Under the pieces are notes generated by a model. The model worked only from the letters and a program-made list of their open reading frames with translations. It ran no database searches and was not told where the DNA came from. 64,000 nucleotides of DNA from Mactra quadrangularis (lineage: Eukaryota > Mollusca > Bivalvia > Venerida > Mactridae). Numbering within the stretch: position 1 is the stretch's first letter; each line of letters starts with the position of its first letter. Made by a program: the position numbers and the translations under genes. Below are positions 1-64,000 of this stretch, piece after piece. The DNA is taken from NCBI GenBank assembly GCA_025267735.1, contig CM046307.1:8376258-8440257 (forward strand). Direction: 5' to 3'.

Positions 1-990
1 TAATAATTTTTTTTTGTTTCTCATTTATTTTTATTATTTATTATTATACCAAATTTGTTTAGCAATCTTTTCATATTGAATATACATGTATATTAAAAAG
101 CGCTTCACAATCATATGCATAATTAGGAAATAATAAAATGAAAATTTAAGTGATTGTACGAAAAGTGTGTTATACATGTATAACAAAATGTTAACACGTG
201 ACTTAAAGTATAAGAAATCCATACTTGTCGTTCTTGTATTGTATGGAAAAAATAAAACGTCTCTTTAAGTTCTTGTTTTAGTTATTGTTTGTGATGTTCT
301 TAATAAATAAAAAAGTTTAAAAATCTAAAACATCTACTCTTTGCTTTTTGACTGTATGGAAGATCTGCATCTTTTACTGTTGTTGTTGTTATTGATATAT
401 CTCAGATTCCTTTCCATACTTATTTAGTATTGTTTTAGCTACAAATGAAAAAATCAACAAATAAAGTACCTTCAATTTCTAACTGCGTTGTTTTATAAAC
501 TAGTACCAAAATAAATCTCCACTGTTCGTATATATTGTCTTTTCTTTATGTTAAATACCGTTAACATTTTCTTTAGAAAAGAAACTCTCGTATAATTGCC
601 AGTATTGCAATCAGGGAACTAAATATTAGAAATATTACATCAATTTATGATCAGTGTGATATTTACTTACATGATATCATACATATTATTGCTTGCTGTG
701 GTACTTATATTTGATATAAGAAACATATTTATTGTCAGGTATTTGTTTCTTTATTAACTTATTGTCAACTGAAAATATCAACTGCGTAATTTCCCTTTCA
801 ATTATTAAAGAACATTTTTTTTATTAAAGGAGTTTTATCGCGCGTAGGTCGTCAATAATGCTTGAAAGATATTTGAAGGTAATTACATGGCAGAAGGTGT
901 GCCAGAATGAAGATATTTCGACTGCTAATAGGAATTATGCCTGGTGATCTTAGGCGACAATGTAGTCAGAAAAGTGTCGGGACGATGCTA
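1..990. other. No feature recognised
   Basis: AT-rich sequence with many in-frame stops on both strands. I saw no exon, repeat or RNA gene. The missing TM1-TM2 exon of the GPCR was looked for here and through 3830 and not found. Confidence 0.5.
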
Positions 991-999
991 AATAAAATC

Positions 1000-1315
1000 A
1001 ACGTCGCAACACTGGCTAAACGTCGCAACGCTGGCTAAACGTCGCAATTTTCCTAAAGCTAAACGTCGCAACACTGGCTAAACGTCGCAATTGTCCAGAA
1101 GCTAAACGTCGCAACACTGGCCAAACGTCGCATTTGTCCTGAAGCTAAACGTCGCAACACTGGCTAAACGTCGCAATTGTCCTGAAGCTAAACGTCGCAA
1201 CACTGGCCAAACGTCGCATTTGTCCTGTAGCTAAACGTCGCAACACTGGATAAACGTTGCACTAAAATCGACTGACGCTAAATGTTACAACATTGACGCT
1301 AAACGTCGCTTTTGG
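1000..1315. repeat. CpG-bearing minisatellite, unit about 43 bp
   Basis: Alternating half units 'gctaaacgtcgcaacactg' and 'gctaaacgtcgcaattgtcc' repeat about seven times, with diverged copies at the right end. Each half carries ACGTCGC, giving regular CpGs in an otherwise CpG-poor region. No coding potential. Confidence 0.9.
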
Positions 1316-1407
1316 TAGAAAAGTTTATTATCGAACCTAAGCAACATACAATTATTACATATGACAAAATGTCGTCAAGGTTTCTACAATTAACATTAGT
1401 CGATTTT

Positions 1408-1530
1408 TGTGCGACGTTTAGAGTGAGCGTTACGAAATTGTAACACTTGCTATGTTAGTTTGGTTGCGATATTTAGCGTAAGTGTTGCGACGTTTAGTTT
1501 CGATTGCGATGTTTAGCTGTGTTGCGACGA
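1408..1530. repeat. Inverted, diverged copies of the 43-bp satellite motif
   Basis: The motif 'gcgacgtttag', reverse complement of the array at 1000-1315, recurs here with changes (gcgatatttagc, gcgatgtttagc). Array and inverted copies lie about 100 bp apart and could fold into an imperfect hairpin. Confidence 0.75.
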
Positions 1531-1539
1531 TTAATGGCG

Positions 1540-3495
1540 CTGCAGGCATAGCCGACACCTTCATGACTTTTGTAACCCGCTTAGGCATCAAGTCATGGTG
1601 GTTGATTTTAAAAGATATATACATTGCAGCGATATAGTCAACAATTTTTAGCTTGATCATTCGTGAATAGGCGCATAAGTGGTCTATATCTTTAATTTTC
1701 ACGCACATGTAGTTAGAATTGTTTAATGCTGAACAAGCAATTTTATCCGCGTAACATACGAAATTGGAAATAGTTCTGAGAAATCAGGTCAGATTATGAT
1801 AAATGAGGTCACAGGTCATGTTGAGCCGGTACATATATTTTCATCGAGGGGAATGGGGGTTATAAGGTCACAGTATAATGATGTTTACCTCCTACTTTAC
1901 ATGTTTTATATCAAAGATACATATCAATGTGAGAAATCTGGTCAATCATGTGGTGTTTTGAACTTTGTATATATTATATATACATGTTTTTTTAAAGATT
2001 ATCAGATTTGATAAGATTTAGGCTAATCTCTGTACAGGTTGTTTTTGGTTGGTCTTATTTTTTTCCGACATTGTAACAATATGACAAAAATTACAATAGT
2101 AATCATGAGTTTTTTTCACAATTTCACTAATCTCCATACAGGTTCTTTGTTAGGTGTATTTTTTTCTGAGATTTAACAATATGACAAAACTATGGTCATT
2201 GTGTTTTTCTTCTTCAAAATTTCAATTATTTAATAATGAGTCTTGTAAATGCATACGTCAATGCCATTTTTTGCCAAATAAAGATGTATGCGTGTACTAA
2301 TTTGTTCTTAAAAACCTTACCACTGATCTTCTTTAACTTTTTTTAAAGTTGGCTATAGTCCATATGAGACCAGTCTTATAATACAATAATTAATTCTTCT
2401 GTACTGACAGGTACTTATTTGATTTTTCATATATACAAAGATGTGTATGATAGTTCTACCCTCGAAGCTAAATATAACCATATACATTACAAATTGGGCT
2501 AGAAAATTGTACTCTATGAAAGAATATACATGTAGATAGACTTTCCTATATATTATAAAAAAACTGTAAAACAAATAAAGAAATCTAGTCCATTGCGTGC
2601 CATCTATAATCATAGATCGAATATCATGTATGTATGAACCGAATACCAGGTTTCTGGTTGCTTAGTTAATGTAACTAAAGAATTCTTTATAATTGACATG
2701 ATTCTTGATATCTCTGGACTGTCATATCTCAAAGAGGTTGAATTACATGATGATTGTGTTAATGATATTTCTTACTAACAGTAGAAATTGTGAATTGACT
2801 TTGACACGAGACAATTATTGTCTCAGAAACATTGTGTTCATATATTAGAATATCTCAGCCAATTTTGACTATTTTCGTCGGAAACGGAATCAAAGAAGAT
2901 CTACTCGTGCCAATTGTTTTTATTGAATGTTATCATGTGTTTTTAAAGACGGTCAAAAACATCATATAAAGCTTGTAAGAAAATGGATTCTATGACCCTT
3001 ACATGTTACACTCAGTTACACTGCTTACGCACCACTTAGTTTACGTGCATGTATTTATCGACGACTCGATCGAATCTTATTCAACCTCTATGATAACTTT
3101 ACATATTATAGATTACTGAACGAAGTTCGTTTTCATTTAATTTATCGTCCCCTTAGTGCTAAAAGGTATTAAATTGTTCTTAAGTCTTATGTAAGATGTT
3201 ACCTTTTTTGCTTTCAAGAAGGGGGCGATTATATTCGTCGTCTCAGTTTTTTTACAAGCTGTTTTTGGAATATGGAAATTTAGAATATTAAAGGCAGCAC
3301 TTTTCGAAATATAAACAATCCAATCACCAAAACAGGTTTTAATAGATTTCAGAATTACAATGTAAGGAGAATGTGAAATCCTATTTAGGTGTTATACCGT
3401 CTTATTGCCTCTGCAAGAATACAGGCCACTTTAGGAGAACGATACGAGTCTTACATCAAAATTCTAATACATGTAGTATACGATTATATACATGT
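1540..3495. other. No feature recognised
   Basis: AT-rich, probably intronic to or upstream of the GPCR. Two short degenerate direct repeats ('tgtacaggtt...tttttccgac' near 2030 and a relative near 2135) are the only structure noticed. Confidence 0.45.
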
Positions 3496-3499
3496 ATAG

Positions 3500-3594
3500 C
3501 AAATGTTGAATGTCAAATTGGTATGTTTAAATCAGTAAAATGAAGTGCAGCATCTTATTCACCTATTCAGTGGGAAGTCAATCATTTAAAGTAC
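3500..3594 (+). repeat. Dispersed repeat, partner at 33521-33620 inverted
   Basis: The stretch around 'cttattcacctattcagtgg' matches, in reverse complement and with small gaps, the sequence at about 33521-33620. Class unknown; a fragment of an interspersed element. Confidence 0.6.
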
Positions 3595-3832
3595 GTAAAT
3601 ATGCATAACATACATAAGACGTACATACATATACGTAGTAATTACATTTTTGGAATTACAATACATAAGCCCACAAACATAACCACGTGCTTTATTGATT
3701 ACACCATGCTTGTAGTACCAAATGTTATTGTATAACTTAGTCAAATATGCTAATAGGTAAAGTCAATAAAGATTCAATTACTGATACATGATAAAAAAAA
3801 CTATTTAATGTATTATTTTACTATACTTTCAG

Positions 3833-3954
3833 TGTATATCATTCTACACCTACTCCTGGAAACTAGGATTTTTCTTCTGTAAATTTCTCAACTATATACA
3901 GACTGTATCTATGATTTGTTCAGCAATGACTCTCACAGTTATGAGTATAGAAAG
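3833..3954 (+). CDS. GPCR exon a: ECL1 and TM3
   Basis: Acceptor AG at 3831-3832, donor GT at 3955; 40 codons plus 2 nt. Encodes YTYSWKLGFFFC, the disulfide Cys of TM3, then NYIQTVSMICSAMTLTVMS and I-E with the Arg codon split across the intron. The W-x-L-G spacing before the Cys is typical of peptide receptors. First recognisable exon of the gene in this window. Confidence 0.85.
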
Positions 3955-6900
3955 GTATGTATTTTATAGTTCTATAATATTTATTGTTTTAAAAATACTC
4001 TCAGATAGCTCAACAAGCATCTACGTACCCAGAGGTTATCCTCGTTCTTACGAATCTTGATACTACGCTGAGGCTACCATAATAACGCCCTTAGACAATT
4101 GGCTAATTTGTTTGACCGAGCAATCTGTTGTGTCCAAAGACATGCAACAATGTGTGTCAGTATGCAGTGCGTTTGGACACAAATCAAGCGGTCATGAGTT
4201 GCTTTATTGACCTAAGCCTACATGCGATGTACGATTGTGTGTGCGTCAATGCATTTACCCAATGAATGGACAAGTCCATTGTTTACTGTTTAGTACATGA
4301 GCACTCTAGCTTTTTATATGACATGTACTATTTACAGACAATTTATTAGTTAGCAAACAAAATGTAATGTCCCTATTGGGCTTTGTCATAATTTCGCTGA
4401 CAATCAGACGTAAAGAACTCATTTTTCTCTATCAAAATGACACCACTTGATCTAATTGCTGGCAGCTTCAGATGAATATGTCTGTTACATGGGAATACAG
4501 GCGGAAACTTTCTTGTTGCTGTCTGGTCACAATAAATTATCTGTTTTAATCACGTTTAGGGCTTTTTGCTCACATTTGGGATGCTGTGTCAGCATTAGGA
4601 ATCAAGAGGTCCCAATTTTGAGGCCCACCAAAAATATTTACGAAGTTCTTTGTTTGCGCTTTAATAAATCTGTTTGCGATTGGTACACCCGAAAACCTTG
4701 TTTGAACCCCCATTAGCAATTATTTTGCCACTGTCCGCTAAAAGGCGGAAACCCCCTAGTTTCTTGTTTTGGTAACTTGCTTGTCATTTTGATAATCTCC
4801 TCTGTGCTTTTTGGCTGAGTAAAAGGACTGTGCTTTTATGGTTGCTGGTCCTGATATGTTTTCATACTACTCTTTAAGCAAATGTGCTTGCAATTGCTTC
4901 ACTTATGCTATTGAAAGTGGATGGTTTCAGTCCATTGCGCACATGTGACAGCTGCAAATGAACTGAGAAATGGATTGACAAATACCCGATGACCAAGGAA
5001 TTTGGTTGTTTATAACTTTATATATTATGTGCGTTGTTATTTCAGGTTTATAGCTATAAAACTACCATTGAAAGCAACATATATCGTTAAATCCGGTTTA
5101 TAGCTATAAACCTACAATTGAAAGCTAAATGAATCGTTAAATAATGCTAGAGGTATCAAGCTACAATTGGAAGCTACATATATTGTTATTTCAGATTTAT
5201 AGCTATAAAACCGCCATTAAAAGCTACATATATTGTTATTTCAGGTTTATAGCTATAAAACTACCATTGAAAGCTAGATATTTTGTTATTTCAGGTTTAT
5301 AGCTATAAAACTACCATTGAAAGCTACATATATTGTTATTTCAGGTTTATAACTATAAAACTACCATTAAAAGCTAGATATCTTGTTATTTCAGGTTTAT
5401 CGCTATAAAACTACCATTGAAAGCTAGGTCGATGTGTACAAAAAGACATGCTAGAATAGTTATCATCAGTACATGGATTGCTTCATTTGTCACTGCTATA
5501 CCTGTTATATTTGCCATTGTAAGTATTATATTTTTTGTTTAATTATAGCTTATGCAACTTGGTCTGAGGCACTGACCGCAATTTGAATAGAAGTATGAAC
5601 ACTCTATACTCACAAAACATGGTGAATACTTTCAATTTTGTAGAAGCAGGAGCAGTGGTCCAATGGTAGGACGCGCGCTTATGGATTAAGAGGTCCCGGG
5701 TCCCTTGAGCAAGAAATTAACCTACATTTGTTCCACTCAGGCGTAAATGGGTACTGGATCACCTGCCTGCCTGAAGGTAATTTCAATGACAAGGAGTTAT
5801 CGTATAAGATTGTAAAGTCGGCTGAACAATTATATGGAAGCAGACATTAAACCGCACTTACTTTAACTTATAACTTTTTTATTTTTTAGTCAAAGATTTT
5901 AATTCAATTTAAATAACTATTGAAATACATTAAACTAATAGTACGATGTAAAATGAGGTAATGTGGAGTACAAACTGGAAGTTCTCTCTTGTCCGTTTGA
6001 AGATACCATCATCAATCAATAAAAACAAATCCATTCTGATTTATTTGTCATCTGCTGTCGGCATCCAACGACCACTGCGCCTTTACACAAAAAATCTTAC
6101 AAAAAAGGTTATTGTAAGTGAATTTCATAAATTTTGCAGTTCAAAGTCAGAAGTATAATAAACATAACTATGATATGATATTCAAAAGGTATACAATATT
6201 TTACATAATTCAAAAATATTTGGAATTGATTGGCAAAAAATAACCGTAATATAAATGTTCTTGCTTTTGACTTACGATGATTTTTATCGTAAGATTCTTT
6301 TTGTGAAAAGCGCCACTTGGGTAGGCAGCAGGCGGCTTGATCGTCTGACATCTTATCTCCACAAAAGCTGTTCAGAGGATCATTGTTCTCAATGTTGTAT
6401 GCTTTTAAAATCAGCCTTCACATACTCCGTGTATTATCAAGTTCTATATATGTCATGTTACTTTTTAAATTCGTAAACTGTACAATCTTGAATGTTTGAT
6501 TATTGTGAATGGGTTTCTTTAATCATAGGTTGAAAATGCAAATTCAATTATGCCCAGCCAAATACGTAAACTATCTAAAGTTGTTTCGTCAAATAGGTGA
6601 TACGCTTTCTCATATTGTACTATATTGTAATAGAAAATAGATTGTATATATCTACAATCATGCAGCTTCCAGGGTAATTGTGTTAGCCAGACAATGAGAT
6701 TAATGTAAAGCTCTGGCAAATAATTGCCTGATTGTATGTTTTAAATTGGTTTGAATGAGAACTAAAACCATAATCTCATAGTATCAACAAACGAGAAAAG
6801 TATGTCTTACTTTGCATGTTCAGAGTATGGTCCGGACATAGTATCATTAGTATTGTGATTGCATTTTACTCAGGAGAATACTTTAATAGTAATTCAGTAT

Positions 6901-9900
6901 TTCTGTGTATTCTTATGACCATTCTTTCATCAAAAAGACAGACGATTGATCCTTATTTCATTTGATTCGGTATGTAGATTTATAAATGCATCTATACAAT
7001 GTGTAGATACAATATGCACACGGTCGCATCTCATTACATTAGTAATGCATTAACTTTGATGCCATTGAATTCTACAGAGCACTTTATTAAAATAGTAACG
7101 CAATTTTCTTAGGTGTCTACTTATCAATTTATTGAAAGAAGAATATGACGTCACTTGGTGTGTCGAAAGAACATTATTACTTAAATATTACAATCTCATT
7201 TGTTGTTCTCTAAACAATTCATGCATTATTACATAAGAAATGCAACTTTCTTTGTTGTCTCTAAAGAACATTATTATGTAATTAACGCTTCTTTCTTTGT
7301 TGTCTCCAAAGAACATTATAACAAGAGTAATGCCACATTCTCTGTTGTCTCTAAAGAACATTATAACAAGAATGAAGCAACATTTCCTGTTGTATCCAAA
7401 GATTTTTATAACAAGAGTATTGCGTCAATATCTGTTGTCTACAAAGAACATTATTACAAGAGTGATGCCATATTCTCTGTTGTCTCCAAAGAACTTTTTA
7501 ACAAGAGTGATGCCACATTCTTTGTTGTCTCTGAAGAACATTATTACATAATTAACGCTTCTTTCTTTGTTGTCTCTAAAGAACATTATAACAAGAGTGA
7601 AGCAACATTCTGTGTTGTCTCCAAAGTACATTATTACAAGAGTGGTGCCACATTCTTTGTTATCAACAAAGAACAATATAATAAGAGCGAAGCATCATTG
7701 CTTGTTGTCTACAAAGAACTTTATTTTCAAGATTATGGCATTATTCGTCTCTTAATGAACATCAGAGTTAGGGTGACTAATATTTGTTTTCTTTTTAAAA
7801 ATCATTCTAGGGAGTACAAAAACTGTTTATATTAATTTTAATGAAGCGAAACATGTTTTTATGGGTTGTATAGCGTTCTTTTTATCTAGACTTAAATGAG
7901 AAGATATGTTAGTATCAAATCATGGACAAGTCACTGATCTTTGAATCATATATATCACAATGTGTTCTGACAGTTTTCCAGTCAGTTGCAATCGGAAGAA
8001 CATTAGATCTAGATTCAGACAAAAATATGTTGTTTAGAGAATACCAAATCAATTATGATCCTTACGGTTTAAGATAATCATTTGAATTCACTGACCTGAA
8101 TGAGATTGTATTCTTTATTTCTTGTGCTTACATTAGCGTCTATATACTATGTTCATAGGCCATTTCTGATCCAATGCATAACCACTTTATTTTTGTCTAT
8201 TTTGATTGAATAAAACTCTGAAAAAACTCCATAATTACCTTAAACTCTTGTAATTTTTTGTCATAGAACAAATAGTTTGAGAATTTGTGTGCATTTTTAT
8301 ACATTTTATATTTAAGTCAATGACTGGTACATGTAATTTGTCAAAATAAAGTTTTCATTCAGTTAACATTATGTCTCAATAAAAACGAGCACATATTCCA
8401 TAATTATAATAAAAATCCTAGTCACAGTGTGTATGGACCATACCATGCTAATGTCCACTCTTGTCAAAGTTACCTTAGTCATGAAACAATTTCTACTGAC
8501 ATTCTCCCTCCTACCACTTGTTAAATAATTTATCACAGTGGTCAGTCACTGTCGGAAGTATGCGCCAAATAACTAGTTAATAGCTAAAGCCAGAGATTTT
8601 GCTTTTCCAGATATGGTAAGTAAGTTAACTGGTCGCCGTTATATGACCTTTACAATGTGATTCTAAGACGTTAAATCCAACCAAAAAATCTCTTTACTTT
8701 GCGACGTAGTTCAGAATTCACTGGTTCAGACATTTAATATTGTCATTTATCTAGCTAATATCTCACCCAAATATAGCATACTTATATGTTAAGTAAATGA
8801 ATCACCCGGCTTTGTTCTGACTCTAATGTTGTATGACAAGAGCTTCCTAATGCTGATATAGCACTTGTTTTGACAGTAATGTAAGAATGCAAGCTAAGCA
8901 CTTCTTGTCATTGTTTGCATATGACGTCATGGCCCTTAACAGACATTCATCATTAAGTATAAAATAATTTTTGTTGTTTTAGATCAATCATTTATCGTGT
9001 TCAGATATCTTAAACGAGCATTAAAGCGAGAGTTCAGACAATTAATTGCACAATAATCTTGCTTAGAACGAATTTGAATAACTGATGGTCGCTCTGGGAA
9101 AAAGACATGGCATTTTCTCTTTTTATCTGGATTTTGTGTTATAATGAATTTTATTTTTTGTGAGCATCATTTGTCTTAACAAACTGGTTTTAATATGGAA
9201 TATTTTAAATTTCTAAAGACAAACTGTTATGAAACGGTTTCCTATTAAATAACTTGGATCGCAAGCATAACGATAGGTAGCAAGTTTTTTTCTAGCTTGA
9301 TGAAAACATTTGGAACACCTTTAAAAATGACTGGCTGCATGGTGCATGTTTTTATTTTTCACGATTGCTGACTTATTTCTTCGTTTAAAACATATATATT
9401 GTCAGAGCAGTTATAGGTAATAAGCTGGATAATCGTTAACTAGTATACTCTTCATTTGTAAGAGTTCTGAACTTTAGTTTATAGACGTCGCCATCTTGGG
9501 TTTGCTATAGCTTGAAGCAAAACCGTTCTATAGAATTTGTTTGAAGTCCTTTTTGTCAAACATTAAATCTTTAAATTTAAAAGCTGTATACATGTATTCT
9601 TAAAGGTTGCCTCATTTCTGAGACTGATTTCCTTAAGGATTTAAACGCTTTCAAGTATTTATCGTTCATGAAACTTTGATAAAAGTTTTTACTGTTAAAT
9701 GTCAGTTTTCATAAAACTTAATGCTGAAAGAATTTTAAAGGTTGGATTTAATGAAAACCAGACGTAAATCTTATAAATAATAGAGACGAAGAAAAAAAAT
9801 CAACTTTTTTTTATTTGTAAATTTAAAATGATCAAGATAATAGTTGGGAAAAACATCCAGTCTGTTCAGATTTTGACATGGGTGTGAAAATAAATAAGTC

Positions 9901-12798
9901 AAATACACAACGTGATAACAATCAACCACGTTGATGAAAACAGGCGTAAACCGTTACTCAGGGAAGAAATCAAAAACTTCAATACCCGTCTTTGTTGTGG
10001 GTAATACGTTCATAAAATATAACTTATTTCTTGAAGTAATAATATTAATTATCTATCCAACCTGGTGGTGAAATTAGCATGGCCGTGCGATATCAGTTTT
10101 AACAGTCAGGATTTTCTATGTTAACACCGGGGCGTACCGTATTAAACGTGACTTTATACTCTCTATAAAATGGCGTCTTTTTTTTAAATTAGCCAATTTG
10201 ATTTCATAATTGCAACCATGCGTATGACGTTGCCGGACAGTAATACTTTGAAAATTGAAAATACATGAGCACAAGTGGGTGTTGAACTGTAAGGGGCGTC
10301 CACGATATCTACAATAAACCCTTGTGTGACGTTTTTCTTCCATAAATCATTTTTAATATTTCCATCACGATTTCAATGCTCTTCATTTTTTAATCTTTGG
10401 GTTTCTAATAAATTGGGATGGGGGGGGGGGGGGCTTCAATGTGTGTTTTTTTTATAAAATAAAATGTTTCATAATATCAACGTTTAAGCGTGTGAAGTTA
10501 TTCAGATAAGAGATACTATCATCGTCTTGGAATAAACAACACATACATCTCAAGCCAATTTGTTTTGACAGTTGGCGGCACATTTTGGATTAAAGAAATA
10601 AAAAAAATCTGAATTTTTTATTTGTGAGTAAAAATATTACGTGGAGAGTGGTGCCCTAAAATGACACTCGTGTGAAAAGATTTGTGGAATAACACGCATA
10701 TGTTGCAGTATTGCATGAGCTGCATACTTAGTATTTTTTTAAATTTTATTTTGAAAATTCTCTCACACAAACTAATGTACACCATCAAGTTGCTGTAGAC
10801 GGAGTTGAATGATAAAATCTTTAAAAACTTGAATATTTCGACCACCAGCGGTTCCTTATTACCATACTGTTGCCGAAGTGATAAAATTGTTAACCCCATT
10901 TAACGTTGGAAAACACTTTAAAACAAATTATCAACGCACAATACCCCACAACGATTTTTTTTCTGAAAGAAGTTTTATGTTGTATAAATGTATTGTGGTT
11001 TTAATGCTTGTGAATTTTGATAAGCCAATCCTTCCCTCTTAATCATATTTTGGTTAAGGTTATTCTAAGGTTGAATTCCCCTGATATTAAAACTTTATTT
11101 TTGACGACAGAGTATTTCTCAGAAAACTTGAATCTTATTGCAGTTGTAAATTTTATTTACTACTCTTTTGTATGATCTATTTTTCAATTACACATTTTGA
11201 CATGAAAGACAGATACTAACTGCCTTTTCATTAAAAGTTTTCAATAATTTAATAATTCGGAACAGAATGTTGTTTGTATAAATCTGACCCAAATGATTAT
11301 TTTTTGGAATTTCTTCAAAATTATTGAAACAAACAATTATCCTCTTAAATCTTTCCAAAATTTCAATAGATATTCCAATACATGTACTTCTAAATTTTGA
11401 TACAATCATCGAAATACAGTACAACCTCTCTTGAACAACACCCACTGTGAGGTACGAAAATGTGTTGCTCTTTAGCGGTTAAAACTATACATGTAGATAC
11501 ACAAAACCCGCCTGGCTAGCTCAGTTGGAAGCACGCAAGTCTACTGATCGAGAGGTTGTGAGTTCGATTCCCGGACGGGGCATACTTTCGTGGAGCTTGG
11601 TCATGAAATTATTTCTACGGCCATTCTTTCTCCTACCAATAAATTCTTATTATGTAGGGCAGTTGTCAGTCACTGACGAAAGTATGCGCTTAGTAGTTGG
11701 TTAACAGCTAAACCCAGAGATTTAGCCTTTCCAGGAGGAGTGAGTAGGTTGACTGATCGCCGTTATATGACCTAAAATGTGTTGCTAAGGCGTAAAACAA
11801 ACAAACAAACTATAGATACCTAAGTTTAGTTCAATTAAAAATACGCCTAAGGGAAATGTCAAAAGCTGATGTTGTGCAGTGAGCTTGTTCTGTAGAGGGT
11901 TGTTGCTGTGCAAATATTATACTGTATACTCGCACCTTGCGTTTAAATGTTAAACAATTTATCTACAAAAATAAATAGATGAAAAAAAACTTAAAGTACG
12001 TCATTACAGCAAATATTATGAGTATTTGGTTTCTTTTATTACGTCTTAATTGTATGTAATTAAATCTAATCAGTAGAAATCAACAACTTTGACTGAAAAT
12101 ACATAAATCTTTATAACAACCACTAAGTGAGTCATAAAGAAAAGTTTGGAAACTTTATACGTTAATAAAATAAAATGTTAAAATATAATCTCTTTTCCAT
12201 TCATGAGAATTTCTGCAAATGTGCATTTAAAACTTACGAATGCTGTTGGAACATTTATAAAAATGCAAAAAATACAACAGCAAATAAACAAAATAAAATA
12301 ACAGAGTCTGTTTCAAATATTATTTATGTTTATTTTTCATAAAAAATATTGGGAAGTTGTATACAATCCCTCTAGATCATATTTCGGATATGAATGGTTA
12401 AGTAAGACAGGGATAAGATTATGTTTCCTGGTCCAAGCTGAGAACATTCATTGATGAGAATGTCTAAATCATTTATATCTGATAATAATCTCTACATTGT
12501 TACATTTAAATACATGTATTAACTGTTTCGTGTTTAACATAGTCGAAGCTGCCAACGGAACTCCCCGGCGTTCTTCGTAAACGCTATACAACGCTAGATC
12601 TATTACAAGAATTTCAGAAGGCATCCGAATGTAGTAGCTGATATGAAATGGTTTATAGTTTTGTATGTAAGACATTGCTAAATATCATTTTAATGGTGGA
12701 TTTGGATTGGCACCATGATGTTATACTTTTAAGAAACCGTTTCCCCATGGTAGGATATACGCTTTAATCAATATGAAAAGAGCGCTATACAAATGCGG

Positions 12799-12874
<76 letters not shown>

Positions 12875-15800
12875 ATGAATGAATGAATGATCGGGAATTA
12901 CCTTAATTACCCCACTAGCGGCGCTGTTAGAGCTGGATTTGTACATTCGATTGCTTTAATTTACATAATAGGTGACCACTGGGTCTCAGGAAATTTAGAT
13001 TTCGCGGCGCCAATGAGTGTTGCTAATATTATTATAGACACGGCCTATTGATGAAAAAGACAACTTAGTGAATCGTGATGTAGTTAGTCGGTCGTAGAGC
13101 CTATACATTTAAACAATGAAATATCTATTTCGCCTATCTGCTTCATTTCGCCCAAACTTCTCCATTGAGCGTTTTAGTCATACCGTCCCACAATGCAACG
13201 AGTGGTAAGCACAGGAACCAGAGGCGTTCCGAACGTGCAAATTAAGTTCGAGAAAATGAGGGTATGTTATTTCCGTTTTAGAAAAACTGAAACATCGACG
13301 CTCTATTCAGTTTGAACAGTATACAGAAAACAATCGGCCAAAACTCAGACGATACTTTAAAAAGGAAAAGACATTCGTCTTCGTCATTGATTTGAATCAA
13401 TGGTTGAGTTCAAGATTAATAAATCTCCAATGAAAGTTAGAACTGTTGTCCACATCACATCAAGTCACATCAAGTTTATCCAAATATACTCACAAGTACT
13501 TTTATATTTTCTATTTCCAGGAGTATCGTGAAGTTGGTGTAGCACGTATAGCTTACTGGTGCCACAAACATTGGTTAACTAAACCAATATATCATAAAGT
13601 ATTTGAGCTATACATGATAACATTGATACTGATTATACCCTTCAGTGTCATGATTGTTACTTATACTTGGATTGCTAACATTATCTGGCACGTGGCCTCA
13701 AGAAGAGCTGATATGCGTTCTGGAAGGTAAGCGAGATCTTTTTTTATATACTAGGGTTAACGCCGTGTCAACACAATTAAGGCAATTTTAAAGTGGCCAG
13801 CGCCTCAAACATATTCTCGTACCCAGAGGTTATCAAGATTCTCGATCTAACGCTTGATCAAGAAACTTGATAACCTCTGGGTACGAAAATGACCAAACCT
13901 AGCTTGCCTAGAATTTCTCAGTGGAATTACTTTTAATCTACATAGTAATGAAGTAATGATTGGCTATACGCAGAGAGCCGTATGTCTGCATGAATAATAC
14001 TCAATTCTATTGGGGTTTTTGTATTCATTGTTTTTAACAATGAATACTCTGTTACCAATAGATTAATAGCGGTATTCCGATCGGAGTCCTATACTGACCT
14101 ATTGACCTATATATCTAATCAACAAAACCGAACAGCATCCGGATAATTCCGCTACAATAAAATAGTTCGCAAATAGTTCTTTTGTTTCATCGATCATCTG
14201 TGTATTCCTACGCGTCAATTTAATTACGCATTTAACTCGATCTACATCAAACCTTTCTTCGAAGTGACACCGAGTATTGACAAATTTGTGAACAATTGAA
14301 CAATGGTAGACAAATTATTACGTAACTGATAATCGCGGATGTATACATCGATTTCATTCATGAAAAATTATGAATGAAACTACGTTTCCGTATCAAGCGC
14401 TATAGTCACGTGACTACAAATATGCATTTGCTGACAGACATCGGAAGACAAAGGAATTGAAGGAAAGTACTCGAAACTAAATCAGTTTCTCTTAATGCAG
14501 TTTACAGTCATTCACATTATTGGAAGGAATTGTTTGCAAACAATTCCTTTCTATGTCAGCGCTCCCAGAAATGAGAAAAAGAACGAACAACAGTCAACAC
14601 ATAATTGAACTCTGTTGCGACCCAGAAAATAATATAGCAACAGAAAAATGTGTATACTCGAGTACTATCAATTGCAGACGAGTTGAAAAAAATACAAATT
14701 TAAACAAATAGTACTTAAAATTATGATATTCAATGTTTTCACATTAATAAAACTTTATTCTATCTGTGTACGGAGAAAAGTTATTTTGTGCATTGCGCAT
14801 TATATGTCATGCATTTGTATATGTATATAAATTTAGCATAATAATTAGCGTCGTGTCTGTGGCCTAGTGGTTAGCATGTCAGACTTCCAATCATGTGGTC
14901 GCGAGTTCGAATCCTAGGCGCGTAACATTAATTTTTATTAATTTTTTTTTTGGTTTAGGCTACAAAAAATTGATCATGTTCGTCAGATTTACGCACTTAA
15001 AATTCAGAAAATGGAAAAAATTTTTTTGCTCTAGTTACTTTTCACTTATAAAATGAAAACATCAATTATAAATGCAACCATGTTTGATCATCAGTTGAAC
15101 ACTGACGTAAACTTGATGTTTTCATCAACTCTACACTGCTCTAGTTATGTGACGTCATGTCCCCCTGCTGTGTTATTTACGACAAGCAGGTAAGACGGGG
15201 TAGAATATTTAACATTATAATTGTTAATGCCCCAAAATACTCGACTGACTTATTTTGAAATAAATTTTGCATAACGTACCCCAAGACTATATTTATATAC
15301 CTTAAGGTTTAGTCAATTTTTATTTCAGAAGGGTTCTGATGTAATTGTTTTCTTTCACATTATTTATGACAAGCCTCTATTTATTCACTTTAAAGTTTTC
15401 CAGTTTGGTCCATTTTCATTTTATAGGGATGCTGACTCTAAAATCCTCATACATGATGGCTTAAATAATCTTAGTAGTTGTTTGTTGTTTAGTTGTTCCC
15501 ATATCATCCAAATAATATAACTTTATTTATACTCAAAAAGTCAACAAGACTCGTCCATTTATATTTACGGGGGTGCTCAACTGGTACTCATTCTGGATTA
15601 CTAAATTATATTGAGCAGTTGTATGTTGTTGAGTCATTCTCTTATTTACCCAATAACATTAAGACTTTACTAAAACACCAACATCAACAGGTTTGATCTA
15701 TCATGATGTTAGCCGAGCTTATTCTAAATTGTACAGAAATATTGGAAGTATTTAATTAAAGGTTAATATTGAATGAATTCACTTAGTGTATTAGCTATGC

Positions 15801-18800
15801 AGTATAGTAAATGCAAATGGAATTAAATACAGTTAATTATGACGTATGTACCTTATGAAAAGCATTTATGTATGTTAACAGCAAATAATCTTTCTTACAA
15901 CAACCTGCAAAATAATCGAAACTATATGCCCTGTACCCCAATATCAAAATAATATGGTTCAAGTTAGAAAGATTTTGACATATTTCATCTTTGAATGTAC
16001 ATGATTGTATCATATCAATATGCTGAATAAATGACCAACTGGTATAAACACTAAAAAGTTACTTATTATGCTTTTTCTGAACTACATGCTATAATGTGAT
16101 TTTCTGTATAATGTTCATATTTAACATGTATTTTTCCATTTGTATAAAAATTCTCATGAAAATATCACACATTTATTCCTCGCCTTTCGATCGCTTCTCA
16201 AAATGTTTTTTTTCGCTGACCAGCTCTATTTTTTGAGACAAAATTCATAGAACATATGATCAATTCATTGAGGCCTTAACGCCATAGCAACACATATTGT
16301 ATAGGTTATATCACGGAGATCAGTCCATCCACTCACTGTTCCTGAAAAGGCAAAATCTCTGGATCTAGCTGTTAACCAAAAAGAAATCACATCGATGACT
16401 GAGTGGTAGGAGGGAGAATTACCGTAAAAATTATTTCATAACTAAGCTCAACGAAAGTATGCCCCGCCCATGAATAAAACCTACGACCCCTCGATCAGTA
16501 GAATAATGGGCCTGTAAAATGAAATATGAAACACAGTTGACTATGAATGATAAGAAGGTAATGAGTGATATCGAAATAGTATCTTTGAACTTGTTGAAGT
16601 CATCAACATAATTAATGTTTGGAACATATATCACCTTTTCTAGTTTGTGTGTACTAATGAACTCGGGTATTAAATCTTAGCATAACACTTTGAATCTTAA
16701 CATTTGTTTATTTTCTTACATAATATAGATAATTTGTACAAATAAAACACTTTCAACTATTTTGCAAAAAATAACCCCATTCACTTGACGACATTAACCT
16801 CTTTGTTAAATCAGTTCATCGAATGAAAAAAAGAAATTTATCATACAATTAATTCTTAATAATATTTGTAAATCTTAACCTTCATCATTAAACACCATCA
16901 GTGCAGGTAAAATTAATTTCTAAGACCTTTATGATAAGCAGAAATGGGGGTTAAATACATTACTTTCTATTCAGTTACTATATAAATCATAGAATAGCAG
17001 CAGGGTGTTTTAAATCTCTCCTATATTAGATTTTTTGACACACAGACTAATTAAATAATGTGATAGTCATATTGTAACAGTTAATAGCATTGACTAATTA
17101 CAACAGTAGTCATAGTAATACGTAAATTCAATCGTTCAATATTGTAAATGACTCAAGCAGATTTTTATTGTGAAGAGAGTTTGATAAAAAATGTAATCAC
17201 CAGCATTAATAATATCTACGGTCATTCTGTCCCCTTCCCCTGATTCTAAGTCATGTAGGACAGTCGTCAGTCACTGACAAAGTATGCACCCAGTAGTTTG
17301 TTAACAGCAAAATCCTGAGATAAAGCTTCTTCAGGAACAGTGAGTAGGTGGACTGACCGCTGTGATATAATCTATATAAGGTGTTGCCACAGCATAAAAC
17401 CCAACAAAAATTGAATAAATCTAAACACAATGAATACCCCAGTACTTTCAGTGCTTTGATTGTTAGGGATTTTGTTTTTTTGTTAAAAGAGTCAGTATTA
17501 CGTGAATCTTAGATGCCATTGGTTCGAATACTGAACCAGGTCTAAAAAGTTCTAAAAAGATGTGCGTGTTTTATCCGATGTTACATAAATATTATCATTT
17601 TTTATGGTCAAAGTTAAGGTAGATATCTAATACTATAATATGTTAATGTTCATTGATCAACATACAATGTAACCTGAGGAAACTAAACACCTTTTAAATG
17701 AAAAAAAAACAACGTTTCGGACTTCACACAATCTCATTAAAATTAGATCCTATAAACCGACTCGCCCGATTAGCCATTTCATGGCTTTCAGGCAAGTGTA
17801 TTTTTTATGAGTGAATCATCGGAGCTGTTGAAACCACGGTGGCAATACCACGTGACTATGACATAAAACTGATACGGTTTCAAGAAGAAAACAGAAAAAA
17901 ATTAGACACGACTCCAAGCTTTACAGAGCTATAAGTACATGTACTTTGATACTTGACAGATTTCGATGATACCCACGCGACAAGGCGTCGTTCTTTTTTT
18001 AATAGGAAAAACGATGGTAGGTTTTCCAGGATGTGTGCATTAAATATTAACCTGGCGTTGGAAATATGATACGCAACAAATAGTGTACACTTTTATACTT
18101 ATCTCGAGTAATTATCACATAAATCTACACATAATTAAAATACTTACAGCTTTTTTAAAATCCGAGTCGTGGCGGAATTTTTGCTGATTTCTTTTTGAAA
18201 CCGTAGCATTTGTGAAGTCATAGTCACGTGGTATTGCCACAGTGTGAACCTAGCACATTTTGTATCTTAAAGTAGGACACGTAAATTTAAACATCAGATC
18301 AACTGTTGCTGAAAACTAGTGGAGGGTTGAGTTGTCTGATGGTAATGAGATTGAGCTTTAAAAGTTTTCTGATTTCATTGGTTTTATGCATTTAGATGTC
18401 GAAAACTGGACCAAAAATTTGATAGAAATTTACAGATTTCCGGATTTCCTAGTTTATAGATTTCTCAGGTTACATTGTGAGGGTTTATAGTCACGTGATC
18501 TTTTGCAACAACTGATGAAGTGAACAAAACTTTTTTTTGGCCGATTTCTCTCAAATTAAAGGTACTCATTTACAGATTTCAACTTAAATTTCAACTTTTT
18601 CTGAAACTATCAAAATTGTATGGAAATATTTTTAGAAGCAGGAAAGTAGTGTTCTGGTAATGACAATTTTAGGGCAAATTGACATACAACTACAAATGAT
18701 GGTGTTTCATGTAGTTAATATCTACACCGTATGTCACGGTATGGGCACTTTTAGTGCATTTTTTGTGACTTTTATTGTGTCTTTCCTGCAACATATAGGT

Positions 18801-21800
18801 CAGTTGTCTAAAAATAATAACACTTATTTTTTGACACAATTACAGACACTGAATGATATTTTGAAATTATAGAAAAAATAAACCAAATCTGTAAACTAGT
18901 ACCTTTAAATTATAAACATTGAATGGCTCATAAAATAACAGCTACTTTTCTCTCTTTAAGCTATTCTTATCAGTCCTATGAATTTTGACTGCACATGTAT
19001 ATTTTAAATCATCCGCCCTAAAAAAATATTAGAGTGCTTACCTAGAACATCTGTAAAATATTTTTGTGGAGAGGATTCTGAGTAAATTATAACAATTTAC
19101 AGACTAATGAGGGGCATTTTCGGAAAAAATAAAAGTAACAACAATTTATTCGTTATTTGAATTTTTTCTATTTTTGACTGGTGTTAGAATTCGAAGAAAA
19201 GCAAATTTTAGCATACTGTCTAAAGATCATATGACTACATACCCTAATCGTACAAAATAAAATTTTATGCACACTTATAAAGCATGTTACCACTTACTAA
19301 CCTTTTCATATTTCGCGTGCCTTAGTCACGTGACCCATTATACTTCCAGCTGTATATCTGACGTAAGCGGTGATCAACAGCAGAATGGAAACATTGAGGG
19401 CAAGGTCAAGGTCACTCCTATTGTACCCCTAAAGTCACCATTAGCTGTGGGACCATCATCCAAGGCTTACATGGATGATGATAAAACGAGGAAACAGGTA
19501 AATCGGGTAAATCTTTATTTACAAATAAAACTATATAACAAAATGTATAAAGCTGTATACGACGAAAGTCTAAATGTATGACATTGCATTTAATTATTTA
19601 TACTGGGTTTATCGCTGTTTCAACACAACTTTTAGGTTATTTTATGGCGACCAGCGCACCTAACCTAGCTTTCCTAGACCCTTTTTTATAACCAGTACTC
19701 AACTTCCCTTCCACAAAGCCGGACTCTTCCCTATATACTTTATTAATGGTGGAATTGAAATATTGTCAAATCATGGAAGGGTATAACCTCCCGGGATGGG
19801 ACTCATAACCGCATCCTCTTCTGAACACTAGATTTGAAATCCAGGCGCTTCCAACTGCGCTACAAACCTGGGTTACGACATTGTATTATTCACACTTAAT
19901 CTGACGTGTTATGCAAATGTGAAATAGTCGGGTGTTGCACTCAACAATACCGTTGATGTATCAAAATATCAAAGGTTAAACACAATAAATGCAGTTGACC
20001 ATGTTGTGGTTGATTTCAAAACCAAGCGTGTGATTCCAAATGTATGTTTAATAAGATAGCCAAACGTGCAAGAGTCTTCAGCTTAACAATTCTCATGTCA
20101 AACTCATCTATCATCAGTAACATTCGAAACTTACTCACTAAACTCATAACGAACCCGTAGCGCTTTTTCACCAAAAAAAACTTACGATAAAAGTCATCGC
20201 AAGTCAAAAACAAGAAACAATAATAACATGGTGATTTTTTGGCCTATCAATTCTAAATATCATTGAGTTATGTAGACTATTGGACACCTTTTGAATATCG
20301 ATCATAGTTTTGTTTATTATCCTGCTGACTTTGAACAGCAAAATTTATGAAATTGGCTTACGATATCTTTTTTCGTAAGAATTTTTGTAAAAAGGTGTAC
20401 TGGGCTAATTTAGATGAAATAAAGTACTAACCACTATCACTTGTTAGAAGTTATAACAACGCTATACATTTCCCCCTGTCCGTTCAATAACGACTTTTAG
20501 CGAACGTTACAGGTTCGAGACAACTCAACCCGAAGACAACTCAACCTATGGATAACTCAACCCAAAGTTGGGACAACTCAACCCGTTAGTAAAGGGTTTG
20601 AGTTGTCTCGGGATGAGTTGTCTTTGGTTGAATTGTCCCGACCCTAACGTTACAGAACGTTATGGAACGTTCGGAGTAATTGAACAGGCTACAGGTATCG
20701 CTGTGCAACGAAGATTGATAATTTAACGATATGAACAAAACATTGATAAAAATCCCCCTGCTTAATACGTGAAAAGCTTTCTAATTTCATTATTTTTTTA
20801 AACACTTGTTAGAATCAGACTTTCTTTTTTATGGAAAATAAAACTGTGTATTGAAATCTAGTGTTTGACTAAGCCTTGGATATGATTCACAGTCAGGAAA
20901 ACAATTGTTTCACAATTCTAAATCTTCAATTATGCATCAAATAACTTTTTGTAATTGGTATCAAGTGGCGTAGAATACTCAATAGTAAGGACGCTTGACT
21001 ATAAGTCCGGAGATTCTAAATTCAAACCATCTGCAACCACAATACTTTCTTTCGTTACACTCCATACGTAACGCGGGCTAATTGACTGTCAAAATTTCGT
21101 TTTCATGAATATGCACGAGGCAGGGGAGACCAATCTTCTTCCAATGAAATCGCATGTTACTCTTCGATAACAATGATGTCATACTGGAGTTTTACTTTAA
21201 ATAGAAGCCAACTCACTTATCTTTAAAAAATTGTTTCGTAATTTCATTGGCTAGTCTTCGCAATGGTTTCCTTGCGGAACCAATGAAACTGCCTCATTTA
21301 TTATTCATGATTACGAGATTTTGCTAACCAAATGCCCCACGATACATAACACAGCATAGCAAAGTAATGTATTGTGGGATAACCGACGATGAGTTCGATT
21401 CCATGACAGACATATCCTTCCATGAAAAATGGGCAATAACTCTGACTTTTCATACAAGTGAAGTTGTATGCTTCTTGTTAAATGGTAAGGAAGTACCAGC
21501 GAAAGAAAGCACTTGGAAATATGGTCATTTGGCACCAGTTGATAACTAAATAAATAATTGTAAAAAAGCGTAAAATCCAAATAAAATTACTTTAAATCAT
21601 AAAGAAATATTTATAAATGTAATAGTCATTTCTACGGAGTCCCAAATAAATCATTTTAAATACTGTTTTAATATAAATTCTTTTTTTCGAACTATGATTT
21701 CGTTTTTACGAAATAATATTACCGGTTTAAACGAAATAATCTTTTCGTTTTTAGGCAACATTTTTCATATTTACTATTCCGTCTTAACGAAATAATATTA

Positions 21801-24800
21801 CGTTGAATTATATATATTTATTGAATCCTCCATTATGGAGATAATAACATATTTACAAAGTTATTATACAAAGTAATGCAAATAAATAATACGTTAAACA
21901 ATTGTATCATATAGGCTAAATTCAGTGTTATTTTACATCCATTTAATGTAAGAATAGCACTTGTGAGATATTGAAATACAAAGTATCAAGCTATTGTATG
22001 AGTAACATACATGAACATACAATGTATTTTACCAACCCAAGCATGGTGTATGAATAACATACATGAACACACAATATATACTAAGCCAAACATGATGTAT
22101 ATGTAACATACATGAACATACAATGTAAACTAAACAAATCATACTGATACAATGTATATGAAATCTATGCATGTATACCAATACAAATAAACAGAATTAC
22201 TCATTATATGATTTATGTGTGACCATGTTTCACCATGTGATTCTGCTCATACCACGCTTTAACTTTACTAGCATGTAAATGAATCAAAACTATCTGACAT
22301 TTTGAACAAATTGGAAGCGTTCCTCAAGTACATATAACTTCAGAATGCATGTTAGATGTGTAAGATAAATCAATTACTTCTACGTTTGTATATCATATGT
22401 GCTTAGTTTGATTAATTTACTTTTGTCTAAATACTCTCAACTTGTATTGACATCGCGGCCTCGTTTATTCTCGCACTCAGTGAACGAGAAGTAAATTTAC
22501 GAGGATTTAACTTACGTCTTGCTGTGTGTAAACAATTCATTGCATCCACTACTCAATGCTAATAATCATTTTTCCGGAATGTTAAGCAAAACTTAATTAT
22601 CCAGATGTCGTTGTGAAACACTCGACGCCATAACTACAGAGTGGAAAAAAATATTCGCAACTCCTCGGCCATTCTATAGGAATAACCTCGGACATATTTA
22701 GACGCCATTTTGGAATTCCCTTTGGGTCACATGCCCAAACAAAGCGGTGTTGAAGTTAACAAATCGACGATCGTTTAGGCGGTGATAAATGTCTCATTTT
22801 TGCCCATAAATATGAACTACACGATTCAATGATATCCACTAGACAACATATAGCCGCATATATATAATAAGAAATGTATTTACCAAGCCCTATGTGTTTT
22901 CGACAAGAACTATTTTGCATAACCGTTTCGTGCTTCGCCTTGCATATGTAGTAAAAACCCAATAGTCTCGGTGGAACCCAGGAATCCTTCCAAGATTATT
23001 CATTCAAAAAATGATCGAGGTGTTCCGAATGGAAAATATGTTTAAAAAATCACGACTTAATAAAGGTTTCAAATTTAAATTCAAGATTTATTATCGCATT
23101 TTTTATTCAGATGACCAAAACTAGACCGTAAAATTCACTCGGAATTCTACTGTTTTCTTAATTGATAAACTTTGTCGCGCGTTTTCTAACTACAATACAT
23201 GTATTTATAAACAAAATTCTTAAAGCTGCCCGGCTAGCTCTGTTGGTAGCACGCAAGTCTACTGATCGAGGGGTCGTGGGTTCCATTCCCGGGCGGGGCA
23301 TACTTTCGTGGAGCTGGGTCATGATATTATTTCTACGGCCATTCTCATATTATCAGTCACTGACGAAAGTATGCGCTTAGTAGTTGGTCAACAGCTAAAT
23401 CCAGAGATTTAGCCTTTCTAGGAGGAGTGAGTAGGTTGACTGACTGCCGTTATATGACCTATACAATGTGTTGCTATGGCGTTAAACCCGACAAAAACAA
23501 ACAAACAAAACAAAATTCTTGTGAAACACTTGACGCCATAAGTTCAGAGTGGAATCATGAAGGAATCACGTCTAAATTCTGGTATCAGACAGTTATTATC
23601 AGTGTTCAATGTTCTAGTAATCTGTCTCAGACATCGTGATATAACTGAAGGGATTGATAAAAGAGGGGTTAAACATGTGAACAAGACTCATTATTATAGA
23701 CAGTATTAATTTGTCTGTAACAGTTGATGCGTGTACGATAGCTTTAGTAATTTGCTATATTCATTACTGGTAGGCTAGCTGTCTGTCACGCTCTACTCTC
23801 GCATTTTTCGTCTGAAGTCATTAAAATACAATCACATATAGGTCCTGGGTTATCTGTGATAATAATGAAATCAGCAAGTATAGTTTGTACAGTGTCAGTG
23901 AGAATACCGAACCCCCTGTAAACAAACAAAAAGTTATATTTCAAAATTTCTCAAAATGCATTGTGTCATCGAAAGTAAAAAAAACCCTAGTATCGTGAAA
24001 ATCATTCGGCTATATATTGCTCTCTTAAAAGCGCGTTTTCCTACCATTTGAAAACAAATTTGTTATATGTTATAACCATTTTGGTAAATTATTACGGTAC
24101 AACAGCCACTACTAGGCACAATCTCATCTGCTATACATGTATATTTACGCTCAATTGCTGCCTTTGCGCTTCATTATGCTTCTTTTTATGATAAAAACTA
24201 AACTAGCGTTTTGTAGTCAGAAAGTTGACAAAATCCCTTTCGTGTGAGATTGTGCAATGAGCCACATTTCCATGGCGCTCGTAAATAAACTAACTTTATC
24301 ACAGCAGTTACTTCATATCCTAGACTAAATGATCGTAATGTATTTTGAAATGTATTTTTAAAACAAACTTGGTCAAGCGAGAAAAAGATAAAGTAGGTGC
24401 GGTATTAGCACTTGGTAATTGAACTTAGTCATGCACAAATTTGATAAGATTGGAACAATGTTATACGCATTTGAAATAAACGTTCAAAATGAACGCAGCC
24501 AAGTGAGGTTATAGAACACATTATGAGTATACATCTACTTGAATAAATTCTATGAACATTGTGCATTTTATAACCAAAAAAGAAATACCGTTTAGGCCAT
24601 TACTAGCGACTTACGCAAGCAAGTTGACCCTAGTATTTGACTATTTTGAATGTTTTCATTTAGACAGAGTCTGGAATTCAAATGACGCTAATTTCGATCA
24701 GACGTATGACAAATTAATAAAAAACCCAAATGATTACAACAGTAAAAACGTAGAAATGAAAGCTAAGAATTCAAATAAGAAGTTGTTAAGTGTGAATGAA

Positions 24801-27800
24801 TCATTCTAGAATTAATGCCCGAGTTCTTGTTAACCTTACAAAAAGGCGAGTTTCTTCATGTTGCGATTCAATTTCATGGTGCTTTTCGCTATTCGTCGAG
24901 AATATTTTATCCATACCTCAGTGATCAGTCAATCAACTTAGTGTCCCTTTAAAGTATACAGTTTCCAACGCCACTCACGGTTAAAATTAATTTTGTGAAA
25001 GTATGAAAATAGCTTTCAAAACATGGTAATTATTTTTTATTCATTACAATATGTTAACCATTTTAAATGGATTAGATTTAGTACAAAACTTGCAATTTCA
25101 AAAATATTTGACAAACAATTTTAACAAGACTCAGTAAATACCTCCCTAGCATATGAAAATAGAATAATTGTTAATGTGTCCATTAAATTCTATGTTGACA
25201 TTATCAAAATAGCTAACATGTTAAAAAGTTTAGAAATACCATGTACAATCAAATATGTATATTTTTAGAATTATTTAGCTGTCACAAAACATAGTTTTTA
25301 GTTAGGGATTTCATGCCTTAAGAGGTTTAGACCTCCAGACATTGTCTTGGAACAAGTCCAAAGCAATCACTTTCGCAACTGTACGACGCAGTTCTTCGTA
25401 GTTTAAACTCAAAAGTGGTTTGTTGGAATCGAATCTATCCCCGGATTTACTACACCCTACCAACTGCATGATTTTACTAGATAGGTTAGTTTTATGAATA
25501 TAACCCGATCAAACAACAAGCTTACATATAGCGGTGAACCGTTACAACTGCTGTCAGTTCACTTTTTCCATATCAAAAGACTGTCAGTTCGAGAATGGCT
25601 AGTTTTTTTCTGTGTATTTTAAGTATAATCAAATAGTCATGGAGAATTACAGCTGAACAATTTAATCAAGATGTCAATGAATGTTTCATTTCTTGAAGAA
25701 TTTATAGGTTTCAACTACGCCGAATGAAATACAACGTTTCTTTTGTCTTTAAAAGTCATTGGTATTAAAAACTGAAAGAACTCCAAAGTCTTGCATTCTC
25801 TTAATTGAATTTTAAAAAATCTAATGTATTTTCTAGTGCAATTGTAATTAATTATTAAAAAGCACTGATATTGTCATTTGCGCCCCAGAGATGAATGGAA
25901 ATTGGTTCAATAAACTCACCCAGCTGCTTATCAGATTAAATGAAATAAAAAATAAACAATGCAAACGAGGCAGATCGATGACTTTTCCCAGAAAAGTACA
26001 AACTTTGCAACAAAGACTTTTGAAAAGAATCGAATGACCTACCTAAGACCAAAATTTAAGGAATTTTCATGCAAATCATACCAAAACATAAGCATGAACA
26101 TAAGCTTGGAACTAAAGAATCTAAACATCTTCAGAGATAGTGATAGTAGACGACTTGTCAACGAGATTTAGTTATAAATATATTTAAAAAAACATAAAGT
26201 CTAAATAAACCAAAACATATCAATAAAAACGGTCGACACGGTCCTTAATCAAAACCTTTAAAGTTTTAATCGGGACTGTGCCGGCGGCCTGTGAATAAAA
26301 AACACACGAATAGATCCATGGTGCTTATATCGCGTGACTTTTTGTGATTGGTGTTGATCAAAATTTCAAAACAAATGACAGTCAAAGCAGGTTATCTTCT
26401 ACATGTATAACCTTTTTATAACTTCACCATTTGTATAGGATACACTTAAAGTGGCCACCCGCTCCCTGTAATAAGTAACCCGTATGTTGTAATGTAATTA
26501 TATAGAACACACACAGTTTAACATTTAATGTTCTTTATTAATGTGGTATTAATTATCACAGTTCCACAAAATAGTTATAGTTATAAAGTTATAAAGTCAT
26601 CAATTGTATTTAAGTTGAAATATTATTAATTTAGCAGAAACTTATTAAGGCGATGTTCGTGCCTGCACCTCTATGTCTTAACTCACGGTCCTGCGGTCCG
26701 TATAAACCTAAGTCAATGAAACTATGGTTGCCGGTTGCTATATGGATACAATTTAACAATAAACAAAACTCATGTAACAGTTTTCAATGTATAACAATCA
26801 TTGTTAGAACATTGTTTCTTTGCTTTCCTACATTGTTGATTACTCAAGGTATGATGCAATAACTAATATAAAACATTTAAATCCCCAGGTGCAGGCCATA
26901 ATAAATATACAAATCAATAAGTATTAAATATGTAGTTACAAAACATTATCATACATATTCTTAAACGTTATACAAAAGATAGTCAATGGTATTTAAAACT
27001 GTAAACAACAATAAAAATACATATAAGAATGAGACACACCGGTAAGCTATTAATAATAGAATTAACTTTTCATATATCTATATTTTGGGATTATTTCTAA
27101 ATTTAACAATTGTAATGTTACTACATTACAATGTAAAATATTTATTTTGTAACGTAAAACGGCTTAATTTTTTAATGTTTCATCTCGTCGTTTCACTAAA
27201 ACAAAACAGTACAGTGTACATATTTTCCCCGTAAGCCTTCCACTTATAGTATACTTCGCAGGAGAAGCGAGTATTCCACGTAACTCAAAAAAGAAAGCTG
27301 AGCAGCATATTATCAAAAATCTTACGATAATTTTACATAACAATATAGAAGGATTTACGAGTAAAATCGGTCGTAAGACGCTTATTAATACGGGCTCCGG
27401 AAGTAAAAAGGTTGATATTTTTACCTACACCAATCACGAAAGCCACGTGTCATTGGCACCGTGAATTCTTGCGATAGAGAAATGTAAAAAGCCAACTGCT
27501 ATTCTGATAGTGATCTTTGTTTTATGTTTCAGGTCGTCATGATGTTGATCATCGTGGTCATTTTGTTTGCTGTATGCTGGACACCAGTACTGGTCAACAA
27601 TGTCCTTGTAGCCTTTGGTCATCTGGATTACCTTAACATGGGTATATTGAAACCAATCAGGATGATATTCCATCTCCTGTCGTATGCTAACAGCTGTGTC
27701 AACCCTTTTGTGTACGCTTTCATGTCCAAGAACTTCAGGGATGGATTCAAACAATCCGTACTTGCTTGCATCAAAGGACAGTCCTATCTCAGACGATCAC

Positions 27801-27880
27801 AAACTAGCGCGAGATGTATGACGTCAACAGCACGTGGTTCATCGACCAATGGCGATACAAGACTGAGCCAACTTGCTTAA
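3833..27880 (+). CDS. Class A (rhodopsin-like) peptide-type GPCR, 5'-partial, five exons
   Basis: Seven-transmembrane receptor of the plasma membrane, probably for a neuropeptide. Exons 3833-3954, 5395-5518, 13521-13726, 19350-19497 and 27533-27880 join in phase (948 nt, 315 residues plus stop). Visible in order: TM3 with its conserved Cys (FFFCKF) and an E-R-F in place of D-R-Y; ICL2 and TM4 (ending IPVIFAI); ECL2 Cys (YWCHKHW); TM5 with Pro (LIIPFSVMIVTY); a hydrophilic ICL3; TM6 CWTP; TM7 NPFVY; helix 8 with a possible palmitoylated Cys (VLACI). TM1 and TM2 are missing; their exon was not found and is presumably upstream of the window. Motifs recall the ghrelin/TRH/neuromedin U/CCK-type peptide receptors, but I cannot assign an ortholog or ligand. 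Introns are 1.4, 8.0, 5.6 and 8.0 kb and full of repeats. Confidence 0.9.
4019..4165. repeat. Dispersed repeat shared with 43850-43945 and 13818-13885
   Basis: Contains 'cgtacccagaggttatc' (4024-4040), the same arm as the foldback at 13.8 kb, then a stretch ('ggctaatttgtt', 'tgtgtccaaagacatg') shared with 43850-43945 in the last intron of the - strand gene. Probably a decayed DNA transposon. Confidence 0.6.
5041..5394 (+). repeat. 50-bp tandem array duplicating the exon b acceptor
   Basis: About seven imperfect copies of a 50-bp unit lead into the true exon, which is the eighth. AG dinucleotides followed by 'tttat' recur at about 5045, 5194, 5244, 5294, 5344 and 5394; the copies near 5095 and 5145 are degenerate. 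Each unit contains the 'ttgttatttcag' acceptor and the first 30 or so nt of exon b. Because 50 is not a multiple of 3, use of an upstream copy shifts the frame and meets an in-frame TAG in the next unit. Confidence 0.9.
5395..5518 (+). CDS. GPCR exon b: ICL2 and TM4
   Basis: Starts with 1 nt completing the Arg of E-R-F and ends in phase 0 at donor GT 5519. Encodes FIAIKLPLKARSMC, a basic ICL2, then TM4 with the conserved Trp (ISTWIASFV) and IPVIFAI. The first 30 nt of this exon and its acceptor are the last copy of a 50-bp tandem repeat that runs upstream, so several near-identical acceptor sites precede the true one. Confidence 0.88.
5645..5868 (+). mobile_element. tRNA-derived SINE, family B
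   Basis: tRNA-like head with an A-box-like 'tggtccaatggtaggacg' and a B-box-like stretch, then a body with 'gcaagaaattaacctac' and 'attgtaaagtcggctgaac'. Copies of the same body lie at 44640-44882 (inverted) and 60607-60835. Confidence 0.75.
6076..6314 (+). mobile_element. MITE-like element, family 1, copy 1
   Basis: About 240 bp with terminal inverted repeats of roughly 30 bp ('cacaaaaaatcttac' against 'gtaagattctttttgtg'). Internal sequence 'gcagttcaaagtcag' and 'tgatatgatattcaaaaggt' is shared with copies at 20159 and 40046. Short open frames across it are not genes. Confidence 0.85.
7070..7745. repeat. 45-bp minisatellite with open reading frames
   Basis: About 13-15 copies of a unit containing 'tttgttgtctctaaagaac' and 'attataacaagag'. 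The unit is 15 codons, so frames without a stop stay open across the array; the longest reads VVSKEHYNKS-like repeats for 211 codons. It lies inside the 8-kb GPCR intron, is open in more than one frame and on the other strand, and has no flanking splice structure. I treat it as noncoding tandem DNA, not a gene. Confidence 0.85.
8440..8690 (+). mobile_element. SINE family A, 5'-truncated
   Basis: Body only: 'agtcatgaaacaatttctac', 'ggtcagtcactgtcgg', 'gtatgcgcc', then 'ggtcgccgttatatgacc' and an ending like 'acgttaaatccaacc'. Full copies are at 11510 and 23222. The tRNA-like head is missing. Confidence 0.8.
8700..11505. other. GPCR intron, no gene recognised
   Basis: AT-rich intronic sequence. 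The only notable feature is a run of 14 G at 10420-10433. Short ORFs on the - strand have no domain, splice or codon support. Confidence 0.5.
11510..11812 (+). mobile_element. SINE family A, full length
   Basis: tRNA-like head (A-box 'tggctagctcagttgg', B-box 'gagttcgattcc') followed by 'gggcatactttcgtggagc', 'gtcagtcactgacgaaagta', 'aggaggagtgagtaggttga', 'cgccgttatatgacc' and an A-rich 'aacaaacaaacaaac' tail. Same order as the copy at 23222. Confidence 0.88.
12770..12890 (+). repeat. Microsatellite (TAA)n then (GAAT)n
   Basis: About 70 bp of uninterrupted TAA from 12802, then four to five GAAT repeats. It follows 'agagcgctatacaaatgcgg', a sequence seen again near 62965 with the same lead-in, so the microsatellite is probably the 3' tail of a non-LTR element or SINE. 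Confidence 0.85.
13521..13726 (+). CDS. GPCR exon c: ECL2 and TM5
   Basis: Pyrimidine-rich acceptor (ctatttccag) before 13521, donor GTAAG at 13727; 68 codons plus 2 nt. Encodes EYREVGVARIAYWC, with the ECL2 Cys expected to bond to TM3, then TM5 (LYMITLILIIPFSVMIVTY) and the start of ICL3 (ASRRADMRSG). Phase 0 at the start matches exon b. Confidence 0.9.
13750..13925 (-). mobile_element. SINE family C fragment split by a foldback insertion
   Basis: Left part ('gttaacgccgtgtcaacac', 'aaagtggccagcgcc') and right part ('aacctagcttgcctag') are the reverse-oriented tail of the SINE at 19605-19885. Between them sits the palindromic insert 13818-13885. Confidence 0.65.
13818..13885. repeat. Foldback insert with perfect 20-bp arms
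   Basis: 'cgtacccagaggttatcaag' (13818-13837) is exactly inverted at 13866-13885 around a 28-nt loop. Part of the arm recurs at 4024-4040. Looks like a small inverted-repeat element nested in an older SINE fragment. Confidence 0.8.
14524..14549. repeat. Perfect 26-bp palindrome
   Basis: Centred on 'tttgcaaa', with arms 'aaggaattg' and 'caattcctt'. No spacer. Its role is unknown. Confidence 0.8.
14850..14932 (+). mobile_element. tRNA-like SINE head
   Basis: A-box-like 'tggcctagtggttagca' and B-box-like 'gcgagttcgaatcct', followed by A/T-rich sequence. Acceptor-stem pairing is poor, so a truncated SINE head is more likely than a tRNA gene. Confidence 0.6.
16270..16515 (-). mobile_element. SINE family A, inverted copy
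   Basis: Reverse complement of the family A order: 'ttaacgccatagcaacac' at the left, then 'gttaaccaaaaag', 'agtatgccccgcccatg' and a degenerate tRNA-like head with 'cgacccctcgatcagtag'. Confidence 0.8.
17210..17408 (+). mobile_element. SINE family A, 5'-truncated
   Basis: Begins 'tctacggtcattctgtcc', then 'gacagtcgtcagtcactgac', 'gtaggtggactgaccgc' and 'gcataaaacccaaca'. No tRNA head. Confidence 0.8.
17833..18243. mobile_element. MITE-like element with long inverted ends
   Basis: Left end 'ggtggcaataccacgtgact' is inverted at the right as 'agtcacgtggtattgccac'. The match extends inward with gaps for about 75 bp ('gatacggtttcaagaag' against 'ctttttgaaaccgtagc'; 'cacgactcc' against 'gagtcgtgg'). 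No ORF. Confidence 0.8.
19350..19497 (+). CDS. GPCR exon d: hydrophilic third intracellular loop
   Basis: One nt completes a Ser codon, then 49 codons ending in phase 0 at donor GTAAAT (19498). The peptide is polar: GDQQQNGNIEGKVKV, a Pro/Ser/Lys stretch, then YMDDDKTRKQ leading into TM6. It is a full exon of ICL3, so skipping or altering it would change the loop that contacts G proteins. Open frame, both splice sites and matching phases support it. Confidence 0.85.
19605..19885 (-). mobile_element. SINE family C, full length, inverted
   Basis: In the - direction: tRNA-like head ('gtagcgcagttggaagcg', 'ggatttcaaatctag'), then 'gagtactggttataaaa', 'gtctaggaaagctaggtta', 'gcgctggtcgcc' and 'ataaacccagta'. 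The same body is at 34915-35215. Confidence 0.78.
20159..20398 (-). mobile_element. MITE-like element, family 1, copy 2 (inverted)
   Basis: Reverse-oriented copy of the elements at 6076 and 40046. Ends 'gcgctttttcacc' and 'gtaaaaaggtgtac'; internally 'ctgactttgaacagc' is the reverse complement of the family's 'gcagttcaaagtcag'. Lies in the GPCR intron between exons d and e. Confidence 0.85.
20476..20692. mobile_element. Palindromic element with gacaactcaaccc repeats
   Basis: Ends are inverted ('cctgtccgttcaataacg' and, reversed, 'cctgttcaattactccg'). Inside are four direct copies of '(ga)caactcaaccc' followed by three inverted ones ('gggtttgagttgtc', 'gggatgagttgtc', 'ggttgaattgtc'), which can form a long stem. 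Probably a MITE. Confidence 0.75.
20965..21045 (+). mobile_element. Decayed tRNA-like SINE head
   Basis: 'gtggcgtagaatactcaata' and 'ttctaaattcaaacc' look like degenerate A and B boxes around a 'gactataagtccgg' anticodon-like region. Too decayed to be a tRNA gene. Confidence 0.4.
21370..21549 (+). other. Short unassigned open frame
   Basis: 60 codons ending HLAPVDN and a stop, with moderately protein-like composition (ITLTFHTSEVVCFLLNGKEV). I recognise no family, and it sits in the GPCR intron without clear splice sites. Could be a pseudogene or transposon fragment, or chance. Confidence 0.2.
21985..22135. repeat. About 62-bp tandem repeat, three copies
   Basis: Three copies of 'aacatacatgaacatacaat' with 'atgatgtat' spacers, in the GPCR intron. 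Noncoding. Confidence 0.8.
23222..23508 (+). mobile_element. SINE family A, full length with 12-bp target-site duplication
   Basis: Flanked on both sides by 'aacaaaattctt' (23210-23221 and 23509-23520). Contains the tRNA-like head ('cggctagctctgttgg', 'gggttccattcccggg'), the conserved body and an A-rich tail. The intact duplication shows retroposition and marks this as one of the younger copies in the window. Confidence 0.92.
24000..26230. other. GPCR intron, no gene recognised
   Basis: AT-rich. Short + strand ORFs at 24552 and 25959 have lysine/asparagine-rich, low-information translations and no splice or domain support. Confidence 0.5.
26237..26280. repeat. Short hairpin
   Basis: 'cacggtcc..aatcaaaac' is inverted as 'gttttaat..gggactgtg' with a 7-nt loop. 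Intronic, function unknown. Confidence 0.6.
27533..27880 (+). CDS. GPCR last coding exon: TM6, TM7, C-tail
   Basis: Acceptor tttatgtttcag before 27533; 115 codons and a TAA stop. TM6 carries FAVCWTP, ECL3 is short (AFGHLDYLNMGILKP), TM7 reads LLSYANSCVNPFVYAF, followed by helix 8 (MSKNFRDGFKQSVLAC) and a Ser/Thr/Arg-rich tail ending LSQLA. CWxP and NPxxY make the class A assignment firm. Confidence 0.95.
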   Translation, partial: VVMMLIIVVILFAVCWTPVLVNNVLVAFGHLDYLNMGILKPIRMIFHLLSYANSCVNPFVYAFMSKNFRDGFKQSVLACIKGQSYLRRSQTSARCMTSTARGSSTNGDTRLSQLA

Positions 27881-28683
27881 AATGTCAATGTTACGCCGAT
27901 ATATAAGTTTTTTATTGTCTAAAACTACATATTTGTTGTGTATTGTCTGAAGTGCTCAGTGCGTATTTCTGACGGAACTTTCTGCTGAAAATATACCATG
28001 TTGAAACTAAATTTGTACCGGCAAAGAAAATTTTACTGTGTTTTATATAGTACTCTTTGCTTCACAATATGATCGTACCAAAACCAAAGAAGCATTATAT
28101 ACCGTTTCTGTACGTGAATATGTCTGTACATGTACAGTCCAATTATTGTTTTATTTGTTACACAAATGTTTTATCATTTTGCTTGTTTTAAGTAATCTTC
28201 ATTTTTTTCATGTGCCTGCATTTCTGAATTGTACATAAGTTCGTGGAAATGCTTTGTTTCGTTAACCAGGTCACGTGCTAGTTTTAGATTTTATTTCATT
28301 CCTTATTTGGCATGATCTCAAAAATGATTACTCAAGATTTTATTATTCAAAAAATTCTATAAAAACTAGAAGTTCATCAAGTCAGCGCATGTTTTTAGTA
28401 GTACATGTAATTTAGTGGCATTTCAAATTTGTATTTGACAAACTTTGATTTTATAAAAGACTTGATTTTTTATTAAGTTTGTGTCTTGCATTTTAATGGT
28501 TGTAGTAAAAGTTCACCTGACATGTAAAGAACAGATCACTTAATGACAATGTCACAGCCAAGCGCTTATTGTTTTATTTAAATTTGGGATTTCAGAAAGT
28601 GCATAAAAATACGAGAACCAGTGGCGAGAAAGTCACGTGGTTTTTTTTTGTTGTTAACTGTTTTAATGCAATGTAATACTTTC

Positions 28684-29045
28684 AGAGGTGTGGAATTCCA
28701 ATGGCCGACTTGTCCGACTCGTACATTTATGTCTGCGGACAAGTTAATATTTCCAGCCAGCTTGTCCGTGGACAATTAATAGTTTGTAGCTGTAAGCATA
28801 TTGATATAGCGATTCTTGTTAATGTAGATGTCTCAATATTTCAATCATACTCAACAGTGAACTATTTAATTATCAACGTAATCAACTATTAGTATTACTG
28901 TTAGAATGTATTTTATATCATAGTTATTCATATTTTTTGAGTATTGAACTTCTGGGCAAGTGGATTTTCAATCCGCGCGGTTTGACTTCCAAAATTGACT
29001 TGTCCGTGGACAAGTTTGGAAAAAAACTTCAATTCCACACCCCTG
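28684..29045. mobile_element. MITE-like element with acttgtcc repeats
   Basis: Ends 'gaggtgtggaattcc' and 'aattccacacccct' are inverted. Inside, 'acttgtcc', 'gcttgtccgtggacaa' and 'acttgtccgtggacaag' recur, the last two being small palindromes. Lies just downstream of the GPCR gene; no ORF. Confidence 0.7.
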
Positions 29046-29543
29046 ACTTCTATGCTAGAATAGAAATCACCTGGACCAATTCTTGATTTTTGAGAATATG
29101 AGATGTATTATATTGTTACTTTAAAAGCATGTAAACTAATCCATGTTTTACTGAAATTATTTCACACAACATAAGATAATGTGAAATAACCAATTTCGCC
29201 ACTTTTCGTCACTGATCGGAACACTTCGTTCTTTTCCGTCTAACTGATGAAAACTTGTTTTGCATTGCGAATATAGCAGTTTTCGAGAGACTAAAAGCAG
29301 TTAATTAAGACACATCGAAATTTATGTCTTTATTTAGACATGACTCTTATCGTAAGCTCTGGTTATTGGCGGAAACAATTCACGTGACTTTATTTTGTAT
29401 GAAATGCTTTTAGTTATGAGGTGTAAAATATTTTAGTGTTTATTTTGTTTATTATGTCATTTATATATTTTCCCGGTGAAAAAAATGATATTCCCTATGG
29501 TGCTACATTTTATGAGGAAACATTTTGCCTTTCCGTTTAAAGG

Positions 29544-29690
29544 TATTGTTCGTTTTTTCTCAACTGTCAAAGCATGAATAATTTCACGGTGAATGATTAC
29601 ACACTATCTCAATATCACGAGTGTTAGACAAAGAGCACGAAGTCACCGTGAAATTATTCATGTTTTGACAGTTGAGAAAAAACGAACAAT
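29544..29690. mobile_element. MITE-like foldback, family 2, copy 1
   Basis: Terminal inverted repeats of about 50 bp: 'ttctcaactgtcaaagcatg' at the left and 'catgttttgacagttgagaa' at the right, with 'tttcacggtga' inner ends. Related copies at 42345-42594 and a half copy at 36060-36168. Confidence 0.88.
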
Positions 29691-29999
29691 AACTTGTATA
29701 TTTGTGTGATAAAACAAAAATAAGTTTCTGTTATATGTTCTATTCCAGTTGATATGCGCGCCAAGCCTCGTTGTGGGCTCAACCTCGTTTTGAAATCATC
29801 TTGCCATTTTGAATATTGCATTGTGGGAGCAGACTAGCTTTTATCAATAATTTTCTAAATGAATGCTGCATTCGATTTTAAATATGACAAAACATTTTAA
29901 ATTGACTCGAATTTGAAAGAAAATGCTATAATAAAGATGACGTGTATATATAGTATATAAATTATCATTATCGCATCGGTTGCTATAGTATATATGTGG

Positions 30000-32900
30000 G
30001 AGCATAATTTAAGAGCTTTCACAAAGGATATTGTGCAGGTATTGAAGCAAGTGTATATTTTCACAACTTCATCAAATATATTAAAAAATCATTTATTTAT
30101 GTGTACATTATTTGTTTTTTTACCATCTAAAAATCATCTACAAGCGTTTAAGCAAGATCTCTTGCTCTCGATTAATCTGATTAAAACTCGATCTAAAATT
30201 TTCCGCTCGCATATACTCGCTAATTTAGATCTGGCCTTTTTCAAACGAAGGTCACGTTCGGCGGCCTTTTCTCATCATAATATTCATGACGAAATTTTTA
30301 TGATACCTAACTTGTTTACATCGTCTACGTCACGCAATTTGAAATGAGCCGCCCAATCGCAGACTGTGAATAATACCGCTGTTAAATTAGCATGCAAAAC
30401 TTGGTCTAAAAATAGAAATTATGAAATCAAAATACGATTAATAGTGTTTTCGTCTAGATGAAAGCTACGCATTAATTGGTTGGAACAAAGTTCATCTCGA
30501 CGTGACCTTCCACGGAGAAAGTAGAGCTCCTGTACGACAACGCTCTACAGGATATCTGTTTACGGAGATTAGCTCTCGATCAATCAACTCGAAAATCATG
30601 TCCCGATCAAACGATTGATGAGCGTTTTGTGACGTCGAACGATGAAAGCATGTTTAGTGAGACATTACGATGTATTAATCGCACTATTTTCTTGAGGTTC
30701 TAACTTCTATCTGTGTTCTTACTGTTTATGTACATGAGTATGTAACAGTCCTTTGTCTATTGCGTACAGCCCAAATTTATCAACATGTTCAAATAAGTTT
30801 ATTTGCCTGTTTAGTATTGAAAGACGAGCTTCTTTAATTCATTAATTACAAGGGATACAATTAAAAATATTCGGTCTATTAATTGCAACTCACGACAGTA
30901 TTTTATCTTCGGTCATTGTTTCTTCAATCTTTCATGTTATTTAGCAAATGGCAAAACTATCAACTAACCCATGGGGCTGTGCATTTAAAATAAGCAATTT
31001 TCCTAAATCAAGTTTCACTAACTGCAAGCCCAGACATGTCGGTTTAGACAATGATTGTTTATGCTATAGCAATCAACTATTTAAAGTCCTAATAAAAGTC
31101 TGGAGACTAAAATTCTAAAGTGTTATGTAATCATATGGGCAGGTTGATAAATATAGAAAATACGCCATATATACAGACTAGAGATGGTAGAAAATATCTT
31201 AAAATGATGTTGTAGTTGACATTTGTTTTGTTTAGATGTAATGTTGACGAATAATGAGCTGGCCTCATTATATATACATACATACATTGAGCATTGACGT
31301 ATTTCATTATTTTTGTCATATTGTCATAGTTTGTATATTTTATATCATCAAAGAACATATATATCAAATAAATACATATATCATACTCTAAGAAGAGTTC
31401 CTAGTTGTCTTTTCTTTATTTTTAGTTTTTTTATAGTATAGATATATCTACTAAACATGTATGTTTTTTAAGAAATAACACAGTTGTCTATATTTTGTTG
31501 TTGAATACAACATAGGCAAGAGTTTTGAAGTGCCAAAATTAGATATCGAGTGCTTTGGCACGAGTTATTCAATAAGAACATCAAAACAAGTGTTTATGTT
31601 TTATTATAGAACTATCTATAGAAAAGCTGTATGTTATTCTGATTCTAACAATGGCAAATTAATAAGTTCCCGATTAAGTTCTATAAATGAGGGGGTAAAT
31701 TATAACAGCCGTGTATTTGTTCAATATTGCAATATAGATGATGTCATGTTGAATTTAGAGTGAAAGTGCGCGTGCCTATGTAAGAATGTTAAATTTTATT
31801 CAACTGTAAGTATTGTGCGTAAAGTTTGACCCCGACCTGACCTTTATGCAAGAATATTCATTACATTGAATACGAATTTAGTATTAATGCTCGATAACAC
31901 CATTGCCGTGAGGATTATGAGTTAAAATTTAACACACACACACACTCATACTTCTATAATTTTACAATCGCTGCCGAAGTGTAGAATAGGCGTGGTACTG
32001 ATTTTCGTCTGGATATGTGTAGATAATTATTAGATGCAAATGGGAAAGGTCAGATCGGGGTCAATTTTTTCTCACTATAAAGCATACACTAACACCACTG
32101 ACTGTTAATTAATCATGAGTACAGAAGTACTGTGGTGAGTATTTAAATCAACGGGATTAATGTATGCACCACTGACAGTTGTATGATATTTAACAATACA
32201 ACACTGAGTAATGTGAGCCAAAGACGATATTCGGTAATCAAAAATATTGGGGTTTCCGCCTGCATATACTGACACGGTACAAACAAAAATTGATTGCTCT
32301 CAAAATCATGAATTACAAAATGATGTAGATTCTGACTTGCAACAAGTTATCCCAAATATATAAATCGAACCGAAATTTTACCGTAAGTAATATCCTATAT
32401 ATTTGAGGTTCGTATGATATCTATTCGATTACCTTAAGATCCAACAAAAATCGGATTATACAACTTCCTCTGTTAGTTAGTATTCCGATGGTCAAAAAGC
32501 ATCCCAAAAGACAAACGTACGTACTTTAAGAAAGTTTGGAATTCTCAGAGTTCAGATATGTAAGGTTGTACCACACAATGTAGAAGATAGACTATTTCTA
32601 GCACTGAGTTCAGTAACGAAAGCGCCTTTATCGAACCAGGGATTCTATATATAAAATCCCAGATCGAACGCTAACAACGCTGGGAACCTAACTGTACTAC
32701 CTCCAGAACTTTCTATTGGATGCATTTCGTCGAAAAAGGTATATCGCTTCATTTGTTTTTAACTAATTTATTGCGCCAGTGTTGATATAGTCCATATATT
32801 AATCATGCACGCTATTCTTATATATTTAAATTGCATGTACGTTATTTTTACAAGAACTTGAAATTTGATTTTAATTTGAGTTCATAATTGTATTTCGTCA

Positions 32901-33000
32901 TATTTTTCTAAGTCCAGAATGGACTATATTTATTTATTCATTGGTATGTTTGATGACATATAACAAGCTAAAATGCCTTTCTTATATGTTCATTGTAAGT
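30000..33000. other. Intergenic, no gene recognised
   Basis: Sequence downstream of the GPCR. A 117-codon + strand open frame at 29994-30347 has no recognisable domain and I do not call it. The remainder is AT-rich with no clear repeats. Confidence 0.45.
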
Positions 33001-33112
33001 TTTATATAATGATATGTTTATAAAATATGTGTTAATAATTCATCCCTAAATATTGGTGTATAATTAAACTGGCTATGTTTATATACGCAATGTTTACGTG
33101 GACGACCTGTAG
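33001..33112 (+). repeat. Direct repeat, left copy
   Basis: 'ccctaaatattggtgt' and 'gcaatgtttacgtggacgac' recur in the same order about 660 bp away at 33650-33786. The pair brackets a segment with no ORF. Confidence 0.75.
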
Positions 33113-33649
33113 CATCTTTTAATAGGAATACACAAAACAAAAACAATATGAATTACGGAATTATAGTGCGTACAAAAAACAAAACGTGTTTTGGTAAACA
33201 TTAAAAATAAGACAATTCATTTCAGGGGTAGGCAGTAATGGAAATAAAATTTGTGTAATTCATTTTAACAAAATTAGCATGGTTAGTAAACCACCACCAC
33301 TTGGTAAATCATGCTTGTTATGGTAGAACGCTTTCCATTACACCAACTACTAAGACACCGTAAAACATATCACAATTGTTTATTTTAAAGTCATCCTGTG
33401 CATCCCTCGTCGTGGGTTAGTTCATTGTATTGTTATTATAAACAGTGTCTTGTTTTTTGTACGCACTATAAGATAGACATTATAGATTTATAGATCGTAT
33501 TCTAGGTCATGCTTGTTTTTGTACTTTAAACAATGGACTTGCCCACTGAATAGGTGAATAAGCTGATGCATGAACAGCATTTCACTGATTTAAGCATACC
33601 ATTTTGATGGATAACATTTATTTAAATAGTGTATAAGCATATTGTAATT

Positions 33650-33786
33650 TTTATATTATAATATGTTCATAAAATAAGAGAAAACTAAGTAACTATAAAA
33701 TTGTAAAAATAGTTCACCCCTAAATATTGGTGTGAAATGAAACTGGCTGTGTTTACATACGCAATGTTTACGTGGACGACCTGTAG
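33650..33786 (+). repeat. Direct repeat, right copy
   Basis: Second copy of the 33001-33112 repeat with small insertions. Together they could be short terminal repeats of a nonautonomous element or a local duplication. Confidence 0.75.
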
Positions 33787-33960
33787 TTGTAAACGAAGTT
33801 GTTGTTTTTTTTGGTTTGTTGTTGTTTAACCTTTTTAAACCTAGCCGTTGACGTCAAAAAGTACAATGCACAATGTAATTCTCATCAATTTGATAAAGAT
33901 TAAGGCTAGCAAGAAAATCTGCTGGATTTTTCTTTCAGATAATGCTCTCTGTTGCATTTC

Positions 33961-34194
33961 ATGTCATGCATGTCTGATGTCATATTCCTTTTGATATTGT
34001 TCAATGTTTTTAATTCTGAAGCCAATGAATGCCAATGTAATTATGGAATCATTAAAATTCCGTGCTATCAGGCAATAACACACTGGATTAATGTAACACA
34101 TTTTATGAGAGTTCCTGTATTATTAAGGTCACCTTTCTTTGCGTCAAAACATGCATATAGTAACTTTAGAAATTTAAGCAGCTTTTTGGATTAA
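33961..34194 (+). CDS. Possible small secreted peptide
   Basis: 77 codons from ATG at 33961 to TAA. The N-terminus has a hydrophobic signal-like core (DVIFLLILFNVF) followed by NSEANECQC, then NYGIIKIPC, a possible N-glycosylation site (NVT) and a C-terminus NLSSFLD. A good acceptor (tttttctttcag, AG at 33937-33938) lies 22 nt upstream of the ATG, so a spliced 5' UTR is possible. I recognise no family. It could be a lineage-specific peptide or a chance ORF; no upstream exon or promoter was identified. Confidence 0.3.
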   Translation: MSCMSDVIFLLILFNVFNSEANECQCNYGIIKIPCYQAITHWINVTHFMRVPVLLRSPFFASKHAYSNFRNLSSFLD

Positions 34195-34914
34195 AGAAAA
34201 TACAACTTTAAAGATTTCGTAAAACATTTTGCGCTAGGATGTATTAAAAATATTGTTCATTAGTGGCGTTTGAAATAGATTAATGTCTATTTTCTATGCA
34301 GCCAAAAACACGGCGTTACTTTTGATAAACGGGGGCTTTAAGTTTTATTAGTTTTGCAAAAGCTGCTATCCCAGAGAAGTTGACTGAGGTGCAAATACAA
34401 GGATGAATAACGAAATACGGTCATAGAAAGAGATGGTAATTATTACATTAGTGTTTTGTGCAAGGAAACGACACACGTGTCCTCGCGTGCTTTCATGAAA
34501 CACTGAGCAGACGATCCTGCAAATATTTCTGACTTTATTTGACTTGCAAATTGAAATAAAAGCTGGCACGAAGTAATGAATTATTGAAATTATGATGAAA
34601 TAAATTGTCCGCTGTTTTTTTTTTTGCAAACTTAATTACTTTAACCCTTTGCCATTCTAAAAAAGTAATTTGTCCAAAATGCCATACGAATGATACGATA
34701 TACTCGTCGAATAGTCTAAGAAACGTAACTCTTGTGTCCCATATTGATTTGACTGGCTCTTGAAATAATCAGGTCTATTCTGCAAAGTTTGACCCCCGTT
34801 CTTCCAGTGAATATAGGAAACGTTTTTTAATTAAGGGTCTTCATTGGTGTTTACCAAAATGTATAAAAATGCTCGTATAAAAATGGATACAGAATTATAA
34901 GGTTATGATTATAA

Positions 34915-35215
34915 TTACACTACAATCTCGGGGAACGATTAGAATCCCTAAACCTATCTGACATCATCGATGGTGTCCTGAATGACGTAAGGGTTTGAAT
35001 CCCATCCTTCCATGAAAAGTTGACAATAATAATGAATAATGTCAATTTTCTTCCATTAATAAGATATATGGAGAAGTTTCCGGTCTTGTGAACGGGTATG
35101 TGAGTACTGGTTATAGACAAGAGTCCAGGAAAGCTAGGTTAAGTGCGTTGGACGCCGTAACATAACCTAAAAAATGTGTTGACATGGTGTTAAACCCAGT
35201 ATAAAAAAATAAACT
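34915..35215 (+). mobile_element. SINE family C
   Basis: Degenerate tRNA-like head ('gggtttgaatcccatcc'), then 'gagtactggttatagac', 'gtccaggaaagctaggtta', 'gcgttggacgccgtaac' and 'gtgttaaacccagtat'. Same body as the inverted copy at 19605. Confidence 0.75.
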
Positions 35216-35714
35216 TCGTCGATGGTCAAGGAGGATTCATATGCAAGTATATTGAAAGAGAATTGTGTTTTGGTTGTATTCTACAAATGAAATAGCAACT
35301 ATGCTTCAACATGAGGAATTCCGATCATATTTCGACCAGACTTATGTTTTCATTTTACATGTTTCCTGCTATGTCATGGTATCCTAGCATTTTGATTCAC
35401 AGACTTTCCAAATTACCAGGTTTTCTATTTGTACATACATGTATATTACTGCTATATTATTAACTGATATGAACTCCGTTCATGCGTCGCGCAGACAAAA
35501 TAATATTAATAAAAGTCTTAGGCCTTTTAATGAATATTAAATATGCTGTTGTGTTGAATAATTACGGTGCCCCTTTAGTAGCATTTTGAAATAGGTTTAC
35601 GTTTAGACAAAATAGTTGTGAAAATAAAGAGTACACGTATTTCAAAACGTCGCTTCAGCCCAGAAGCTCCGCAAGTAATTGTAGCAGAGGTATAATAAGG
35701 CCCTTGCCTTTAAG

Positions 35715-35800
35715 CTAGCCTTTATGGCGACGTGGTAGTGTGTCTGCTTACGACTCGAGAGGGCGTGGGTTAGAATCTCAGGTATATATGGAGTATTATG
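35715..35800 (+). mobile_element. tRNA-like SINE head fragment
   Basis: 'ggcgacgtggtagtgtgtct' and 'gggttagaatctcagg' resemble degenerate A and B boxes. No body of the known families follows directly. Confidence 0.4.
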
Positions 35801-35889
35801 GAGTTACATTATAAAGAATGATCAGTGAATATAAAACATTCCATATTATATAATTTATTTCATATTAGTTTACTATGTTAATAGAACAT

Positions 35890-36215
35890 TCCTGCATTAG
35901 GTTGTCTAGTATTAAACCGAACAACCCCTTCTACCAATGATTTTTAATTATGTAGGGCAGTTGTCAGTCACTGATGAAAGTATGCGCTTATTAGTTGGTT
36001 AACAGCTAAATCCAGAGATTTAGGCTTTCCAGGAGGAGTGAGTAGGTTGACTGACTGCCACTGACAAACTTTCGGAAACTCATGGGTGCATTACGACAAT
36101 AATTTTAACAAACGCATTCATCGTAAAATTATTCATGTTTCGACAGTTGAGAAAAAACGAACATTACAATGTGTTGCTACGGCGTTAAACCCAACAAAAA
36201 CAAACAAACTAACAA
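35890..36215 (+). mobile_element. SINE family A interrupted by a MITE
   Basis: Body blocks 'gggcagttgtcagtcactga', 'gtatgcgcttattagttgg' and 'aggaggagtgagtaggttga', then the inserted half MITE 36060-36168, then 'aatgtgttgctacggcgtta' and an 'aacaaacaaac' tail. Confidence 0.85.
36060..36168. mobile_element. MITE-like family 2, half copy inserted in a SINE
   Basis: Right half of the element ('ataattttaacaaacgcatt', 'gacagttgagaaaaaacg'). It interrupts a family A SINE between 'gttgactgactgcc' and 'aatgtgttgctacggcg', so it arrived after that SINE. Confidence 0.8.
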
Positions 36216-36929
36216 ATAAACCGAACAAATTTACTTTCACCGTCTGGATTTATCTTTAACAACTTGTAAGCCGTGATGTAAATTCCATCGTGTTAATTTT
36301 GACAAATGATGTATCACCTATAATAAACTCAGTCTTGTAAGTTAAGCTATTTCTGCTGCAATATTGCGTGTTTTGTTGATGTAACATACTCAGCAGACGA
36401 AATGCAATCCACGTAAATATCTCTTTTGTACATTCATGACAAATCTTCAAAATAGACAGAATTACGTCTTAATTCAAACTTCACGATATTTTGTTTTGTT
36501 TCACAAAAAAATAGAAAAAAGTATCCTATTAATTTTAAATTCAGAAAACCCGTTTTTTACTAAACAACGAATGCGTGAGATGCATGATGCTAAAAGCCAG
36601 TCTTAATCGGTGTCAGTCACGATATTCCGGCATGCGAGATTTTAGAGTCTTCCAGGATTAAAGGAGAATATGAATTACTAATATTTCTCGAGTCACATTG
36701 GCTACAAATCTCTTATCTGAATTGAGAAATTATGTTTAAACGTACGTAGATATTATTATCAGAATTCCATTCGAGACAAGTTTGATAAACCTTAATCTTT
36801 ATCCTGACAGACCTCAGCTGGACACCGACTATAAACTCTCTAATCTAGACAGTCGTACATTTTAAAATACGATAAACTTGAAACATTTTTTAAAAGATAA
36901 AATCTGTACAAAAAAACTCAACTCCCTAG

Positions 36930-37196
36930 TTGAAAGTGATAGCAGGTTGGCTATCAAACTACTGCTACTTCTTGCTAGGGCTGCGGCGAGTATCCGAGTA
37001 CTCGGATATTCGTGATCCCGACCAGAAAATCGAGTACGAATATTCGTCACGTTCGAAATCGTCGGATCGCGATCTTTTTTTTGTAAAAAATGAAAGAACA
37101 TTTTCAACTATATTACCACTGAAAAAGACTCGCACTACTAATGAAAACTTTAATTTATGCAGAGACCGAATCGCCTCGTGTCGAAATTTTGATTGA
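36930..37196 (+). pseudogene. Possible hAT transposase C-terminal remnant
   Basis: The frame contains NERTFSTILPLKKTRTT followed by NENFNLCRDRI. It weakly resembles the hAT dimerisation region (ER-x-FS-T...K...R.T). The 5' part of the frame ('gagtatccgagtactcgg') is repetitive. No longer transposase frame surrounds it. Alternative: chance similarity. Confidence 0.2.
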
Positions 37197-38877
37197 TACA
37201 CATTTGAACAAAAATGTTATCACTGACTGAAATGCCCACAAACGTCTGGTAATATATATGTTTTGAGTTCATGTTTTTCCTTATAAATTTTTTTGTAGTT
37301 GTTTACTTATTTTTATTATCATATGAATTCCTGTATGCTTCTCTATTAACATGTGGTTCGTGGTTTTTATCGTGAATCGCTACAAATAAATCCTGGTTCG
37401 GTTCGGATTTTCACTTGCTCAACGATCAACTGCCATACTTCTTGCTGATAGTTTTCAAACCTGATATTCAACTGTCAGCGGAGCATACATTATCCTCGCT
37501 GATTTAGATACTAGTTACATTGGTTTATATTCACGATGGATAAAAATAGAAACCCTAGTTTAAGGCAATCAATTGTATAAAGATTATGCTTAAATAAAGA
37601 AATATAGTATTTTATTGTATTGATGAAAAGTAGGTAGCCGTGCACTTTCGACAGTTGAATACAATTAAGCAATATATAGTTGGTTCAACCTCAGGAACCT
37701 TAGACATTGAAAAATAGAGGACTCATCTTAGGATTGCAAGGTGCTCTAAGATGGTCAACTTTTTTAGAACATTGAAATATGGCCACCGATGTTCTCGTTA
37801 TTTAATGTCTAATTTTCGTTTTTCGTTTTAGTTCGGGTTCACTGAAGTCCTTCGCTTAAGTATGCTGTCGGGCAAAACACGAACATAATCTTTGATAAGT
37901 GGAAGTAAATAGTTGCTAAAGGAGGGTTAGGGCATATTCCGGTCGGTTGCTTGGAACTATGGTAATATCATAAGCATGCCCCATAATAAGCCGTTTATTG
38001 TTAAAGAAGTAGTAAAACGAACGACCTCAATCAGTATTATCTTTACTAAAACAGAAACATTAATTAACCTTAATGTAATTCCACATTTTAGACTAAGTTT
38101 AATTTAAATCGAGACATGAAAATAAATGAATATTGACTATTCAATATAAACATCACAACACTATATTATAAACAAATTTTTAATGTAAACATGTCTACAA
38201 AAACATTAGAAATGTCTCGACCTTTAAATAAAATTCGCGTGTATTTTCATTGACATATCAGCATAACTTATCTGTAACAAATTAGATTTGGAAACACTGG
38301 TTAGTGAACTCCTAAGTTTTGACATTGATGACGTACAGTACTCTTATTTAGTAAGATTTAAATCAGATTTCCGAATAAAAATTTCACCGAATATTTTTAA
38401 CCCAACCCTTCCACTCTGAAGCCAATCCAGTTAGCATAGTCTTCCTTTTAAGCGGTCTTTTTTAATCGATTCCTGCGCGGAGGTAATAAATGTAATAAAC
38501 TAAATAAAGAATATCTAATCTAATCCTACAAACATGGAGTTTTGTCCTGAAAATAATTCCTAGACAACGTTCTCAACTGCCGTTCGCTTTATCAAGTAAG
38601 ACTGTTGTCAGCAACAGATGAAGGATATTTACATGGTTTAAAGATTAGGACCAAAAATCAAGGTCCATTCAGTGAGTGGACATATACTCGTACATTGTAG
38701 TAGGTCGACTGACCGTTGTGGTGTTACTTTAAAAACTGTGGAACAATGGCTTAAAGCATCGTAAAAACATAACATTTAGAATTAAGATAAAAAGGTCAGT
38801 AATGATCATAAAAAGCATTAAACATCGGGTAATTTCGTACTCTTCGTAAAAAACAAAAGAACTCCCCCGTTTTATAT

Positions 38878-38961
38878 AGAGTTCACTGACTGCTGTTATA
38901 TGACTTTTACAGTGTGTTGTTACGACGTTTACCCCCCCCCCCCCCCCCCAAAAAAAAAAAA
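38878..38961 (+). mobile_element. SINE family A tail ending in C and A runs
   Basis: 'actgctgttatatgactttt' and 'gtgttgttacgacgttta' are the family's 3' end. Instead of the usual 'aacccaacaaa' tail there are 18 C (38932-38949) and 12 A. Confidence 0.75.
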
Positions 38962-39482
38962 CTAAAGAAAACAAAGTATTTCAACCCAAGTGACAAGATT
39001 AAATCAAAATTCAACGATTTAGACAATTTTGTTCACTTGCAACATATTTCAATACAAAATACTTTCGTTTTTTATATCATAAATATACAAATGTAATAAA
39101 CAGCCATCTTATGAAAACAGCTCTCAGCAAACTTCTGTTTCAGTTTTTTTTCAAGCTTGCAGTCGGCGACTGGCTGATGATAAAATCAGAACAAAATTTA
39201 TTAGACAATTTAAGATGTTTAAATGCTTCATTAAATCATTTCTAATTGACATAATTCCGTCAAATAGAGAGCTGATATAACGCCTTACGTCCGCCCATAA
39301 CATTTCTGTTATAACATAAAACTTTGATTCTTTAAGCGATGAAACATGTTTACATAGAACATGAGACGAACATGAAGAGAAAAATGCTTTTTTATTAACC
39401 ATCGAACTTACACAGTGTAGCCGAAGAGATCTAAGGCCTTTTAGATTCGAGACATTTTTAATCCCATTTTAGAAAAATACAT

Positions 39483-39724
39483 AGCCGCGGCCGTGGCGTA
39501 GTGGTTAGCATGTCTGACTTCGAATCCGGAGATCCGGGTTCGAATCCCGGTCGCGGCAGGTCATACCCTATACATGAGTTGTCGGCCTCGTGGTAGGGTA
39601 AGTTAGTACTGGTGGTAGAAAAAGTGTCCAGGAAACCTATAGTAGGAAAAGCTGGCCGTCGTGTATATGACCTATAGATGTGTTGAATGCGACGTTAAAA
39701 AAATAAAAAAAAGAAAATTAAAAA
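39483..39724 (+). mobile_element. tRNA-Arg-like SINE with 12-bp target-site duplication
   Basis: Flanked by 'agaaaaatacat' at 39471-39482 and 39725-39736. The head folds like a tRNA: acceptor stem gccgcg/cgcggc, A-box 'tggcgtagtggttagca', B-box 'gggttcgaatccc', anticodon loop 'cttcgaa' (TCG, Arg). The body ('gtgtccaggaaacc', 'gacctatagatgtgttg', 'gcgacgttaaaa') and A-rich tail show it is a SINE. Confidence 0.9.
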
Positions 39725-40045
39725 AGAAAAATACATGAAGTAAGCTTTCTGCTGCTGTTAATAAGAAAATCTTATCAGTCTTCTCACAATCAATGTATAC
39801 ATAGCTATATAACATGTACGTTCAAAAATATAGTCGGAAGTCAAGTCGCAAAAGACTGATGTCCATTCAAAAGTCTATTCAGAGGTCTATTTGCGAAGGC
39901 ATAGATATGTCAGGGGTGAAATATATATTTAAGTCGCCTTGGGTAAACGACACGGCCCATTCCAATTCTAGCGCACTTTCTAGTATAATTTGTTGACGAA
40001 TGAAACACTTTTGGTACAAAATGATACTTTCTATTCAATAAACCT

Positions 40046-40284
40046 GTGCTCCTTTTCACAAAAATTCTTACGAAAAAAGTTGTCGTAAGTCAATTTCATA
40101 TTGTTAGCAGTTCAAAGTCAGATGGATAATAAGCATAACTATGATATGATATTCAAAAGGTATTCACTATTCTACACAATTCTATTATATTTGGAATTGA
40201 TAAGCCAAAAAATGAGCGTATTACTTATGTTTCTTGCTTTTGACTTACGAAGATGTTTTCGTAAGATTTTTTTGTGAAAAGCAC
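40046..40284 (+). mobile_element. MITE-like element, family 1, copy 3
   Basis: Best-preserved inverted repeats of the family: 'cttttcacaaaaattcttacg' region at the left and 'cgtaagatttttttgtg' at the right. Same internal blocks as the copies at 6.1 and 20.2 kb. No ORF; would need a transposase from elsewhere. Confidence 0.88.
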
Positions 40285-41712
40285 CGTTTATTTTTTTTGT
40301 ATGACTTATAATTTAACAACATATCAGATTTTTGGTATTATCACTGCTTTACGCTTAAGGTACTTCTGCATGGTAACCAGTTTTGTGTGTTTAAATGTAA
40401 ACGCAAGTCACGCGGTACTACTAGCGTCACGTGATTTATATGATTTTACCCCGATATGTTAGAATGAATTTTATCCCATTAGGTCAGAGATTTGCATTCA
40501 GCTAACAATAGAGCATCGAAGCTATTTTGTCATGTAGCTGGAATCTCACATTCCAGAAATCCTTCTTTATCAGATGTGTGACATCTTTTTGATTTCGATG
40601 TATATAATGATTTTTAAATGTAACATCACCGAGTGCAAATTATAGTGGAACCATTTGAAACACCTAGACGATCTACTATATCTATTCAGGTATACTAATG
40701 CAAAAAAACGTAGAAGTAAAACAAATTGTTAAAGTCGGCGATTGACTGGTTTGCAAATAGCGCCAAGCTTATAATTTCATACGAGTTTACCGCTATATTG
40801 CAAATAAACAAAAGTGCATTTTATGGCGGCACAAACAACATATTCAGTGAAATACGCGTTTACTATGTTGAAACCTTGTTGAATATCAGTCCGTTCCTTG
40901 GAAGCATCAGTCTAAGACACTTTCTTTCTTTTCTCCTCAACTATTTTCTCGTATAAATAGCATGGAAAGTATTTTGGCCGGCACATTACGATTACAGCGT
41001 CAACCATTTAGGTGCTTTCTTAGCGCATAAACTAACAACTGATTTTCTCCCTGCAAATTCTTAATTGGTCCTGTGGATTATGATTGTTGACTCAAAATTT
41101 TCCACTAAAAATAAGTTAGAGATAAACTAAGTCAATTGCAAAATCAATAAGAGTGAAGAATACAATGTATACGATTATAATTCAAAGGCAAGCGTGAACA
41201 CTTCAGAAACAGAAAGTTACAGTCATTTTAAGCGCAATTTGATTCTTTTCTGTTTTGTATTTAAAAAAACTACGATTAATTTGCATACCCCCAGTAGATT
41301 ACTTTACTACGCGTATATGTCCTAAAATCCCTGTGCATATTTCTGTATAGAATTGATGTGACAATAGAATTGATCTATAGCATATACATTCCATTTGTGT
41401 ACTTTTAACACATAACGTGACTTGAGTAATTTGATAAAATAATGAGACCAAAATGCGTTTCAAATGCAGAATTTATAATTAACATTGATTTTACAATGTC
41501 AACAGACCAATGTCATGATATGACTTCTATTTGTTGCAGGCCAGTGTATTCCAACAACATATAATGTGATAAAGCACTCTCGCAGCTTGCTATCGAATTC
41601 AATGTATTTTTTTGTTAATCAACTACAATAAATTGTGTTGTGAAGGAAAATAGGGTGGTACATCGAATGTAGTTAACGATAATAAAATACGCATGTATCA
41701 GTGAATGCAATT

Positions 41713-42073
41713 AGGGACTTTAGTCAGTTATCTTTCCCTGATAAAATCTGAAGCAATCCAATTGGTAAGTAGGTCCTTACAGTTGGAATCCTCGGATTTT
41801 ATCAATGAATTCCATTGTAAGGATAACAAAATATTTCATCTAATATCTTTCTTGTTAATAAAGATATTAACAGAAGTGATCAAATTTAGATAGTTCTTTA
41901 CCATAAAAATACTTAGCTTGAATTTTAAACAATTTAAAAATTTACAAAAAAGTTATTTAAGATTAATTTTGGCAAATTTACATTGAAAAATAAGGGTAAA
42001 ATCCGAGTAATCCAACTAATAGGACCTACCCATTTGAAGAGTATACAAGGGGAAATAACTGACTAAAGTCCCT
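41713..42073. mobile_element. MITE-like element, 361 bp
   Basis: 'agggactttagtcagttatc' at the left is inverted at the right ('ataactgactaaagtccct'). A second inner pair ('taggtcc', 'ggaatcctcggatttta' against 'taaaatccgagtaatcc', 'ggaccta') lengthens the stem. No ORF. Confidence 0.85.
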
Positions 42074-42139
42074 CATTACATTGTATACTTGTTTTATCAA
42101 ATCATACGGTGGCATAGAGGTGACATGGAGATATATTTA

Positions 42140-42300
42140 ATCTTTTACGCGGCCACGCAAAAGCTCTACGTGGTCACGCAGTAGCTATTACGTGCGCACG
42201 CAATAACGTTTACGTGGCCACGTAATAGCTTTACGTGGCCACACAGTAGCTATTACGTGCGCACGCTATAACGTTTACGTGGTCACGTAATAGCTTTGCA
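42140..42300. repeat. Tandem array of ACGTG-containing near-palindromes
   Basis: Six to seven units of about 25 bp, each with a core such as 'tacgtggccacgta', 'tacgtggtcacgc' or 'tacgtgcgcacgc', spaced by 'agcta' or 'aacgt'. The order of core types repeats every three units (about 75 bp). CpG-rich against an AT-rich background. It sits about 1.1 kb beyond the stop of the - strand gene. Confidence 0.88.
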
Positions 42301-42344
42301 ACACGAATTAAAATTTCTCAATGTTGACACATGTCTTATACTAG

Positions 42345-42594
42345 TATTGTCCGTTTTTTTTCTCAACTGTCAAAGCTTGAATAATTTCACGGTGACTGAA
42401 TGCATTGTTTTTCTACTGGCGGTCTAATTGTTATTTAACATACTTGGCTAAAACATATCATACGGCGTAAGCAGCTTTATCGATCATTACACGCACTTTC
42501 TGAAATTCATGAATGTATCATGACGATAATTTTAACAAACGCATTCACCGTAAAATTATTCATGTTTTGACAGTTGAGAAAAAAACGGACAGTA
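42345..42594. mobile_element. MITE-like foldback, family 2, copy 2
   Basis: Same inverted ends as the 29.5-kb copy ('ccgttttttttctcaactg' and 'cagttgagaaaaaaacgg') with a longer centre holding 'aattttaacaaacgcattc', shared with the half copy at 36.1 kb. Confidence 0.88.
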
Positions 42595-43119
42595 CTGCAT
42601 ATAAATTTATTTTATTTCATTCCGTTTATCAATATAATTTTTGTACAAACGGTGTACTAAAATTGTAAAAAAAAAACATTAAAAGATTATAAATTCAACA
42701 TTACAATATTCTTTAATAAATATAGAAACATATTATGTAACACAAAACATATAACATATACGCATTTCTACACAATAATCACATAACTAGTGTCTATTGC
42801 ACATCATTCTAAAGCTGCAGATCATCTGTGCACGTTATACTTTAGTTTTGTTTTCCTTCTCAGTATCAAAAAGTTTGGTAGGATTAAATGATGATAGCAA
42901 ATTATCTAACATGTTGTTGTCTAAGAAATCCATGTCTCTGACATCGACAATCAAATATAAATATATGAACATTAAATTACTAAAACGAGTTCCTCTTTAA
43001 ATGAATATAATACTATCAATGTGTTATTTAGGCAATGGAAATTAATGAATTATAAATGAATTATGAAAACAAAATTCATTTAAAAATGTATAAATTGAGA
43101 CAAACATTGGTACATTCCC

Positions 43120-43125
43120 TTTATT
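43120..43125 (-). terminator. Candidate polyadenylation signal of the - strand gene
   Basis: AATAAA on the - strand about 320 nt past the stop codon. Other AATAAA-like sites occur further on, so the true end is uncertain. Confidence 0.35.
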
Positions 43126-43443
43126 CAGAGTTTCTTTCGCAAGTATTAAGCGAGATGCATATTTATGTCGTAAAATGCCAGCATTATGTTCAATTCACAG
43201 GGAAATACACCGTAACGATTTTCTAAAACACGAAGATATAACTACATGTACTAAGTCTGTTCATTTAACCCCACAAACCGATATACAATCATTTGAATGA
43301 GAGACAAATATTTTTGTTCCTTTAGAAGTTTATGTTGTATTATAATATTATACGTGCATCAATTACAATACTTTTAGAGTTCATTTTAATATCATGGTCA
43401 TGCCATTTGTCGAAATGATATTTTACAACATTCATTGTACAAT

Positions 43444-43583
43444 TTACATATCATCATGTTCAACAAAATTTGTTCTGAGACCATCTTTATCAATGTCCCT
43501 TAGTCTTTTGAATATATAAAATCCAACAGCCCCTAATAATAACCCTAACAAAAATGTCCCTGTAGCAGCTCCAGCAATCAATC
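43444..43583 (-). CDS. Exon 29: transmembrane helix, cytoplasmic tail and stop
   Basis: Phase 1 to stop. GLIAGAATGTFLLGLLLGAV then GFYIF form one helix with small-residue GxxxG-like spacing, followed by KRLRD (positive-inside) and a tail ending VEHDDM. No obvious signalling motif in the tail. Confidence 0.9.
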
Positions 43584-46500
43584 CTGGAAACAGAGAAAGA
43601 TGGAAGGATTCAAGTTAATACTGATTCAGTAAAAACCAAGGCGAACAAAATTTATCAGAGAATAAGTACATGATAAAAAGAACAAAGACATTAAATGTGT
43701 GAATAATATAAATATGCAAAAATATGCAGTCATATCGACAATTCGATTCGAGCCATACTTAAAATATACCATACTTAATTGTTTTTTCGTGCATTCACAG
43801 TCGAATAAGTCATTGCAGGCATGTTAATTGTTTTCAAACTAATTGACATTATACTGAGGCTACTTTAATCACGCCCTTGGACAAGTGGCTAATTTGTTAA
43901 ATAAAGTAATATTTTGTGTCCAAAGACATGTGACTATGTTTGTCCAATATACCCTATCTTTCACGGGTGAACGGATTATGAATATTTTGAAATGGCAAGT
44001 CAGGCGTAATGTCAACTAAGACCTTTTGAAATTTCAATAAAAGTTTGAATAAGTTATTTTAATAGACATGCATTTTAGTATGTACTTCGACATATCATGA
44101 CTTAACATTGACATTTTGTTAATGTATTACACGAATGTTAACTTAGCGACATCTTTGCTATTTGCAACAAACCACCAATGTCTCTTTTGCTATTTGCAGA
44201 AAAAACACTAAGATCTCTTTTGCTTAGCAAGTTTTACAATACCAAGAAGCAAAAAACTTTAACATTTTATTAATGCAAATTGAAAGACATTTTCACTTAA
44301 ACAATAACAAATGCAGATACAATCAATGTATATAATTAAATCCCAACCCTCGATACATATATACCATGTTATGCTTCATATGGCCAAAAGGACACAGCAT
44401 AAGAAAAGGAAAAATGAAATAAGAAGAACAGCTACCTGTATGAAGATTAGAATTATCACCAGTCTGGTGTTGTAGTTGAGAACATGGTGTGTTAGTAGAT
44501 GATGTCATACTAGCTGATGATGATGATGACGTAGAAGATGTACTGGTGGCAGTAGCTGATGATGTAGATGACAAACTTGTACTAACTGTAGATGCTGGGG
44601 TAGAACCTTGAATGAAAAGTTAAAGTGTAAATTGAGGTTTAAAGTCTGCTTCCATATACATGTTCTGCTGACTTTATAATCTTGTATGAAAACGCCTGAT
44701 CATTGAAATCACCTTTAGGCAGGCTATCCCTCACAGTACCCACTTACACCTGAGTGGAGTAGAACAACTGTAGGTTGATTTCTTGCTCAAGGAAATTAGC
44801 AGTGTCCCAAGTAGGGATCGAACTCGGGACTTCTCGATCCTTTAGCGCGCGTCCTACCACTGAATCACTGCTTTTATAAAGGTTATTGTATATACATGTA
44901 CATATCAACTATGTAATGAATAAAATAGCTTAATTACTAATAGATACAACGTTGATAAAATAATATGTAAATGTAACACTTTATAGATGGGATTTCCTCT
45001 TGCTTACAGATACATTATTTTTATGTGATTTGTACCATTATGGTTACTATATCAATACAATAATAACAATATTTTACATTATTTAATATAACATTATGCA
45101 TAAAACATCAACAAACCTTTTGTAACGATTGCAGGAGGTTGTGTCCAATATGGTAGAGGAAAATGTGTCCCTGTAAAAATAATCACATTAGAAATAAGAA
45201 AGTATTTATCACTAAACGTGACAATATGGAAATAAATAGAGTTTTTAATCTATATGAAATAAAACAGAAGTAAACGTGTGAATTTACTGCAAGTTAACAA
45301 GAAAACTTGCGCATACAAGTATATTTATATAACTTATGACGTTCTAGAAATGTAAGAACTAACAGAGCTAGTGCTGTTTTTAGAAATACATCTAAATTGT
45401 ATTTATACACTGACGAACGGAACGATCGTTTTCAAGTCAATCGTTTTCATTAAATGCATTTCATTTACTTAAGCAGCAAAAAGACCACTCTGCTAGCTAA
45501 GTCGGAAGCACACTACTACTAATTCCAAATCAAGTAGGGCAATTACCAGTCACTGAAAATGCATAAATACTAATTAACAGCTAAATCAAGAGATTTAGCC
45601 TTTCCATGAACGTAGAGTAGATTAACTAAAATGTGTTGCTACGATGTTAAACCTTATCTTAACAATAGCTGTAAGAAACTTTACTGTAAATGAACACCAC
45701 TAATGGAAAAACATTATTATTAAAAACGAACTTAGTTTTAATTTATATCCAAAACTCTTATAGGTAAAAACTGGATAAAGAAATTGACAACATATTTCAA
45801 ATATATTTACGGTTATATTGATCACAAAATACATCTGTACTACTAGTTGATGGTACCACGTTACCATAGCGACCAGGTAAATAACAAGTTTGTGTGTTTC
45901 CACTATAATAGAATCCTGAAAATAAATAAAAAATATACCAGAGCTAGTTTATTAACCTGAAATATATATAGTAAATTACGGTATTTTAATATTTTTAATT
46001 AGTTAACCCTTAGCAAAATACATTTTTCAATCCGATTATGTTTCTACAAAGTCAGATGAGCCACAATGACATAGCAATATGTCTTGTGCATTTTGTTGAT
46101 AAAAACATGACCAGCATCTAATGGCGATGTTCTAAAGTAAATTCTGTATCTAATTAATGAACTTATCATTTAAGTAAACAAACCGGACTCATTATCAAAG
46201 ATAAAATAAAAACATTCAAACCTTTGCAAAAATCGTTTTGTTGTTGTATACAATATTTAGCACAGTCAGATATGGTAACTGAATGTATTATTACAGATGA
46301 TATTATCTTGTATGTTCCAGCATTCACAGCTTTAAAATCTTTATCATAATAACCTAGAAAAACAAAAAAGTTAAAATATACGAAAATTTATACATCGACG
46401 TATCATTTGACAATTATTGCATGTTGCATGCAAAAGCACACAAAATACCTAAAACAAAAATAACTATAGCATTGTCAAGTACGAGGCAACTTCCTAGTTA

Positions 46501-49500
46501 GTTTACAGAGAGCAGAGCATATGAAGTGCTATGATACACAAAAATTTAATAAAATCACCTATGTTGGTCCCAACAATGTTGTTGAATTTACATTATATCA
46601 TTATTATAATACAACGTAGCTTATTTTGACTCGTTCCATACTGAACCATTATACGACTCAAAGACACAATGTGACAACTGTTATTACTTGTAATCCTTCG
46701 TGTTTTTGGTCTTGAAATATTTTCTATAGTCATTCTCTTAGTTACTTTTGCATCAAGCAGGAAAGTTTAGCCACTGACAAAGGTATGTGTATAGTTATAA
46801 ACATAGGCTCTTCGAGGAACCATAAGTAAAATGACTGAACACTACAACAATACGCACATACTACTTACTTGTGTAAATATTACAATTGGTTGTTGTTTCA
46901 CTACTTTGTGGACCATATTGTCTCTCATTGAATGATATACATTGTTTAGTACTTGGACAATATTCAAACATTCTGCAAGCACTTGTTTTAGTACATGTTT
47001 GGGCACATTTTTCATTAGATTCGACTGTGGTGTATTGTACAGAGGAAGAAGTAAGTGAAACCATTCCATTTAGTTTAACATATTCTGTCAAATATTTACC
47101 TGTAAAATAAAAGCAGATTTTTATACTTGTATTATTACATGGAATGTTTCATTTAAAAAGCTGGCTAAGAAATAATATATATTGCATTGGATTACCAACA
47201 CAAAAGTTTTGTACGTGAAATTGTGTTAAATAGTTTGTTTTTTTAATTCATGCCCAATTTATCGATTATTGAAGGGTTGTCATGGAGTTGATTTTGTTGA
47301 CTGAGATAGTACAGAACGTTTTAGTTAGACAAACGCTTTACAATATTTACCCATTTTGGTTAAACTATGTATGAGGTCACAGGGAAGATTCAATGGGCAA
47401 AGTTTTACATGTCACTATAAAGACACAGTAAGCATTAAGTTTATAATAAAATATCTCTTATACCTATTTGTCTTCTAAAATTTCAAACAACTTTTGAAAC
47501 TGAACTAATAATTTGAAATAGAATAAGAATAATAAAACAATACTAACGGTTATAAATTGTACAATTCACATTTGGTGTAAGTGTTGAATTGTCCATCTGA
47601 TCAGGATGAGTCTTGGTAAGTATACATCTTATATCTGAACCTACACAATAACTAAACCCTCTACATGTTATATCAGTACCAGATAGACATAACTGTGCAC
47701 ATTCATTTATGTTTAAATTATAGGTTGTAGAACCACTACTGATTGTCTTTGATTTTGAATACTCGGAAAATGACGAAAAGGCAAAGTCTGAAATCAAAAA
47801 TACAAACACAATGTACTGTCAAATACAGAAGTATCTATATAAAACAAAAATTTTAGTAAGAAAACATTTTGTAGATTTATTTGTTTCAATAAATGACCGT
47901 ACTTTTAGAATAAAAAAATATTTTAACTAAAATATTCATATTCTGTCTTAGGTAATGTTTTGCTTAACAATTTCATTTGTTTCCATGCAAACATTATGGA
48001 GTACAACGTACAATACTGGTATCGACTTTACTTTATAATGTGTATGTTACTTTTGTTTCAACATTCATTAATGTGAGTATTGAAACATTAACATACCCAA
48101 CTTTTAGACCCATCAGTATTTTCGCTGTTTGATACAGCCATATAGCAATGACAGTAGATACATTAGTTTTGCGATAACATAATCTACAAGCCTTGACCCC
48201 ATGTTGTGATCGATAATGTAAGATAAGGATCATAGATCACGATTATAACCATATAGATTTCACTTTATCATTGGGGGATTAAATTCCTTGTAGACAGATG
48301 TTTTATAGATTTGTATATTGTCCATTGTGCATGAGGTGTAAATTAACACTACTTTAGTGGTAACATTTTGTATACATGACAGTTCAGTTGAAACAGGGAT
48401 TTTATACAACAAATGTGTATATGTTATATTAAAAATGTTATATATATATAAAATCCCTGGTTGAAACAAAATTAACGATTGAAATAATTTTCTTATTGTT
48501 TAATAATGTTAGAAATGAGAAATATATTACAATATAACATCTCCATTTTAAATAAATTTATTGTCCGTCCGTGAATTTTTATACACCATATTTTCATTGA
48601 AACAAAAGCTTTAAAGTTAAATTGCAACAACTAATTCAATCCTCATAGTTATTGTTAAGCCGTCAATAACTATTTTTGTTTCGTTTGTCGGTTGCAAAAT
48701 TTTACTTTGACTGAAATGAACATGCATTCATTAGTATAACTGTTTGATTATTTTTTACATTTTTAATAAAATTGTTTAACATGAATTAACTAGTCAGTAA
48801 AAAATGTTTTCAAGGTATCTTCGTTTAAAGAAATAATAACGGTAGTGGTGAAATTAAAACAGTTGCATGTCGATCTTTCAGTTATTATTATGCCGCCAAA
48901 ATAAACTACACCACTTAATTAATGTGTAAAAGTATTCATTTATCAGAGAGATATGAATATATTAAAATGCAAATTATATACATATAAATATATTATAAGC
49001 AATAAAGGAGTATTTTCTAGTAAAATTATTTTAAAGTAATATTATTTTCATAATACTGATTTCATCGATTCGTATAGTCGATAATCAAATCTACCAAAAA
49101 TTACATTTTCTTAACTATCTAGAATAATTTTTTTTCTAAACCTTTGTTGCTAGATCATGTGACAGATACAACTAATTAGCAACAAAACAGAGACAGGAAG
49201 GTTATCCTGTCATAAAAGTGTACCCGCTGTGCCTTGCTATACACAGTGTATTATACAATCACACCAGAGGTCCATTTATCCGATAGCGCACATTATAAAA
49301 TTAAGAAAAAATATATGAAAAATCCAAAAAATTTGGAAAAAAGTGCAAAACAGACCAAAACTTCATGTAGATATTTTAAAAATAAAAAATGCTCCGGAAA
49401 CTAGAATCATACAGCTTTCTCATGTCGTTTGCACAAATTTGATCAAAGGACCAGAAAGGCTTTATTTTTTAACTTATATCAGCAAGAGTATCTCTTTTCC

Positions 49501-52500
49501 TTCTTATTTTATAGTAACGTGAGTAATCAAATAAAACCTTAAAACAGACCAAAACTTTACAATTTTACAAAAATATAAAAACAACTTTATGAAAGAAGAA
49601 AGTTTAAACATTTTAGCATCATTTGCACAAAATTGATATCTTAAAAAATAAAAGAGATATGGCCGTTTTAAGAATTTTCCCTATACTTTTCTATTGACAA
49701 TCGAGCATCGAATTGAGATCATGTATGGGCCTAAAAGTTGGACATGATTAAGCTGCACATTATAATCTGATAAACTAACGCTCACTGATGATTGAAACCT
49801 TGATCATTACATAAATACATTTTACAATTTATTAACCAATATAAAAGAAAATAATAACACATCTAATAAAAGTAAAGAAACTATAGTTTACCTTGTGGAT
49901 CATGCTGTTCATTGAACATGAATACGTCTTTAATATATGAAGCCTTTATTAAAGCATTCTAAAATATAAACATACTCTGTTACAATGTACATTTTTGCAC
50001 ACAGTAGTTGCAGCTTTTTATCTTAAATCTGTATTTAACCTTTGGTTTGCATTATGATTTTTCTCTCTCCCTCCCTTTCAATTCGACATAAAACGTAAAA
50101 AAATAATCTGTTACGCATTTACCGTCGTCTAAAATAATGACATCAGGTTATTTTATCAGTATTTAAAATATCTAATTTGTTTTTCTATAAAACAGTTTAG
50201 ATACAGTTTTTTACATGCGTACATCTGGATTATCATTAAATTTATTATCTGACACCTAATAATTTGAAAAAAAAATCAGATCGCAAATCTTTCAAACTCG
50301 TACAGCCTCATTTAATAAAGTAGTCAAATTTATCATGCTTTAAGAGTACCAAATTTAATAAAAGCATCTTTATTTACTACAATTTTGTATTGACTAAATG
50401 TTTCCTATTTTAGAGATATAATACTTACTTTGGCCGTTTCTGGAACTGGAACCATCAGACGAAGTTGACCAGTAAACACAGCATTAGCTAGATTTCTATA
50501 AGCTTCAGTAATGTTTGGTTCGAGTTTGGAGATATCAGATGTTTCTATAAAAAAGGCAGAAAACAATAAAGTGTTCAGTTATAATATGGTTTTCAAACGT
50601 TATTAATCTTCGACCATTCGTAACAAAATTACGTAATAATGAAAAAATTAATGAATGATATATAAACTTAGATGAATATTAAAGGCAACTGTAGGGACAT
50701 AAATGGATTTTCATACATGTACTTCGTAATTTGCAACTTCATTATTAAACATAACTATTAAAAGTGTATCTGATGAGGACTTTAGTCACAGGTATTGATG
50801 TTCCGAGATGTACAAAATGGAGATTTTTAACTAATTTAATAACAATCAATACTTAAAATAGAATGTAACATTAGTCCTTGATGAAAGTTACTATGCACTT
50901 AATGTTTTCGAGAAATGAGAGCGTCAATTAGACCAATCACTTACTAGAATATGCCACGCAGCCATTAATTTTCTTCTGTGCAGTTCCACCAGTTGACAAA
51001 GCAACACTATTAGAGCTCATTAAACATTGACTTGAAAATGAGCAATAATAAAAACTGTTACATTGGAATGAATTGATACTAAGACATGTGGATGAACATT
51101 GACTGACAGAATGTGAACCTGACACAACTTGATCAACACGTGTAGGTATAAATCCATTTCGTATGAATGTAAAATAACCTGGAACGATAAAAACATGTAC
51201 ATTTATAAAATACGGAAAATGATAATGCTGTAGTAACACATTGTGTAGGTCCTATCACGGATAAATGACGGACTAATACAGCTCACAGTATTATACTTGA
51301 AGTAAGCATTGACTGCTATCAAACAGACATGGATAAAGGCCTCATATAGGAATCAATCAAGACATAAACACTACACATGCAAATATACAATGATAGATAT
51401 AAACGAGGTATTTCTGGTTTTCATTCAAGGGGCTAATTCGATTTTTAAAACAAGGATAGCCTTAAAGCATTTTCGTTTATGAGTGGTTTTTATAGGACTG
51501 ATTATTATAAGAAAAATAAGTAATGTTTGGTGGACACAAATAAAATGCAATCTTCAGTACTGAAAATAAAGGTCATTACAATAAAATGTACATGTATAAA
51601 AAGAAAGCAATACTAGTGAAAACTTTTGGGACTGTTGTAAACCAACTTTGAACATATTTACATATTTTTACAAGATATGCAAACATGTCGGTCAATGGTA
51701 AATATTATGCAAGTACACGAAGTTTAATACCATACACGTATAGTTGAATTTTAAAAGAATCAAAATATTTCAAGAAATGACAAAATTTTATATTTAATTG
51801 ATTAATGAATAGAACAACAGAAACATACTAACGTAATCTTTCTGGTTGAGCGATTAAAGATGTGGTTAGATATACATTTTTATCATCATGATCTAGTTTT
51901 GTTCTTTGAAATCTGATTAGCGAAGCTTGTGACCTGTTTGCCATAATGAAAATTGCTTCAATAATAAACATCTTTGATGTTGTGTTTAGAAATTCTGTAT
52001 AATGACCTGAAATAGATTGAAACATTTATTTTGACAAATATGTACAAAACAAAAATAATTCAATTTAATGCATTACCATAAAAATAGAACGTGTAAAAGT
52101 TTGTATAAGCATGTTTAGAGAAAAAAGAAAAAAATTCTCTTCATTACTATAGGAATTATTTGAATCATAATGATCCGTTATTTGTATTATGTATAATGTT
52201 GGTATTAATATACATATTATGATTTGAGTTTATATAGCGGCTGCGGCGCAAGGCGGTTATAACTCCATATTTCCTTATTTTTAACTGAAACCGTCTTTCG
52301 CTTAACCCGTTATTTTATGTTTTATTAGTATATATTAAATATTGTGCATTTTCCGCATTTTTGTAACGTGATTTTTCGCGCGATGACGTTACGTCATCGT
52401 CTGTTTATCCCCGCTTTGTTGTTTATACCTGAGGAAGCCTTAAATGGCGAAACGTTGTGAATAAACAATAAGAAAACAAGCTATGTGTTGGTAGTATTTG

Positions 52501-55500
52501 TAAATTAGATTTATTATAAGCATGTTTAAACATATACATATAAGTAACTGATTCAGGCCTTCATAAGAAAATGATAGATCTTCAATGTTATCCATATATA
52601 CTTTGTATCACATCGTTTTTCATCAGTAGTCAACGATTACATCATACATAGGCGTGTGTGTGCTTCAATGTACAGCTATTTGCACCGTATATATAATTTT
52701 ATCATGATATAACTAAACTGTACATGTATATGTTATTTATAATGTAATATTTACTTACCAGGAAACGTAATTTGTAATTGCTTGGTTTGATCGGAACTAA
52801 AACATAGATGTACATCAAATAATGAATGGTCCGGATGATCAGTATCAAAATCAAAGAAATGAAAGACCATGTACTGAGCTGTCTGAAACATATATAGTTA
52901 TAAAAGTAAACATTCACTATATGCACACCTAACATCGGCGAAACAAAATGTATTTGTAAGGACTGGCCTCCTTACAAATGGCTCCACAAAAAATACTTGA
53001 CAGTATGACATTGTTTGCGAATTTTAGTCGATAAATGCAAATATTAAACACTTGTAAAAAACACTTTGTATGTTGTGGATAGTACTGTGACTTTATTATA
53101 TTTAGTAAGAGTTTATAATGATAAAAGGATGAATATAGACGCCTTATCACTTGGTTTACATGGTAAGTGATGAAACATTAACGCGCAATACGAAAGTTAT
53201 ATATTATTTAATATACATTTGTAATTTAAAAAAATATTTCGTGGAATTGCTTGTAAATGATAACAATTATGCTTAAAGTAGAAAATTATTTATAGAAGAT
53301 CCGTTTCATGATGTAACTGAAGAATAAAGAGTCATTGGGTATGGAGATCCGTCTTTAGACAAAAAAGCTTGTATATGTTATAAAAGTAAATTGATATTTG
53401 ACGTATTTGAAATTAATAACTATTGTGTTTCTACTTACATTAATGACTGTTATTTCAAGACGTACTGGTTGACCTATTGAACCACCTAAATATCCATCAC
53501 TAATTTCCATCCAACCATTCTACAATGAAAATGAAAAAAAAATGTATACTGTGGTAATTGTATAACATACAAATAACAAGCTAACATAAAAATAATAGTT
53601 CCAATTTATGAAGAGAATAATAAAGATCAAAATTATTATTTTCTGAACTGACGCACTGAATAATCTCAGTACAACGTTGGTGACATCGTGTTTGTTAAAT
53701 ATGTATACTCCGTATTTGTCAAATTATGAAGCATAGATGCATCTAACAATACGGTCAAACCATCTTGTAGTTTTATAATTTCACTTTGGTTATACTATAC
53801 AATGTTAGAATATAATTCATCAAATAGCATGGTTTACCATAAAGTATATAAGGGCTAATTATATCCAGTAATATTCAACTTCATTATTTAAGTTTCTGGG
53901 AATGTCGTGAGATTTCAATGAGGTCAGAAAAGCCAGCACCTCTTTAAAACATTTGTTCATGAATCATTAAATCTCAATGAATTCTTTATATTTGCCTTTC
54001 TTGTAGCTTACGACATGTGTTTAGATACAACTGCAAGAATATATAATCAAAAGGCTAAATAATAAATTACTTACCGCAAGAAAAGCGTATCTAAATATTG
54101 CATTTGTTGTACCATTTTGATTTGGGAAATCCGTTCTCAAAGATTCAAATATATTACAGGTCAAACCACGTATAGTTTCCTGTAAAACAATATATTCAAT
54201 AAAAAATACTATACCAAGCAATATTATAAAATGTCATAAAGGAAATTATAATGGTAAGTGTTGTTTTATTTTAAAACGTAATTAAAAGATGTTGCAAAAA
54301 GCTTAACTTGAAACATGTACCAATCGCGAAAACTACAGAAGTTGTTTTAGCATATCTTCATTTACATTTTTGAAGCAACACAAACAACGAAACGATACTT
54401 AGTTTTTTCCAGTATCGTTACGATAGAAATATATTTAACGAACGCTATCAACAGACTCTGTCATAACAAATTTTATCTCTCAGAAATGTCACATTTTTAT
54501 CGCTGTAAAACATTTATATTAGAACATAAGAGCTTACCTGTCCAACGAAGAAATAATTAGCATCAATTTGGAACATGTTTAAAGGATCACGTAGTGTTAT
54601 AGAGTACGTTGCGTCAGGAGTGGTATTGGACGGTGCAAGTACACCTATATCATTACTGTCAATATTTGTTACTGTGCAGTTGCGATAAGACTTGTCTATG
54701 ATGTACTTTACACCTGAAATATAGTAGTATATCTAACTTGGATGTTATAAATTTAAAAGATGATGGTAGTATTCTGTGACGTATGCGAGAATACGCCAGG
54801 AATGTATTTTATGACCATATTCCACGAAGGTATATAGCAAAGGTTCCATCGTGCATTTTGTACCCAAAACACATTGACACAACGGGTGTCACGCGGAAGT
54901 TTATAATTGCTAGTTGGTGTAAATTTTGTGCTAGCATTTTGAATATGATATAGGCGTAGCATTAAGTGATTTTGACTGCAGCATTTTCTTTGCAGCAAAC
55001 AAAATAAATACCAATTGTAATCTTATCGTCACTAATATACTGATTCTCATTTAGTGACAAAAATATATGCTTATTATGACCTTTTTAACTTGAGTATTTG
55101 TTAACTGATTTTGTACGTATCAGTGATTCTGCGCAGTAAGACTAAAAGAAAACAGAAGTTTTTTTACCAGTTTTGAAGTCTTCTACGATAGACAAAGGTC
55201 TAGTTGTATAATATGGTGCAACTATTTTATTATAATGTATATCAGTTCTCACCAATTGAAAACCATCATCATACCAAACCTGGAATCAAGTATAAAAACG
55301 CATGAAAAGTAAGTATCGTTCTTACAAAGGATGAGGATACTCAGATTTATTCATAAATATGCGCAATGAAAAACTTCCATCAAAGAGTCTTCATTGGCAA
55401 ACGTCCTAGAAAACTTTGAAAAAGTTATCATACAAGCTACGATGAATGTTCCAATTTTGAATAAATGTTTAATTGTTTAAACTGTTTAGTATCACTTAAG

Positions 55501-58500
55501 TACTCGTGTATTATAGAAGAATATAATTTTTGCAACAACTTTAAAACTGACATTTTGCGTTTCATAATAAGACAATACATTTTTTCATTTGAAAGTTGAT
55601 TAATTAAAAGACTAATAATCTAACTTTACTAAAATGATATATCTAGGTAACAACGTGACTGCAGAACAACATTAATACCGTTATACAATACACTTGACAT
55701 ACACTTGACAAGTATATCACTACTACATTGTACTATAGTAATACACTGGGTATATCACTACATATAGACAGTGTATTCAGGAAGCACATATTACCTTAGT
55801 AGTAAAGATATGTTGTTGTGCTGGAATAGATAGTTCTACTGTATAACTGTATGCTGATGGTGCTTGAAACATACTTGAAGTATCTATGTTAGGATTCATC
55901 CAACCTAGAATGTTATATACAGTATGTAATTAACTAATATAACATTTTAACACTTCTAAGTCATATGAATAGGAATAAATAGATGGAGGTATTTTCTCTA
56001 GTTTTTGCCTTATGTGTTTTGATGACCTTTCTAATCTATGTTTGGATCTAATTTGTTTGATTTAGTTAAATAAAATGATAATTAACCCACGACATGTATA
56101 CTTTATAGTAACAACTGTTTTACTTTTTCAGGATTTTCATTTTTATAAACATTATACTTGTTGATGCTGAAAAAAGTTGATCATTGACTTTTTGTTATGG
56201 TTATAATATAAGTAAATTACTCACATAGAATTTCGGTAGGAAAATTACTGTTCAGTCGTCTTAAGACATGTGAAAAACACATGGTAACATACTTTCCGTA
56301 AAAACTTAAAAATAGCTTATTCCTTTTAATGATATCAAGTTGTTGGGTTTTTTAATTTCATTTTGAAAATTTAAATCTCAGTTAAGTGGTATCTGATTAA
56401 TTTAGTAGTATATAGGACCAAACAAGTAGTGGTGCTAAATAGATGTTCAAATGTTGAAGATAAAATGGGATGGATCAAATCTCAAGAAAAAAATTTAAGA
56501 TTCTGTTTATACTGCACATTTGTATATCTATTATCCATAGACTACTTACCAAATGTAATTACAACATCAACTGCAGTATATATCTGTAAGGATAATTATT
56601 ACATATGTAAATAAGAAATTAAAATGCTTTAGAAAATTATATATCTCAGATTATTCGAATAATAATACATTATTTAGTAATAATGATAAAAATACATCGT
56701 TGAAACCCAATGGTACTAATGAGTTATTTTATTTGTTGACGTATAGTACTCTCGGTTATCGAGGATGGCCAAATATGGATTAGAATCAAGCTGAAAAATA
56801 GAGTGCAATGTATAATTGCTTTAAAATACACGGAACATAACAGAACAGATAATTTATTTAAGATATGTACATAGTTCATTATCTTGTTTACTTGATCACA
56901 ATAAACTATACAAAATTTTCCAGAAAGAAAAATGCAAATAGAAGAATCTAGCGACCATGCAATCGTAGATAAAATTAACAGACACTTTGATTAAGAAAAA
57001 CTTGCAAATAAAAAAGCCTTACCCTTTGTCCAACATTTCTGATAATAAAGCTGCCATTATACACAGATTTTCGTAGAGATTGATATGCTTCAAGTATTGT
57101 TTTCTGTGCAGGGAAACCATCAACATTTCCTATATGATAAATATATAATATGTTTAATACTAAATCATTTTTTACACAATTATGTTTACAATACATAAAA
57201 TATCATGCTGGGAACTAAATTGTTTTTATTTTCTGCAATGTATATGTCATCTTTTTGTTTGTTCAATTACGTTTTCGATGTCTTGTCTTACTTATATAAT
57301 ACTAATGGTGTTTCAATATGCGAATTTTTATCAATCACTTTTACTTGTCAATGATGTTGAAAACGTCATTTTGTATCAACTCATTTGTTGAGTTCAGTTG
57401 AACTCGTTTATATCTTGTTTTCATTACATATTGTTATTTGAACTGGACTCTTACATTGTCTAAATATCTATCTTGAATATTGATTAAATGAACATTCGCA
57501 TTGCTTTTAAATTGCAAATTAGCGTCAATATTGTACATTACAAAAGTTGATATGCAAATACTTACTAGAATAATGATCGCAAGTTGGTGTGTTCTGCAGT
57601 ATACTACCATCGCCAACATGTTTAGAACTTAATCTACAAGTTTTATCATTAATACAATAATCATAACTATTACAAGTAAAACCTGGACTGTTTATACAGA
57701 AGCTAGCACAATCATCACTGCCTGTTGAATTTAATAATCTTGCATCGTCTGTGAATTCCATAGTTTTACCATCTATCTTAGTGAACTGTGCTGAAAATTG
57801 TTGTAAATTAATATCATAAACTATTGATGCAACATATGTATCTATTATAAAATAATTTGACTTTCGTTTGATAATTGTACGCAATCTGACTAACATTATC
57901 TTATGGTGGTCAATATTACATGATTTGAATGTGGCAAAGCATTCAAATTCTTAAACTTCAACTAATGAGAGCATTCAATTCTTAACTGCATTTATTACTT
58001 CAGTCATACTTACTTTATATACAGGTGTCTGTATTCCTAGCAGCAGTTAGTGGAGCTTTGCCTAATGTAACTGTTGCAACTGCTCTATTATTATGCATTT
58101 AATAAATTATAAAGCCTAAATTCTTTAGCCGACAACTTACTACGTTACGTTTGCTTTAATAAAAAATTTTTATTCTTGTTATACACCCATATACCTCAAC
58201 GAAATCATAACTTAACCTACCTTGATAAGTGGTTTGATCAAGTAATGTAGCACTAATAAATAAATTAGCATCATCTCTATCTATATGAATATTAGATACG
58301 CGTAATGTTGATACATGCATTTTCTCTGCTAATATAAGATGTGCCCATTCTTTAACTGACTTCTCATCGTTTGTATTTAAAGCACCTGAAAGTAATGATA
58401 TTTACGGTACATTTACTTAAAAAGGTAAGGTCGGGGATTAGAAATTTTTTGGTAAATATTTAACTTTCTTATTACTGAAATTTAAAGTCTAAGTGCGGTC

Positions 58501-61500
58501 TATATATTGGTATTGTTTAGAGGGCTCTTCTAAGACATTGTTTTTAAATGCAAGTCGCGTATATACATTTTTACAGTTGGGATGATAGTGACTTATATTG
58601 AAGTGTTCGTCACACGGTATACGTTGAAGTGCAAATATTATTTTCTAAGTTAACAATATTTGATTAAGATCAAGCGTTTCAAAATTGGCCTAGTATTATT
58701 ACCATTAATTTTGATCTTGTCGATAAGTGAAAGAGGTGGTCAAATTAAGAAATGTCTAAGTTATGTCATGCTAATAGGATGTCATGCTAATAGGATGTGG
58801 CCAAAAAATGTCAGCCTTGTAGTTGATTTGAAACGTTCTATCTATTCTATTCCATATAATGTGTTATAATAATATTCCAAGAACCAGTTCTTTTACAACT
58901 GATGATATAATTATTAAAATTACCTGGAAGCATTAGTTTGAATGATAACTTGTTGGCATTTTGAAAGCATTGACTGACATCATATGAATCAAGACCTGGT
59001 GACTTTGGATCAAACTCTACGAAGTTGTAAGTCAGAGTAAACCCAACCTGTATAAGATATAAAACGTGTGGTTATACGATACAATAGGTGAAAAGGCATC
59101 ATGTACGATTAAAATGTAATGTTTTACGTTTAACTTAAAATAAATTTCAAAGAATATTTAAAACACATGTTTGCACCTTTGATCGATTATTGGTTTTACT
59201 AAAACGCTACTTTAACATCTTTTGCTCTTTTACAGTAAAAAGAAAGTCCATAGAAAAATTCAGGGGTAAGCTATACAGTACACATCATCAAATAACGTTC
59301 TTACGGGTTAGAAATTCTTACTCATACTACAGCCTTATTAAAATTAAAACATTAACAATTGTATGCCTCACAAAAGCTTACGAAGAAATGATTGACTATT
59401 GTAACTACTCCTGTATTTTAACAGTATACTGTTACAACAATGTTAAGCAAAATACATAGAAATGCTTGATTATCCAATACTATTCAAAATCATGTTAAGA
59501 CTTACATCAGGGGCAAATAAATCCATCTTGACTGGTATACCGACTGGTTGTTGAATACTTTGATCAAAGATTTCTGTCCAATCTTGCTGAAATATAACAT
59601 AATATAATGTAATTCTGTTATGATGTTGATGTCCAAATATTCTGATACGGTACGATGACTAATTGTAGTAACATATAGAAGAGTCTAGGTCCGAGAGTTC
59701 ATTTTAGACAGTCAGATGTGTCATGTTGTTTAGAATATGTTTTAGTTATCTATAAATTACAGCATTGGTGTTGATTTATTTGTGTGTAGCATTACTTAAT
59801 AAATGAAACGATCTTCATATTCGGATCATTTTCGTTGTTGACTAAGACATACTTTTACATTCGATACATTGATTAATGAATAAATAAAATAACAGGTTAT
59901 ATATTATATAAATACCACATGGCAGTGAGGGTGACAGTACAGATTATCAACCCGAGGAAAATAATATCAACCGAGGCGCTAGCCGAGGTTGATATTATTT
60001 TTCAAGGGTTGATAATCTGTACTGTCACCCTCATTGCCATGTGGTATTTGTTTTATTATACCGAACAAAACAGTAACATGTAAATATTTATTGAACAACA
60101 AATAACAACACAGTAAAGAAAACAATCAGTACAATAAAAAAACTGAATTATATCACTAATATACCTTGCCGCGACCGGGATTCGAACCCGCGATCTCCGG
60201 ATTCGAAGTCTGACATGCTAACCACTACGCCACGGTCGCGGCTATTTACGGCTACTAATCGTTAATAAGTGGTCTCCCTTAGATAGCGGGTAATATTACC
60301 ATGTGATCGAACAAAATATCACCCGTTCCGGTATAGGGCTTTAGCATAGGGAAATTCCAGTGAGGTATAATAAAAATATTTATAGCACTACTCACTATAA
60401 CTGATCTAGAATATAATGATACTGAAAATGACCTTACCGCCAGAAAGTATACTGTTATGATAACTTTTTTATTGTTGACAAAATCGTGCACACTTAGATT
60501 TTGTGATACAGTTTGATACACATCACATAGTACATCACGTGTATAGATCTGTAATATATTTATACAACATAAAGGTTTAGACATTATTGACTTTACACTG
60601 ATTAGAAGGAACGATAGTCTAGTGGTATAACTTGCTTAGGCATCGAGAGGTCCAGGGTCCGAAGCCCACTTGAAGCTATTCTAATTTCATTGGGCAAGAA
60701 AATTACCCACAGTCGTTCCACTTCACCAGGTGCAAATGGTTTATGTGGAGGATCAATGAACAAATTAAGGGTAATTGTAAAGTCGGCTGAACATGTACAT
60801 CACAGCAGATATTAAATTGCACTTTAACTCTTTTTAGTTTATATACAGAACCGTATTGATTAATTCGACAAATATATTTATACATAAAAGTACAATAGTG
60901 TATGAATGTGGTGAAATGTTACCAAGACAGATAAGTTTCAATTTTTAATGATGGTATTATTTTTTTACACACTTTTATCATCAAAAATAGGAAGAAATAA
61001 AGGCAGAATAAAATACCAGGTCAGAAACTTTAAGACAAAGAAAATGTTTTATATTTTATGATAGAATCGGCTTAATTATAAGTACACTTAATTTATTTAA
61101 ACTTATCTTCGTATACATATAATAGCAATAATCAGATAAGTTTAGAAGCCAAGATACATTCCGTAAGAGAAAGAAAACTTGATATTTACATTTCTGAATA
61201 TTGGTAATGTCTTCAAGTTTATTGTAGTTTTATCAGAAGATGACCGAATTTATTACGAACAATATAAAGCTCAAATGTTGAAACAACACCGTAAGTAATC
61301 ATGTACGAAATTCTTACCTGTCCTATATAAGTATAGTTGTAATTCAGGTGAAAGAATTGTAATGGTGTTTTTAATTCTAATACATATGATTCCTTATATT
61401 TATATGCTGTCATATTTAGACCAGTATCCATTGATGAAGAAGACAGTGGAAGAGTTGTACAATTACCCAATGATTGATCAATTAAATAACGTACACCTGA

Positions 61501-63941
61501 AAATACAGAATATACCGCAACGTTATTTTATTACTTTGAATGATGATGATAAAGTACGGGTAATAACAAATTCATTAAAATTGGTAAAAACGAACATTCA
61601 GTCGTAAGTTACCTGCAACTTAGAGTAAATATCGGAATAAATCAAGTAAAATGAAACCTTATTAACTACACAAAATGGGTGAATTGAAGAACTTGAATTA
61701 TTAAAATCTAATGCCAGTTAAATTGCCAATCGGTTATAACGTGGTATTGAAGTAGTGTTGTACTGAAGCTTATGCTTACCGGTATTATAGTCGTGAATTT
61801 CTGACACTGGATTCTTTGAATATGTTGGGTATGTTGCTAATAGAGGATGATAATCACGTCTAAAATATTTATTTGATTCATCATACCATATCTGAAAAAA
61901 CCAGTCAGAATATCGAAACTTAATTAGTGCAGGGAATACTAAAATATTTCATCTAAAATAAAGCAATCTGAGGTTAAGATCAAATTGGAGTTGGAGAGCT
62001 TTGTGTTGGTTAGTAAGCGGATGTTCTTGCTATTCCAGATAAACCTTGAGATAAGTTGAGTGTCTGACAATACATACATCAAAATTGGGAATAGACTCAG
62101 TACTTTCAAACATACAGCTAATGAAACTTACACCATATGTGGTGATTGGTAACGCAGTGTTATCAATATTATTTTGAGTATCGCTTCTATAACTATTTTA
62201 TAATATTGGATTCAAAATTGAAAATATAACCGCAAGTTAGACTAATAAAGTTGTGATTTGGAGAATACTGATAATTTAAGTTTATAAGTTGTGATTAGAT
62301 ATAAAAATTGAAATAAAATTCATAACAATTTAAGCGCTCATAAAAGAATATTTATTCTATGACCTCCTGGCCCATAAATGTCGACACTCAAATCATTTGC
62401 ATGATATCATAAGAGTCAATTAACGCTTAATTACTTGATTGCCAGTAAGATAATACACAAAGTAAACTATAGAAAGGTGAACATCACAAACTATTTATTT
62501 TCACAACTACATGTATTACGTGCTTTCTACTAATCAAATTGATTAAGCTTTAACCATCAAATCAATAATGTTTTTATTAAATACTTACACTTTCAAAGTT
62601 GATAGAAGACAAATCAGGATATATTAATTCTGTTTTATAATAGAAGGCTTTAGGTAATATAGGCAAGGCTTTCCCTTGTTTTCTACCAGTACAAAATACA
62701 TCAGTTGGTGTCTGTAAATACAGAACAAAAGTGTCATGATGATTAAACATCCCGATGCCATTGTTCTTATGTCATGCATTGTGGAATCTGATGAATAACT
62801 TTATGATTATGAAAACGATACAAAATAAAATTCATAATAGAAAAACGGACCAGTCTTATTACTATTCGTGAAACAATCATGCATTTTCATAAATTACGAA
62901 TTTAACTTTATTCAGCTGATTATATATATAATCATGTTCTTCAAGATGTAAGTATTTATGAAAAGAGCGCTACACAAATGCGGTATATAATTTAAAAAAG
63001 TATGTCATGAAAATATCTTTCATTGAAGCTTTTTTCAACGACTTTAACCTTCCATATCAAGTTTGTCCTTATCTAGTGATTAAAATTTTTAAAAAAATGT
63101 TACAACTACAACGTTTACCTGGAAAATAGAGTCTGGTACATCGTCGACATCAGGTATAAAGTTAGAATATAAATATACAACAATTAATTGTTGATTATAT
63201 ACACCATTATCAAAGAATGATTCTGTTTGCTGAGCTTTGATTGGTTCTGATGATATAGACGATGATGTGCTTGTATTGTAACCTGTAGAAGACATATTAA
63301 TAAGTTATCACTATCATCACCTTCAGTTATACCCTTACTCCTAGTAATGCTAAATTTACCCTAACATCAGGTGATGTTTCAAATGACAACAATTACATTA
63401 CAAATGCATATGAGTGTAGTTTGCTTTACGTTGTGAAAGAATGAAAGCAAATACCAAGTATTTATAACTAAACCTATTCATAATTATTGTGTTTTACTAT
63501 CACTCAATGTGTTTGGATATATATAGAAAATTATAGAAAACCCTTAATTTTATAAGCTTCTCTCTTATTAACTAAATTGCCAGCTTTCTTTGATGACATG
63601 AAATATTTTAAATACATGTTCATTTAACGTGTCAGGTTTGCTTTCACTTTCTCCGTACATAGTAACTTAGTTAAGCAAGTGAATGTTTTACCAAACGCTT
63701 TGTTATAACGTGTGTACACAGTAGCTTAATCCTTTATGTCATTAAGAAACACCTATCATTGAATGTGTTTTATAAGGAGGGAGTATTATATGAAAACTCA
63801 TGATCCTACAATGTAAAGAGTCAAGTACTTACTAAAATAGTAATCCATTGTAACATTAGCACCAGTATGAGGTGTAGCAGGAGGACATCCTTTCCAATGT
63901 TCCACTAGAACACCATCTAATGTCGTATTACCAATATATAC
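43444..63941 (-). CDS. LolA-like/PAN-domain single-pass membrane protein, 5'-partial, 29 exons
   Basis: Predicted type I membrane protein with a large extracellular part. The 29 exons have GT..AG borders and phases that chain exactly (3906 nt, 1301 residues plus stop). Visible order: residues 1-91 end of one module; 92-389 module D1; 390-464 PAN1; 465-511 short segment; 512-805 module D2; 806-883 PAN2; 884-944 short segment; PAN3 945-1024; PAN4 1025-1101; PAN5 1102-1180; Ser/Thr-rich stalk 1199-1255; TM about 1256-1280; 21-residue tail. D1 and D2 share WYD...R, RYLID/KYIID..NCT, YIGQ/FVGQ and YDVSQCF/FDVHLCF. I think they resemble metazoan LolA-like domains (possible lipid or hydrophobic ligand binding), but this is inference. 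The PAN assignment rests on cysteine spacing. The start codon and signal peptide are beyond the window. A split into two tandem genes near 56.7 kb is the main alternative. Confidence 0.82.
43850..43945. repeat. Dispersed repeat shared with 4019-4165
   Basis: 'actgaggctactttaatc', 'gtggctaatttgtt' and 'tgtgtccaaagacatg' match the 4.06-4.16 kb element. Lies in the last intron of the - strand gene. Confidence 0.65.
44436..44606 (-). CDS. Exon 28: Ser/Thr-rich mucin-like stalk
   Basis: Phase 1 to 1. STPASTVSTSLSSTSSATAT, further Ser/Thr, then NTPCSQLQHQTGDNSNLHT. Likely O-glycosylated stalk holding the ectodomain off the membrane. Runs of TCA codons make it prone to length change. Confidence 0.85.
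44640..44882 (-). mobile_element. SINE family B, inverted
   Basis: Reverse complement of the 5645 element, with the head at the right end ('cgcgcgtcctaccactg', 'gggatcgaactcggg'). Intronic. Confidence 0.8.
45117..45170 (-). CDS. Exon 27: Pro-rich linker
   Basis: Phase 1 to 1, 54 nt. THFPLPYWTQPPAIVTK. A short hinge between the last PAN domain and the stalk. Confidence 0.75.
45482..45655 (+). mobile_element. SINE family A, decayed
   Basis: 'ctctgctagctaagtcgg' head remnant, then 'gggcaattaccagtcactga', 'cagctaaatcaagagattta' and 'gtgttgctacgatgttaaa'. Intronic between exons 26 and 27. Confidence 0.7.
45811..45915 (-). CDS. Exon 26: PAN/Apple-like domain 5, second half
   Basis: Phase 1 to 1. 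FYYSGNTQTCYLPGRYG, then STDVFCDQYN. The position that is Cys in YDYC, FYYC, FSYC and FEYC of PAN1-4 is Ser here (FYYS). Confidence 0.85.
46222..46353 (-). CDS. Exon 25: PAN/Apple-like domain 5, first half
   Basis: Phase 1 to 1. YYDKDFKAVNAGTYKIIS, then SDCAKYCIQQQNDFCK. Donor GTTTGA is weak. Unlike PAN1-4 this domain is split over two exons. Confidence 0.8.
46869..47099 (-). CDS. Exon 24: PAN/Apple-like domain 4
   Basis: Phase 1 to 1. EKCAQTC, ACRMFEYC, KQCISFN and TNCNIYT. Other frames across the exon are also open but lack the Cys pattern. Confidence 0.88.
47548..47787 (-). CDS. Exon 23: PAN/Apple-like domain 3
   Basis: Phase 1 to 1. NECAQLC, ITCRGFSYC, IRCILTK and VNCTIYN. Donor GTTAGT. 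About 2.1 kb of intron separates it from exon 22. Confidence 0.88.
48375..48475. repeat. Inverted repeat
   Basis: 'gaaacagggattttata' and 'tataaaatccctggttgaaa' are inverted around about 60 bp of AT-rich sequence. Intronic. Confidence 0.55.
48500..49880. other. Intron of the - strand gene, no feature recognised
   Basis: AT-rich intron between exons 22 and 23. I see no further exon or clear repeat. Confidence 0.5.
49892..49958 (-). CDS. Exon 22
   Basis: Phase 0 to 1, 67 nt. NALIKASYIKDVFMFNEQHD then PQ. In the upper half of the gene its place is taken by the stop-bearing candidate exon 56716-56790 or the microexon. Confidence 0.8.
50429..50544 (-). CDS. Exon 21: short post-PAN segment
   Basis: Phase 1 to 0. 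TSDISKLEPNITEAYRNLAN then AVFTGQLRLMVPVPETAK. Partner of exon 11. Confidence 0.85.
50945..51178 (-). CDS. Exon 20: PAN/Apple-like domain 2
   Basis: Phase 1 to 1. SQCSSTC, FQCNSFYYC, SQCLMSS and GCVAYS keep the six-Cys pattern of PAN1. Confidence 0.88.
51833..52006 (-). CDS. Exon 19: C-terminal part of D2
   Basis: Phase 1 to 1, 174 nt, donor GTTAGT. YTEFLNTTSKMFIIEAIF, ANRSQASLIRFQRTK, NVYLTTSLIAQPERL. Partner of exon 9. Confidence 0.87.
52382..52398. repeat. Palindrome with CRE-like core
   Basis: 'gatgacgttacgtcatc' is symmetric apart from its central base. It lies 20 bp from the hammerhead-like motif and both may be parts of one element. Confidence 0.6.
52419..52468 (+). ncRNA. Hammerhead-like motif, probably decayed
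   Basis: 'ttgtttat' and 'ataaacaa' form a perfect 8-bp outer stem. Inside it are 'ctgagga' (fits CUGANGA), a GCC/GGC stem and 'gaaac'. An extra A after the first core block and a G where the cleavage-site H is expected argue against activity. Such motifs are known from Penelope-like retroelements. Intronic between exons 18 and 19. Confidence 0.3.
52759..52882 (-). CDS. Exon 18: FDVHLCF block of D2
   Basis: Phase 0 to 1, 124 nt as in exon 8. FHFFDFDTDHPDHSLFDVHL then CFSSDQTKQLQITFPG. Confidence 0.9.
53439..53519 (-). CDS. Exon 17 of D2
   Basis: Phase 0 to 0, 81 nt as in exon 7. NGWMEISDGYLGGSIGQPV, then RLEITVIN. Confidence 0.9.
54075..54179 (-). CDS. Exon 16 of D2
   Basis: Phase 0 to 0, 35 codons. 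ETIRGLTCNIFESLRTDF, then NAIFRYAFLA. Partner of exon 6. Confidence 0.9.
54538..54713 (-). CDS. Exon 15: KYIID..NCT block of D2
   Basis: Phase 1 to 0. VKYIIDKSYRNCTVTNID, then LRDPLNMFQIDANYFFVGQ. Partner of exon 5. Confidence 0.9.
55168..55279 (-). CDS. Exon 14: WYD block of D2
   Basis: Phase 0 to 1, 112 nt as in exon 4. VWYDDGFQLVRTDIHYNK, then RPLSIVEDFKTG. Confidence 0.9.
55795..55904 (-). CDS. Exon 13: start of module D2
   Basis: Phase 1 to 0. WMNPNIDTSSMFQAPSAYSY then TVELSIPAQQHIFTTK. Only this phase is open; the other two hit stops at once. Confidence 0.85.
56550..56583 (-). CDS. Exon 12: 34-nt microexon
   Basis: Acceptor atccttacag and donor GTAAGT flank IYTAVDVVITF plus 1 nt. It is the only segment found that links exon 11 (phase 0) to exon 13 (needs 1 nt). 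Short, so less certain than its neighbours; it could instead end a signal-peptide region of a second gene, but no in-frame ATG exon was seen. Confidence 0.6.
56716..56790 (-). CDS. Candidate alternative or vestigial terminal exon
   Basis: Good acceptor (ctatttttcag), phase 0, reads LDSNPYLAILDNREYYT then STNKITH and a TAG stop. It follows exon 11 in frame and resembles the C-terminal part of exon 9 (NLFISATLLDQTTY) and the position of exon 22. It has no usable donor in a phase that fits the next exon. It may be the 3' exon of a short isoform, the end of a separate upstream gene, or a decayed exon. Confidence 0.35.
   Translation of the reverse strand, partial: LDSNPYLAILDNREYYTSTNKITH
57023..57129 (-). 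CDS. Exon 11: short post-PAN segment
   Basis: Phase 1 to 0. NVDGFPAQKTILEAYQSLRK then NGSFIIRNVGQR. Partner of exon 21, which also follows a PAN exon (ITEAYRNLANAVFTGQLRL). Confidence 0.82.
57566..57790 (-). CDS. Exon 10: PAN/Apple-like domain 1
   Basis: Phase 1 to 1, 225 nt, one domain in one exon. Six Cys in the order DDCASFC, FTCNSYDYC, KTCRLSS, PTCDHYS, the spacing expected of PAN/Apple domains, which bind proteins or glycans in other families. Confidence 0.88.
58221..58385 (-). CDS. Exon 9: C-terminal part of D1
   Basis: Phase 1 to 1. ALNTNDEKSVKEWAHLIL, VSTLRVSNIHIDRDDANLF and LLDQTTYQ. Joins directly to PAN1 in frame. Confidence 0.88.
58924..59047 (-). CDS. Exon 8: YDVSQCF block of D1
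   Basis: Phase 0 to 1, 124 nt, identical in length and phase to exon 18. TYNFVEFDPKSPGLDSYD, VSQCF, then FKLMLPG. Confidence 0.9.
59506..59586 (-). CDS. Exon 7 of D1
   Basis: Phase 0 to 0, 81 nt, identical in length and phase to exon 17. QDWTEIFDQSIQQPVGIPV, then KMDLFAPD; exon 17 reads NGWMEISDGYLGG and GQPVRLEITVIN. Confidence 0.9.
59910..60049. mobile_element. Near-perfect 140-bp foldback
   Basis: Arms of about 66 bp meet at GCTAGC (59978-59983). 'gggtgacagtacagattatc' on the left is matched by 'gataatctgtactgtcaccc' on the right. Lies in the intron between exons 6 and 7. An inverted-repeat transposable element is most likely. Confidence 0.9.
60165..60246 (-). mobile_element. tRNA-Arg-like sequence (TCG), probably SINE-derived
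   Basis: Perfect 7-bp acceptor stem (gccgcga/tcgcggc), A-box 'tggcgtagtggttagca', B-box 'gggttcgaatccc' and loop 'cttcgaa'. The anticodon stem has a mismatch shared with the SINE head at 39.5 kb, so common SINE origin is more likely than a functional tRNA-Arg gene. Confidence 0.6.
60438..60548 (-). CDS. Exon 6 of D1
   Basis: Phase 0 to 0, 37 codons. IYTRDVLCDVYQ then NNKKVIITVYFLA. Cys pairs in position with exon 16 (RGLTCNIFES). Confidence 0.88.
60607..60835 (+). mobile_element. SINE family B
   Basis: tRNA-like head ('gatagtctagtggtataac', 'ggtccagggtccgaagcc'), then 'gggcaagaaaattaccc', 'gtcgttccacttcaccagg', 'attgtaaagtcggctgaac' and 'gcagatattaaattgcac'. Same body as 5645. Confidence 0.82.
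61318..61496 (-). CDS. Exon 5: RYLID..NCT block of D1
   Basis: Phase 1 to 0, 179 nt (exon 15 is 176). VRYLIDQSLGNCTTLPL, then SYVLELKTPLQFFHLNYN and YTYIGQ. One conserved Cys and several N-glycosylation sequons. Confidence 0.9.
61780..61891 (-). CDS. Exon 4: WYD block of D1
   Basis: Phase 0 to 1, 112 nt, the same length and phase as exon 14. Encodes IWYDESNKYFRRDYHPL and SEIHDYNTG. The aromatic/acidic WYD and the Arg-rich strand are the most constant part of the module. Confidence 0.9.
62589..62711 (-). CDS. Exon 3: start of module D1
   Basis: Phase 0 to 0, 41 codons. TPTDVFCTGRKQGKALPILP closes the preceding domain; KAFYYKTELIYPDLSSINFES opens the next. Partner of exon 13 (AYSYTVELSIPAQQHIF). 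Confidence 0.88.
62950..62998 (+). repeat. 3'-tail fragment of a non-LTR element
   Basis: 'agagcgctacacaaatgcgg' followed by 'tatataat' matches the lead-in of the TAA microsatellite at 12.8 kb. Confidence 0.5.
63119..63282 (-). CDS. Exon 2: linker and beta-rich segment
   Basis: Phase 1 to 0. Ser-rich start (YNTSTSSSISSEPIK), then NQQLIVVYLYSNFIPDVDD and DSIFQ. With exon 3 (TPTDVFC) it corresponds to exons 7-8 and 17-18. Confidence 0.85.
63833..63941 (-). CDS. Exon 1 (first visible): end of an upstream LolA-like domain
   Basis: Phase 0 to 1. Encodes VYIGNTTLDGVLVEHWKGC, then PPATPHTGANVTMDYYF. The Y-I-G...V...C pattern matches exons 5/6 (NYTYIGQ, RDVLCD) and 15/16 (FFVGQ, RGLTCN). Acceptor AG at 63942-63943 means more exons lie upstream. 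Confidence 0.85.
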
Positions 63942-64000
63942 CTGATTAATAAATATGCCATGAAATTAATTAGGTCATCTCGAAAAACAATAGTATAATT

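Follow-up and report, generated by a model that had tools for sequence, protein, structure and literature searches.

The window analysed here is a stretch of 64,000 nucleotides of the Mactra quadrangularis genome, corresponding to positions 8376258-8440257 of contig CM046307.1 (C15) in a 979-Mb assembly. Its first half is occupied, on the + strand, by a receptor gene of the rhodopsin family. The following exons of this gene were placed in the window (here and below, a slash marks a splice junction):

3833..3954, + strand: GPCR exon a, encoding TM3; it ends within the R codon of the E-R-F motif, phase 2, with donor GTATGT
5395..5518, + strand: GPCR exon b, covering intracellular loop 2 through TM4; donor GTAAGT at 5519
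13521..13726, + strand: GPCR exon c, ECL2 and TM5
19326..19497, + strand: GPCR exon in intracellular loop 3
27533..27880, + strand: last GPCR exon, TM6, TM7 and C-terminus, with stop codon TAA

The end of exon a at position 3954 reads GAAAG/GTATGT, and exons a and b joined together give the reading ...MSIE-R-FIAIKLPLKARS... The joined exons match the Pfam family 7tm_1 (PF00001) with an E value of 9.1e-41 and 140.5 bits against a cut-off of 30.5 bits, and their top match among solved structures is galanin receptor 2. Among proteins, a hypothetical protein of Mactra antiquata ranked first (95% identical where aligned). Named bivalve proteins follow, among them allatostatin-A receptor-like sequences from Mercenaria and Ruditapes. 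To judge by its sequence, the gene is a rhodopsin-family, peptide-receptor-like GPCR gene. Its first coding exon was detected neither in the window nor in the preceding 10 kb; a second version of the locus, described below, has this exon further upstream. Twelve of the 87 homologues found were aligned, and none of these 12 carries extra residues at the E-R-F junction. The residue just before the conserved proline of loop 2 (5396-5425) is H, Y or F in all 12 of them. Both versions of the Mactra locus carry leucine at this place, and K-L-P is encoded by 14 of the 24 array units when each is read from its own acceptor.

The acceptor of exon b lies within a tandem array. TRF reported a 50-bp repeat of 7.9 copies with 84% matches at positions 5034-5426, spanning the true acceptor at 5394/5395, which bears out the tandem duplication of a GPCR 3' splice site that a first-pass annotation of this DNA had described. 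The composition of the unit had also been read correctly: about 20 nt of the intron end are followed by about 30 nt of the start of exon b, the true unit being located at 5375..5424. A 33-base core of the unit, searched with up to 3 mismatches, matched six places in the window, all of them within the array, while no match was obtained in 100 shuffles. Eight units could be anchored, of which units 2 and 3 are degenerate; the unit numbers given here rest on these anchored units and not on a fixed 50-base tiling. Units of the window are designated A and those of the second version B:

5026..5075, + strand: unit A1, acceptor 5045/5046; identical to B1 over 50 of 50 bases, with the longest upstream AG-free stretch (48 nt)
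5076..5174, + strand: units A2 and A3, degenerate, tract lost; the AG of A3 appears through a different alignment; counterparts B2 and B3
5175..5224, + strand: unit A4, acceptor 5194/5195 (AG/AT); identical to B7
5225..5274, + strand: unit A5, acceptor 5244/5245; 150 nt upstream of the true site, frame kept, stop TAG
5275..5324, + strand: unit A6, acceptor 5294/5295; stop TAA
5325..5374, + strand: unit A7, acceptor 5344/5345; the reading passes TCG, then stop TAA
5375..5424, + strand: unit A8, the true acceptor 5394/5395 and the first 30 nt of exon b

An AG together with a pyrimidine tract is kept in five of the seven upstream units (exon starts at 5046, 5195, 5245, 5295 and 5345; true start at 5395), matching the earlier count of about five usable-looking acceptors. 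Unit 3 was counted as lost despite an AG at the anchored place because its tract is gone; on a rough acceptor score, taken from a hand-set table and not from a trained model, it reached -7.2 compared to 4.7 to 7.4 for the other units of the window. Once joined to exon a, all five AG-bearing upstream units lead to a premature stop, TAG from 5046, 5195 and 5245 and TAA from 5295 and 5345. The first-pass annotation had predicted that any upstream copy would shift the frame and run into TAG. Of this prediction the stops in the window stood, while the remainder has to be corrected, as the acceptor at 5245 keeps the frame, two acceptors lead to TAA, and one unit of the second version (B15) is open and in frame. 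The proposal that the 'tttatcgc' of the true copy is the change by which the TAG was removed did not survive the comparison, since the true copy of the second version reads TTTATAGC and retains the TAG. Moreover, the reading from 5345 runs through TCG only to end at a TAA two codons further on, and thus is not rescued by the C.

Three paralogous loci elsewhere on this contig (at about 37.36, 22.99 and 11.19 Mb) share the intron, but TRF found no array of about 50 bp at its acceptor in any of them. The idea that the array is common to this receptor subfamily was rejected on these grounds. One of the three loci contains a 24-bp repeat of 2.5 copies some 270 nt before the acceptor.

A search of the whole genome with the array region, by a procedure that passes over simple and highly frequent words and limits scoring to the top candidates, returned one other place, located near 133.1-134.0 kb of the same contig on the minus strand. 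This second version is an inverted colinear copy of the region which spans 76 kb of window plus flanks. In blocks of at least 400 bases, leaving out of the identity figures four off-register alignments of a 45-bp array (73-79%), 29 colinear blocks were obtained that are 88.2-99.7% identical (median 94.2%; 18 of the 29 at 93-96%) and separated by unaligned gaps. Identity between the versions rises to 99.1 and 99.7% in two adjoining stretches at 48030-52117, from about 95% in the neighbouring blocks; a recent exchange between haplotypes would fit this observation. A probe taken from 2.0 Mb of the contig found its partner at 6.456 Mb on the minus strand (94%), and a weak receptor match at 1.00 Mb is paired with one at 7.465 Mb on the opposite strand. 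Between 0 and about 8.5 Mb, inverted pairs thus occur at 0.13/8.38, 1.00/7.47 and 2.00/6.46 Mb, and because of these paired matches the first 8.5 Mb or so of the contig resemble two inverted arms. The simplest reading of this arrangement is that both haplotypes were probably assembled and that one of them was attached in reverse to the end of the chromosome; a true duplication is also possible.

Within this one assembly, the array comprises 8 units in the window and 16 units in the second version. A variable copy number is supported by this difference, and from the colinearity of the surroundings we infer that the 8- and 16-unit versions would represent two haplotypes. The first-pass annotation had anticipated variation between individuals; the copy-number difference is seen within a single assembly, between two versions that are probably haplotypes. 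As regards the assembly artefact hiding a single copy that had been considered at the same time, the array was found assembled at two places. In the second version, the AG is kept in 11 of the 15 upstream units and ten of these lead to a stop. The remaining one, B15, has its acceptor 51 nt before the true one and yields an open, in-frame reading that would add 17 amino acids and change E-R-F to E-S-F.

Comparison of the individual units revealed that A1 and B1 agree over 50 of 50 bases and that A4 is identical to B7, with no further identical pair across the versions. The degenerate units also pair, A2 with B2 (B2 tied to A5) and A3 with B3. Taken together, the identical and the paired degenerate units indicate that the array already existed when the versions diverged. 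At the opposite end, the true unit B16 is identical to the decoy B8, hence the right edge does not escape homogenisation in the second version. Exon b differs between the versions at two positions within its first 30 nt, which belong to the array, and at none of the other 94; both differences are synonymous. Since they are confined to the array part, turnover of the array apparently extends into the exon. Across 975 nt of exonic sequence (five exons, the first one left out; 6 nt belong to an intron end), 16 synonymous differences and one replacement were counted. From this ratio it can be concluded that the gene is probably functional and that the last copy is used at least partly; both versions look to be under constraint.

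Which of the acceptors should win is less obvious from the signals themselves. On the rough score mentioned above, A6 (7.4) exceeds the true unit A8 (7.0), and in the second version the decoys B9, B10, B11 and B14 (9.3) exceed the true unit B16 (7.0). The AG-exclusion-zone procedure, as outlined in passages of Gooding et al. (PMC1431707), was applied to branch-point-like words, one of which stands just before the array:

5012..5016, + strand: ATAAC, a branch-point-like word by loose consensus, 31 nt before the acceptor of unit 1; putative function

By its position, this word may be the ancestral branch point. Words in range were found for A1 and B1, whose AG-free stretch measures 48 nt, and apart from these for B16 alone, at -47 (43 nt). 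A scan with the loose consensus detected none in range of A4 to A8 or of the other AG-bearing decoys, an absence that for such words is, by rough estimate, not rare in a stretch of about 20 nt. Unit 1 holds most of the branch-point words and the longest AG-free stretch. Each of the gene's four remaining introns within the window has at least two words in range. Thus, the ancestral branch point seems to have stayed with the first copy and the exon with the last one. Taken at face value, A1, a poison site, would be a strong competitor, so that the decoys probably receive a share of the splicing. The first copy is the one that AG scanning would favour, while constraint on the protein would demand that the last copy be used frequently enough, and this tension between a first-copy branch point and a last-copy exon is what makes the array of interest.

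We think it probable that the array is a minisatellite of the 'mirage' type which duplicates a splice acceptor, that the working transcript uses the last copy and that no regulatory role is needed. The last 20 nt or so of the intron and the first 30 nt or so of the next exon would have been tandemly duplicated, and unequal exchange or slippage would then have enlarged the array and homogenised its units. The ancestral intron end would have stayed with the leftmost unit and the real exon with the rightmost. Turnover may be fast, as suggested by 8 and 16 units in the two versions of the locus, and as the exon start is the last unit of the array, it would also rewrite the start of the exon within synonymous limits. 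Reading frame and purifying selection point to use of the last copy by the working transcript. The upstream acceptors may be mostly ignored, or their products may be lost to nonsense-mediated decay. Ordinary minisatellite birth and turnover would account for the array, and a regulatory role is possible. The decoys were also considered as separate exons, an idea that was provisionally set aside.

Structures of this kind have been described in amphioxus, where tandem repeats across exon-intron boundaries were named mirages and were found in the globin genes BflGb6 and BflGb9 and in Adh3, troponin C and PGBD5, according to passages of two papers (PMC3087553, PMC3902484). The BflGb6 mirage repeats the 3' end of an intron with the 5' part of an exon and has six and three copies in two haplotypes; its units, like those of other mirages, keep their splice signals in many but not all cases and undergo concerted evolution (same passages of PMC3087553 and PMC3902484). 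The Mactra array shares this anatomy, a repeat across the intron end and the exon start. It likewise retains the splice signals in many but not all units (5 of 7 upstream of the true one in the window, 11 of 15 in the second version). If the two loci are haplotypes, as we infer, their 8 and 16 units would correspond to the copy-number difference of BflGb6. Edge units of mirages are described in these passages as excluded from concerted evolution; in Mactra, the units of the left edge pair across the versions and the inner units mostly do not, but at the right edge B16 equals a decoy. The unit is 50 bp long, compared to 150-160 bp in BflGb6 and 10-72 bp in Adh3. Further differences from the amphioxus cases, as far as these passages describe them, are the host (a mollusc), the gene (a GPCR), the 8 and 16 units and, in the second version, the identity of the true exon unit with a decoy. 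By this comparison, the array fits a mollusc GPCR case of a kind already described in amphioxus. In the open-licence literature searched by title and abstract, no mirage of a mollusc was found among the matches listed, and the named mirages were from amphioxus only, which is weak evidence that no such case is in print.

Minisatellites have been associated with splice signals in other genes as well. In IFI6 (6-16), a minisatellite reportedly gives rise to multiple splice donors which are alternatively used. A splice signal is multiplied at an exon edge in both genes, but it is the acceptor in Mactra and the donor in IFI6. Human internal tandem repeats at exon-intron boundaries include minisatellites that alter exon and intron edges and were proposed as a route to new introns; in the passages of that study examined, they are variable in segmental-duplication paralogues and no acceptor array is mentioned (PMC2812944). 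The array is also reminiscent of NAGNAG tandem acceptors and of AG scanning as treated in passages of PMC1431707, in that several AGs would compete downstream of a branch point. However, the AGs are mostly about 50 nt apart here, and the pyrimidine tract is repeated along with them.

Alternatively, the upstream units might be poison acceptors that tune the receptor: the branch point at unit 1 would divert splicing to stop-bearing, decaying transcripts, the share of which rises with the copy number, and the output of the haplotypes would differ. In line with this, all five AG-bearing upstream units of the window and ten of the eleven in the second version run into a stop. The branch-point words and the AG-free stretch at unit 1, the decoys with higher rough scores than the true copy, and the copy-number difference itself agree with it as well. 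On the other hand, the proposed stop-removing change is not conserved, and acceptors have been lost in 2 of 7 and 4 of 15 upstream units, thus the decoys are not strictly kept. Nor was an array of about 50 bp present at that intron in the three paralogous loci inspected. Amphioxus genes with mirages are reported to splice regularly in passages of PMC3087553 and PMC3902484, those of Adh and troponin C being said to yield no aberrant mRNAs (PMC3902484), and regular splicing in genes of the same anatomy lowers the odds of a tuning role, which we regard as unlikely. In its boldest form, this idea would make the array an inherited splice dial that mutates fast and acts on a neuropeptide-type receptor, with the branch point beside a poisonous first acceptor, more transcripts lost as units are added and, in one version, a 51-nt unit by which a poison acceptor has become an in-frame one; such a dial appears quite unlikely. 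If it existed, the receptor made through B15 would gain a 17-residue insertion at the loop contacting the G protein and would lose the conserved arginine. Exonisation of this decoy, yielding a new isoform with a 17-residue in-frame extension in intracellular loop 2 and E-S-F in place of E-R-F, might be under way, since the reading from B15 into exon b is open and since the amphioxus authors, in passages of PMC3087553, proposed that new introns and exons can arise through mirages. We nevertheless consider it very unlikely: B15 reads CAG/T and scores 3.7 on the rough table versus 7.0 for B16, it has no branch-point word in range, and the window version lacks an open unit. One open unit among 16 AG-bearing upstream units of both versions could, in our judgement, be due to chance.

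It is conceivable that the intron is removed stepwise from unit to unit, because most units read AG/GT and splicing to a unit of the CAG/GTTTAT type regenerates AAG/GT; the decoys would then be harmless ratchet points. CAG/GTTTAT or variants with TTTATC or TTTATA occur in 14 of 18 AG-bearing units of both versions, the true copies included. Yet GTTTAT lacks the purine at +3 seen in four of four real donors and the G at +5 seen in three of four, and the GT is broken in A4 and B7 (AG/AT) and in B15 (AG/TT). A recursive splice site, a 3' site immediately followed by a strong 5' site, was not recognised, as the start of the unit is a weak donor, and recursive removal is scarcely credible. An assembly artefact, with an over-copied array or an entirely false second locus, might be suspected since the second locus lies within an inverted duplicate of the chromosome end that resembles a scaffolding error. 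The array is present, however, in two separately placed versions which share their edge units and differ in their inner units, and misplacement of a haplotype does not create repeats, so that we judge an artefact highly improbable. Under the mirage-type reading, a bivalve array with 8 and 16 similar acceptors and stops behind nearly all of them would be a natural test of how the spliceosome chooses the last among many nearly equal acceptors. It might equally test whether such repeats alter coding exons through homogenisation or give rise to new exonic sequence.

Arrays with a period of at least 20 and at least three copies, the splice array included, cover 1938 of the 84000 bases examined. With this coverage, about 0.2 of the gene's nine splice boundaries in the window would be expected to lie inside an array by chance. 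Two further minisatellites also differ in copy number between the versions, a 43-bp repeat at 1015-1261 (5.7 copies in the window, 6.7 in the second version) and a 45-bp repeat in the next intron at 7224-7724 (11.1 copies versus about 14). As the period of the latter is a multiple of three, one frame is open across it for 216 codons (7185-7832). Outside the receptor gene, ARAGORN predicted a tRNA-Arg (tcg) at 39487-39558, which may be a tRNA-derived repeat. The six-frame list contains several cysteine-rich stretches on the minus strand at 46000-58000, which resemble repeated domains of the PAN/apple type.
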